Shown here piece after piece: positions 1 to 64,000 of a DNA stretch of 64,000 nucleotides (positions are counted from its first letter, which is position 1; each line of letters opens with the position of its first letter). This DNA is from Cyanoderma ruficeps (Eukaryota; Chordata; Aves; Passeriformes; Timaliidae), in NCBI GenBank assembly GCA_008694505.1, contig VZDJ01000063.1, positions 1,772,460 to 1,836,459 of the forward strand, read 5' to 3'. The translations under genes and the position numbers were made by a program. The notes under the pieces are model-generated. The model did no database searches. It worked only from the letters and a program-made list of their open reading frames with translations, and was not told where the DNA came from.

Positions 1-830
1 TATTCCCCAGGGTTTGTGGGATGACAAATAAACCCCAAATTCCCGAGCACCCCACTGCCCCAGCTACGGCCTCGGGGGCGTTTTTAATTGGACACTGGGC
101 TGGGAACAGCTTCATCAGAGGGAAAAAAAACCAAACCTTTGGGATGGAGGGAAGGGAATTGTTTGGGTTCGGTGCATGAGGGGGGGAAAGGGAAATCCTG
201 GCTGTTCCTACAGCCAAGGGGGTGGAAGGGATGGGGAATTCTGGCTGCCTGTGGAGCTTGGCACCTCTCTACCACCCAGGATTTCATCTCCCAGCCGAGG
301 AGGCGGGATGTGGAACAGAAAGCGGATGGATGTGGCCGGGCTGTCGCTTCCCAGAGAGGTCTGTCACCCCCAGGGTGACCCGTCCTTGTGCTGCCGGGCT
401 CCCTGGGTGCGGAATGTGCCGTTCCCGGGGTGAGGATGTGCCGGGAATGGCAATGCCCGGCTGGCAGCGCAGCTCCGCGATGCTCTGGCTCCCTGCGGTG
501 GCCGACAGCTTCCATCGCCGCCGCCTCGCGGAGATCGCACAGACACAGCCTCCCAGGGAGATCTGAGCAGGAAAATAATCCGAATTTGGGCATAAAAATC
601 ACGGCAAGCTTCAGGTCGGACACCAGCGGGAATTTCTCCTTGGGAAGGTTTAAGCATTGGGAGGGGCTGCCCGCCCTGGAGGTGTCCCGGGAAGGGCCGG
701 ACGCGACAATCCGAGCCCTGGGCTGGTGACAAGGTGGGGCTGGGTCACAGGGTGGGCTCGGTGCTGCCGGAGCTCTTTCCCAGCCGGGATAAATCCGGGA
801 TAATCCCGGGGTTCTGTGGCGGGAGCCCAC
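1..830. other. Upstream flank, no gene recognised
   Basis: GC-rich sequence upstream of TTC12. Several short open frames exist on both strands, but none has a recognisable domain, a matching splice pattern or a plausible start context. I see no RNA gene or clear transposon here. It is probably intergenic DNA between TTC12 and its upstream neighbour (NCAM1 in other amniotes, by general knowledge). Confidence 0.5.
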
Positions 831-981
831 GGGCCGGACCTGCCGCTTTCCCGCCAAATCCCGACGGCTCATTTACATAACCCCGCCCGTCTTATTTGCA
901 TATGCAACACCCGATCTTACCTGCATGGTGTCGTTCTTCATTTGCATAGTCACGCCCACCAGCGGGTGCCGCGTCAGGCGC

Positions 982-995
982 GTTCCCCCGGCAAC
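982..995 (+). promoter_or_regulatory. TTC12: X-box (RFX site) of TTC12
   Basis: The sequence GTTCCCCCGGCAAC fits the X-box consensus GTNRCC-N(0-3)-RGYAAC at every position except one in the left half-site (C where R is expected). It lies about 180 bp upstream of the TTC12 start codon. RFX factors, often with FOXJ1, drive motile-cilium genes through such sites, and TTC12 is needed for dynein-arm assembly, so the site fits the gene. Binding is inferred. Confidence 0.6.
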
Positions 996-1031
996 GGCGC
1001 CGCGGGTTCGAGCCCGGCCCCGGCGGGTGCC

Positions 1032-1160
1032 GCTGTCCCTTCTCTGTCCCTTCTCTGTCCTTTCTCTGTCTCTTCTCTGTCCCTTCTCTGTCCCATCTCT
1101 GTCCCTGCTGTCCCCTGCTGTCCCCTGCTGTCCCTCTCTGTCCCTCGGTGTCCCCCGCTG
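1032..1160 (+). repeat. CT-rich 10-11 bp tandem repeat in TTC12 leader
   Basis: About a dozen copies of a unit like TCTCTGTCCCT, grading into CTGTCCCCTG units, directly before the TTC12 start codon. It is pyrimidine-rich on the sense strand, so a transcript starting upstream would carry a C/U-rich leader. Confidence 0.8.
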
Positions 1161-1170
1161 TCCCCCGGCC

Positions 1171-4100
1171 ATGCTGCGGGACGAGGAGACGGAGGCGGAT
1201 TTCCAGCGCTTCCTGCGCCGCGTGGACGATGTCGGTGAGTGCCGGAGGGCCCGGCGGGGACAGGCGGGGACAGCCAAGGGAAAGGGAGAACTGGGGGCAA
1301 GGAAGGCAGAAAATCGGTGGGAAAGGGAGAAATGCCCGCTGTGCCCCTCTGCAGTTCGGTTTGTTCGGTGTTTCCCCGTGAGGGGAGGCTTTGAGGGCCT
1401 CCTGGTTTTATTCGGGATGCTGCGAGCCGCTGGCTTCTGTGAATTTCGGTAACGCCGGCAGGAACTGCAGGTGCCTCCTGAAAGTGAGGGGAAATCCACC
1501 GTGGGAAAGTTTCTGTTTATTTACAGTGAAACCGACCCCGTGGAAGTTTTTGTTTATTTACAGTGAAACCGACCCCGTGGAAGTTTCTGTTTATTTACAG
1601 TGAAACCGACCCCGTGAAAGTTTCTGTTTATTTACAGTGAGACCGACCCCGTGGAAGTTTCTCTTCCCTTGAAGTGCCCAAGGCCACCCTGGACGGGCTT
1701 GGAGCATCCTGGTCTATGGGAGGTGTCCCTGCCCTGTGGGACTGGGCGGGTTTTAAGGTCTTTTCCAACCCAAACCATTCTGGGATTCAGTGATCTTATA
1801 AAAACCATCCTGGGCAGCAATGCCTTATTCACTTATTCTCATTTACCTTTATTCACTCCAAAGCAGGTGCCACCTGAACTCCTGGTTCTTCCACGTTTGA
1901 AGTCCTGTGTATATATATTTTTTATTTGGGTTTTTTCTGTGATTTTTTTTAGCTAATTTGCTGCAAGGCCTGAACTCCCCGGACTCGGCTGTCCAGGAAA
2001 AAGCCATTGCTGAGACAGAGAAAAGGCTCCGAGAGCAGGGAGCCAGCAGGGAGGAGGAGGAGGAGAGCAGGACCACGGCGAACAGAACACTCATCAACAC
2101 TTCTGTAAGGGCTTTTCCCTCTGAAATTGAAGCTGGGCTCAGTTCAGGCCTTGCCTTGTTAAAGACACAGATGGAACCTTGCCAGGAAATGTCAGAATTT
2201 ATCAAATCCTCACCATCCTTTGTTTAAATGTCAGACCGATGCTCCTTCTGCGCGTCAGTCTGGATCTCTCAGGTGCTCCCGGACATTCCCTGGTGCTCCG
2301 TGTAGCTCTGTACGACCCGGCCGAGTGTTGCTGTGCTGCTGTGGCTTTCCCCCAAAATATTTGTGCTGTGTTTGTGTTCTTGCAGGGCACGGCCGGGGCG
2401 GAGGCGGCGGATGCCGGTAGGACAATGCCTGTCACTGCTCTCAGTCTGTCACGGCCCTAAAACCGGTTTTAGCAGGGCTGGAGTCCACGCAAGAGCCGAT
2501 CCCACCCCTGCCGAAATCCAAGCTGGCTTTTCCTGGTGTCTTTCACCAGGATTCAGCCAGGTCTAGGAGCACACTCAGGCTTTTACCAGCTTGGCCGTGT
2601 GTTTTTCACAGGTGGGAGCCTTGTTCTATTCTGGCTCCTCATCCGAACATTTTCATTTTTTTTTTCTTTTTTTGTGAATTTCAAAGCAAACCTGTTTGTT
2701 TGGCCCTGGGCAAGGCAGGTGTGCCCATCCTCAGGGGTGGCATCACCATTGTGTGTGACAGCTTCCACTTTCATTACTGAAACCTGCCCTTAGGATTTGC
2801 TTTCATTAAGAAATCACTCAGAAATACCCTAGGAATTATTGTTGGGGTTTTTTTCTCTATTTTAATAATATACTCTAGGAATTATTGTGGGTTTTTTTCT
2901 CTATTTTAACAATATACCCTAGGAATTATTGGTTTTTTTCCCTCTATTTTAATAAAGTTTTCTCTTTTTTTTTCCTCCTTCGAACGCCACCAACTCTCCT
3001 GGCTGGAAGATGCTTTCCTGGCAGCTTTGGAGAAGGATGCCAAAGAACGAGGCCAGCGAAGGAGGAGGAATGAGCAGCTGGCAAACGGTGACTGCTGGAG
3101 CCTCCTCAGGCTGGGCCCTCCAAAAACGCCCCGAGGGAGGCCCAGCTGGGCTTGTCTGTGCCCCCAGCCCTGGGACGGGGTTAGGGAATGCTCAGAGCTG
3201 CTGCATCCTGGTCTTCCCCATGAGCTCCTCATGGTGCTGCTGCTTTGGGATGGAGGGAGGGAGGTTGGGGTGGAAAGAGGGAGGTTGGGATGGAGGGAGT
3301 TTGGGATGGAAGGAGTTTGGGATGGAGGGAGTTTGGGATGGAAGGAGTTTGGGATGGAGGGAGGGAGTTTGGGCTGGGCAGAGACAAACTCTCCGTTTCC
3401 CCCTGCAAGAGGAGCCCTGGCAGTGATGGCCGGGCTGGAGCCCTGGGGCTGTTCCAGCAGGAGAGCCTGGCCTCGGTTTCCTCAGCCACACCGGGGGGGA
3501 TTTGGAGGGAATTGCTGTTCTCAGTGCCCTGTGCTGCTCTGCAGCCCTGAAGGAGCAGGGGAACGAGGCCTTCAGGGCAGGGGACTTTGCCCTGGCCATC
3601 CAGAGGTACTCGGAGGGGCTGCACAAGCTGCGGGACAAGCAGGAGCTGTACACAAACAGGGCACAGGTCAGTGGCAGGGCAGCAGCCACTTCTGGCTGCT
3701 TTTGTGCCAAAATAAAACCCCAAAACGTTCTTCTCTTGGATGTGGCGAGCCCCTGCTCCTCCAGAACAAGTGGGGAAAGATCATTCCCGTTCCCAGTTTC
3801 ATTTAAATACTCTGATTTATTATTTTTTTTATTAATGCTCTTTCAGGAATCACTTCTATAACCATAGAGGGAAATATTTGCTTTGCATTCTCTGTTTGCC
3901 TTGTGTGCTCTGTGTGTGTGTGATTTAAATACTCTGATTTTTTATTATTAATTTAATGCTTTTTCAGGAATCGCTTCTATAATTGCAAAATGAAATATTT
4001 GCTTTGCATTCTCTGTTTGCCTGGTATGTTCTCTGTGTGTGTGTGTGTGTAATTCTATTAAATCGATTCTAAATTAGAAAATCCAGGGAGATGGCAGTCA

Positions 4101-7100
4101 AGAATGGAAATTACCCTAAAAATCAATTGGCCAGGCCAATCAGCAGCCTGATTTTATTGCTTTTAATTAGCCGGTGTTTGTACAACAGCGAGCAGAAATT
4201 GTTTGAAGGGTTCTAATTCTTCTGCCTGGACTTTTTTTGGGGTTTATTTCAGGCCTACCTGAAGCTCCGTGAGTATGAGAAGGCCATCAGTGACTGTGAG
4301 TGGGCATTGAAGGTAATTCCAGAATTGTGGAGTGGAAAAGATCTCTAAAATCAGCATTATTTACAGAAATCCACATTTTTTTTTACTCAAATCGACAGGA
4401 AAATAATCACCTTTTGGAAATGCTGCTTTCCACCCCCACCTCAAGGCTGTGTTTCTTGGCTCCCTGGGGGCAATAATTCAGCACAAAAAACTTTAGACTC
4501 CTCTAATAAATAACAAATGGTATAAATGCCCTCATCATTTCTTTGTGCAGCTCTAATTATTAATCAGAATGCTGGAAAAATACTGAAAGGGCAAAGTTTT
4601 CCAAACACGTAACTAAAAATATTTATTTTTTTTTAACTCAGTGCAATAAAAACTGCCTCAAAGCCTATTTCCTCATGGGGAAAGCTCACCTGGCCCTGCA
4701 GCACTTCACTGAGGTGAGTTGGCTGAATTCTGGGGCCGTGGGATCGTGTTTTGCTTTGCTTTGGTGGGCGAGAGGGAGAAAGTTTCCTGCCATGCCTCAG
4801 TTTCTGTTTTCTCACCCAAACTCTCATTTTTCGCTCCTTGGGTTTCGCTGGAAATTTTCCTTTTAATTTGCAGCAGCAGGCAGATGGAAGGGCTGAGAAT
4901 ATTTGACTTTTTTGGGAGTTCTGGCATCTGCCTCTCCATTAATTTTACTTTTCACATCAATTAAGGACAGTGGCCCCAAAAGCTTTTGGGATCCGATTGG
5001 GATATCACTGATATCACCTTCCTGTTCCCAGCTGAAACTGAGAAGCCTTTTCTCTTCCCCCTCCAGGCCAGGCAGTGCTATGAGAAAATGCTGCAGATTG
5101 ATCCCCAGAAGGAAAACCTGGTCAAAGGTAAGAAATAAAATATTCCCACCTTGTTTTTTTCTGCTGAAGATGGGACAGAATTTCCCTCCCACTCTTGGTT
5201 TCTTTGTGATTTTTCCTCGTGCTCTCGCAGACTGTGTGAGCCGGGCCAGGCTGGAGGAGAAGAGGGTGAGAGATGAAGAAAGAGCAGAGAGGGAAGTCCA
5301 GGCTGGGAATTTCGCTGCTTTATCCATCCAGGAATTGCTACAGAAGATCAACACCCCTGGCCAGGACATCCTCTACTACACAGGGGGCATCAGGCTCCTG
5401 GCAGAACTCGTGAACCACTGTGAGCACCTGCTGCAAAAATGGTTAATTTTGGGAGGTGTCACCCAGGCAGAGGAGGGCAAGGGAGCAGATTTGAAAGGAC
5501 CAGAGTAGCTGTTCCTGTGTTTAAAGCAGAAAATTGGCAATGTTGGACAGTTCAGCGTGGCCAGTGGGTGTTTACAGCAGTTTTTAGAATCAGACTGATG
5601 TTGTAGCTGAGCTGCGGAGAGTTCTTAAGGGTTTGGGTTTCATTTGTTTATAAATATTTGTAGTTTTCTGTTACAGCATTTTTTAGAATCACACTGATGT
5701 TGTAGCTGAGCTGCGGAGAGTTCTTAAGGGTTTGGGTCTCATTTGTTTATAAATATTTGCAGTTTTCTGTTAAAGTTTTCTGTTAAAGCATTTTTTAGAA
5801 TCAGACTGATGTTGTAGCTGAGCTGCTGAGAGTTCTTGAGGGTTTGGGTCTCATTTGTTTATAAATATTTGTATTTTTCTGGTAAAGCATTTTTTAGAAT
5901 CAGACGGATGTTGTAGCTGAGCTACTGAGTTCTTCAGGGTTTTGGTCTCATTTGTTTATAAATATTTGTAATCCTCTGTTAAAGCCCATTGAGTTACAAA
6001 GCCAATTTTGTGTTTCAGCCTTCCTAAACAGTCTTTCACTGGAAGCCAACCACCAGGCATGAATTAGAGCAATTTTCAGCTTCAAAACCACTCCTACTTC
6101 ATTCATTCCTGAATTTTCCCCTCTTTTTCAGTGATGTTTTCCCCCAGAGCTGCTGCTGCAGTGACCTTTTCTTTTAGCGCCGTGCAGGAAGAGCAGGAGC
6201 CTGCCCGGCTGTCCCACACCTGAGCTGTTTGTCTCTTCCAGGCACCGGGCAAACGCTCTTCAGGACAAACAATGGCTTCAGTATCCTCAGGAACGAGGCT
6301 GTCAGAGGGTGAGAGATCTCCAGAGGGGGATTCCAGCCCTGGGAAAGGGGAATATTGTTCTCAAGAAACAGAATCGGCTCTTGAAATGCCGATGAACTGA
6401 TGGGAGGAGGATGTAATCCCAGATTTTAGTGTCTGAATGGAGGGACTTGTACCTGCCTGTGACACAGACAGTGCTCCCTTAGATCAGGGAGGAGAATTCG
6501 CTGATTGCTGTTTGTGTCTGCTCTTTGGGGGCAGTTATCCTATCCCTGGTGCTGAGAGCAGGTTTGCAGAAGAATTCTGAGTATAAAAAGACATCCGAAG
6601 GCTCTGGCTGCACCCCCTGGGGCTGTGATCGGGCACCAGTGAATTATTTGGGTGTTCAGCTCTGTGCTGCAGCACTGACACTTCTTGGGGTTCATCCAGA
6701 TTTTTGGGTGGTGGCTGCAAACAGACCTGAGGGATGAGGATGTGCAAATTTTCATTCCCTGGATGTTTCCCTGCCGGTTTGATCCATCCTTTGCTCCGTT
6801 CACAAGCTGATTTCTCTCACTCAGGGCCTTCTGTGCAGAGAGCAAAAGCCCAGCCGAGGTGGAGCTGAGTGTTTCCCTTCTCCTCCTGTGGCGAGCTGCC
6901 TGTGCTGGCAATGGTAAAGGCCCGGAATCCACACTCCTCCCTGCTCACGTGTGAAAATTGGGGCATTTCTGGGGCTGGGAATGGGGCTGGGCACGGCCAC
7001 CCCTCTCCCACAGCACCTCCATCCATCCAGACGTGGTTCCAGCCCGAGTGTTGCAGGTCACAGGAGGTGTTGGATGCTGCCATAATTCTGGCGGGATGGA

Positions 7101-10100
7101 ATTTCCACTCCGGGAGCATTTCAAATCCACCCAGGGGGTGGGAAGTAAATGCCCTGTGATTTTTGCTGCTCTGAAGATAACGCCACTCGCACAATTTTCT
7201 CTGTTTTAAGCAGTTTTACCTGCAAGAAGCAGAGTTTTAGAGAGGAGGAGGCTGAATTATTTTAGAATTAACAACCTTGGGCAAATACCTGCCTCTGTTT
7301 TTAGGGAATACCCACGGGGGTGAGCAATGGGTAAAGTGGAAATGCAGAATATTGCTGCCTGTGCTGACTTGTGGGGTTCAGCTGACGCCAAATAAAACAT
7401 TTATGCTGGAAAAATAAATAAAATAAAATGAGTGGCATTTCTCTGAGGTTTTCCCTCTCTTTCCAGAGGAAAATCAGCGTCTGCTGCTGGCCCAGCCTGG
7501 CGTGGGTGCCCAGCTGGCAGAGCTGCTCTCCTCTGGCTGCCCCCAGATCCAGAGGGAGACCCTGGCTCTGATTTCCCTCTACTCAGAGAATGAGAGAGGC
7601 CGGAGGCTGCTGCTCAGGCAGGACCTGAGCAGGTGAGAACAGCAGGAAAATCCTGCAGGGCTGAGAGAAAACCTCCTGTAGGGCTGAGAGAAAACCTCCT
7701 GCAGGGCTGAGAGAAAACCTCCTGCAGGGCTGAGAGAAAACCTCCTGCAGGGCTGAGAGAAAATCTCCTGCAGGGCTGAGAGAAAATCTCCTGTAGGGCT
7801 GAGAGAAAACCTCCTGCAGGGCTGAGAGAAAACCTCCTGCAGGGCTGAGAGAAAATCTCCTGCAGGGCTGAGAGAAAATCTCCTGCAGGGCTGAGAGAAA
7901 ATCTCCTGCAGGGCTGAGAGAAAATCTCCTGCAGGGCTGAGAGAAAATCTCCTGCAGGGCTGAGAGAAAATCTCCTGCAGGGCTGAGAGAAAATCTCCTG
8001 TAGGGCTGAGAGAAAACCTCCTGCAGGGCTGAGAGAAAACCTCCTGCAGGGCTGAGAGAAAATCTCCTGCAGGGCTGAGAGAAAATCTCCTGCAGGGCTG
8101 AGAGAAAATCTCCTGCAGGGCTGAGAGAAAATCTCCTGCAGGGCTGAGAGAAAATCTCCTGCAGGGCTGAGAGAAAATCTCCTGCAGGGCTGAGAGAAAA
8201 TCTCCTGTAGGGCTGAGAGAAAACCTCCTGCAGGGCTGAGAGAAAACCTCCTGCAGGGCTGAGAGAAAATCTCCTGCAGGGCTGAGAGAAAATCTCCTGC
8301 AGGGCTGAGAGAAAATCTCCTGCAGGGCTGAGAGAAAATCTCCTGCAGGGCTGAGAGAAAATCTCCTGTAGGGCTGAGAGGAAACCTTCTGTAGGGCTGA
8401 GAGAAAATCTCCTGCAGGGCTGAGAGAAAATATCCTGCAGGGCTGAGAGGAAACCTTCTGTAGGGCTGAGAGAAAATATCCTGCAGGGCTGAGAGAAAAT
8501 CTCCTGCAGGGCCCAGTGAAAATCTCCTACAGGGCTGAGAGAAAATATCCTGCAGGGCTGAGAGAAAAATCTCATGTAGGGCTGAGTTCAGTGTCCTGAG
8601 TTCAGTGCTCAGAACTGCCCCAGCTCCAGGGAAAACCCCCTGAGGGGACACAGTGACACTGAGTTCTGCCCCTTGGGGACAGGCCTGGCCTGGCAAAAGC
8701 ACCAGTTGGGTGGGTGGGGTACAACTGCAGGAAGTTTTGGTGTCTGAAACAAATAAAAACAAATTTATTCCTGTAATTTTGAGTCCCCCTCCTTTAAACC
8801 CGTGTAGCACTGGGGCAAAACTCACCCCAGTGCTTCTAAAATCTCCTGGATTCCAGCTGGGAGTGTCTCCTCATTTAAAAATTGGGGTTTATGATTATTT
8901 AGTTGCCTTTGCTCACTGAGTGGGGAAGGAAGCACCATTTCATTGTCCTTGTCTCATTATTTTGCTGCTTCATCCCGGAGTTACCCTGAGAAATGTCCAT
9001 TTACTGGTTTGGAGTAATAATGGGTGATCAGGAGAGATTGTTCATTTTTCCTGGGGAGGAAAGGTTAAAGGGATGAGCCACATCTCAGAGGATGCTTTAA
9101 AAAAGGCAGATTTAACTGTGGCTTGAAATACCAACAACCTTAAATAAATAGAATTTTGATCTTTAATGATTCAACCGAAGCTGACACAAATTTTTGGTTG
9201 ATTTTTTTTTAATTATTATTATTTTAACACCAGATGGCTGCAGCTTTTGATGGCATTTGTCAAGAGCACTGATGCAAGGGCTGATGGTGCCATGAACATC
9301 TTGTCTGACTTAACTGGGGAGGAAAGGTAATTTAAATCCCTCATTCATTTCTATAAAGTTGTGCTTGGAGTTGTGTGAAACGAGCCAGGCACAGGCTGTG
9401 AGGTCAATGAGGTTTCTGTTGCTCTTGTCTTGCCTTTGGCTGTGGTTTTTTGGACTAAAACTTTGGGTTTTTATCCCCCAACAGGTTCCAAGCCCAGTGT
9501 CGGGCCATGCTTTCCACAGGTGTTTTACCCTTATTCACCCAGTTGCTGGTAGGGAAGATTGGATTTTGTATTTCCAGTTTATTTTTGTGTAACATGTCCC
9601 GAGTCTGCCCTACAGGTGTGAGAGATTGACTTTTGTCAGGGAAATGTTCTTTTCCTCCAATATTTTGGCCTGCGCATCCCTAGTTTAATATTCAGTATAA
9701 ACTCTGGCCTTGGTTGCAGATTCCCACTGATAAATTCATGTTCAGCTTTGAGTTTTTTTCTTCTTGATGTGACTTTAATCCCCTGTCAGCAACCTGTTGT
9801 GTCTTGGATTGGTGATTTAATCTGAGGGATCAGGGTGAGAAGGTGACATTGGGTCCCGAGGTAAAGAATCCCTTTCCTGAGTGTCCTTTTTCCAACAGCA
9901 GATTTAAAATGTGTTGGTTTAAACAGCAAGTCTAAAATGTGCAGAAAGCTGTGCTGAGGAAGGGGGAAGGTTGGTCCAGTAAAATACTCCCATTTCTCCC
10001 AACGAGCAGCAAGACGATTTCATAACTTTGACATTGCTTGTGCCTCTTCTTTCTGCACATCCCCTGCTGGAATTCCAGCTGCAGCAGCTGCTCCGTGCCC

Positions 10101-13100
10101 TGAGGGAGCGACCGCAGGAAATGTTCACACTTTGGGATCAGGGAACACAAAATCCATCCCTTTTCCCCCAGAGTTCATAAAGCAGTGTGAGGACTGAGGG
10201 AAACCTGCACACCTCGGGGTCTACCAGGGAGCTCCTGGAGCTCCGTTCCCCGCTCTCAGAGGGGCTGGGCACACCCTCGTGTGCTGTTGGCTGGTGGTTT
10301 TGCCTTTCTGTGTTTGCAGGTGTGTGCCAGGCAGGTGAACCAGGCAGCCCTGGCCCGTGCTGTGGCTGTGCTGGGCAGCCTGTGTGCAGATGTTGGGCTG
10401 AGGGCACAGCTGGCCCAGAGCAGGCAGTGCTGGCAGGCCTGCCTGCAGCTGCTGGTAAGAGACTGACCTTTGGCAGGAAAACGTTCTTTTCCTCCAATAT
10501 TTGGTCCTACACCTCCCTAGTTTAATATTCAGTATTATATTCAGTATTCCCAGTATACAATATTCAGTATTCCCAGTGTGTAATATTCAGTATTCCCAGT
10601 GTGTAATATTCAGTATTCCCAGTATATAATATTCAAATATTCACCATTCCCAGTATACAATATTCAGTATTCCCAGTGTGTAATATTCAGTACTCCCAAT
10701 ATATAATATTCAAATATTCAGTATTCCCAGTATGTAATAGTCACTATTCCCAGTGTGTAGTACTCAGTAGTGCCAGTCTGTGAAATTCAATATTCACTGT
10801 GTAATATTCACTATTCCCAGTATATAATATTCACTATTCCCAGTATATAATACTCAGTATTCCCAGTATACAATGCTCACCATTCCCAGTATATAATACT
10901 CAGTATTCCCAGTATATAATATTCACTATTCCCAGGATATAATATTCACCATTCCCAGTATATAATATTCACTATTCCCAGTATATAATATTCACTATTC
11001 CCAGTATATAATACTCACTATTCCCAGTATATAATATTTACCATTCCCAGTATATAATACTCAGTATTCCCAGCATATAATATTCACTATTCCCAGTATA
11101 TAATACCCAACATTCCCACTATATAATATTCACTATTCGCAGCCCTCTGCCCTGTCTGTCTGCTCCCCTCACAGCCCTGAGCCCTTTCACTCCATTTGGG
11201 GTTTTGGGAGAAGGTGTCCCCCAAACCCACCCTCAGCTGTGTGTCCTTTAAAAATGTCGCCGTGCAGGGGAGGCTGTGCTGTGAGCACAGAAACTGAGGG
11301 TTCAGGGGGTGGGAAGGGATCCTTGTAACATCTCAAACACCCCCAGTCTGGGGTGTGCAGCCTTGGTACCAAACTCGTGGATTTGTGTCACAAAGGTGTC
11401 CCCAGATCTGCTTCTCCAAAAGCTTTTCCTGCCCCTGGAGCTGCCCAGGATGGGTCTGTCCTTGCCCTGGGGGCTGATTTTCCTGCCCCTGGGAGCTGAT
11501 TTTCCTGCCCCTGGAGCTGCCCAGGAAGAGCCTGTCCTTGCCCTGGGAGCTGATTTTCCTGCCCTCCCACAGGATGGGAGCTCTGATGGCAGCAGCCCTG
11601 AGTACCAGCAGTGCGTGTTTGCAGTGCTGGGGCTGATGATGAACATGCTGCTTGAATCCAACGCCACCATCCAGGTAGGCAGCATCCGGGGGTTTCGAAA
11701 ACGTGATGGTGTTGCAGGTTATTTTGAAGGGTAGTTGATGATTTAAGTAGGCTGAAAAGTGAAAAAAAAATATTACAGGATTTTCTCCTCTGCCACCACC
11801 TTCAATATACGAACCGTTATGAGGAGAACACAGAGTAAAGTGCATAAATTATCTTTCCATAGTGGTATGAATGGTTTTTTTGGAATCACTCTCCGGTTGT
11901 GCTGTGTTCTGAGATCCTGAGTTTCCCCTGAGTTTTCCCTGAGTTTCCTCTGAGTTTTCCCTGAGTTTCCCCTGAGTTTTCCCTGAGTTTTCTCTGAGTT
12001 TCCCCTGAGTTTTCCCTGAGTTTTCCCTGTGTTTCCCAGGACTTTGCTGTGCCCGTCAGTGGCAGGTGCCTGGCTCTGCTCAGCCATCAGGACGGCAGGA
12101 TTGTCACAGTAAGTCACCAGCAAAAGCTGGGTTTGGCTCTCCTGAGCTCTTCAGACCAAACCTGTGCCTTGTGCAGGAGCCTTTGAAGCCTAAAACATTC
12201 CTAAGAGCAATAAAGAAATAATAGGCCACTTTTACATTCATTTTTATATGGTTTGATGCAAGAGGTTTTCGTGAAATCTGCTTGATAGGAGCTCTTAAAA
12301 ACCACTTCAACATGAAACCCCTTAAAAATAAAGGAGCAAGAGCAGTTTGGGTGTTCAGCAGCTGTTTCTCTTTGCAGTTCTTGTGTGGAAATTATAATTT
12401 CACTTCTCTCAGTGCCAGCAGTGCTGGCCTGGTCTCTACCAGGGATTTGTATTTTTAATTTTTTAATGGATGAACACCCAGGGAATTGTGCTGGTCCCAG
12501 TTTGGGCTCATCTCTCCCTGTGCTGAAGCTCTGCTCAGTTACCAAGAAGTCTTAAAGATGTTCTTCATTAGATTCTGCAGTTCTGGGATTGTCTTAATTC
12601 CTCTGAATTTCTCCTTTAAGTACTTTAATTACTTATTTTTTTCCAGTCTCATTCTGCAAGAAACAGGATAATTAGGCTGCCTGGCCCAATAGATGTTTGG
12701 TTTTGCTTCTCTCTCCTTTTCCCCTCATTTAGAGAGCCACTGGAGTGCTGAGCCGGGTCCTGCCGGCGTCTCTCTCAGCTGTGGAGGAAGTGGTGAAAGG
12801 AGGAGTGGTGAAGAAAATGCTCAAATTCTTGAAAGTAAATCAAATTTCTTTTATTTCTGCAGCATTGTCCCCCTGAGCAAATCTAACTCCCCCTGTGTTT
12901 ATCCTCCTTTCCCTGGAGGATGGATGTGTCTGCATTGTGACAGCGCTCCCAGCTTTCATTTTAAGCCTGTTTTAAATTTCTTTTTTTAATTCTTGTTTTA
13001 ATTTTTGCTGTAAATCTGTGTCCAGCAGGTGTGGATTGTGCAGATCAAGTTAGTCTAGAAAAAAATCTGTGGCTCTGGGCTCTTGTCAAGGGGAGTTGAT

Positions 13101-15020
13101 TTGAAAAAGGGTTGGGCTGCAGAGATCCAGGGAATTTTGTGTGTTCGTGGCTGGCAGGAATTGAATGAGGTTTATGTGATTCACCCTGAGATAAATGCCC
13201 TGTGAAGGTTTTCATTTGAGATTCGGGCTCAGGCCTGTCCCCGTGGCCCCCAGGCTGTCGTGGGGCACAGTGGGGGTGAGCTGTGTTTGTTCCCTCTGCT
13301 TTCACCCACCAGGCCGGGGGACACCTCACGTCCAGCTATGCCATCAAGACCCTTTCCATCTGCACCAAGAGCAGCAGGAGAGCTCAGGAAGAGCTGCTGA
13401 GGTGGGATAAAAGTGAGTGAAACTCCTGATTTCACAGAATCACAGAGTCACAGAGTCACAGAGTCACAGAATGTGTAGGTTGGAGGAGACCTTCAAGGTC
13501 ATCGAGTCCAACCCAGCCCCAACACCTCAACTAAACCCTGGCACCACGTCCAGTGTTTCCTTAAACACATCCAGGGATGGTGATTCCACCACCTCCCTGG
13601 GCAGACCATTCCAGAACTTTATCACCCTTTCAGTGATAAACTTCTTCTTAATATCCAGCCTAATCCCTTTGCTCCCCCCCAGGTTTTTTAGGGAAACAGC
13701 CCCTGCAGGCAGCAGGGCACAGCTCAGGGTGGATTTGTCGAGGCTGGGAGTGTCCCAGTCCAGGAACAGAAAGATGAGCAGGCACACACAGCAGCAGATC
13801 AACGGAACAACTCCCCTTATTTCAAAATCTGACTCTGTTTATATACATTTGTACAGAAGTCAAGAGATTGGCTACTTCAGGTCGCCACCTCTCAACCTGG
13901 ATGGTGGACATCACCATCAATCAGCTCTTCTCTCAGAGGAGAAGTGTGTAAACATTCTGAAAATACACATTGTTCACATGAAGCTGCGTGAGAAACTTCT
14001 GCACCAAGACAGAAAGCAAAAAATTCACAACAGCTCAGGGGGTGTCTAACAGAAATCCCCTCTCCTGCCAGGGTTCCAGGTGCTGCTGAAGCTGCTGGAG
14101 TCCGGGGATGAGCTGACTGTGGGCAATGCAGCTTTCTGCCTCAGCCAGTGCCTGCAGCTGCCCGGGGCAGCCTCGTCCCTGCTGGGCTCCCGCGTGGTGC
14201 TGCTGCTGCTCCGGCAGGCCGGGGGGGACGCCCAGAGAGCCTCGGTGCAGCACAACTCAGCCATTGCCCTGGGCAGGCTCTGCCTGGCCGAGCCAAGGTA
14301 GGGCCACAAATCCCCTTTTTTGTTTCCTTTTTTTCGTTATTGGGTGATGATCCTTGAAAAAGTGTGAGTCAAGTTAGGCCCCAGAACTCCCTGGTTTTAT
14401 TTTCCTTTTTCGTTATTTGGTGATAATCCCTGAAAAACTGACCAGTGTGAGTCAAGTAAGGGCCTAAAACTCCCTGGGTTTATTTCTCTTTTTTGTTATT
14501 CAGTGATGATCCCTGAGAAACAGACCGGTGTAAGTCAAATCTGGAATTATTAGGTTAATTTATAGAAATACTCCATGACATTAAATATTATATATTCAAT
14601 ATTTAATTGCTTATATAATAAATAAAATATCTAATATCTAATATTTAACATATATTATATAACATATATTACNATAATAATTAAAATATTCATATGTTAA
14701 ATATATTTTTATATCATTCATTTAACTATTCTTCAGTATTATAATCAATATTGAAGAAAATTATTTATGTGCCTTTCTGAGGGCAATAATAATCTGGAAA
14801 GGGTTCGTTAAGAGTTTCTGTATTAACTCTGTGTTATTATTATTACCTAGAAACTCTGAAGCGGAAATTCTTGAATTTACACCCCTGAAAGTTTTAATTG
14901 AATTTACTTTCCGGTGACCCCGTGTTGCCGCGTTGTCTCTGCAGGCACCTGCAGCAGCTGAGGGAGCTCAATGGCTTGGCCATCCTCAACTCCTCCATGA
15001 AACACGTGCACGGCAGCTGA
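1171..15020 (+). CDS. TTC12: TTC12, tetratricopeptide repeat protein 12 (21 coding exons)
   Basis: TTC12 is a cytoplasmic factor needed to pre-assemble axonemal dynein arms; human loss causes primary ciliary dyskinesia. Coding exons: 1171-1234, 1953-2104, 2386-2416, 3010-3087, 3545-3666, 4253-4312, 4642-4713, 5067-5127, 5231-5419, 6242-6308, 6825-6913, 7467-7632, 9234-9326, 9485-9548, 10320-10454, 11573-11674, 12040-12108, 12733-12834, 13313-13412, 14072-14297, 14945-15020. All junctions are GT-AG and keep phase. The sum is 2118 nt, or 705 residues, the human length as I recall it. Residues about 106-213 form the TPR block ([42 protein letters not shown]). From about 275 to the end the protein is armadillo-like helical repeats ([41 protein letters not shown]). 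Exon 3 is tiny (31 nt) and weakly conserved, so it is the least certain exon. The start gives [16 protein letters not shown], close to the human N-terminus. Confidence 0.95.
1500..1655. repeat. 37-bp minisatellite, TTC12 intron 1
   Basis: About four copies of a 37-bp unit containing GTTTATTTACAGTGAAACC, nearly identical to one another, so recently expanded. Each unit carries a TTTATTTACAG|T stretch that resembles a 3' splice acceptor. Confidence 0.85.
1668..1800 (+). mobile_element. CR1 LINE fragment (3' end)
   Basis: Diverged end of a CR1 retrotransposon in sense orientation. It has the typical CR1 terminus: GGGAGGTGTCCCTGCC, then TTTTCCAACCCAAACCATTC, then a GATTC-type tail. It lies in TTC12 intron 1. 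Confidence 0.75.
2825..2955. repeat. About 45-bp tandem repeat, TTC12 intron 3
   Basis: Three copies of an AT-rich unit containing CCTAGGAATTATTG followed by a T-run and CTCTATTTTAA. It lies just before the pyrimidine tract of the exon 4 acceptor. Confidence 0.8.
3247..3375. repeat. 16-bp GGGATGGAGGGAGTTT minisatellite, TTC12 intron 4
   Basis: G-rich array of about eight units of 14-16 bp with alternating GGAGG and GAAGG variants. Runs of guanine on the transcribed-sense strand could form G-quadruplex structures. Confidence 0.8.
3800..4055. repeat. Two-copy tandem duplication, about 122 bp, TTC12 intron 5
   Basis: Two adjacent diverged copies of a block running from ATTTAAATACTCTGATT through TTTCAGGAATC and ATATTTGCTTTGCATTCTC, ending in a (TG)n tract. 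Both copies contain a TTTTTCAGGAATC acceptor-like site, but no exon fits in frame. Confidence 0.75.
5575..5985. repeat. Four-copy tandem repeat, about 100-115 bp, TTC12 intron 9
   Basis: Four diverged copies of a block with TTTTTAGAATCAGACTGATG, TTGTAGCTGAGCTGC and CATTTGTTTATAAATATTTG. Nothing in the unit codes for protein. Confidence 0.85.
7646..8585. repeat. 23-bp minisatellite, about 40 copies, TTC12 intron 12
   Basis: About forty copies of the unit CTCCTGCAGGGCTGAGAGA plus AAAT, starting some 15 bp after the exon 12 donor. Variants (CTGTAGG, AACCTCC) recur in blocks, showing higher-order duplication of several units. Each unit contains CTCCTGCAG|G, which resembles a 3' splice acceptor. 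Long minus-strand open frames across this array are artefacts of a 23-bp period with no stop codon. Confidence 0.95.
10517..11142. repeat. AT-rich minisatellite, about 23-bp unit, TTC12 intron 15
   Basis: About 27 copies of a unit like AGTATATAATATTCACTATT plus CCC, with ATATTCAGTATTCCCAGTG variants at the 5' end. The flexible TATATAAT cores suggest an unstable array. Confidence 0.9.
11924..12036. repeat. TTTCCCTGAG tandem repeat forming the exon 17 acceptor tract
   Basis: About eleven copies of a 10-11 bp unit, CTGAGTTTTCC. The last copy becomes CTGTGTTTCCCAG, the acceptor of TTC12 exon 17, so the repeat supplies the pyrimidine tract of a real splice site. Confidence 0.8.
13435..13690 (-). 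mobile_element. CR1 LINE, antisense, TTC12 intron 19
   Basis: Starts with ACAGAGTCACAGAGTCACAG-type units (the reverse of the CR1 tail), followed by GAGACCTTCAAGGTCATCGA and CTCCCTGGGCAGACCATTCC. This is the antisense 3' end of an avian CR1. The complement codes the familiar CR1 tail peptide [20 protein letters not shown]. Confidence 0.85.
13690..14045. mobile_element. Probable LTR or other transposon fragment
   Basis: Sequence between the CR1 and exon 20 with no coding logic. The stretch through CCTTATTTCAAAATCTG and GAGATTGGCTACTTCAGG has the look of avian LTR or LINE debris. I cannot name the family. Confidence 0.35.
14560..14770. repeat. AT-rich low-complexity tract with one N, TTC12 intron 20
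   Basis: TATATAATATTTAAT-type sequence with one unresolved base at 14673. Nothing else is seen. Confidence 0.7.
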
Positions 15021-15082
15021 GCTCCTCAGAAACCTCCCACAAGGGCCCTTCATCTCTTTCATTGTTGAGTTTTCTCGGCTTT

Positions 15083-15088
15083 AATAAA
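15083..15088 (+). terminator. TTC12: TTC12 poly(A) signal
   Basis: AATAAA lies 63 nt after the TGA at 15018-15020, followed by a GT-rich stretch. This would give a very short 3' UTR. Confidence 0.75.
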
Positions 15089-15099
15089 ATTAATTCAAA

Positions 15100-15720
15100 G
15101 CACATCAACTTTTCAGTGGCTTTTTGGAGTGGTTTTGGGCCCCCACAGAAGCCAGTGAAATAATATCAGGAGGAAGGAGTTGATTTATTATCTCGGCTCA
15201 AATGCCACCTTGCATTAGGCTGCCTTTGCTTTAATAATTGACATAAATTTAATAAATGGCCATAAATACAGCACAGTTGGGTTTTTTTCCCACCTTGGGT
15301 TTGAACAGCAGAATTTATTACATTTCTGTGAAGAATAAGCACAGGCCAGTCCAGTTTGACTTTAAAACGACTCTCCAGGTCCCCTCCTGGACACCTGGGG
15401 GGGAAAGTTTGTCCCCTCAGAGCAGGGGCTGACAAATTATCCAGCAGCTCCTTTTCCAGGGAGCAGCTGAACCAGCTTCTCTCTGGAGAGGAAGGGGATT
15501 CTCTTGCTCCTGGGATGGGAAATGTGCAGTGGATCCTCTCGGTGTGACAATCTGGAGGGGTTTGGGGTCACACCTGCCCAGACGGGTCACAGATCCCACG
15601 GGGAGGGTTCGGGTGCCAGGAATTTTCCTTCCCCCTGCCCTTGGCTCTGCCAGGGTGGTGAGGGCAGGGCTGGGGCTGGCACTGGGATCTGCCAGCCCCT
15701 CATGTCGGGATATTAAGAGA
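15100..15720. other. TTC12 downstream flank, no gene seen
   Basis: Mixed sequence with no recognisable exon, RNA gene or clear repeat. Confidence 0.5.
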
Positions 15721-15724
15721 GACA

Positions 15725-16271
15725 GGAGCACTGGGAGATTAATTAAAATGTGGTTTATTGTTCTTCTTCTTTAGTTTCATGGAGGGTGAGAACATCTTCA
15801 CCACGTTCACCAAGAGTTTGTGGTCAGTGGCCACAAGACCACAGGTTACAAGGGGTTTTAAAGGTTTATTAGCCAATAATCTACTAATATACTAATTACT
15901 GCCACACAGATTGTTTTAATTTCACACCCAGAGCTAATTGGCGTGAAACATTTAATCATAATTAAAATGCGTCGCACGTCCTGCCACAATGCTTTTTGTA
16001 TCCAGTCCTACAGTGACACTCAATCCTACAGAACCCCACCTTAAAACTTCTGATTACCTTTATAACCACTTCCATATCTTGACTTTAAACATTAAAAACT
16101 TCCCACTGCTTAGCCTAATGTGTGTAAATCTAAGCTACCAACCCACATTGTTGCTCGTGGTCTCTAAATTTGGGAGCCTTTTCCAAGGTCTCAGGTGGAA
16201 CTCTGCATTCTCTGCTGTGTTTGGGCTCGCCTGCACAAAGATTCGAGAATTTTCTGTGCTGGATTCCCCAC
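15725..16271 (-). mobile_element. Solo LTR-like element, antisense (endogenous retrovirus)
   Basis: On the minus strand the block carries an AATAAA signal near its 3' end (15750s) and promoter-like AT-rich sequence. It shares the GTTCCAAGGCCTCAGG-type motif (here CTTTTCCAAGGTCTCAGG) with the LTR in ANKK1 intron 7, suggesting a related passerine LTR. No gag, pol or env reading frame is attached, so it is a solo LTR. The ends are approximate. Confidence 0.55.
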
Positions 16272-16734
16272 CCCCCTCCCTGCTGGATTCCTGGAGCCTG
16301 GGGAATTGTTGTTGTTGTTGTTGTTCCCTCCCTGGCTGTCCCCGCTGCTCCCAGCTGTCATTAGGGCCTTATCTACCTTTGCTCAGGTGTTCACGGTGCC
16401 CAGACAGGCAGGGCTGTTGTCAGGATGTTCTCTGTGTGGTCAGGATGTTCCCTGCTGTCCCCTCAGCCTGTCTGCACCTTTGGCTCGGTGTTTGTGTGCC
16501 TGGCACTGAGAGGTTCCTGCTGCCTGCAAGGGAATATTTACAGTTTTCTGGGATTTTGTGGCTAAAAAACAAAAAAAGATATGGTTGTGATGGTGCTCGA
16601 GAAGCCTCTGGGCTGTCCTTGGGCTCTTGGGAAGGTTTGAGTTCTGTCCTTGTTTCACTGTGGTTTCCAATCCTCCCTGGGATCCAGGCTGAGCCCTGGG
16701 GATGTTTTTATTGGCAAAAAAAGATCAGAATTAT

Positions 16735-17110
16735 GGAATAGTTCTGTTAAAAAGGACCTACAGCATCACCCAGTGCAGCTGCCTGAGCACTCCGGGGCTG
16801 AACAGGAGACAAAGCGTGCTCAGGGCATTGCACAAAATCCCCTCTCCAGGAGGGTTTGCAGGGTTTGAACCACCTCCTCGGCTAAAAAATGCTCCTAATG
16901 CCCAGTGTGACCTCAGCACCTCCCCTCGTGTCCTGCTGGGGAAGCTGCAGAGGGCCAGGAGGTGTCCCCTGAGGGTCATTTTCCCCACAGAGGACAACCC
17001 CAGAGCCCCGAGCCTGGCAGGACGTGCTCCCAGCTTTGTTCCCCTCCTCTGGCTGCATCCAAGCCCCTCCACATCCTCCCCCAGCCCTCCTGGGAGTGTA
17101 TTAACTCTCC
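16735..17110 (-). mobile_element. Degenerate CR1 LINE, antisense
   Basis: GGAATAGTTCTGTTAAAAAG, then ACCCAGTGCAGCTGCCTGAG, then GCTGGGGAAGCTGCAGAGG are old CR1 landmarks in antisense order. It ends about 90 bp before the promoter of the next gene. Confidence 0.55.
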
Positions 17111-17200
17111 CCCCTCTCGTGTTCACTGCCACATTTTCCACCTTTCGGACCCAAAATCCACCTGACCGCCCTCTGTCCTTTTGTTAAAAACCGATGGATT

Positions 17201-17283
17201 CCAATTGGCGCAGGTTTTCGGGTTGTTTTTTTTTCTTTCCTGGGACAGGTTATTGGTTGGTGTCTGGCCTAAGCTCTTATAAA
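17201..17283 (+). promoter_or_regulatory. TATA/CCAAT promoter of the mucin-like ZP-C gene
   Basis: A TATA box (TATAAA, 17278-17283) is preceded by an inverted CCAAT box (ATTGG, 17252-17256) and a CCAATTGG palindrome at 17201. Initiation is expected near 17308. That would put the first in-frame ATG (17315) only a few bases from the cap, so the ATG at 17384 is the likelier start. A TATA promoter suggests tissue-restricted, strong expression. Confidence 0.6.
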
Positions 17284-17383
17284 GTAACCCAATCCTCTTC
17301 AGAGCCGGCAGCAAATGCCCATCGCTGGGAGGCAGCAGCGGCTCCTCAGGGAGCTGCTTCCAGGCGGGATATTCCTTGTCGGG

Positions 17384-20300
17384 ATGACTCAGGAGATGCT
17401 GGAAAAATTCCCCATCCTGGTGCTGCTGGCAGCCGGGCTGTTGGATTTGTCTGGTGAGTGATGGGCTTTGTTCCAGGCTCGAAAATCGCTGCTTTTGTGC
17501 CTCTTTTGCTCTGCTCTCGGGTGTGGGGCAGCTCTGGGGTGAAGGAGCAGCTTCTCCCTGTTCGTGCAGGGTTTGGGTGAAATTATTTCATTTGGTGCGA
17601 GCGGCCCCTCAGCAGGACATCGCTGCCCTGCTCAGTCCCCAAAGAAAATATTGTCTCTGTAGGGGAGAACAAAATAAAAATCCCATTTCCTGAGGGAGCA
17701 CTGAGGGTCAGGCTGGTGCTGCTGGAGGCTTGGTCAGGATCCCCTTTAGCCCTGACACGTCGTGCTGCCTCTCCTTTGGGAACAGCTGTCATTGATGTTC
17801 AATCTCTCGATATTTGTGACGCTGTGAGCTCAGCGCTGTGTTTGTGGTGCTCCCGGGGCTGTTGTCACTCTCAGCTGGGCTCCAGCTTTGCCTTTGCCCT
17901 TCGAGCATCCCTGGGAGGGCTCAGGAATTAACTGGGCTGGTGGAGGCAGGGCTGCGTCCTCAGGCAGGCTGTTCTCTCCAGGAAAGATGAACTTGGGAAG
18001 TGGCAACGGAATTTTCTAGCTAATCAAGGGTTTTCTTCTTTTTGTGAAGCTGCTAAACCTCTGCTTTGTCAAAAACCACGATTTAAATGCATAACACTTA
18101 AGCTTTTAGAGCCTGTCTTTCCTGGGCGGGTGCCTAAGGAAAAAAAATGCTTAAAGTTTTTTTGGGGGGAGGAAAATACGTTTTAATCTGCGGTTTGGAA
18201 ACTGTCATTTGGAACATCGACCTTCTGATGTGAAAACAGGAAAAAAAAAGTAAAATGTGTGGAGAAAAGAATTACCCTTTAAACAAGCACCAGCCTTTCT
18301 CAGTGACAAAGTGGCTGCTCTGGGGGTTGAGAAGTTGCTGAGTTCTCTGTGCTCTGTGCCCAAACAAACCTGCCTGGACGCCCTGCAGGGATCAGGGAGC
18401 TCCTGCTGGCGCTGGGATGCTGCAGGAGGGGCAGTGCTAAAGGACAGCCAGGGCAGGGAGCTCCTCTGGGTTTATTTTAATCTTGCTTGGCTCTGGAGGA
18501 GCTCGCAGCCTGTCCTTGGCCTGTCCTGAGGGTTTTCCTCTTCCTGGGAAAGGGATGAAGGTTGAGGGCTCCTCCCTGGCTGCTCTGGGGCCTGCACGAG
18601 GTGCTGGGGCAGCAGGGGAGGGGGTTTGGAACAGCTGGAATGGGNNNNNNNNNNNNNNNNNNNNNNNNNNNNNNGGGAATGGGAATGGGAATGGGATAGG
18701 ACTGGCCATGCCAGAGCTCCCGTGTGGCTCTGGTGCCCCAGTCCAGCCGTCCTGAGGTGCTGCTGGAGCAGTTCAGGGCTGGTTCCAGCTGAGCCAAAGG
18801 CTGCTCTCATTCCCCAGGTGCCTCCAGGAGCGCCGGCAGTGGGATGCCGGGGCTGAGCCCTGCCCAGAGCAACCCCGTGCCCGACGGTGCCTGGGCTGAG
18901 GTGACCCTTCACTCCCAGAGCCCAGGAGCTGATCCCACCCCTGGAACAACCTCTGAGCCCGTGTCCCAGGCAGGGAGAGCTGCAAACAGAACAGCTCTGC
19001 TGCCTGGGGCCGTGCCTGGGAGCCTGGCGGGGGCTGAGCTGCTGCACACAGCAGCCTGGAGAGCCCAGGATGGACACACGGCCCCTGGAAAGCTCTGGAG
19101 GGCCTCCACACAGGGATCACGGGCCCCCACAGCCCTGGAACTGCAAAGAGAAGCAGAAAATGCTCCTGGGGCTGGTCCCAGTTCCAGCTCTGGGCTGCCC
19201 CAGCCCTTTCCCAGTGCAGGGACACACCAGGACCCTGCCCAGCTCGCAGCTCTCTCTTCCCCCGCTGGCAGCAAGCACAGGGAGGTGCCCAGTCCCAAAA
19301 CTCCTCTTGTGACTCCAAGGCTCGATTTCCGCCCACCAAGCAGAGAAATGGCAGCATCTGCCTTTCCCCCCAGGGCTGGGGTGTCTGTGGGCAGGGCAGG
19401 GCAGGCCTGGCTGCCCACAGGGATGATTCCCACGGGGAAAAGGGCCACGGCCCCTCCTGGCCCCAGAGCAGGGGTCACACCTGCCCACCTGAGGAGGACT
19501 CAGAGCTCGGCTGCTGGAGTTACAGTGTCTGCAATGCCACCACAGCCAGCCCCAGGGCACCTTGGCTCAGCCCCTTCCAGCACAGCCCGGCCCAGGCCCG
19601 TTCAGTTTTCCCCTCTCGTGTCTCTGCAGCAGGAAACCACAGGCAGCAAAGGCACAAATTCAACCTCAGTTGTGACAAACGGCTCTGGACACCCAGCCCG
19701 GCTGCTGGGGAGCAGCACCTCTCACCCTGCTCCTCTCACCCTCCCACCAGGGAGTGAAAATCCTTCTTCGCTCTTGATGGAAGCTCCAGCTCCTGAGGAA
19801 TTCCTTCCCTCTCCATTCCAAGCTGGCACAAGTGATGGACAACAGCCCCTCTCTCTGCACAGGGCTCTCAGCTGCACCAAACACCTTCCCCCAGAGACCA
19901 ACAGGAGCTCCCAGGAAATGGCACTTCAGGGAGATGCTGCTCCTTGGGCAGTGACAGGGACCCCTGGGGAATCCCCCTCCCCTGAGAGCCCACAGCCTTC
20001 TCCAAGCTCATCCTCATCAATCCACTCGTGGATTTCCACATCAAAACCTTCCCCAACTACCAAAGGGCTCAAGGAAGGAACACCTGCCCTCTCTGCAGGA
20101 ATGCCCAGCTTTGGGAACAGTGACCTCCAGCCCTGGGATTCTGTCCCAGCAGGGCTTCAGCCTCCTGCTGCCTCTGCTGGGGTGCAGCCCCTGGGCCTCC
20201 ACACCCCGACCACCTCACCCACATCCCCTGGCTCTGGGTCCCAGCTCCCAGGAGCTTCTGCCCCTGCTGTGCCTCAGGGAGCCTTGGCTGGGAGGCTGCA

Positions 20301-23300
20301 GGTGAGCACAGGGAGAAGAAGCAAAGCTGGTTCTCCTCCACTGACCCCAGCAGCCAGGCCAGCCCCCAAAACTGACTCTTCTCCACTGACCCCAGAGGCC
20401 AGCCTTGTGCCCAAAATTCATTCTCCTCCACTGACCCCAGGAGCCAGTCCAGCCCCTAAACCTGGTTCTCCAATACTGTCCCCACCAGCCAGCCCTGTCC
20501 CCAAAACTGGTTCTCCTCCACTGATCCCAGGAGCCAGTCCAGCCCCTAAACCTGGTTCTCCAGTGCTGTCCCCACCAGCCAGCCCTGTCCCCAAAACTGG
20601 TTCTCCTCCACTGTCCCCACCAGCCAGCCCAGCCCCCAAAATTGATTCTTCTCCACTGATCCCAGGAGCCAGCCCAGCCCCCAAAACTGATTCTCCAGCC
20701 CTGTCCCCAGCAGCCAGGCCTGTCCCCAGCCCCTCTGGATCCCACAGCCACAGGCCCCAGGCTGTTCCCCTTCCCAGCCGTGTCCCTCCCAGCCCTGCCA
20801 AGCTGGGAGCTGCTGTCCCTGTCCTGCTCTCGTCCCCTGCCCAGGGAAGCCACCCCAGCTCCCCCACAGCTCCAGGGGTGCCCAGGGAGGTGCCAGCAGC
20901 CCTGGCACAGGCCCTGGGGCAGCAGTTCAGGATGTCCCTGGATGCAGCTGTCAAAAACCTCAGCACAGGCAGAGATGACCCCCCGACCCTGCTGCCCTGG
21001 TCCCCACAGCTGTCCTTCGTGCTGAGGAGCACCGATGGCACGATCTGCCTGCAGCCCATGCAGGATTCCCCTCTCCCCACAGAATTCCCCAATTCCAGCA
21101 TTGGGGGGTTGCTTTCCATCCAGCAAATCCTGGCAGCACCCAATTCCTCAGGGCTGGACCTTGCAAACCTCCCCCTGAGCCCTTCCAGCTTGGTGCTGGT
21201 CAGGCCTGTGTTTGTCCTGCTGCCCAGTGACAGGGGACACCCACAGGTGCTGTCCCCTCCTCGGGGTGACCTCAGGATGGCCACAGCTGTGGGGACAGCT
21301 GGGAGCAGCCAGGACATCCCAGTGGAAACCAGTCCCTCTTACCCCGCTGGGAAATCTGTGGGACCTGAAACTGCTCTGCCCACTGTGTCCGAGCAGCAAG
21401 CAGAGAGAGAAAAGGTCAATTCTGAGCCAGGGGCAGCTCGTGCTGTCCCCACAGCCCTCAGGGGCTTGTCCTCAGCTGTCACCTCAGCCCCAGGTCATGT
21501 GCTGGACCCCAGGATGAGCCCCACGGCGCAGACCATGCCCAGGCTGTCTGAGGAGATGCAGATTCCTGCTCCCCATCCCCAGCAGGCCACGGGCACTGCT
21601 TTGCTCTCCGTGTCAGCAGAGCCTGGCACCTCCCCTGTGCCCTCCGAGCTGGTGTCCACTCAGAGCCCCCAACCTTCCCCCACAGTGTACGTCTCCACTG
21701 AAAGGCCACAACCTTCATCATCTTCATCTGGAGCTCCTTTGGTGCCAGCAGAGGAGCCCCGGGGCTCCCCAGAGCCTGCCCAGCCTGGGAGCAGCTCAGG
21801 GGCTGCAGGGCAGGTGGGCCCAGTGCCCACCCCCAGCCCAGCCCCTGCCCCCTGCACAGCCTGTGTGCCCCCCAGGGCCCTCCCCAGCACCAAACCCCTG
21901 CAGCCCACCCCTCACAGGCTCCCAGGCCCCGAGCTGCTGCCATCTCCAGGTGTTCCCAGCACCTCCTTGGTGCTTCCAGCTGGGAATGAACACGGCGAGT
22001 CCAGCACGGGCGGCACAGCCCGGCCTGGAGTCCCCATGCCGGCCACAGCAGCTCAAACCCCCATCCCTGCTGGAAAACTTCATCTCACTCAGCGTTTGGA
22101 GCTGGAACTCACCCCCACTGTGCCTCAGCCCTTCATAACCACACAGAGACCAACAGCAGCCCCGCAGCAGACTCCGTTTCCCACAGAGGTCCAAAGGAAG
22201 ACAGCGATTTCTGGGAAGGTTCTGGCTGTGGTGACCCGTGCAGGGACATCTGCCAGCTCTGCTGCCCCTGCCCCAGCTCCTGCTGAGCTCTCCTCCCAGG
22301 CCAGCACGGGACAGAGCACCAGGCCAGCTGAAACCAGCAGCAGTGCAGGAAAGGCAGGAGCTGGCAAATCCCTGGGGAGCAGCGTGTCTGCACTGATCAC
22401 CCCAGGGACAGCACAGCCCCCGGGGAACCGGCTGGGTGTGACCCCAGCCCAGGCAGCTGTGCCCACGGGCTTTGTCCCTGCCCCGGGGGGACAGCCCACA
22501 GCCACACCGGGCCCAGCCCAGGCTGCAGCAGCGGGAACTCCTGTCCCTGCAGCCGAGGGTGACACTGTCACTGCTGCACTCAAAGAGCTGCTCCAGCTGC
22601 CAGCCCCAGCCCTGCTGCCAGCCCCAGCCCTGCAGCCTGACCCAGCCACGCAGCCTGACCTAGCCATGCAGCCTGACCCAGCCATGCAGCCTGACCTAGC
22701 CATGCAGCCTGACCCAGCCATGCAGCCTGACCCAGCCGTGCAGCCTGACCCAGCTCTGCAGCCTGGCCCAGCAGTGCAGCCTGACCCAGCCATGCAGCCT
22801 GACCCAGCCCTGCAGCCTGACCCAGCCCTGCAGCCTGACCCAGCCGTGCAGCCTGACCCAGCTCTGCAGCCTGACCCAGCCCTGCAGCCTGACCCAGCCC
22901 TGCAGCCTGACCCAGCCGTGCAGCCTGACCCGCACACGGTGGTGCTGCTCGGCTCCTCAGGGCTGCTGGGGAGCCGGGAGGGGGCAGCAGGAGAAGATGC
23001 AGCCCCCAGCAGGCGGCTGCAGGCTCAGGCAGCTGTGTCTGCTGCACAGCCAGCGTCACCCGGACTGCCGCTGGAGGAGGGGTCCCACCCTCTGGAGAAC
23101 GTGTCCCACCCTCTGGAGAACGAATCCCAGCCTTTGGAAAATGAATCCCACCCTCTGGAGAAAGTATCCCACCCTCTGGAGAATGTATCCCACCTTCTGG
23201 AGGAGATGTTCCACCCTCTGGATGAGTTATCCCACCCTCTGGAGAATATATTCCACCCTTTGGAGGAGGAATTCCACCCTCTGGAGAACATATCCCACCC

Positions 23301-26300
23301 TCTGGAGAACATATCCCACCCTCTGGAGAAGGTGTCCCAGCCTCTGGAGAACATATCCCGCCCTTTGGACAACGAATCCCACTCTCTGGATGTGTCCCAC
23401 GCTTTGGAGAATGCATCCCATCCTCTGGAGAACATATCCCACCCTCTGGAGAATGTATCCCACCTTCCAGAGGAGATGTTCCACCCTCTGGATGAGGTAT
23501 CCCACCCTTTGGAGAACATATTCCACCCTCTGGAGAACATATTCTACCCTCTGGAGGTGTCCCAGCCTCTGGAGAACATATCCCACCCTTTGGAGAACGA
23601 ATCCCACCCTTTGGAGAACGAATCCCACCCTTTGGAGAATGTATTCCACCCTTTGGAGAATGTATTCCACCCTTTGGAGAATGTATCCCACCCTCTGGAG
23701 GACGGGTCTCATCCTCTGCAGAACATATCCCAGCCTCTGGAAAATGTACCCCACTCTCTGGAGGTGTCCCACCTTTTGGAGAATGCATCCCACCCTCTGG
23801 ATGAGGTATCCCACCCTCTGGAGAATGTATCCCACCCTTTGGAGGAGGTATTCTACCCTCTGGAGAACATATCCCACCCTTTGGAGGAGATATCTCACTC
23901 TCTGGAGGTGTCCCACCCTCTGGATGAGGTGTCCCACCCTATGGAGAATGTATCCCACCCTCTGGAGAACATATCCCACCCTCTGGAGGAGATGTTCCAT
24001 CCTCTGGACGAGGTATCCCACCCTCTGGAGAACATATCCCATGCTCTGGATGAGGTGTCCCACCCTCTGGAGGAGGATGCCATGGAGCTGGGCACTGGTC
24101 ACTCCAGCCCAGGCTCTGCTGCCCTGTCCCCCACTCCCCCAGCATCTCCTGCCCCTGCTAATGAGCTCGTTAATGAGGGCACTAATGAGCCTGCTGCTGA
24201 TGGCCCCGAGCTGTTCCCAGGCAGGGCCCTCACCCAGGTCCCCCCGGAGCGCCCCTGGCAGTCCCCGGGGGGACACCCCTGGCTGGGCGCTGCGGGCACT
24301 GCCCCGGCCCAGGGGCTGCTGCTGAGCACGGAGGAGGCGGAGGAGGAGGAGGGCAGGACCAGGGAGGTGACAGACGGAGCAGCCGAAGGCTCGGGGACAG
24401 CGGTGACACTGGAGCCCGGAGCCCTGCGGAGCGGCTGGCACCAGAGGAGGGGGCTGCCCTCGGATGTCACCGTGCTGGACGGGCAAGTACCCCCGGCTCC
24501 CGGCTTTGGGTGTGCTGCTGCAGCCTGCCTGGGTTTCATTTCATTCCCTTTTTTCCCCCTTNTCCCTTTTTTTCCCTTTTTTCCCCTTTTTTCCCCTTTT
24601 TCCCCAGCCTCGCCGTGGTGAGCGACTGGTGCGGCTCCGGGAACCACTCGGTGCGGCTGAGCCTGAGCCCTGCAGGGGACACGGGGACCGCTGGGACCGA
24701 CCCCCAGGACACCTTCCTGGCCCTGGTGGCCCTGCAGAGCAACAGCAGCCGGGCCCTGCTGCAGATTGACTCGTGCTGCGTGTCCCCCTCTGCCGGCCCC
24801 GGGGCTGCGGGGGCTCAGTGCTGCCTCTTCAGCAGGTGGGAATGGGGATTTAGGGAATAAACCATCCTGCTCCCCCCTGGCTGCTGTCACAGGGGTGCAG
24901 CATCCCCTCCATGGACAGAGCAGTGCAGGGGTGCCAGCCTGCCTTCCCCACACCCCCATTCCAGCATCTGGAGGAGGTATCCCAACCTCTGAAGGTTTCC
25001 CACCCTCTGGAGATGTCCCAGCCTCTGGAGGAATCTCACCCTCTGAAGGTGTCCCAGCTTCTGGAGATGTTTCACCCTCTGGAGTTATTCCACCCTCTGG
25101 AGGTGTCCCACCCTCTGGAGGTATCCCACCCTCTGGAGGTGTCCCACCCTCTGGAGTTATCCCACCCTCTGGAGGTGTCCCACCCTCTGGAGGTGTCCCC
25201 CCTCTGGAGTTATCCCACCCTCTGGAGTTATCCCACCCTCTGGAGGTGTCCCACCCTCTGGAGGTGTCCCAGCCTCTGGAAGTGTCCCCCCTCTGGAGTT
25301 ATCCCACCCTCTGGAGTTCTCCCACCCTCTGCTCGAGGCCAGGGCAGCAGGAGGATTCATGACAGGGGTTTGTAAACCCTCTGGGGTGTGAAATGTGTGC
25401 TCTGGGCAGCTCAGACTGCAGCAGAGCCAACCTCCTAAAACAGCTCTGCTGCTCCCCTGAGCAGGGCAGGCCCAGCCTGGAATGCTGCTGCTTTGTGGGT
25501 TTTCCTGCAGCCGGGATGAGGGCGCAGGGCTGTGGTGTGGAGTTTGTGCAGAGCTGGCCTTGCTCTGCTCAGGGCGAGCTGGGATTTGGAGCTGTTGGCT
25601 CTTTGTCCCTGCCAGGCTGCCCTGGGAGTGCAGACACATCCAGCTGCTGAAGGGTGGCAGCTCCAGAGCCTCCAGCTTCTCCATCCAGCTGTTCCAGATG
25701 TTGAACCACTCCGTGGCCTACCTGCACTGCCAGCTGAGGGTGTGCCTGCCGGGCCAGCCGGGATGTGAGCAGGTACTGAGGGTGCCCCTGTGCCCACAGC
25801 GGGGCTTTGGGATTTGGTGCTTCCAGAGTCTCCACACCAGGACCTGGCTCACACCAAGGTCACCCCGTGGCCACCCAATCCCCCGTTAAAGTCCAGGAGA
25901 GGAGTTCATGGTGTGGAATGCTGGCAGTGGTTGGTAATCCCTAAGAAAAGGAAATCAGGGAATCAAGATTTACACGTGTGCTGGTCCAGGGGTTGGCAAT
26001 TCACCTTTTGGAATGACAGCAGAGGTGGGATACCCTGAGGACAGCCGGGGCCCTGGGGCAGGAGGTTCTGTCCAGGACATTTCCAGGTGTTTTCCATGTC
26101 TTTCCAGGGCTGCTTGGAAAGTGAGGAGCCCCTTCCCCAGCCCAGTGACAGGACCAGCCATGGAAACCTGCACAACCTGGTGTCCCTCGGGCCCGTCTGG
26201 AGGATGAGCAACAGGTCTCTCTACAAACCAGTGGAAGGTGGGGCTCTCCTGCTTTTATTTCCCTTGCAGAGGTTTTTGCTCAGCTTTTCCTGCTGCAGGA

Positions 26301-26898
26301 AAACCAGCACATTTTAAATAATTTTCTTAATTAGATTATATCCCGACAGCTCCTCACCTTTGCCTTGGCTTCCCTGAATCCCAGACATGGGGGTTAATTA
26401 GTGTCCAGCCAGGAGACACAGCCAGATGAACCCTGTGAGGGAACTGAAGGTTTAGGAGGAGAAAAGGGGAGAAAAATGAGGCAGAAATTTCTCTGTCTGT
26501 AAAGGATTGCAGCATTTTGGTGCAGAGTGAGGTTGGCCATAAGTCAGGAGCGTTCATAGGTGAAATACAGAAGCCGGTTAATGTTAATTAAATGTTTATA
26601 GCTATTAGAAAAGAGTGACACTGAGCTGGTAAACCATGAGAGGCTTCTCAAAACCCACCGACACCGCCCCTAACCCCTCGAGTCTTTATCTGTTTGTGCA
26701 AAGAACGTTTCTCACTGCTGGATTCCCTCTCTCTGTGTGCTTGCAGGGGCTGGTCCTGCCGTGCTGCTGCCCGTCCTGCTGGGATCCCTCACTGCCTGTG
26801 CTGTGCTGGGCTCTGCTGTCATGGGGCTGTGGCTGCACCACCGGCACAGAGCCAAGCCCAGCCGGTGTCCCCTGCCTGCGGAATTCCGTGGGCTGTGA
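17384..26898 (+). CDS. Novel mucin-like transmembrane protein with ZP-C-like module (6 exons)
   Basis: I do not recognise this as a named gene. Exons 17384-17453, 18818-24482, 24608-24835, 25616-25772, 26108-26237 and 26747-26898 splice in phase (6402 nt, 2133 residues). Exon 1 is a signal peptide (MTQEMLEKFPILVLLAAGLL). Exon 2 codes residues 24-1912, very rich in Pro, Ser, Thr and Ala like a mucin, with three internal repeat zones. Exons 3-5 code a region like the C-terminal half of a zona pellucida domain: LLQIDSCCVSP, ECRHIQLL, SFSIQLFQ, VAYLHCQLRVC. Exon 6 codes a transmembrane helix (about 2088-2112) and a basic tail, HHRHRAKPSR. Intron 2 is GC-AG. A single type I membrane mucin is the best reading. 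ZP modules polymerise or bind TGF-beta-type ligands; which applies here is unknown. An in-frame ATG at 17315 would add 23 residues. ZP-N is not recognisable. Confidence 0.8.
18645..18674. other. Assembly gap (30 N) inside a GGGAAT repeat
   Basis: Thirty unresolved bases flanked by GGAATGGG and GGGAATGGGAATGGG. A collapsed hexamer repeat in intron 1 of the mucin-like gene. It does not touch the coding exon that starts at 18818. Confidence 0.95.
20329..20720 (+). repeat. Coding repeat: PxPKTGSPPLxP units in the mucin-like exon
   Basis: Residues about 528-658. Roughly eight 16-20 residue units built on ASPAPKTGSPPLSPP, with 48-60 bp DNA periods. Proline, serine and threonine dominate, as in mucin O-glycosylation domains. 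The frame stays open throughout. Confidence 0.85.
22632..22935 (+). repeat. Coding repeat: QPDPA pentapeptide array
   Basis: Residues about 1295-1396. About twenty copies of a 15-bp unit (CAGCCTGACCCAGCC) coding QPDPA with M, L, V or T joining units. Highly uniform, so a recent expansion. It is acidic and proline-rich and would form an extended stalk. Confidence 0.9.
23074..24083 (+). repeat. Coding repeat: HPLEN(V/I)S heptad array, about 49 copies
   Basis: Residues about 1445-1779. The 21-bp unit CCACCCTCTGGAGAACATAT plus C codes HPLENIS, with variants HPLDEVS, HPLEEMF and 18-bp HPLEVS. Unit lengths change only in steps of 3 bp and no stop appears in the sense frame, as expected for translated sequence. 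The spacing of E, N and S resembles no named domain that I recognise. Open frames in other frames or on the minus strand across this array are shadows. Confidence 0.9.
24483..24607 (+). other. GC-AG intron 2 of the mucin-like gene
   Basis: Phase demands that exon 2 end after GACGG, followed by the rare donor GCAAGT, which is the consensus for GC-AG introns. The intron ends in a long T/C tract (one N at 24562) and CCCCAG. The nearby GT at 24487 would break the frame into exon 3. Confidence 0.75.
24608..26237 (+). other. ZP-C-like module, exons 3-5 of the mucin-like gene
   Basis: Residues 1913-2084. Exon 3 opens with DWCGSGNHSVRLSL and ends with FLALVALQSNSSRALLQIDS and CCVSP, like the ZP-C strand before the CxxTP motif. 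Exon 4 has ECRHIQLL, a SFSIQLFQM strand and YLHCQLRVCLPGQPGCEQ, matching the near-invariant F..F...YLHC...VC pattern of ZP-C. Exon 5 opens with GCLESEE. The cysteine pattern supports the assignment. The N-terminal half of a full ZP domain is missing or too diverged to see. Confidence 0.7.
24965..25335. repeat. Intronic copy of the CACCCTCTGGAGGTGTCC repeat
   Basis: About nineteen 18-21 bp units related to the coding HPLE repeat lie in intron 3. Here indels break the frame (HPLEVS reading shifts near 25197), and no splice sites join the array to exons 3 or 4 in phase. It appears to be a non-coding duplicate of the exon 2 minisatellite. Confidence 0.85.
26747..26898 (+). CDS. Last exon of the mucin-like gene: transmembrane helix and tail
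   Basis: Codes AVLLPVLLGSLTACAVLGSA then VMGLWL, a single hydrophobic helix, then a stop-transfer cluster HHRHRAK and a short tail ending in EFRGL before TGA at 26896-26898. It shows the protein is membrane-anchored. Confidence 0.8.
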
Positions 26899-27743
26899 TC
26901 CCCGGCAGCCCCCAGAGAAGCAGCTGAGTTTGCTTTGCTTCTGTAGAGCTTCTGCTGAGGCAGGAGGGGCCACCTCTGCTCCGAGCCTGCCTCTCCTTCC
27001 TTCCTTCCCTCCTTTTCTTCTGCACCAGCGACTCCACCAGCTGCAGGGTAGAGAAGGAATCCTTGCAGTGCTCCAGCTGCCAGGGACAGCAGGGCTGAGA
27101 GCCCAGCACGGGCTGGGCACAGGGGTGGGGGAGCAGAGAGGAACTGGGTGAAATCCTGCACTAGAGGCTGCCACCGGGGAGAAGTGGTGGGGAAATGATG
27201 GAATTGGGCGTGTGGACAGGACCCAGGTGCTCCAGAGCTGTGTTCCCTCGGCTTTACAGCTTTTCTCATCTCTGAGGAGCCAAGTCCCTCCTTTCCCTTT
27301 AGTCTCGCTGCTGTTTTCTCCAGCAAGTTCCCACGAAGGGTCAGAGAACTCCAGCACCAGACCGGGATCTGCTGGAAGGCTCTGGGAAAGGCATCCACAG
27401 CACGGGGGACACAAACAGGGCTCTGGGAGGGCAGAGGCCCCTCCAGGCCTCACATCCCCCTGTCCCAGGGGACCTGGGGCTGCTCCACCCTGCCCAGGAC
27501 CTGCTGCTGGTGGAGAACTGAGAGACCTCGCGGGGTGTGACAGAGAACGAGGAAAGGCACCTCTGCGGGGCCCTGCCTGTGCTGGGGGTGACCAGCAGCG
27601 CTCCTGCTGTTCCTGCCCTCAGAGCTGCGACATCCCCCCGAGCTGCTGCTGGGCTCAGAAATGCACCCGGGAGGTGTGGGGAGGGAGAGGAGCAGCAGCT
27701 CTGCAGTGTTCCCGCGGTGCCTCCCCTCCTCCTGACCGCTGGA

Positions 27744-27749
27744 ATAAAC
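27744..27749 (+). terminator. Likely poly(A) signal of the mucin-like gene
   Basis: First AATAAA downstream of the stop at 26898, followed by GT-rich sequence. It would give a 3' UTR of about 0.86 kb with no other gene in between. Confidence 0.5.
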
Positions 27750-27769
27750 CTGAGCATCGCCGCCTTTGT

Positions 27770-29010
27770 CTGGTCTGTGCCTGCCCCGAGGGAACGGGGC
27801 TCTGTGCTGGTCCTCAGCTCCACAGGGGGAGTGGAGGGGAGCAGAGTATCACTGCAGCTCCCGGGGAATGCCAGGGAACTGCCACCAACCACCTTCTAAT
27901 TGGGGCTTTTTCTCCCTAAAAAGCCTGGCTGTCTTTTTTCCCACTTTTTTTTTTCCCCTCTTCTTTCCTTAAAAGAAGGGAATCCACTGCCACAGCCCCT
28001 CGTGTCAGTGCAACAGAAATAATTCACATTTCCCCTGGGGTCAGGCTTCCTCTAAGGGTTTCTTCAAGATTCTGCTACAGAACTAAAAATCCCGGGTCAA
28101 GGCTTGCTGGCAGTGAGACAATTAACCGGCAGCAGTGCTAATTATTATTTGTATCGCAGTAGCACCGAGGAAATCAGCACCACCTTGTATTTGACACTGA
28201 GCTACCTCCAGGGAGAGCTGAGGCATTAAAGACACAAATGCACAAGAGCCAGTCAGGAGTTTTTAACCCCCTTTTCTCCTGGTGCTCACTTGGTGATGGT
28301 TAAACTGCTCTGACCAGGTTTTGTTCATCCAAACACCCAGTTCCAGGGATTTGACTGCAGATTTCACTTTATCCCTGAGGGAACTGCTCTGGTTTACCAC
28401 ATTTCAAGTATTTCTGCTGAGGTTTTTTTCTCAGGCTCATGCACTCATGTGCGAGTTCTGCTTGTTTGGGGGGTTTTTCCTGTTCTTTATCTTTCTGGAG
28501 TGTTTTCCACCTCTCCAGCTTCCTCTGAGGGCTTTTTTTTTTTAAACCCAGCTTTCCATCTTTCTGGAGTGTTTTCCACCTCTCCATCCAGCTACTTCTG
28601 GATTGTTTTTTTTTTTTCCTCTGTTCTTTCTGGAGCGTTTTCCACATCTCTCACGTACAATTCTGCCTCGTGGATTTCTCTTCTCCCTTCAAGCATCACC
28701 CTGCCCCGGTTCCCCCCCTCCCTTTTCCCCCAGGCTGTGCCGATACCTCAGGTGAGGAATCCCACCCTCAGCACCCAGCAGTCACCAAAGGGTTGTTCTC
28801 TGCACTGTTTCCCGCTGGGAATTCTTTAAGGATTTGCCCATCCAGCGCTGGATGTGAGGGAGCAGAGCCCCATTCCCAGGCTGGGAATGAGCTTGTGTGA
28901 ACTGCAGGCAGCGACACTGAGGATGCGGCGACACTGAGGATCCACCTCTTGGCGGATCGGCAGCTGACAGGTGGTGCCAAGATTCCCCTCGGGTGAATCC
29001 CCACCTCCCC
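27770..29010. other. Intergenic sequence upstream of ANKK1
   Basis: No exon or RNA gene recognised. At 28480-28660 there are three diverged copies of a block containing TTTCTGGAGTGTTTTCCACC with long T-runs. Confidence 0.5.
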
Positions 29011-29019
29011 GGGCAGGGC

Positions 29020-29476
29020 AGGAGAATCTCCTGTCCCTCCCCAGTTCAGAGCAGCTCCCCGGGCGGGGCAAAGCAGGGCACGGCAGGAGAATCTCTTGTC
29101 CCTCCCCAGCACAAGACAGGCTCCCTGGGCAGGGCAGGGCAGGGCAGGAGCAGCTTCTGTCCCTCCCCAGTTCAGAGCAGATCCCCAGGACAGGAACAGC
29201 TCCTGTCCCTCCCCAGCTCAGAACAGCTCCCCGGGCAGGGAAGGAGCAGCTCCTGTCCCTCCCCAGCACAGGACAGGCTCCCAGGACAGGGCAGGACCAT
29301 CTCCTGTCCCTCCCCAGCACACAGCAGCTCCCCGGGCAGGGCAGGACCATCTCCTGTCCCTCCCCAGCACACAGCAGCTCCCCGGGCAGGGCAGGACCAT
29401 CTCCTGTCCCTCCCCAGCACACAGCAGCTCCCCGGGCCGGGCAGGATCAGCTCCTGTCCCTCCCCGGGCAGGAGCA
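29020..29476. repeat. 50-bp minisatellite ending just before the ANKK1 start codon
   Basis: About nine copies of a 50-bp unit containing CTCCTGTCCCTCCCCAGCAC and AGCAGCTCCCCGGGCAGGGC. It stops within 10 bp of the ANKK1 ATG, so the promoter or leader of ANKK1 is made of this array. Each unit carries a CTCCCCAG acceptor-like site. Confidence 0.85.
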
Positions 29477-29484
29477 GCAGTGCC

Positions 29485-32400
29485 ATGAGTGCGGAGCGGG
29501 GCCGGCCCCTGGGCAGCCTGACCGTGTTCAGCAGGGAGGATTTTGAGGATGACTGGCTGCGGGTGGCCAGCGGGGGCTTTGGCCACGTGTACCAGGTGAA
29601 GCACAGGAGGTGGAGGACGGTGTACGCAGTGAAGTGCTCCCCGTTCCTGCTGCAGGACTCCAGCCTGGACAGGTAACCCCTGCTCTGCTCTCTGCTCGGC
29701 TCTGCCCAGCCCAGCCCCACGGCTTTGGGTGGGTTTTGGTTTGGATCCTTCCCAGGATGGGTTTGGGGATAAAAATCTGTGGGGAAGAGCTTCTGCTGCT
29801 TGGGAAGGAGAGGGTTGGGTACCCAAAGGTGCTCTGGGTTCTGCCTTGCCCTGTCCTGTGTGTGGATGAGCAAAGGGACACAAGGAACACAGGGAATAAA
29901 ACAGGGCTGAACCCCAGGGCTGAGCACCTTAAACACGGATAAAAGCAGCCTGGTGGCCTCTTTGCAGCTTGCACTGGACATTGGGGCTGATGTGTATCAA
30001 TCAAACTGAATTAATCACCAGAATCCCCAGGTTTAAAGAAGAGGGGCAGAGGATTTACAGCTGGATTTGCTGCCCTGCTCCTGTAGCCTCCAGACATCTC
30101 TTTCCTCTCTGTGCTGCGCCTGCAGCTCCCCTCTGCTTCCTGCTCTGTCTGTCCCCTGCAGAGACTCCTCTGGTGCCCACCTTGTGTCTGGAGATGGGGC
30201 AGGGCCAGCTAATCACACCCACTGCTGATAACACCTCCAATACAGGCACGGCTGATGGGAAAACAGCAGAGCTGGTGGAGTTATTTAATTGAAAGTTTGA
30301 TTCCTTTCAATTTGGAAGGACCCTGCCTAGATAAAAATCTCACTCTCGTGTGATTTCTTGCTACTGACAACAACTGAGCTCAGGCTGAGCGGTGACTGTT
30401 CTCAGTTTGCTCTGCAGATATTACATTTGCATTTTGTTCTCATTTGGGGGGGGAAGGCGTCAAATAATCAGTTTTACTTCTGTGTCTTATCAATTGTAGT
30501 AAAATACCTGAGATTCCTCAAGCCCTGGGTCTGCCTCACCACGAGGACCCTGCTAGAGGAAGTCTGGCAGAACATTCTGCTTGGCTGAACCATTTTAGAT
30601 CAATTACTGGCCGGGCCTAATTGCTGGCAGCTCAGCTCCGTTCCCAGGGTGTGCTTTTTAAAGGCACTCCTGGCACTTTGCTGCTTGGCTGCTCCTGGAG
30701 CTCCCCAGGCACCCCAAACTCGTTCAGCAGGTCGGGAGAGGTGAAACTTGGGAGAATTTGGAGAAACAGGTCTGCCAGAGCTGGCAGAGATGTGCCTGGG
30801 TCCCCCCTGGGGGCAGAGTCACCGTGCCCAGGGACAGGAGCTGCAGGCACAGGTGGAGCTGCAGGAGCTGTGCCTGCATCCTGCTGCCTGGGAAACCCCG
30901 GGAATTCCATGGGATCACCGAGTGTTTTGGGCTGGGAGGAGCCTTAAAGCTCATTCCATCCCATCCCTGCCGTGGCCAGGGCGCCTTTCACCATCCCAGG
31001 CTGCTCCAACTGGGCTTTGGACACTTCCAGGGATGGAGCAGCCTCTGGGAATTCCATCCCAGCCCCTCCTCACCCTCTCAGGGGAGATTCCTCCCCAGTC
31101 TGCCATCCAACCCTGCCCTGTGGCTGTTTAAAGCCACCTCACCCGTGTGACAAGCACAGGCTCTCTGTCGTCACTGCCAAGGATTGAAATAAATGCAAGT
31201 TGTTCATCTCTTTTTCCTGTGGTGGCTGATTTTGCCCAAATAAACCTCATCTCGGGCAGTCACAGCACCTTCTGTGCCAGGTTTTAGTCTGCAGAAGATC
31301 ACTGTGTGGCAGCATTATCATCAGCTCAAGGGGGAATTTGGGATGAATTGTTTTGGGGTAGGCAGTGCCCAGCAAGGCTGGGTATCACTGAGTTACTACA
31401 GAGCTACTGAGCCTGTGAATCAACTGATAAAATTTCTTGCTCTCACTGTATTTTTATTTTTTATTCTCAATTTTCCAGGACCAGCATGAACTGTCTAATG
31501 GAGGAGGCAAGCAAGATGGAGAAAATCAAATTCCAGCACATTGTCACCATCTACGGGGTGTGCAACAGCCCCCTGGGGATAGTGATGGAATATATGGCCA
31601 GGGGCTCCTTGGAGAGAATCCTTCCCACTCACAGGATGTCCTGGCAGCTGAAATTCCGGGTGATCCATGAGATGGGCTTGGCCATGAATTTCCTGCACAG
31701 CATGAGCCCTCCCCTGCTGCACTTGGATCTGAAGCCAGGGAATGTCCTCCTGGATGGGAACATGCACGTCAAGGTACGGCCTCGGTGCTGCCTTTGCTGC
31801 TTCTCAAACAGGAGCGAGGTTATTTCTGCCAAGCCAGTCCAGAATCCCAGTAAATCAGGTTCTTCAGGAACACTCCATGAAGGATTGACCCGGGGGAGTT
31901 TTGCTGGTGAGCAAATTACACGGTGTTCTCCAGATCATCCCGGGAGTCTGGGCCAGCACTGGGAATTCCAGGCTCCAGCTGGGCTCAGTGGCTGCAGCTT
32001 GTCAGGCTTTTGTCAAGTCCCACTGCCCACACCTCCCCCTGTCCCTGATCCCAAAGGATGGGGGCATGTTCAGGTGATAGCAGGAGGGCTGAGTGTGAGC
32101 ATTTTGGGGCAGTTTCCCTGTTTCTCCTTGCAGATCTCCGACTTTGGGCTGTCCAGGTGGATGGAGCAGTCCAGCAGGATGCAGTACATCGAGAGCTCAG
32201 CCCTGAGGGGCACCCTGAGCTACATCCCCCCCGAGATGTTCCTGCAGAACAGCAAACCCCCGGGCATCAAGTACGATGTGTACAGGTGAGGGCTGTCCCC
32301 GGGCTCTGGCGCACAGCAAGGGGGGCTCAGTTTGTTTAAATTCTGATTTTCTGCCTCCGAAAATGTGGGGAGGACACGGGGCTGCCCCGAGCTCAGTGGT

Positions 32401-35400
32401 GGAGACTGAGAGGGAGGGGGATTCTCTGTGGATAATCATCACCCCAGTGCACCCTCCCAAGGCTGCATTGCCCCGGGTGCCATCACACCCTGTTCCTATA
32501 AAAACCAGCGAGGTCAGAACTGCCAGTGCTGCTCTTCCATCAGTCGCTGCTGAGATTGATTTTAAAACAATTCTGCTGAGACTGATTTTATAACAATTTT
32601 AAACGCTATTGGCCTATCTGCCTCAGTGTTCAGCTTCATTTTGGTCAGGGGCAGATGGAGAGGAGATTTCAATTTTGGTTTTGTCCTTTTGGGCAAGGAG
32701 CTTTGCAGCACATCCACACGATCTCCGTGCCCACGTCTGGAAATTGCTCAGCTCCTTGGCCTTTACAGCACAGAGTTACCCGGGGCAAGAGGGAAAGGAG
32801 AATTTGCATGGTCACAGGAGCTTGCAGGAGCCAAAGGCTCTAAACTCCAACGTGAATAAAGTGGAAAAAAGGCACTGAGGGTCTGATTTTGACAGGAAAG
32901 GCTCCAAATCACAGCACAGACCCTTTGGAGGGTGATGACCCCACTCCTAATGGGGCAGAATCACAAGGCCTGAATCTTTTGGCCTGGGGGATGAAATCCT
33001 TCTGCTCTGGAAGATGAAATCCTTCCCTCCTGAAGAACTCCCTTCCTGATCTCCCTGTTTCTCAGGAAGGCAGAAGCAATAAGTTCATTCCATGTCCTCT
33101 CCTCTCCCACAGCTTCGGGATCGTCATCTGGGAGGTTCTCATGCAGAAGAAACCTTACGCAGGTAAACGCCAACCCTGCACCTGTGGGATGGCCATTCCA
33201 GCCCTTTTCCCAGGGCAAACCCCCCGGGTGTGCTGCTTTTCCCCAGGGGCCAACATGATGGCCATCATCGTCAAGGTGGCGGCGGGGAAGCGGCCGGGGC
33301 TGGAGCTGGTCAGGGACGACTGGCCCGGGGAGTGCCACCAGATGCTGGACCTGATGAAGAGGTGCTGGGACCAGGACCCCAAGCGAAGGCCGAGCTTTGC
33401 AGGTGGGACTGGGGTGTGGAGTAGCCAAGGGACAACCCCATGAGGTGACAATAAATTTGTACCCAGTTCTCCCAGTTGCGTCTCCGAGGTTTGGCAGCTT
33501 GGTGCCCTTTTGCTGTCACACATCCCCTTCGTGCCTTCTCCCTCCCTTCCCACGGGGGTCCTGCCTGGCTCTGGAGCCCGGGGCAGCCTGCCCAGCTGTG
33601 CTGCTGTGCCCTGGCAGATATCCCAGTGGAGACAGACGTGCTGCTGGCGCTGATCCAGAGCCTGGTGCAGGACCCCGAGAACGAGCGGCTGGTGAGGAAG
33701 ATGTCCCACAAACCAGCCCTCTCCAGGAGCCAGCAGGTGAGGAACCCCCCGGGCAGTCAGGAAGTTTCTCTGGGTCTGCTCCTTGCTCTTGCCAGGCTGT
33801 TTCCCCTCCCAAAGGTGCAGCTCAGCATCTGCTGCACGGGTTGAGCTTCTCTAATTCATTTATGGGGATTGCACGCTTGCAAATTGATTAACAAATGCGC
33901 TAAATGATAGATAGTCCGAGAGGAAAACCCTCTTCTGGACCTGCTCAGGTGAAGTGGGTTTATTGTGGTGGCTTCGGTCACTAAAAGAAACTCAAGCAAA
34001 CCCAGGATCACAGGGTTCTGTTCATGGCACAAAGCTGAGGATGTCCCAGTTTGAACTCTTACAGAAATTTAAAATAAAAGCTTTGAATTCCCTTTTTTTT
34101 TGGCTAAGAAAAAAAAACAGGATAGTCACAATGTAATCCCAGCTACTGCAGCAGTTATGGCTAGAAAACAGGGAGAGATAGGAGCTGGGAATTATTGCTA
34201 TTTAGAGGCTTTTTGCCAAGCTTTGCAAGAAACCAGAGACCTGAAGAGGTGGGGGCTTGGGGGGTCCCTAAACAACAAAGGAAGCAATTTTGGGATGCTG
34301 CCCTGCAGTCAGGAAGCAGAATATGTGTGTGTTTGGGAGTAATTGGGCGCAAGGAGGAAAAGCTCATGGATATCCAGAGATCATCTTCAGCCTCCCCCAT
34401 TCCTGCTGTGTCGTGGTTGGCTTAGCTGAGTTTGGGGTGCACAAACAGGATGGATAAAAAAACTCTCAAATGATGGCACAAAACTGCAGAGCAGCAGCGA
34501 AGCACTTTGTGCAAACATTAAAGGATGCAAATGAACACTCTGTCTTACCCTTTTTCTTTCCTCCTTTCTGAAAACAAGGGTGACAAAGAGGAGTTCGCCT
34601 TCCCCCGAGACACCAGGAGTGGGGGTAAGTAGGGGACTGGCTTTAGAATTGAAAATTAAAGAAGGGGAAGCTATAAAAGTTGTCTATTTTATTTAGAAGG
34701 ATGTGGCTCATAAGGTTTTCCATGTGGGTGACATTTTAAGTTAAGAAAAATGAACTATTCAGGAAATACTGTGAGAGAGAGGCCAAATGTCCCCAGTGCA
34801 TGTCTGGCCTTATTTTACATTCCTTATCTCTCAAATGGCTTCATTTCATGTCATCCTATGAAGAGTCACAAGCTCTCCCTCTCTGATGGTAGTGAGTTTG
34901 ATTCTCACATGGGACACAATTAAAATGTTGGGTTTTATCATCTTATCTTCTGTTAGAGGCAGGATTAAAGAATGGGAAATGCAGTTTTCGTGGTTGGACT
35001 CAGTGTTTATTCATTCTTATCTATGGCACAGTCTCACAAGTCGTGAGCTCTGCTAGCAAGGTAGAAAATGGATCTCTCACTAACTCTTTCCATGGTCTTT
35101 AAAGTACTAATTACCCAGTAACGAGATGACACCTGTATTATTTATGCTTTTTACCCAATAACCAAATACCCATGGCCTGCAATGTGGACCCTTTCACACA
35201 ATTACCAAAAAAACACCCAAACCCATGAAGAAGAGGGTGAAAGAAGAAGCCAACACCCCGAACCCTCCCTCTTGCCCCATATATATTACTATACCATATA
35301 TATGATTACATACTAAAACCTTAAATCCTGAGTTTTCCACTTCTACTCAAACTCCACACCCACAGTCCCAGTGCTATCACTCCATTTCGGAAACCTGTTC

Positions 35401-37054
35401 CAAGGCCTCAGGTCAATGCAGTGTTTGCCTGAGGGTCACAGGAAAGCCTGAAACCCTCAGTGCCCAGGGTTCCAATATCCCTCCCTTTGGAGTTTTTCAC
35501 TCTTTTTCTCCCCTTTTTTCCTCTTCAAACTCCACACCCACAGTCCCAGTGCTATCACTCCATTTCAGAAACCTGTTCCATGGCCTCAGGTCAATGCAGT
35601 GTTTGCTTGAGGGTCACAGGAAAGCCTGAAACCCTCAATGCCCAGGGTTCCAACATCTCTCCCTTCTTGGGAGTTTTTCACTCTTTTCTCCCTGTTTTCC
35701 ATCCCTGCCTTTAGGAAAGGACAAGCAGGAGGTTCCTGTCCCTCCTCCTCGCGGGGAGGCCGAGGATCTGGCGCCCGAGGAGGAGCCGGGCCGGCTGCAG
35801 GAGCACGGCCTGACCCTGCTGCACCTGATGGTGCTGCAGGGCAACGTGGGCAAGGTGCGCTTCCTGCTGGGCTGCGGGGCGGGCGCCAACAGCGCGGGGG
35901 GCTGCGGCTGCACCCCTCTGCTGCTGGCCGTGCAGCGCCGCCTGCCCGAGCTCTGCTCCGTCCTCATCCAGCATGGCGCCCGCACCAACGCGGCCGACGA
36001 GGACGGCTGGACCCCGCTGCACTTCGCGGCCCAGCACGGCGACGACAGGACCGTGAGGCTGCTGCTGGACCACCAGGCCCGAGTGGACGCCCAGGAGCGC
36101 GACGGGTGGACCCCGCTGCACCTGGCGGCCCAGAACAACTTCGAGAACGTGGCGCGGGTGCTGCTGTCCCGCCAGGCCGACTCCAACACACAGGAGGTGG
36201 ACGGCAAGACCGCCCTGCACGTGGCTGCCTGCTTCGGGCACGTGGGGCTGGTCAAGCTGCTGGCCAGCCAGGGAGCCGACCTGGAGAGGAAGCAGAAGAA
36301 CCTCAGGACGCCGCTGCACGTGGCCGTGGAGAGGGGCAAGTTCAGGGTGGTGCAGTACCTGCTGAAGAAGGGCATCTCCGTCAACAGCCTGGACCAGAAC
36401 CACTACAGCGCCCTGCACCTGGCCGTGGCCAGGGGCAAGTACCTGATCTGCGAGAAGCTCATCAAATACGGGGCCAACGTGGAGCTGAGGACGGACAAAG
36501 GCTGGACCCCGCTGCACCTGGCCTCCTTCAAGGGCCACATTGAGATCATCCGGCTGCTGACGGGCAGCCGCGCCCGGCTGGACACCAAGGGCGGCATGGA
36601 CTGGACGCCGCTGCACCTGGCCACGCGCTACGGGGACGAGGCGGTGGTCAGCGAGCTGCTGCGCTGCGGGGCCGACCCCAACACGGCCGAGAGGGCCCGC
36701 TGGGCCCCCCTGCACTTCGCCGTGCTCAGGGGCTCCTTCCTCAGCGTCATCAACCTCCTGGAGTGCCGGGCCGACGTCAACGCTGGCAACAAGGTGGGCT
36801 GGACCCCGCTGCACCTGGCCGTGCTCAAGGGGAACATGGCCATCGTCAAGACCCTGCTGAAGGCCGGGGCTCGGCTGGACGTGGAGGACAGCTCTGGGTG
36901 CACGGCCCTGCAGCTGGCGGTGAGGCACCAGCGGGAGAACATCATCACCCTGCTCCAGGGACAGGAGTCCCCGGGGATCAAAGCTGGGAACAGGACTCTG
37001 AACGATGCCAAGGCTCCCAGGCCCAGGATTATCCCGGGAAGGACAGATCTGTAA
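29485..37054 (+). CDS. ANKK1: ANKK1, ankyrin repeat and kinase domain protein 1 (8 exons)
   Basis: A RIPK-family (RIPK4-like) Ser/Thr kinase with C-terminal ankyrin repeats, cytoplasmic; its substrates are poorly known. Exons 29485-29672, 31479-31773, 32134-32285, 33113-33162, 33247-33402, 33618-33736, 34579-34624 and 35715-37054 join in phase (2346 nt, 781 residues; human is 765). Visible kinase motifs: glycine loop ASGGFGHV (29-36), lysine K50 in YAVKC, catalytic loop HLDLKPGN (144-151, Asp146), DFG (164-166) and IPPEMF. Ankyrin repeats fill exon 8. The glycine loop has Gly where human, as I recall it, has Ser (GGFSQV), so the bird loop is closer to the consensus. The start MSAERGRPLGSLTVF aligns with the human N-terminus. 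It converges with DRD2, about 13 kb away. Confidence 0.95.
30905..31140 (-). mobile_element. CR1 LINE, antisense, ANKK1 intron 1
   Basis: GAGGAGCCTTAAAGCTCATT, CCAGGGCGCCTTTCACC, then GACACTTCCAGGGATGGAGC and CCTCACCCTCTCAGGG: antisense 3' end of an avian CR1, truncated. Confidence 0.85.
34980..35655 (-). mobile_element. Solo LTR (passerine ERV type), antisense, ANKK1 intron 7
   Basis: On the minus strand it begins TGTTGGAACCCTGGGCATTG and ends with an AATAAA (about 35012) and a terminal CA near 34980. This is the structure of a retroviral LTR and resembles the LTR5-like family of songbirds. No internal viral genes are present. A 178-bp tandem duplication (35345-35520 and 35523-35700) repeats the LTR start together with flanking host DNA. 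The ANKK1 exon 8 acceptor lies about 60 bp beyond its end. Confidence 0.75.
35715..37054 (+). CDS. ANKK1: ANKK1 exon 8: ankyrin-repeat domain
   Basis: One exon codes residues 337-781, with about twelve ankyrin repeats (recurrent GWTPLHLAA and LLxxGAxxN signatures). The 33-residue period is clean from about residue 365 to 750. The repeat position equivalent to human Glu713 (in VLVEAGAQL) reads LLKAGARL here, a Lys at residue 718. The tail after the last repeat is short and unstructured. The GC content is far higher than in the introns. Confidence 0.95.
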
Positions 37055-37500
37055 ATCCCTCGGCTCAGAAATTCACGGCTTGAGCTTTCCCACATCGGAT
37101 GTGATGCCTTAAAGCACCTCGTCCTCTCACCTGCTGATTATAGGAAAATATTTCCCCTTTTCAAATGGAAGTTTTTACACCGAGAGAGTAAAAGGAAATG
37201 AAGTTATTTGATGACAAGTTCTTTTCCAAGCTCGTTTTGGCTTGGTGATACTTCAGGCTGTGCTTTCCTCCTGAATCCTTCCTGAGCAGGGATTTTTGCA
37301 GCCCCTGTTCACGCAGGCAGTGCTGAAGCTGTGCACAGCACACACACGGCTTTTATTGCTTTTATTCCATGTTTTCCTACAGAGAAAATTGGTGTAAAAT
37401 GGCCCTGGCACAGGTGGGAATTGAATCGTGAGATTCTCACCTGCTGCTGGCACAGCAACGTGTCAGATTTCCTGACATCTCCTTTCTGCAACGAGAATCA

Positions 37501-37506
37501 AATAAA
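37501..37506 (+). terminator. ANKK1: Likely ANKK1 poly(A) signal
   Basis: First AATAAA after the ANKK1 stop (37052-37054), giving a 3' UTR of about 450-470 nt. Confidence 0.5.
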
Positions 37507-37599
37507 ACAAGGCAGGAAGGAATAATCACTGGCAGAGAATATTGAAATGGATGCAGCACAGGCAACAGAAATTCCAGAATAATCACACATGAGATCCGG

Positions 37600-37850
37600 G
37601 CTGCTTGCAGGTCAAGGTGCGAGTCGTGTCCCTGGGGAGGGAAATAATTCCTGTTTTTCCTTCAGGAAGATGTTCCAGAGCTTGATCACCCCTGTGAAAA
37701 ACATCATCTTGGTGGATTTGATTCCCTTGTGACAGCAGTGGTGTGCGGCTCTGACAGCCCTGCTGTGACTCCTGAGCATCCCCAAACGTGCCTGGTGGGA
37801 GGATGACTTGTCATGGCCCCGAGCGGGGAAGAGGCTGAAATAGAAACAAA
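37600..37850 (-). mobile_element. Old CR1-like fragment, antisense
   Basis: GATGTTCCAGAGCTTGATCA followed by CCCCTGTGAAAAAC recalls the antisense CR1 3' region, but it is heavily diverged. Confidence 0.4.
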
Positions 37851-39124
37851 CAACCCCGGCTCTGCAGGGGAGCTGTTATTGCCTGATAACGTGAGATTAA
37901 ATGGGTTAAAAAGAGGGGTTAAAAAGCCGAGCCTCTACTGATTTCATTTTCATTTTCAATTAACTTAAACGTGTTGATGTGTATTGTATTCAAACCCGGC
38001 TTTTCACTATGCTTTGGCACCAAAGCCTTCAGATATCATTTAAAATAAATTGTAATGAAATGATTCATTTTTAACATTTGCCATTGGTGAAGTGGGGAGC
38101 CGGGCAGGTTATGAAATGAAATGCTGGTGACATTTTGGGTTGCAGGGAGCGTAAAAAATGGACTTTTTTACTGCAACCACCAAAAGAAAAAGCTTGGCAC
38201 TTCCCTGATTTATCTGCTCTTGATATTCCTTAATTTTGTCCAAGGAGGAAAGGCCTGGCTGGAAGGAATTCTTGGGCTGCTCAGACCTTCCTGTGCAGCG
38301 CCTTCCCTCAGCTTCAGCTCTATTGATTCAGCAAATGACTCCCCTGCTCGGTGTCATTTGAAATATTTACCCAGAAAAAAAAGAAATCCAATTGCCACAT
38401 AATTCAGCAGCTCCTTTCTGTCCCCGCTCCAGCAGAAAAACAAAACTCAGCTCGTATGTCATGGAATGTTCTCTACGAGAGCTTAATTAAATTTATAATG
38501 AAAATAACAGGGGATTAAGAAGACACGAGGGAAATACATTGCTCTTGCAGAGCATTCCAGAGGTGATAGAAGCAATTTGCAGAGAAAATTACCTGTTTGC
38601 TGCTCAGTTTCTATAGAAATTAAATGAGTCTTTACAAACTCTGGAAAAGTGCATTCCAGCCTCCGCTTTGTGACTGTGCAACTTGCAGCTTATTTCTAAA
38701 ATTATTCGTAGATCTCCATCCCCCCCCCCTTTTCTTTTTTCCCCTTTCTCGACTCCGTTTCAGTCTTTTGTCCCTGCTGATAAATCTGCTGCTGATTATC
38801 TCATGCTCTTACCCAAGTGCTGCCGAAGTTCACGGCCAAGGCAGCTCCTGGCAGGGCATGGCAGCAGCAGCAGGGCAGAAACCTCATCAACAGCTCCTTT
38901 AGATTCAACAAGATCCAAATCGTTGAGCTTTACGCCTCAAAAATCGCGTTTTTAAGGTGCCCGGAGCTGCCAGGGTGAGCAGGGTGATGCTGCTGATTTT
39001 GGCAGGGAATTCTGTGGAATGACTCTGGAGCGCTGCCCTGAACATCCCGGTCCTGTGGCAGCTCCAGACATGCTGAACCACGGGGAGATTTTCAAACCCA
39101 GTGCTCTTCAAAACCCCCAGAGAA

Positions 39125-39745
39125 TCCCAGGTTGTGCCCTTGGTTAGGATGGAAAACCGGAGGGGAGAAATTTAAGGTCCTTTAAAGCTGCTCCTGTTCC
39201 AGCCCTGATCCTGCTGGAGTCACCCCGAGCTCTGTAAATCCCGGGATGGTTTGGGTTGTTCCCTTGGTTGAGGTGAAAACCAGAGGGAGGGAAAATTTAA
39301 GGTCCCTTAAAGGTGCTCCTGTTCCTGCCCTGATCCTGCTGGAGTCCCCCCGAGCTCTGTAAATCCCGGGATGATTTGGGTTGTTCCCTTGGTTAGGATG
39401 GAAACCAGAGGGGGGAAATTTGAGGTCCTTTAAAGCTGCTCCTGTTCCAGCCCTGATCCCGCTGGAGTCACCCTGAGCTCTGTAAATCCCGGGATGGTTT
39501 GGGTTGTTCCCTTGGTTAGGATGGAAACCAGAGGGAGGAAATTTGAGGTCCTTTAAAGCTGATCCTGTTCCAGCCCTGATCCTGCTGGAGTCACCCTGAG
39601 CTCTGTAAATCCTGGGATGGTTTGGGTTGTTCCCTTGGTTAGGATGGAAAACTGGAGGGGAGAAATTTAATGTCCTTTAAAGCTGCTCCTGTTTCTGCCC
39701 TGATCCTGCTGGAGTCACCCCGAGCTCTGTAAATCCCGGGATGTG
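39125..39745. repeat. About 122-bp tandem repeat, five copies
   Basis: Five copies of a block containing CTGATCCTGCTGGAGTCACC, GAGCTCTGTAAATCCCGGG and GGTTTGGGTTGTTCCCTTGG. The copies are over 90% alike by eye. It lies in the ANKK1-DRD2 intergenic region. Confidence 0.85.
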
Positions 39746-42700
39746 GTTTGTGCTGCTGCATTCCCTCTCCATCATTCCTACCCAGCACACCCGTGGGGAA
39801 ATGGATGTGACTTTCAGGCCCCCGTGTTCTCCACAACCAGCGCACCAAGAAACTCAGGGAAAATAAATCAACAGGAGCAGGGGATGGTTTCACCAGGGGT
39901 GAAACCTGGGGCTGCCACTGATTTCCTGAGTGCTCTCTCCGTGCTGGATGTGACTGTGACATAAATTCTCTGATGTGAAATTCCTTTGAAGGGGAGCTGC
40001 TTGTTGTGATCAAAACGTGGACGTTCCAGTGAGAAGTGTGGCTCTTCTGCGAGGGAATGTTCACAGGAAAATGTTTGGAAATGCAGTCGGTTAAATCCAC
40101 GTTTTGCATTGCTCCTGCTTCCCCAGCGACTGTGATTTGTTTGTTTGGCAGTGCTGCAATTATGCAGATACAGGATTAAATTAAAATTAAAATAACTCTG
40201 CGTTTTGGAGGAAAAGAGATCTGAATAAATACAGCTGGGGGGGGAACGACCCTTATTTTTAGCAGAAATGCTTGTTTTTTTCCATAGCCCCTTAGGTGTG
40301 GAAAATCAAGATGTTTCTGACAGCAGTGATGTGAATGTAGGAGGCAGTGATTTTAATGTAAGAGGGAATAGTGAATTCTCTGTGTTTCTTTTTCTTGCAA
40401 GGAGGTGGTTGTAGGCTCTGTGCTGTGGCAGACGTCAGTGTGAGACGTGCCTGGCTCCTGCTCAGCCCCTCAGCCTGGCAGAATTCACCCTGATCCCTTC
40501 TCGGGCTATCCAGGGGGGCTTTGTCCCCTCCCTTTGCACTAAAAAACCACGTTTATCACCTCAAAAAAAAAAAAAAAATCTCCCCACCCATTCCATCAGT
40601 GCAGGTGTGAGCTCCACTTCCATCAGAATAATGGGAAAAGGGGCCCGACTGGGAATCAAGGAGCACTCGCTGTTTCCTCCTGGCAGGATTCTCATCCCCA
40701 GCAAGTTCCACATCTCCTGATCAGCTGCTGCTCTCCTCTCCTCTGGCTCAGAGCCCAGCAGGGAACCCTTCTCTCGTGCAATTTGCTGCTGGCCTCCTTC
40801 TCTTATTTGGGGAAGAAAAAAAACAAACCACAAACCCAAGTCCAAAAATGATTGTTTTTAAAGCCTGAGGTTCTCGGCAGTTCAGCTCCGTGGGGACAGT
40901 TTGGGGAGGAGATCTCACAGCTCAGGCTCTTGTTTTGGCAATTCAGAGCTCCTCACATCCTCTGTGGCCTCGGGGAAAAAATCTTTTGTACCCAAACAAC
41001 GGCCAGGAAAAGATTTATATCCCTCCTGCAAGAACAATGGGGCATCGCAGAGGTTCAGAGCCATAAATCTGCTGCTCAGCCTGGGTTTGGGGGGGTCATG
41101 GAATCGTGGAATCTGTGAGCCTAAAAAGCTCTTTTTGTGGCAAGGATTGGTGCTACCCCCGGCAGTGTGCTGGGAGGAACAGAAAACCATCCCTGGAACA
41201 TCCCTGCTCTGAATTTCCCTTAAAAAAAAAAAACCCACCAGGTACAGAGATCACTAGAGAAAAGCCAGAGAACACGGCTGAACTCCCCATCCTGCAGGGA
41301 AATTCTTCTGGATAAAAATAAATAAATAACCCCCAGCAGCCTTGCTGGTTAGAAAATATCCCATTAAAGACTCCAAGTCCATCTGGAGCGATTACAGAGA
41401 GGAGCATCAGGCCGGGGTCAGCAATCAGGAGGTGCAGTAATTAGCTGCAATGAGGGCTAAAATGAGCCTTTGTTTGCTGCTGTGCTACAAGGCCATCACT
41501 TCAGAAATAAAAGGGAAACATTACAGACACTGAGAAAATTCGGCTTTGACAGAATTGAGGTCTGAGGCATTTCTGGCCTCGTTCCATGGCACTTTCACTG
41601 CTCCTCAGCAAGGCAGAGCGGCGTTCTTATCACCAGCCAGATTTTATTGCTGTTCTTTGGGCAAACCCTTAATATCTGCTCCAAGCAGAAAATAAAAAAT
41701 AAAAAAAAAAAATCCTTACGAGGCATTCAGGGAATTAATTTTCTCGCCTTGGAAAAGACTGCAGCCTGCCAGAAAGGTTCTGCTGAGGCTGCCCTTGCCT
41801 TTATTTTGTTTAAAGCTTTGTTTTGTAAGGCCCAGCAGGGTTTCTCCCGGGAGAGCTGAGCCGGGCTCCTCACCGCTCCTTTTGGCTGAGTTCTGCTCCA
41901 GGGAATGCTGGAAAATGCCACAGGACACCAGCCCGCTCAGACATTAAAAAGTGACAGGGAGAAAGAGACAAAACCAGGGAAAAGGTGGAATTTTCCTGGA
42001 ATCTGGTGGGCTTGGGGAAAATGCCGCTTTCGAGGTCATTTTGGGGGGTCTGGGAGCAGCTCATGGGGCTTCCTGCTGCATCTCCTTGGCCCCACAGAAT
42101 CCCTGATGTTGGGAAAGGTCTCCAAGATGGTATTTTCCGTCCTTTTTTACCTCCCAGTGAGGACAGCAGGGAAGGCCTGGGGCCCAGCCCTGGAATTCAC
42201 CTGGAAAATCAGGGCCGGGGCCTGGCCTTGCCGTGTTTGTAGGCCGAGGGGGGGAAATTTCAATTTGTGCCTAAAACATAAGCATGGCTTCGGGAATTTT
42301 CGAGGCTTAGACAGCTGGAGGATGAGTCTTGCTGCAAAAAACAGCTTTTTGCCGATGAGTTGAAGCTGTCAGGGAGCTGGTGCTCCTCCCTGAACACACT
42401 GCTGCCTTCCCTGCAGCACAGGGATGTGTGGGATTCACCCACAGGGAGACAGAGCCTTTCCCCCAAGGCTTTGGGGTTTCAATGCCTGTTCCCAGCTCTG
42501 CCAGCTCGGCTGGGTGAAGAAGAGCATCCCAGTCAGTCGACTCATGGAATGATTCCTTTTGTTTTATTTTTTTTTTTCCAATTAAGAAGGAGGTAGAATT
42601 CACTGTGATTTTTCCCTGCTCTCTCTGAATCACGTTCCAGCATCTACTATTTCACAGGCTGTAATCTTCCCCAGTGATTCTGGCCTCGGCTTTGAAGTGA

Positions 42701-43706
42701 TTTAGGGCTTGTTTATCACAAAGGCAATCAGACTTGTTCCTTCCCAGCCACCCTGGAACTGCCAGGGAGCCGAATATTCCCTTTGCTTGGGGGGGGTCAG
42801 ACACAAAGGCAGAGCTAAACAGGTTACCAGGCACTACCTGAGCCCCAGCACATCCCTGCCTGCATCCTCTGCCCTCCCTGCAAGCTCCAGGTGGCCGTTT
42901 CAATATGAACATGATGAAGGAATGTGACCCAGAGCATCTGCCACCAACGGGGAACATGCACCAACTCAATTCCTGCAGCCAGCCAGGATAATTCAGCGAT
43001 AAATCCTCATCCCCGAGGTTAATTCGGTGTGATTTTGGCACTCAGGCTGCAGGAGCTCAGCCCCTGCCCCTGCAGTGGCACTTGGAGTCCCAGCTGGGTG
43101 CTCAGGGACACCCAGCACCAACATTTCCTCCGTTTTTGCTCCTCCCTGTAACAGCCACGACAAAATATCTCCAGCACCAGGTTGTAGCACAGGAAAACCC
43201 TCCTTGTTTCTTTACCTTTGCTCCCTCCTTCCCAGCCAGGCACCAAACATGTAATGATAATAATAATGCAAATAGCAGCAGGGGCAAAGACAAGATGGGG
43301 GAATGTTGTTTTGGGCAAAAGGCACTCCACAGCACAATTAAAAACAGGGGTTTTTTGGAGCTGTCCAGTTTTTCTGCTATAATTCTGTCTAACAGCTTCA
43401 GTTAGGCACAACATATCCCATATCCTTACAGCACAAGGGTAGAAACCTTTACACCAGGCAACAATTTGTCTCTGCTCTCAGCCTCCCCTCAGTGGGGTCG
43501 GGTTCATCATCCCCAGCTCAGATCTGGGTCAAACCTCAGTCTGTGCATCATCACCTCAGCGATTCCCCGGCAGGGAACACAGCCCACGGCCCAGAGGGAG
43601 GCAGAGGCAGGAGTTCAGCTCTTTATTAAAGTCGTGGAATTGTCACAGCTTCGTGCTGTGAGATCGTCTCATGCCGGGGATTGATCCAGGTGGGCTCACC
43701 CCACTC

Positions 43707-43815
43707 CTCAGAGCCCATCACCCCCATTCCTGCCACCCCAGAGCCCATCACCCCCATTCCTGTCACCCCAGAGCCCATCATATCTCATTCCTGCCACCCC
43801 AGAGCACAGCCCCTC
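43707..43815. repeat. About 30-bp tandem repeat, CCCATCACCCCCATTCCTG
   Basis: Three to four units of CCCATCACCCCCATTCCTG followed by CCACCCCAGAG, non-coding. Confidence 0.75.
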
Positions 43816-45189
43816 CATGCCAAATCCCTCTGCAGGACCCACAGCAGCTGCTTGGCCATCTTGCCGGGTTTGTTTGTGTTTTTTTTTTCCCCAGCAAACT
43901 GGAAGAATTGTGCCAGATCAAAGTCACTTTAGTTTCTGACAGGAGCTGTCCCAGGGGGAGGGAGGTGTTCACAGGGAGATGTACATATTTGTTTAGACTG
44001 GCACTGACTGCCCATTTCTTCACACAGACGAGCTCCCAGCTCATAACCTGTCTTGTTCAATCAGATTTGCAGCTCCTGGGTTTCCCTCTGAAGCTTTGTA
44101 CATTTTCCAGCTGGTGATTTGACAGAGCTCTCTGAACTCACACTCAGGAGCTGCTCAGAGATTCTCTGTGTTGCTTTTAGCACTTGGAGACGAGATTACA
44201 TTTCTGCCTGATGTCAGTTTGGGCTTCTCTTGCTTTTTTCACACGGCCTGAATAAAAAAAAAAAATCAGCTTTGTGGCTGCATCATTAAATAAATATTAA
44301 TGACGGGTGTTACTAAACCTTTGATGCAGTGGTGAGGGCCGAGGTTATGACCTTGTTTTCTCCCAGGTGATGTTTGCAGCCCTTTCCACCTGCCCTGCAC
44401 ACAGTTCAGAAGGGTTTGTGGAGCAGCTGGATATGGATAGGAAGCAGAAACAGCCATGAGGACACTTGAATGCTGCCAATTTATTTTTTTCCCCCTGTTT
44501 GCAGCATTAAAACCCCACAATATCAGCCAGGAAGGATCTGGGTAGTGTCTGGCTGCTCTGTGCTGCTGTCCTGAGGTCAGGGCAGGGGCTGCTGTGGTTC
44601 CCTGTCCCTGTTTATTTGGAACAGCGACGTGATCAGCAGGCTGTGGGCAGGAATTGGCCACCCAATTTCTGAATATCCTTCAGAAATTCCCCATGCCAAG
44701 GCTCCCAGGTGAAGGGCTGAGGCAGCTCCAGTCCCCGGGAGCAGCTGGGCTGTGACACTGCCCCAGAGGGGCTCAGGGCTGCTCTGAGCAGGAATTCTCT
44801 GCAGTGGGGTGTGGGGTGATGGAGAGGAGGGGATGAAGGCTGGTGGGGTGGGACAGCAGCCTGTTCCCGCAGGGGCAGCGTTCCAGAGACACCTCTGCCC
44901 CCAAATCCTGCCACAGGCAGGGGCCACAGTCCCTGCCCTGCTGGTGACTCTGTCCCCTCCCAGCCAGGAGCTCTGGGGGCTGATTCACCCCTCTGTTCTG
45001 GGCTCAGGACCGACAGCAGCCGAACCCCGTCCCCTGCAGAGCCCCTTGTCCCCAGCCCCCTGTGCTCCCGTGGCTGCTCCTGCCCCTGCTGTGTGCCCCT
45101 GGCAGGCAGGGGCTCCATTCAAACCAAGGAAAAAATTGATTTTCACAGAGGGCAGGAACAACCCTGTGCTGTGCCCTTCCCTCCCCAGC

Positions 45190-45405
45190 CTGGCAGGGAG
45201 ATCTGGGGGTGCCGTGCCCTGGCAGGGATGATCAGATCTGGGGGTGCTGTGCCTGGCAGGGAGATCTGGGAGTGCTGTGCCCTGGCAGGGATGATCAGAT
45301 CTGGGGCTGCTCTGCCCTGGCAGGGATGATCTGGGGGTGCTGTGCCCTCCAGGATGATCTGGGGGTGCTGTGCCCTGGCAGGATGATCAGGGCTGAGCTG
45401 ATTGC
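45190..45405. repeat. About 33-bp minisatellite, GGGATGATCAGATCTGGGGG
   Basis: Six to seven diverged units of TGCCCTGGCAGGGATGATCA followed by GATCTGGGGGTGCTG, non-coding. Confidence 0.8.
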
Positions 45406-48400
45406 CTGCCAGGCAGGATGGCAGCAGGGAGGCAGAGCTGCCCTGGATAAATGTTCTCACCCGCTCTCATCAGCCCACTCCTTTTTCCCCGGGCCCAGCA
45501 TGGCAGCGTGGTGAGGCAGAATGTTTTCCTCTCCTTTTAAGAGGGTTTTGCTTCGCTCCTTAAGTCTCTTTAAAGGCATTTCTAGGTCTGTTAATTATTC
45601 ATGATGCCTTAATTATGTTCAGTCCACCGTGATCACTCTCTCTTTGGTGGGGAAAGTTGTTATTTGTGAGTCAAAAGCTCTTTATGAAGCAGACAGGCTG
45701 GTATCGTCAGAAAGACTTGGGGGAGCAGTTGGAATTATTAAAAGAAGCTTTGATTAAAGACAGGGAGTTAATTTAACAAGAGTAACTGGTTTGATCATTC
45801 TTTTCCCTGAGTAAAGCACACCCATGGATGTGTCAGGGCTCACCTGGAGCAGCAGGACTCACTCAGAGGCCTCAGGAGATGGGCAGATCATTCTTTTTAT
45901 CTCTTTTGGGTGCTGTGAACGGCTTTTGTCCACAGGCTTAGAAATAAAATTTGGCTGTAAGGGCCAACCTCAGAGTAGCTGCCTTTGATCCTGCCAGGCT
46001 CGGGCCAAACAGGCTGGAAACAACCTGGTGTGACCTGTTTGATGTGAAAATATCATTTATTCTGGTGTGTTTGGGAGGGGAGGGGGCACTGGAGCTTCTC
46101 ATTTTCCCTCAGCCGTGGTGGCACTGAGGTGAATCATCCAACAAGGAGAATTCAGCCTCAGTTGAACTCAGCAGCTCTGGAGATTCTGGTTTCTGCATAA
46201 ACTGAGGGCTTCGGGGCAGGGATTATTCTGTGTTGGCTCAAAACTGTGTAGACTTTTGGATCTGAAATGCCATTAAACTGAATTTTTTAGTTCGTTAGTT
46301 CTTGGAGATGGACAGACAGCTTTCTTTCCTAGCAGTCGGAAGGATTTCCTTTTTTATTATTTTTTTTCTTCTTCTTTTATGTAAAGAAAATAATCTTTAT
46401 TTTAAAAGTGCCGATGGAGCCTGGCTGAGGGCCCACCTGCAGAAACGCCAAAGCTGAGTTTGCAGCTTGAGAAAACAGTGCAACATAAATCGAAACATTC
46501 CGAAATAAAATAATTCTGTCCTGCAGCATAAATTCGGCTGGGCACCTCTGCCTTCCACCCCTGCCATCCTCCCCAGCCCACCTTTGTCTGGGAGAGGAAT
46601 TTCAGACCATTTCCTTTCTGTCTGTGCCTTTCTGCACCTTTCCTCTCCCATGTCTGATTCTCGTGGCTGCAGAGAAGACAAACAGCAGAATTCTCAAGGA
46701 TAGGCTGGGGTAAGGGAGGAGAAAGGAAAACAGCCTGAAAAGCAAGTCAGAAAAAAGCCAAACCTCGTGTGAAGGCAGATTGTCCTCTGTGTGTTTGAGC
46801 TCTGAGTGTAAAACAGAACAGAACAATCAGATCGACATCAGGGTGACTTGTGCAAGTCTCTATTTAATTACAGTGCTGCATGAGGACATTGGTTGGTGTC
46901 ACATGTACCTGTGATGGGCATTTTATACATTCCTGACTCCCCGGGGAGTCCTGTTTGCACTGGAGATTTTCACCACAAGAGGTAGTGGCTTTATTTTTCC
47001 TGTTTTCCTTTTCATCTTGTTGTTGTTGTTGTTGTTTTGTTTTTAATTTCAGCAGGATTGGATAAGCTGGTCGGACCTACTGGAGTTAATTTACTCTTCA
47101 GCCAGGAAGATAAACAGTTCTGTGGAGCTGGGAGCAAGCAGGCAAGCAGCAAATACAGTGCAGGCAGAATTCACTGGCTTTTAATTCAAAACCTGTTTGG
47201 GGGTGCAGAGAGCCCCACCCAGGGCTGCAGCAAGCTGGGAGTCACAGGGAGGGAAAGCTGGAACGGGAAGACTCAAAAAGCAGAACTAAAGCTTCAGTTA
47301 TAAATAATGAATCACAAAAGAGGGGCTAGAGCAAGGCTCTGAAGTTCTCGAGGAACAAAGGAATGAAATCTTCTCCTTAAGGTGTTTCTAAAAACCAGCT
47401 CGGGAGCCTTCCCATGGCCAGCACGTCCTGCCAGCAGAAGTCTCTGGGGAAGCAGAGGTGGTTTTGTTTTTCCAGAGCGGAAGGAGCAGTGAGGATCAGA
47501 CCTGTGCAGAGGATGCAGCTGACTCTGCTGGGCTCTGAGGAGCTCCTACAAACTCCTTCCTCCCCCAGCACACACTGCCCCTGCTCCTGGCATTGCTTTA
47601 TTCCTTGGAAAGCCAGAGGTGAGGATGATTCTGGTGCTGTCTCCCAAAGGGGAAGGCTCAGCTCCGGGTTTCAAAGTGCTTGGTTTGTTGTCTGGAAGTG
47701 CAGGAGTTTTATGGTGGGGGGGAGGAAAACCTGCTGCAAGAGGTGGCCAGAGCTGGCACTGCCACCTTCCCGAGGGCACTGGGGAGATTCACATTCCCAC
47801 ATCCAGCCTGGAGGGTTTGGAAGGAGCAGCTGAAAATGTCCTGGGGATGAAGGATGGGCTGCAGGTAATTCCTCACAGCGAATATTGGAGAAATCTCTCC
47901 TGGGGGTTTTGGTGCACACGAAGGACAGAGGCCTTTTCCAGCAGCTTTTTTTTTTTTCCCTCCGTGGCATTTTTTGGAAGAGTTTCCCAGGTAGTGCTTC
48001 AGGTGGGTTGAGCTGCAAGGTTCTGCTTCTAGATTCAGGAAAAAAAAACCAAAAAAATGGGGAGCAAGGTACACAACGTTGGAGATGAGGATTTTCCTTG
48101 GGTTAACTCTGGACACAAAGTAAGATTATGGCACACAGTTAAGATATTATCCACATTATCCTGAGGGATATTATTATTATTCCACTCATCCTGAGGGCTC
48201 ACACCAGGCTTTAGCACAGGGCAAGCATCACCTACGGCAACTTCCAAATGCTTTAAAGCTTTTTTTGTCTATATATGTAATATTTGCTATTTTTGTTCAG
48301 CTCCCTACCTGCTAATTCCCCAAGCCAAACAGATCTTTTGGTAAATACATTAAAAAATGGACCAGCAGCTTGTTGCTATTTTTTCTCCCCAAAACCCTCC

Positions 48401-49062
48401 TGAACCTTTGCATCACTCTGTGAATATTGGGGTACGAGTCTGGCTTGATTCCCATCACTGAGTGAATTTGTTTGGTTAAAACCGTGGGGAAGAAAGAACA
48501 GCTCATGTGTGCCTGAGCTCTCTCGAGTTGGCGTTCCCAATTGTGCAGTTTTCAGCTGTGAAGAGCCGGGTTCAAATGTTACACAAGGCTGTGGGCTGAG
48601 CATCAAAGCCCCTGGATTCCAGCCCGTTCCAGGAATGGCAGCTTTAGAACAGAAACCTGTGGATTAGGGTGGGACTGCTGCCACAAATTCAGCAAACAGC
48701 TGAGATGATGTGTTAGAGCTGCTGGGAGTAATCTCTTCCTGAAGCGGAGCTGGAACACATCCTAGCAGCACGGGAAAGCGCTCTGGTAGCAAGACAGGAA
48801 ATCCAGGGAATTAAAGGAAACCTCAGCAGATCTTCACCTCACCTGAAGCAGGAACTGAGGGAATATTCCACAAAGTGCATAGAGAAAAGAGGGATTTCTA
48901 TTGCTCTCCCGATTGTGTTTTCACTCCTTTAGGAAACAGCAGGAAGCTGCAACCTGGGACTCTGCCCCTGCTTATGGCTATTGCAACCCTCTGCTGCTCC
49001 ACATCCTGCAGGAATCTCTGGCCAGGCCCTAATTCCAGGTTGTTTGATTCACCTTGCCGTGT

Positions 49063-49068
49063 TTTATT
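49063..49068 (-). terminator. DRD2: Possible DRD2 poly(A) signal
   Basis: TTTATT on the plus strand (AATAAA on the minus strand) lies about 1.05 kb past the DRD2 stop, a plausible 3' UTR length. Other A/T-rich candidates exist. Confidence 0.3.
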
Positions 49069-49684
49069 TACAGAGATATTGCAGAACATCGTGTGAACCG
49101 AGTACAAGCAGCAGGTACAGCGTGGGTTTGGCGGTGCCAGTTTCAGCGTGGTGAGATGATGCTCTTGTGGGGTTCCAATTCCTGGAATCCATGGGAAAAG
49201 AGATAGCAGAGAGTAAAGGGATGCTGGGAACATCCAGACCTTTCCAGAGTCCAGCTTAGACGCAGGAGCTGGTCCAAGTAGGGGCTTGCTTGGGTTTTTT
49301 ATTCTGGCTTTTTCCAAAATGCACAGTTTTATCTCCTTGACTGTCGATTTAAATTAGGCACAATGTTATTCTGCGCTCTCTGGAGAGAGGCAGAGGCAAA
49401 TCAGACCCCAGGTGCTCCTTGGGGCCCCTGGTTTAGGTGAGAAGAACCAGCCCTGGCCTGGCTGGTGTGCTCAGGGTGCCCCTGGGGCTGTGGGGGCCTC
49501 CCCTGGCACGGTGTCCTGGTGTCTGTACATTCACCACGCTGCCACCCCTCCCCTGCTGTCACCCTGGGCAGAGCCTGGAGATGAGCTGCTGGTGGGCAGA
49601 AATCCTGCTGGGAGATGAGGGGGTCCTGTTGGATGTACACCATGCAAGACAAGGTTGCACTCCTTGAGTTTCTCTCTCCATCTC

Positions 49685-49706
49685 TTTCTTTTTTTTTTTT
49701 TTTTTN
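49685..49706. repeat. Poly-T tract ending in an N
   Basis: About twenty T residues followed by one unresolved base at 49706. A length-unstable homopolymer in the presumed DRD2 3' UTR. Confidence 0.8.
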
Positions 49707-50116
49707 AGAGCTTCCAGAGGCCCTGTCTGGCTCTGCTGCCAAGCGGGAAGGGGTGGCCTTGTCTTTGGTGAGAGTTGTGCCAGCACTACCTCCTGGTGGC
49801 CCCGTGGCCACCCTGTGTCCAGGCCGGGTGGCCGCGGGCGAGGACCCGGCGAGAGCGCCTCGATCCTCGTGCTCCCACCTCCAACGCAGCGTCAGGGTGG
49901 CTCTGAAAAGCACCCTTGGGACCGGTGCAGGGCTCACCCAGCGGGGTGAGAGACCCTCCCACCCCTCTCCATCCCCACCAGGAGCTCGGGCACCCAGCAG
50001 CGCCCGCCTCAAGAGCTGCAGCCCCGTCCCACGTGCGTGCCCCGCTGTGCATGGATGGCGTCGCTTCCTCTTCCCCCTCCGTCCCTAAAAAAAATGCGGG
50101 TGCTGTTTGTGAACTC

Positions 50117-53100
50117 TTAGCAGTGGAGGATCTTCATGAAAGCCTTGCGAAACTCGATGTTGAAGGTGGTGTAGATAATCGGGTTGACAGCGCTGTTGAC
50201 ATAGCCCAGCCACGTGAAGGCACTGTACATGGCCGGAGGGATGTTGCAGTCGCAGTGCATGTTCAGGATGTGAGTGATGAAGAAGGGGAGCCAGCAGATG
50301 ATGAAAACACCTGGGGGGAGGAAAAGGAGAGAGGAGGGTTTTGATTGCTGAAAGCTGGGCGGATTCTCAGGCTGGGAGAACAGTGAGGTTCTCTTTGGAA
50401 GAAGGGGAATGTATTTCCCAGAGGAATGAGCTCTGTGTTTGTGTGCTCAGTGTCCTGCTCTGGGTTTGTGTGCTCAGTGCCCTGCTCTGTGTTTCCATGA
50501 TCAGTGTCCTGCTCTGTGTTTCCATGATCAGTGTCCTGCTCTGTGTTTTTGTGCTCAGTGCCCTGGTCAGTGTTTGTGTGCCCAGTGCCCTGCTCTGTGT
50601 TCTGCCCTGGCACAGAAGAACCCCTCTGCTCTTTTCATGAGCCCAGACACATCAGGAGCTCTGCCCTTCAGAGGGGCCAGCTCTGCTGAGCTCTGCTGCC
50701 TTCCGTTCCAGAAAGCCCCACGAGCTCTCCCCCTGTTTTGGGAGCTCGGATGGCCCCGAGAGGGGCAGCCCTGGGCACCTTTAGTGCAGCACTGCCAGCT
50801 GTGTGTGGCTGGGGAGGAGAGACCCCTCCCATGGGCAGCCCTTTGCCTGCCTATTCTCTGATGTGGGGAGGGAAATGAATTCTGAGGGGGGCTCATCCTG
50901 CACAGGACACAGGGACTGGGATTTGTGCGGGGAGCCCGGGGCAGGCAGGGCACGCTCTCACCGAGCACGATGGCCAGCATCTGTGTGGCTTTCTTCTCCT
51001 TCTGCTGGGACAGTTTCCTCCTGATCACGGCCTTGAGCAAGTTCCTCGTCTTGCCGTTGGGCAGGGAGTGGATCTCGAAGACCCTGGCTGTGTGGTGGGA
51101 TTCTTTGGCATGGCCATTCTTCTCCACCTTCCCGGGGCTGCTCAGGGGTGCCTGCAGGGTAGAGTTGTTGCCCCGATTAGAAGCGACTGGCACAATCAAC
51201 TGGTGGTTATTTGGTGCTGTGGGTTTGAGGGCCGTTTTCTCAGGGGGACTGGTACTGGACACCATCTCCATTTCCATCTCTTCTATGTGACTCTCTGCCT
51301 CCTGGACAAGAATCAAATGTCCACAACATAATGACAGGTAAATACACAGAGAGGAGCAACGAACATTCCTTACAGAGTGAAGCTGGATGATGTTGGAGGA
51401 CAGTCAATCCCTCTTCTCCCTCCCTGCCTGCTGCCTGGAGAAAAGGGCTGTGGTGTGTTTGGATGTTTTGGGCGGATGGGATTGATAGAGCTGTGCTGGA
51501 GGATTCTCCTTTTTGGCACAAAGAGGCTCAGAAATGGGGGAGACGCTGTCTCCACTCTCCACGGATTTTATTCAGGTTTTCGGAACGCAAATAAATAAAA
51601 ATGGAATCAACAAAAGCAAAACCCAGCAAAGCAAATGCAGTCCAAGATTTAAATAACAGAGAGGAGGAGGAGGAGGAAATCAAAGGCACAAAAAATGTTC
51701 AAATGCCGTGGCTTTTAGAGCTGATCTTTAGGTGAGCTTAATCTGGCTTTTTGAGCTCTGGGAGCTTAAACCCCCTGCTTCACTCCAAGGAATGGGAAGA
51801 CTATTTAAATTTTGAGATTGAATGGCAACCTTTGCTCTTCGGTTTATTTTTTCTCCCACCCTACATAAATCAACCTCGTGTCCTGAGGGAGAAGGGGAAG
51901 GCTGAAGGCTCTGGAAAGCTCCCACTTCTCTTTAACACTCACCACTTTGCGCTTATTAACTTGGAAGCTCCCATTGGACTTCACAATAACTGTGCAGAGC
52001 TTGACGTCTTCTGGATGAGTGCATTTGTCCTAAGGGGCAAGCACCAGCTCAGAGGTTACACAGGCACAGAGGGGTTGGGAAGGGAAGCTGGTAAAAGGGA
52101 GGCACGTGGGAATACAAAGGAATCAATCAGGAATTCCTCAGCGTGGCTGAGGTGCCGAGCAGGATGGAAAAGTGGATGGAAACCTGCCGTGGAGGAGCAG
52201 GGCTGGGGGCTGCTGCCCCCCTGTGCTGTTCTCCAGAGGAAGGAGGCCACGGAGCTCTGCTGGTGTCTGTGTGTCCCTGCCTCCTTTCCAGGCAGCACAG
52301 TGTGGAGCTGGAGCCTCTGGGCCTGCACATCCCCCTGGCTGTGCTGTGTGTGCTGCCAGAGCCGTGTTTTGACAAATGCTTTCACACCCAGCCCGCCCAG
52401 CTGGGCTCCCTCACACGCAGCTCCCGCTGGGGGAGGCTGATCCCTGCAGAGCTGTCCTTGCCAGAGAGGAGCTGAACATCCCAGGCATCCCCACTGAGCT
52501 CTGGGGACACCTTTCAGCTCCTGCAGGAGAGCTGGAGAGGGGCTTGGGCACCGGGGAATGGCCTTAAGCTGAAGGAGGGTGGGTTTAGATTGGATATTGG
52601 CAGGAAATCCTTCCCTGTGAGGGTGGAGAGGCCCTGGCACAGAGGTGTGGCTGCCCCATCCCTGGAGGTGTCCAAGGTCAGGTTGGATGGGGTTTGGAGC
52701 CACGTAGGATAATGGAAGGTGTCCCTAAATGGGCTTTGATGTCCCTTCTGACCCAAACCATCCCTTGATTCTGCAGGACTGGCTCAGACAACGGTGCAGC
52801 CATTCCTGGGTACCCCAGGGCAGCCCAAGGCACTGCTCTGGGTGACTGCAGCAGCTCCTGGTGCAGCTCTGCTGCTGCAACAGCCCCTGAGATCCAGAGA
52901 AGCCTGAGCAGCCCGAGCTGGGACCCCAGCACGTGCCACTGGGACCCCAAACCGAGCACAGCGCCCACCTTGGGGAGCCGCTGCCCAGGCAGGGAGGCTT
53001 GGGGCAGGAGGTTTGGGGCAGGGGGAGGCCGGAGAGCTCTGGGTACCTTCAGGGGGGCCTGAGTGTCCGAGTCCAGCACGTGGCTGCTGCGCTTGGTGCT

Positions 53101-56100
53101 GACGCGCTTCCTGCGGCGCCGCAGCACGATGTAGATCTGCACGTACACCAGCAGCGTCACCATGAAGGGCACATAGAAGGACACGATGGAGGAGTACACC
53201 ACGAAGGCCGGGTTGCCAATGATGCACTCCTTCTCGTCTGGAAGAGAAAACTTTTCAGGGTTGTTGTCTCCCCTTCCCGCTGTTGTCCCTGCCTGCTCCC
53301 CTCGGGCTGTATCACCCCAAAATTCCTGATTGGTCCTTGCCTTGCAGCAGTGACTGCTGATCCCTTCCAGCCCAGTGTTCCCAGGAAACTGCTGCCTGAA
53401 CGGCCAGTCCTTTTCTCTCCTGCCTCAGGGAAGGTCTTGTCCCGTGGCTTTCCTTTTTCTTTGTGTTTTAATAGAAGAAGGATTTTGAATTTGTAGTGGA
53501 CGAATGTTAAGGTAACACAGGTTGGTGTTGTGTGAACTCCTACATCTCCTCAGTTGTGAGTGTGAAACCTGCTCTGGAACAGCTGGAGGTGAACCAGACC
53601 CAGAATCAGCGTGCAAATAGTGAGGGGTGACAGTGGGAGAGAACACTTCAAATTCACCTCAGACCTGACCCCACGCTGATTCCTGGCTGTGTGGGCACCC
53701 GGGGAGACACCAGGAGCCATCTGCAGCTGGCAGAGCCCTCACCTGTGTTGTTGAGGCCGAAGAGCAGCGGGCAGGAGATGGCAAAGGAGAGCACCCACAC
53801 CACGGCGATCATGAGGGTGACCCTGCGCTTGGAGCTGTAGCGGGTGTTGTAGAGCATGGGCATGGCCACGGCCGTGTACCTGCAGGGGACACACACACAC
53901 AGCCCTGCTGTCACCCTGACACTGCCCTGTCACACCTGCAGGGGACACACACAGCCCTGCTGTCACCCTGACACTGCCCATCATACCTGCAGGGGACACA
54001 CACAGCCCTGCTGTCACCCTGACAGTGCCCAGTCACACCTGCAGGGGACACACACACAGCCCTGCTGTCACCCTGACACTGCCCATCATACCTGCAGGGG
54101 ACACACACACAGAGCCCTGCTGTCACCCTGCCAGGCTGATAGTGCCCAGGAAAGGCAGGATTCCCATGTCCCAAGGCGGCTGCAGCCACACCAGGAGGGC
54201 TGAGGCTGGCTCAGCTCAGCACGGCGTTCTCACAGAATCCCGGAATCACCAGGTTGCAAGAGACCTTCAAGATCATCGAGTCCAATCCAGCCCCAATACC
54301 TCAACTAAACCCTGGCACCACATCCGGTCTTTTTTTAAACACATCCAGGGATGGTGACTCCACCACCTCCCTGGGCAGACCATTCCAGTCCTTAATCACT
54401 CTTTCCGTGAAAAACTTCTTCCTAACATCCAACCTATGTTTCCCTTCTCCTCCCACCCCTGCCCACTAAGGCCTGCTGCACCATCCCAGAATGCAAACAG
54501 AGGGACCAGACTTGTGGGAACACAGAGACAATTCCATCTGCACTCCCAGCAGCCGCCTTTCTGTGCCTCCTGACAGAACTCCCTGCCCAGAGCTCATGGA
54601 GATCCTTCAGGCTGCTCTTCAAACAACTCCCACCGTTACCTCTGAGTCCCACGGGGAATGTGACCACGCAGAGGGTGGGACCTGCCACCCTGGGTGTGGC
54701 ACGGCCTGGTGGCACAGAGCCCTCACCTGTCAATGCTGATGGCACAGAGGTTGAGGATGCTGGCAGTGCACATCATGACGTCCAGGGTGACAAAGATGTC
54801 GCAGTGGATGCGGCTGAACCGCCACTCCCCAACCACCTGCAGAGAAAAAATGGGGCTGGTGAGGAATCCCTGGGGCTGGTGAGGAATTCCTGGGGCTGGT
54901 GAGGAATTCCTGGGGCTGGAGAGCAATCCCTGGGGCTGGTGAGGAATTCCCTGGGATGGTGAAGAATTCTCTGGGGCTGGAGAGCAATCCCTGGGGCTGG
55001 TGAGGAATTCCTGGGGTTGGTGAACAATTCTTGGGGCTGGTGAGGAATTCTCTGGGGCTGGTGAGGAATTCCTTGGGGCTGGTGGGCAATTCCCTGGGGC
55101 TGGTGAGTAATCTCTGGGCCCGGAGAGCAATTCCTTGGAAAGGTGAGCTATTCCCTGGGGCTGGGCTGCTGATGGGGCACAAAAGGAGGGTTTGGCAGGG
55201 AGCTGGAGAGGCTGGTGGGTGGTCGGGGCTGTGCTGGTTCAGAGGCTGAGCTCTGCCCCTCCCAGGCCATTCCCGGCGCTGCTGTGGGTCCATCCTGCCT
55301 AATTCCACCCGGCTGCTCCCGGCGCCTTTGGGCAGCCCCAGCAGCAAACCCGGGCTCGCGTTCCAGTGACATCAGGGGGCACAAGGCTCCTCCAGCTCAG
55401 AAGGGAAGTTAAAGGAGCTTTAACAGCTCTCAGAAGCATTTCAAGGCCGAATGAGGAGGGAAATACACTCGTTTTCATTCCCAAGCATCTCTAATTGTAC
55501 TTACAGCTTTTTCCCCGACAATTTTTCCAATTACACCCGGCAAAGGTCAGCAGCTGACAAGCAGGAGCTTCCCTTCATTTCTTAGTTTTAAAAATCGGGG
55601 TAGGCATTCCTCACCTTTATCTCTTTTTTTTTCTATTTTTTTTTCTTGTGAACAAGAGTTTAATTCAGAGTGAAAAGCCTTTAACACTCCACACGATGTG
55701 CCAAAGACAAAGAACTAATGATAACACTTCCAGGCACCGGTGGCCTTTTTTCCCTTCGCTTCTCTTGCTGTTGAAGCTGAACTTTGCCAATTAAGTTTAA
55801 TAGCAATTATTCGGACTGCTGTGTTTGACATGTGATGGGAAAAAAAGTATATTTCCCTCTAACAAAAATAGAGCCCTACTGCATTTGAAAATAGAATGAA
55901 TAAGATATCTATTCTTCGGTTATTTCTGCTCTGATATACATAACCATAGGCAGCATAAAGAAGGAAGAATGACTGCATTGAAGCCTGAGTGACAGATGAA
56001 TACTCAGTGATTAAAAAAGCACTTAAGAGACAGTTACATCAGGAACTTGGAGGAGAATTTGCCCAGAGGCAAAGGTTTCCAGCCAGATCCAAACCTCTGC

Positions 56101-58241
56101 AAAACCAATTTCCTCAGGGCACGGTTTGGGAGACGCTGGGAACTGCAGCAGTTCTTTCTCTTGGTGCTTTCATTTATGTGGGAGAAACCCCCAAAATTCG
56201 GGGGTAAAAGATCTGTTTGGACCAAGGCTGGGTTTGGGGGTTTTTTTAAGTGTTTCGTTTTGATTTTGAGTTTTAGGCCAAGCTTTTGACACCAGACCTG
56301 GAGAAAATTGTCCCAAGGCAGCTGTGGCTCCTGACCACNAATAGAATAGAATAGAATAGAAGTCCCAGAGGCAGTTCCTGCTCTCCCACCAGCCTGTGGC
56401 CACGTTAATGAGCTTCAGCAGGGGCACGGGGCTGTCCCTGCTCTGGTGCCATGCAAACAATCATTAACTCCAGTGATAATTAGCACTGTGCTCTCTCACA
56501 GCCCCTGTCACGTGTCCGTGGGTTTGTTTTGTTTGCGTCAGGACTCAAAGGGCTCCTTGCCCACGGCTCCTTCCCCTGCCCTCCTCTCTCTGTGTTATCG
56601 TTCCCTCCATAAGTGACTGCCTGGAAATTAACTGGAACCTCAGGATGGTTTATGCCGAAGGCTGAGGTGTGAAAAGTGATTTTCTCCCCTATATTGTGAC
56701 ATAAAAGCTGTGGATTCCCATCCTGCTGCCACAATTGCCTTCCTGCAGCCCTTCAAAAACAGGGCCTTGATTGCTATTTTTTTTTTTTGATTGCAGGATT
56801 CAATGATCCTTGTGGGTCCCTTCCACCTCCACTAATTTGATGTGGTTTCAGCGTGATACCCATGGTGGAGTTTTGAACGCAAAATTGGGGTCCTTTCCCT
56901 CTTGACCCCGAATTTCTGGTGCAATTGAGCTGTCATTTAGTCCTCTGAGCAGCAGTGGGGTTTCAAGCTAGCTGCTCTCACATCCGTCTCCTGGAAAAAA
57001 ACTCGGCAATTTTGGGAATGAAAAAGCTACAATTTCAGGAACAGGGGCAAAAAAAAAAGAAAAAAACAAAACCAAAGCAATTTCAGGAATGAAAAAAACC
57101 CTGCGCTTCAGGGAAGGAGAAAACCTGTATTTAGGGCACGAAAAACACTTGTGGGGGAACTCAGGAGGCCTTGCAGGAGCCGATTTCCAGGCTGCCAATC
57201 CTTAACCCGGCAATTCTGATCCCTTACCTCCAGGTAAACCACCCAGGGCATGCAGAGCGTGGCCACCAGCAGGTCAGCCACGGCCAGGCTGACGATCAGG
57301 TAGTTGGTGGTGGTCTGCAGGGCTCTCTCCCTGTGAATCACGATTTTTACAGAGTTAGGGTTTTAGCCAAGAGGTTAGGAGCGGTTTATGTGGATCAAGA
57401 TGCAAGCCAGGGAAAACGAAAGGTAAGTTAATGGTTGCTAGATGATTAAGGCAGAGCTGGGTGATGCATTGCTGGGTGTTGTGTGCTTGGTTTAAGTTGT
57501 GTTTATAGAAGGAAATTAAATAGATGGACCATCATGATGACAAATAGAAACCAACGGGACTCAGTACTAATTAATGGATTAATACTAATGAATTCCTCCA
57601 CGAAGCAGGAGGGATGGGATCATGCCAAAAGGCCATGAAGGCCCTGCCAGCAGTGAGGAGGTAGAAGAGTCATTGTGATGAAGACTTTCCTGACTTCATC
57701 CTTCAAGGCCACTGACCCAATTCGAGACTGGCCCAATTCAAGAGGAGAATTGCACAGGCATGACGGACTTTTAACCTCGTTTTAACCTCACTTTAACCTC
57801 ACTTTAACCTCAATTTAACTTCAATTTAACCTCATTTTAATACAAAGCAGGAGTGGGAGGTGCTGGGGTTATGCAAATGTAAAATCATTTTGTGAGTGCA
57901 AGACTTTGGGAAATAAATAGACGGCCAAGAGCCTTGTAGGGCTGCAGGCACCACTTTAGGAGACGACTCCGGTGCCACCCAACATCGCAATAAAACACAA
58001 ACCATCCCGCTTTTAACTTCAGCTAATTAGGGAGCCTTTAATGGTGATTTTATGGGTTTTTGGGGACTGACCTGGACACTGCCATGCACACCAGGACGTT
58101 GCCGAAGACGATGACGAAGATGAGGAGGGCCAGCAGCACGGCGTAGTAGTTGTAGTGCGGCTTCTGCGCCGCCTCCGACGCGTTCAGGGCCCTGCTCCAG
58201 TTCCTGTCCCCGTCGTACCACGAGAGGTTGAGGGGATCCAT
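50117..58241 (-). CDS. DRD2: DRD2, D2 dopamine receptor (8 coding exons, long form)
   Basis: A Gi/o-coupled dopamine receptor of the plasma membrane. Exons in transcript order: 58241-58072, 57330-57228, 54836-54727, 53879-53743, 53237-53047, 52029-51943, 51301-50962, 50310-50117. All junctions are GT-AG and keep phase; 1332 nt gives 443 residues, equal to human D2-long. The 110, 137, 191 and 87-nt exons match human sizes as I recall them. Visible: N-glycosylation sites NLS, NWS, NAS; TM3 aspartate in VTLDVMMC (about residue 110) and the DRY motif; TM5 serines in [12 protein letters not shown]6 CWLPFF; TM7 NPIIY; C-terminal KILHC for palmitoylation. The start [10 protein letters not shown] matches the family; an in-frame ATG at 58271 is upstream of it. 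Odd: the first coding exon is split by an intron after MAVSR, and TM2 reads ATLCMPW where human, as I recall it, has ATLVMPW. Confidence 0.96.
50436..50606. repeat. 24-48 bp minisatellite, DRD2 intron before last exon
   Basis: Units of TGCTCAGTGTCCTGCTCTGTG alternating with TTTCCATGATCAG, about seven copies, non-coding. Confidence 0.8.
51943..52029 (-). CDS. DRD2: DRD2 exon 6, the D2-long cassette (87 nt)
   Basis: Exactly 87 nt, phase 0 at both ends, coding [20 protein letters not shown] then SFQVNKRKV, clearly the 29-residue insert of intracellular loop 3. Skipping it keeps the frame and yields D2-short (414 residues). The acceptor CCCCTTAG and donor GTGAGT are intact, so both isoforms are possible. 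Confidence 0.95.
52565..52775 (+). mobile_element. CR1 LINE 3' end, DRD2 intron
   Basis: GTTTAGATTGGATATTGGCA, GAAATCCTTCCCTGTGAGGG, CCATCCCTGGAGGTGTCCAA and CCAAACCATCCCTTGATTCT: sense-orientation avian CR1 terminus, fairly young. Confidence 0.9.
53880..54140 (-). repeat. About 53-bp minisatellite carrying copies of the exon 4 acceptor
   Basis: Five units reading, on the minus strand, GTGTGTCCCCTGCAGGTATG followed by GGCAGTGTCAGGGTGACAGC. The last unit is the genuine acceptor of DRD2 exon 4 (TCCCCTGCAG|GTACACG). The array thus sets several near-identical acceptor-like sites just upstream of the real one. Confidence 0.85.
54232..54445 (-). mobile_element. CR1 LINE, antisense, DRD2 intron
   Basis: CACAGAATCCCGGAATCACC, GAGACCTTCAAGATCATCGA, CTCCCTGGGCAGACCATTCC and AACTTCTTCCTAACATCCAA: antisense avian CR1 3' end. 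It closely matches the copy in TTC12 intron 19, so both belong to the same subfamily. Confidence 0.9.
54845..55150. repeat. About 23-bp minisatellite next to DRD2 exon 3
   Basis: About thirteen units like CTGGGGCTGGTGAGGAATTC, starting only about 10 bp upstream of the exon 3 acceptor in transcript direction. Confidence 0.85.
55480..55990. promoter_or_regulatory. Candidate conserved regulatory block, DRD2 intron
   Basis: A moderately AT-rich, non-repetitive stretch, unlike its repeat-filled surroundings, with homeodomain-like cores (TAATTG, CAATTAAGTTTAAT) and a nuclear-receptor-like half site AAAGGTCA. It looks like an old conserved non-coding element. This is inference only. Confidence 0.25.
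56339..56361. repeat. AATAG microsatellite with one N
   Basis: Four copies of AATAG directly after an unresolved base at 56339, in a DRD2 intron. Confidence 0.85.
57228..57330 (-). CDS. DRD2: DRD2 second coding exon (TM2)
   Basis: Codes [20 protein letters not shown] and the rest of TM2 to VVYLE. The acceptor TTCACAG|GGAG completes the arginine codon begun as AG in the previous exon. In human, as I recall, this sequence is part of a single first coding exon with TM1. Confidence 0.92.
57335..58021 (+). mobile_element. LTR-like element filling the DRD2 intron between TM1 and TM2 exons
   Basis: The 741-bp intron (57331-58071) is almost wholly one block with LTR features in plus orientation: no coding logic, a short (TTTAACCTCA)n tract at 57770-57840, an ATGCAAAT octamer, and an AATAAA signal at about 57989 followed by a possible CA end at 58020-58021. 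It resembles avian ERV-L-type LTRs. Family and exact ends are uncertain. About 50 bp on the donor side are unassigned. Confidence 0.5.
58072..58241 (-). CDS. DRD2: DRD2 first coding exon (N-terminus and TM1)
   Basis: Codes [20 protein letters not shown] through [20 protein letters not shown] and VCMAVS. It has three N-glycosylation sequons. The N-terminus is four residues shorter than human. It ends TCCAG|GTCAGT, a good donor. Candidate acceptors with TGGCAG lie about 15-35 nt upstream of the ATG, so this is a second exon with a short 5' UTR piece, as in mammals. Confidence 0.93.
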
Positions 58242-59499
58242 GGGGCCCCAAGTGCCAGCTGCCAGCCCCACCCTGCCACCGAGGGGTCGGAGGTTGGGTC
58301 AGCAAGGAAAATAAAAGACGGGATTAATCAGGGCGGTGCGTCGCGCTCGCGGGGCTCCCCGGGCTCTCCCCGCCCTGGGTGGAAGGTTGGGCTGGGAATG
58401 GGAGGCAGGACTGGGTCCAGGCAGGGATTGCTGAAGTTGGGGTTTATTTCCAGCTCACCCCCACATTTCTGGGTCAGTTACTCTGTGTTGAAGTTGGGTC
58501 AGGGGTGGGATTTTTGCTCCCTGTGAGGTGTGCACGGTTCAGGGCAGAAGTGCCATGACCTGCTCTGTTTATTTTCCATGTGCTTCAAGGGGCTTTGGGC
58601 TGAATTTCTTTCTTTTTCTTTTTCTTTTGTCTTTTCCTTATTTTTTTTTTTCCTCCAGCAGCGAAATAAATAAATTTTAAACCCGAGTAGTGACAAAGAT
58701 GGAATTTGACAGCAGCAGCTTTGCAGTCAGGGCTGCCTCTGCCATTGCCCCTTCACAGTGAGGTGACAGTGAAGGGGGACGTGGTGGGGACACAGCCCTC
58801 AGCAGCTCCTGGCTCTGGGAACGTGGTTTTCCTGCTTTTCCTTGGAAAATCTGGTCACCACAGCAACACCCCCCACCATTCCTGGCCAATGGCCACGTGC
58901 TGGGCACTCCTCCAGAGATAAAATATAAAAAATCCTGGGATTTCTGTGGAGGTCCCTAAAACCTGGGGAAGCTTTGGTGTTTGTTTTACCCACTGTGAGT
59001 GGCTTTTTGGACTTTCCCTGTCCCTCTGTGCTGTCACAATGTCCTGAAGAAATTCGGCTGCTGGGACAGAGGATTGGGTGTCATTAAATTGAAATTCAGA
59101 CACCAAAAAAAGCTCCTCGGTGCTGAGGGAGGTGAACAAACAAAGCCAAAGGAGGATGTGGGGTGGGGAGGGGAGCTCTGGCTGTTTTGGGGTCTCTCTG
59201 TGGTCCCAGGATATGAAGAGTCAATTCCATGTTTGCAGTGAGGCTCTCAGGGTGTTTTTGGGAAAGGTTTTCCTGGCTGTGTGGGGAGGATGTCCCAGCT
59301 CTTGGTTCACTGCAGGGCTGCCAGGGCAGGCCTGTGCTGATGGACACTCCCTCACCACACCTCTGTCCCACTCAGAGAAGGGATTTCTGCACGCCAGAAG
59401 CAATTTGGGCTCGAATTTGAGAATCCCCTCGGTTTAGAAACCATCCCTGACCTCTCCACAGCCCAGCCAGCGACGCAGGAGGAGCTGGAAATGCCAACC

Positions 59500-59725
59500 C
59501 CTGACTGGGACCTCCTGAGCCTTTCGCAGAGGCCTCAAGTTGTGCCGGGGAGGTTTATGTTGGATATTTGGGGGAAAATAATCCGTGTTAAGGGTTGGCA
59601 CGGGCTGCCCAAGGCAGTGATGTTTTCCCCATCCCTGGAGCTGCTCAAACCCCCGTGGATGTGGCACTTGGGGATGTGGTTTTTTGGTGCTGCTGCCGGT
59701 TTCACTGGGCTCTTCCCACCTCAAC
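59500..59725 (+). mobile_element. Diverged CR1 LINE 3' end
   Basis: GGTTTATGTTGGATATTTGG, GGCACGGGCTGCCCAAGGCA, CCATCCCTGGAGCTGCTCAA: sense CR1 landmarks, old. Confidence 0.75.
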
Positions 59726-61614
59726 AATTAATTCCACCTTTCTGTGGCCTCGCTGCCTGCTCTGGGATCAAACATCCCATGTTTCCCGAGCTGTTTTCCC
59801 TTAAAGACCAAACTGGGGAATCTGGCCGTGCTCTCAGACACCCCAAACCAGGGCCACTTAATTTCCTTTAATAAAAGACAAAGTGCCTTCGATTTATTAA
59901 ACCACGTAAGTGATCAAAATAGCAAAACATTTGCAAATATCAAATTCACCTGGGAACAATGGTTTCTTTATGTTTCACTGAGCTTTTGTGTGCTTTTCTC
60001 ATTCAGAGAACAATTTGGATAATAATCCTTGGAAATTTGTTGCATATGGGTCCTTAATAGCTGATAATTCAAAAAGTGTCTGTCTGACAGTGCTATCAGC
60101 AGCACTTGATAGCTCTACAAATGTCTTCTTAGGAGCTGTCAAAGTGTCAGAAATTAATTAAATGTTAGCTTCTGTGACTCAGAGTGAAGGGGAAAAAAAT
60201 CAATGCTAAATACAGCAACAGTTTTTTTTCCCTTCTCCTGTTGCCCTTTCATAATGCAAAACTATCTCGAGGAGGCAGAACCATGCAGAAAATGCAGGGT
60301 GGGACCAAAAAAAAAAAAAAGAAGGAAAAAAAAAAAGGCAGGGACATGGAGAAGTGTCTTGGAGGTGTAAAAAAGATGGAAGGGTTTGGGGTGGGCAGGA
60401 TCAGCCCCTCGGGCCTGTGCTGGTTTAAATAAAATTGGCTTTAGGAAGGAAAAGCTACAGACAGGGAGATGGGCTGAGCATTTCCAGCCTTTTCCAGGCA
60501 GTTCCAGCTCCCTGGTGGAGTTGGAGGAGTCATTTATAGCTCATCTCTTGTGTCCATTCATCAGGAATTTACTCAGTGGTGATTTAGGAAGGGTGTAAAA
60601 AAAATCCCTGGGTAAAGTAATCAAAATTCCCTTTCATTTCCTTCTCTACCTCCCTCAAGGTTTTTTTTTTTCTTTAAATAAAAGCATTTTCACAGTAATA
60701 ATTTTTGTCTTTGTACGCGCCATGTGGAAAATGAAAAGGTAATGTTTGAACGTTGTAAAAGTGAAAAGATTTGGTGTTTCTATTTAAAAAAAAAAAGTTT
60801 TAATTTGGGAAAACGAAACAGAAGAAAAGTTCCAAATACTTTGCACGAAATAGGGAAACTTAAACACCAAAAGCTAGAAATTAGAACTGTGTGATCACAC
60901 AATTAAACTGTACTCAGTACATATCCTCATGGCATAATCTACAATTACATGGACAACTCTGTTAATTCCCAACTTTGGAAAGTTTGAGTTTCCCATCCTA
61001 AAAAAAAAAACAAACCCTTCTTTTCTCCAGCCCTGGAACTGCCATCATTTAGATGCATTTTTGGTGCCCATTAAGGTGTTTTGTGAGTCTCTCAGTCCTG
61101 CTTTGAGGAGCAATTTTGATTTTAGTGCTGACTGTTCCTCAACAGAGAAGGAAGAAGCACTTAAAGAGCCAGCTGGAAAAGGGAGAGGTTTTCCCTGCAT
61201 TTTCCAGGGGAAAAGGGAGAGGGAAGGGATTGAAAACATCGGGAAAAGGCACAAATAGCACCTGGCTGTGGCCTTGGTGAAGTTCCTGCACGGAGGGAAA
61301 ACAGAGTCTTGGTTTGAGGGACAAAGAGTCCAAAAAGGCACAAATTCCCTCCTGAATTACTGGCAGCAAAGCCACTCTAATTCCCCCCCCAGAGTCCCCC
61401 CGGATTTCCAGGGTGGCTGAGCTAATCCAGATATGGATTTCCACAGGGTCAAGGGCAGGACAGGGCTGCAAGGTTGCAGCCTCGTGTCTGATGGCAGCAA
61501 TAATGCAGCAGCAGCAGCAGCCTGCTGCTCCCCCCTGCTGCTCCTGCCCCTCACATCACCCTCCCTGCTCCCGAAAAACCCGGCTGGGAGCAGCTTTCCT
61601 GCACCTGGAGGGAG

Positions 61615-61810
61615 TCTGCTGCTGGGATTCACAGGGAGAGGCTGGAATTCACAAGGAAAAGGCTGCTGGAATTCACAAGGAAGAGGCTGCTGGGATTCAC
61701 AGGGAGAGAGGCTGCTGGAATTCACAAGGAAAAGGCTGCTGGGATTCAGAGGGAGAGAGATTGCTGGAATTCCCAGGAAAAATGCTGCTGGAATTCCCAG
61801 GGAGAGAGGC
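61615..61810. repeat. About 24-27 bp minisatellite, GCTGCTGGAATTCACAAGGA
   Basis: About eight units with ATTCACAAGGAAAAGGCTGC or ATTCACAGGGAGAGAGGCTG variants, non-coding. Confidence 0.85.
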
Positions 61811-63293
61811 AGGAGTGCAGAGGCAGAGGTTTGCCCTGCTCTGCTCTCAGCTCCCGGCTCTTTTCCAGAGAACAAACTGAAAAACATTTGTTTGCCGTGC
61901 CCATATTTCTCCTGTCTAACCAGAATTGTGGCTCACAAGCTGAGAGAGATCTCCCCGGCAAATGGGGGATGTTGACCACCCAACAAAGCCCCTCTGGCAG
62001 GATTTTAAACCCTTTTTCCTCTCAGAAACAGCAAAGGTGTCACTCTCCTCTTAGTTTTTACTCTGCTTGCAAACACTTCCAGGGATGAAACCTGGCAGGG
62101 CTGGTCCTGAGGAGCGTCAGGCACAGTCACTCGTGTCCCTGGCAAAGATTTGGGCCCAAAACTTCAGCCAGCCTTTGCTTCTGCATGGAATCCCCCAAAG
62201 GTTTTACCCCGGACACATTTAAGATGAAATGTGGAGTTCAGGCTGAGCTTTCAGGGCTCCAACTTTCCTCTGCACCCCGGACACAATTTTGGGGCCTAAC
62301 TCGGTGTGCACCCGACAGGGAAACAGCAGCCAAAGCCACCAGGGACAGCATCCCCGAGGGAGATGTCCCCTACCTGCTGTCCCCAAGGTGTTTTGCCTGC
62401 AGATGTTGCCAGATTGATGTTTCCTGCTAATTGCTGCTGCCCAGAGGTGCCCGTCAGGCTGCTGGGGCTGCTCACAGACAGATCCTCTCCAAGGGATTGG
62501 CACAGAAATCAATGTCTAAGTGGAATTTGCACAGAACGCTGCCTGCCTGGATATCGTCGCTTTCCTCTGGAGTTCTGGAGCCAACGGGCCGTAGGAAACT
62601 GTCAGCACTGACATCCTGTGTGTCCTCGAGATGTTTGCTGGGCTCCCCCGAGGATGCCACAAAGATCTTCCAGTCCAAGGAAACAACATCGTTGTCTTTG
62701 GAGTGGAGAGGAGGTGGAAGAGAAAGGGAAGGGGAGAAATGTGTTTGAGGAGCTGCTTTGTTTCCCTGCTCAGGGGATTTGTGGAGGGGGGAAAAAAAGC
62801 ATCTTCTGGAGTAGTTTCATTATTATTTTTTTTTGCAGTCAAGCCTAGAATTGCTGTGGATTCCTGATTGTGGAGAGCAAGGAAGGTGTGGAACAGCTGG
62901 CACAGAGTGAGAACCTTTTCCTGCTCATTTCTGCTCAGGGGACAGTGAGTACAGGCAGCGAGGAGGAGGAGGAGGAGGAAAGGCCGGGAATGAGGAAAAT
63001 GTTGTAAATCCCGCCCTGAGCTGAGAGAACGCTGCTGCTGCTGCTGCTGACAAAGCCCATCCCTGCGCTGGGCTCCTGCAGGATTCTGACACAGAGTCCC
63101 CCAGCACAGCCCTGGTGGCTTTAAATAACCGTGACTCCCCCGGGCACTGAGTGGTTGGTGCAGATGCAGGGGAGGTGACAGGGGAGGTGACAGCCGTGAC
63201 TGAGGGCCTGGCAGTGACTGCACCTGAGCACGAGCTGGGCACGGCTCCCCTGTCCCCTCTCTGGTCTCCAGGAACCAGCTCTCTGCATGAGCT

Positions 63294-64000
63294 GGAGGTT
63301 TGGCCACCTCTGCACCCACAGGGGCAGAACTCGACACAAAAATCCTGCCCAGGCCGGGGCTTTTAGGGGGCTGAATTTTATTTTCAACACTGCAGCCTTC
63401 ATATCTATCAAAGCAACAGTTCTGCCATCAGCTCCTCCCAAAAACCTCTGGAAAATCCTCCTCTGCCTTTCCCCTGGCTCCCCATGGCCCAGATCCTTTT
63501 CTACCCAAGATGTAAAGGTGTGCTCATTGCAGCTACTGCTCACTCCTGATTCAGAAACCTTTCAAATAAATATCTAATAAATATCTAATTGGATTTACTT
63601 TGTATAATATCTCACTGGATCCTCTTGCTGGAGAGTGTTCACACGTGCTCCCTGAGCCCCAGTTTTTCCTCGTGTCGTGCAGAGCAGGAGGTTTGGCCAC
63701 CTCTGCACCTACAGGGGCAGAACTCCACACAAAAATCCTGCCCAGGCCGGGGCTTTTAGGGGGCTGAATTTTAATTTCAACACTGCAGCCTTCATATCTA
63801 TCAAAGCAACAGTTCTGCCATGAACTCCTCCCAAAAATCTCTGGAAAAATCCTCCTCTGCCTTTCCCCTGGCTCCCCATGGCCCAGATCCTTTTCTACCC
63901 AAGATACAAAGGTGTGTTCACTGCAGCTACTGCTCACTCCTGATTCAGAAACGTTTTGAATAACTATCTAATAAATATCTAATTGGATCTATTTTGCATA
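63294..64000. repeat. 393-bp tandem repeat running off the window end
   Basis: A block beginning GAGGTTTGGCCACCTCTGCA recurs 393 bp later with only scattered changes. The second copy is still running at the window edge, so the array may be longer. The unit contains TCTAATAAATATCTAATTGG at its end. It could be a local satellite or a duplicated regulatory element. Confidence 0.85.

Follow-up and report, generated by a model that had tools for sequence, protein, structure and literature searches.

A vertebrate gene between TTC12 and ANKK1 with a ZP-C domain, no detectable ZP-N and a long stalk

Here, we propose that a gene between TTC12 and ANKK1 in the songbird Cyanoderma ruficeps encodes a conserved single-copy type I membrane glycoprotein, in which a standalone, closed and non-polymerising ZP-C domain sits under a long stalk. 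Working from sequence, we regard this as somewhat better than an even bet. In order, the predicted protein has a signal-peptide-like start, the stalk, one ZP-C (the second half of the egg-coat, or ZP, module) by the membrane and an EHP-like strand, followed by a transmembrane helix and a tail that is short and basic. As a standalone ZP-C should, it has a ZP-C without a detectable ZP-N, its location at the surface being predicted, and it is probably an unnamed cell-surface protein.

ZP-C was for many years regarded as occurring solely within whole ZP modules, and a profile search in 2006 reported no ZP-C-only protein (PMC1479692); in 2020, ZP-C alone was found in nematodes, with the suggestion that other phyla might share it (PMC7456536). 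In the literature that we searched, mostly open and partly as text, there was no account of a vertebrate standalone ZP-C and no paper describing a ZP-C gene between TTC12 and ANKK1. Proteomics of the vitelline membrane of two thrushes (PMC7652871) lists uncharacterised proteins in its accessible part, none of which could be linked to the gene. TGFBR3L may be another vertebrate ZP-C without ZP-N.

Gene model, locus and copy number

In the window (the whole 64,000-nucleotide stretch of DNA that was analysed), six exons between 17384 and 26898 on the + strand join in phase to give 2133 residues and a single terminal stop, with exon start phases of 0, 1, 2, 2, 0 and 1 for exons 1-6. Exon 1 (17384..17453) holds the start codon and the signal peptide, the rest of which lies in the first residues of exon 2, and the N-terminus is alike in other birds (e.g. 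MQEKFPIFILIAAGLLDLSGAS). The stalk, residues 24-1912, is the translation of the open frame of exon 2 (18818..24482). Exon 3 (24608..24835) encodes the first half of ZP-C (DWCGSGN, SCC, QCC; PF00100 and alignment), exon 4 (25616..25772) its second half (FSIQLFQMLNHSVAYLHC; PF00100 and PDB chain matches), exon 5 (26108..26237) its end and the EHP-like strand (alignment and a falcon orthologue model), and exon 6 (26747..26898) the transmembrane helix, basic tail and stop (translation and hydropathy). The helix, at about residues 2087-2108 (26755..26820, + strand), gives a hydropathy peak of 2.03 over 19 residues. The six exons in perfect phase, the 2133 codons, a signal-peptide-like start, the helix and the basic tail of the original prediction are all borne out by translation and hydropathy, and a falcon database protein aligns across junctions 2/3, 3/4, 4/5 and 5/6, none of which is interrupted by a gap. 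The falcon alignment has one single-residue gap, ten residues past junction 2/3.

Introns 1, 3, 4 and 5 are GT-AG, and intron 2 (24483..24607, + strand) is GC-AG by its splice-site letters, with the donor GCAAGT. Database models from swallow and hawfinch read on past LDG as QV; if the same exon end is assumed, the Q codon needs C as the second intron base, so that the GC donor would be shared. It is probably common to these songbirds, and may lie behind the odd swallow and hawfinch database models.

Exon 2 comprises 1888 stop-free codons, while 300 simulated first-order Markov sequences of matching composition gave longest open runs that averaged 236 codons and peaked at 473; this simulation and the relatives in other species rule out a chance open frame. 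The related proteins in other species establish that the gene is real. Upstream, pattern matching alone located the boxes of the expected TATA/CCAAT promoter (17201..17283, + strand), namely TATAAA at 17278 and CCAAT/ATTGG at 17201, 17252 and 17289, the box at 17289 being downstream of the TATA. The promoter is thus a predicted one.

The position between TTC12 and ANKK1 was confirmed by tblastn, which found exons of TTC12 upstream (3544..13414, + strand; emu fused model) and of ANKK1 downstream (29509..37051, + strand; merganser and snakehead fused models). In emu, the model (P0022) joins TTC12 to the ZP-C gene, and the merganser (P0030) and snakehead (P0061) models are the ZP-C gene fused to ANKK1; beyond the window, one bird thus shows the TTC12 side, and a bird and a teleost show the ANKK1 side. 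In the accessible text of a dopamine-receptor study that places ANKK1 and TTC12 upstream of DRD2 across gnathostomes, no intervening gene is named (PMC5900934).

The gene is, judging by searches of its own genome, single copy. With ZP-C as query, the strong matches were its own four exons only, the next match having an E of 0.03, so that no close paralogue was found. A six-frame PF00100 search of the same genome (1.03 Gb) gave 19 matches, none inside the window because the exons are scored apart, and 2 of the 19 come from a single gene that lies about 1.05 Mb from it on this contig.

Domains and stalk of the predicted protein

The profile search for ZP similarity on which the original prediction was to be judged gave a positive answer, PF00100 scoring 26.7 bits (cut-off 24.6) when the last 248 residues were scanned; on the whole protein it scored 22.0 bits, below that cut-off. 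Of 7 orthologues, 5 lie above the cut-off and 2 below. The solved chains nearest to the domain are named uromodulin, uromodulin and GP2 being the only proteins among the PDB sequence matches, and the best chain stems from an entry titled egg coat filament. The predicted model of the falcon orthologue has the ZP-C fold by structure comparison, a pLDDT of 70 being reached by the best of five models alone. All 33 of 33 conserved sites are kept in the window protein. Nine cysteines occur in the domain in 18 of 24 fish rows, an odd number that could reflect an intermolecular bond.

An external hydrophobic patch strand and a C-terminal membrane anchor are both present by alignment, falcon model and hydropathy. 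The EHP-like strand, NLVSLGPV (residues 2063-2070; 26174..26197, + strand), is the last strand of the falcon model (164-171) and is nearly invariant (N in 62/65 aligned rows, S in 64/65, G in 63/65 and P in 64/65). The FXF motif reads FQM (F 65/65, Q 64/65, M 63/65 rows), its second Phe being Met. Between ZP-C and this strand there is no RXXR or [RK][RK]R site in the window protein, and 3 of 68 rows have one. Since the strand is so well kept and a basic cleavage site is not, the alignment suggests that the strand stays in place. Single or paired basic residues precede the strand in some aligned proteins, so that another protease could cut.

A canonical ZP-N has four cysteines. Pfam found no ZP-N in any of 8 proteins (the window protein and seven relatives, one a 407-residue partial), and the control was positive, 2 of 2 exon pieces from other ZP genes of the same genome being detected; the controls were scanned as short pieces and the test proteins at full length. 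This supports the orphan ZP-C of the original prediction. Among 62 measurable proteins out of 71, the 200 residues before ZP-C hold no cysteine in 55, one in 3 and two in 4. At least four cysteines within some 120 residues occur in 16 of the 63 stalks of at least 250 residues (one being a TTC12 fusion), and in each of these 16 no more than two cysteines fall within the 200 residues that precede ZP-C. In the 8 proteins Pfam detected no SEA at E up to 1 and no domain besides ZP-C above or near its cut-off; spectrin-like and MCP matches fell far under theirs. NCBIfam matched none of 3 proteins.

The stalk of about 1890 residues is cysteine-poor and Pro/Ser/Thr-rich, and was predicted to be mucin-like and made of repeats. 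By the usual mucin rule, a PTS region contains about 40% Ser+Thr. The long, Pro-rich stalk is there (Pro 17%), but Ser+Thr reaches just 18%, with at most 32 per 100 residues, and across 20 proteins measured it is 15-26%, with at most 38 per any 100 residues. This is below the mucin level, and heavy O-glycosylation is therefore uncertain. Tandem arrays are present as well, but those found cover 1740 of the 5665 bases of exon 2, so that most of the exon is not tandem repeat. The repeat search gave three coding arrays on the + strand, of 45 bp (20322..20728), 18 bp (QPDPA; 22605..22931) and 21 bp (SHPLEN; 23071..24076), and a non-coding 18-bp array in intron 3 (24973..25331, + strand) that is kin to an exon 2 array. 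The SHPLEN region (residues 1451-1762) has 22 N-x-S/T sequons. In the 20 proteins measured, HPLE units number 26 in the window protein, 14 in jackdaw, 15 in swallow and 1 in ostrich, and 0 in the remaining 16, hawfinch included.

By alignment, one stalk region (residues about 702-858; 20851..21321, + strand; motif LSPSS..LV[RK]PVF) is conserved across birds, crocodilians and lizards; it was undetected in fish, where cyprinid kin of the motif amounted to weak matches in four proteins, too short to count. For this region Pfam weakly matched just 1 of 7 members (E 0.11), the PDB gave one match (E 1.2) and AlphaFold2 a model with a pLDDT of 42.6, too poor for a fold search. The single further match in the genome (L010, E 0.077) looks by eye like unrelated sequence.

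Relatives and age of the gene

Three protein searches, with residues 1905-2133 of the window protein, a sturgeon protein and a lizard piece as queries, gave 40, 50 and 5 matches, in all 70 different related proteins. Taxa were assigned by the names of listed representatives. They include songbirds, manakins, a falcon, owls, parrots, pigeons, duck, quail, ostrich, tinamou, emu and other birds and, outside the birds, alligator, crocodile, lizards, geckos, sturgeon and many teleosts, with identity to the window protein over the searched part running from 81% (jackdaw) down to 34-38% (fish). More than ten automatic names are attached to the gene in the databases, among them mucin-5AC-like, proline-rich protein 36-like, NACA-like, uromodulin-like 1 and part of TTC12 or ANKK1.

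In a ZP-C tree of 30 rows picked from the 65 aligned, fish, lizards, crocodilians and birds each fall on one side of a branch (support for the lizard branch being 93/80 only), and the window protein stands beside swallow, then hawfinch and jackdaw. The tree follows the species tree and fits vertical descent of one gene. The original prediction had offered a gain in sauropsids or birds, or a loss in mammals. The first does not hold, because sturgeon and teleosts carry the gene, and the fish orthologues and the tree exclude a bird or sauropsid novelty. The second fits the data: no mammal, turtle, snake, amphibian or shark is named among the 70 related proteins of the three word-based searches, nor does any nematode name appear among their matches. 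Candidates were limited to about 1170-3730, 660-2100 and 200-630 residues and had to share five-residue words with the query, so that absence among the matches is not proof.

Possible roles of a ZP-C without ZP-N

In light of this domain order, what might the protein do? On the reading that we favour, the stalk would be glycosylated and would project from the cell surface. The groove of ZP-C would be filled by the protein's own EHP-like strand and, with no conserved basic protease site to release ZP-C, the domain would stay closed and hence would not polymerise. It might then act close to the membrane, as an anchor or a binding domain of an apical extracellular matrix, much like the ZP-C half of LET-653.

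In C. elegans LET-653, a mucin-like Pro/Ser/Thr-rich region likewise lies directly before ZP-C, and the ZP-C part suffices for localisation and tube shaping, but LET-653 also carries PAN domains and a ZP-N ahead of that region, undergoes cleavage and lacks a transmembrane domain (PMC4970718; PMC11304992). Nematode standalone ZP-C proteins (T01D1.8, F46G11.6, CUTL-19) resemble the window protein in having ZP-C without ZP-N, mostly with a signal peptide and mostly without an R/K cleavage site, and in being old and conserved (PMC7456536). They differ in that two of their three subfamilies tend to stop before the EHP strand and members of the third are mostly predicted to be GPI-anchored, and the accessible text describes no long stalk or transmembrane helix (PMC7456536).

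Among vertebrate proteins, the transmembrane mucins MUC1 and MUC16 have a long N-terminal stalk, a membrane-proximal folded domain and one transmembrane helix, a plan shared by the window protein, but they have SEA instead of ZP-C and more Ser/Thr. UMODL1 has EGF, SEA and other domains before its ZP module, a set absent from the window protein and its relatives (Pfam: ZP-C alone, 8 proteins).

One alternative is a growth-factor co-receptor, in which ZP-C would bind a TGF-beta family ligand and the stalk would be a spacer or glycan carrier. Betaglycan (TGFBR3) and TGFBR3L do combine a membrane anchor with a ligand-binding ZP-C, and the likeness here is one of sequence and fold. Both are outscored by uromodulin and GP2 in the profile match, however, and they differ in build, betaglycan having orphan domains and a ZP-N (PMC11865472) and TGFBR3L being short. 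We consider this role unlikely. The same low likelihood attaches to a role at the end of ZP filaments, as their cap or anchor, for which the protein would be shed from the membrane, its EHP would leave and the open groove would take the ZP-N and linker of another protein. In uromodulin, the EHP strand prevents polymerisation until hepsin cleaves ahead of it; this strand is also required for secretion and gives way to the next subunit's linker (PMC7737619). In the present family, the EHP-like strand is conserved, as is the first Phe of FXF (65 of 65 rows). The second Phe is, however, Met, no basic cleavage site is conserved and, with no ZP-N found, the chain could not be extended.

That the protein polymerises in the ordinary way of egg-coat or uromodulin-like ZP proteins is disfavoured and appears quite improbable. 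ZP proteins of that sort do share its ZP-C, EHP-like strand and transmembrane tail, some of the database names read uromodulin-like 1, the best PDB chain comes from the egg coat filament entry, uromodulin and GP2 are the best sequence matches among solved chains, and GP2 shares the LGP-type motif after ZP-C. Yet ZP-N was not found despite a working control, and no further Pfam domain exceeded its cut-off, whereas uromodulin, which assembles into filaments, carries EGF and D8C domains besides its ZP-N and has both a cleavage site and a GPI anchor (PMC7737619), and GP2 is a fibril former (title of 8xc5). Lastly, an artefact, whether a chance frame (refuted above) or a decaying gene, has a negligible likelihood, the GC donor of intron 2, the repeat-bearing exon and the messy automatic models being outweighed by relatives in fish, lizards, crocodilians and birds and by the 33 of 33 conserved sites kept.

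Returning to a closed, membrane-tethered ZP-C, we raise as a doubtful idea that this vertebrate family, permanently closed, docks, caps or nucleates other ZP filaments apically, that it arose before ray-finned fish and land vertebrates parted, and that it was lost in mammals, whose ZP matrices would manage without it.

A vertebrate ZP-C-only family kept from sturgeon to birds answers the suggestion that other phyla might share such proteins (PMC7456536). It corrects a locus misnamed in databases, including as part of TTC12 or ANKK1, and makes the gene a candidate for mammalian loss. It also makes zebrafish an animal in which a naturally occurring ZP-C that lacks ZP-N but retains its EHP-like strand can be removed and the outcome watched.

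Automatic gene models and the splice type of intron 2

Among the automatic gene models of related database proteins, the studied gene is joined to TTC12 in emu (P0022), to ANKK1 in merganser (P0030) and snakehead (P0061), and, in the godwit model (P0027), to a protein named phenylalanine--tRNA ligase (domain PF03147). Intron 2 of the gene (24483-24607) is of the GC-AG type, which is perhaps the cause of the odd reading at its junction in the database models of swallow, hawfinch, and jackdaw.

The conserved stalk region and a further ZP gene

Within the long stalk, a conserved region (20851-21321) was detected in sauropsids only. It carries the motif LSPSS..LVKPVF as well as a single cysteine, and searches of Pfam and PDB assigned it to no known family. 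A further ZP gene of Cyanoderma ruficeps (L004, C50:722280-725510) lies on the same contig, ~1.05 Mb from the window, and contains a ZP-N exon along with ZP-C exons. Judged by eye, EGF-like sequence is also present there.

A repeat unit shared by exon 2 and intron 3

The short unit CACCCTCTGGAG is repeated in two arrays: a coding one within exon 2 (23071-24076), where it has 16 exact copies, and a non-coding one within intron 3 (24973-25331), where it has 12. Outside these arrays it is absent from the + strand of the window. This distribution suggests that a minisatellite spread between exon and intron.
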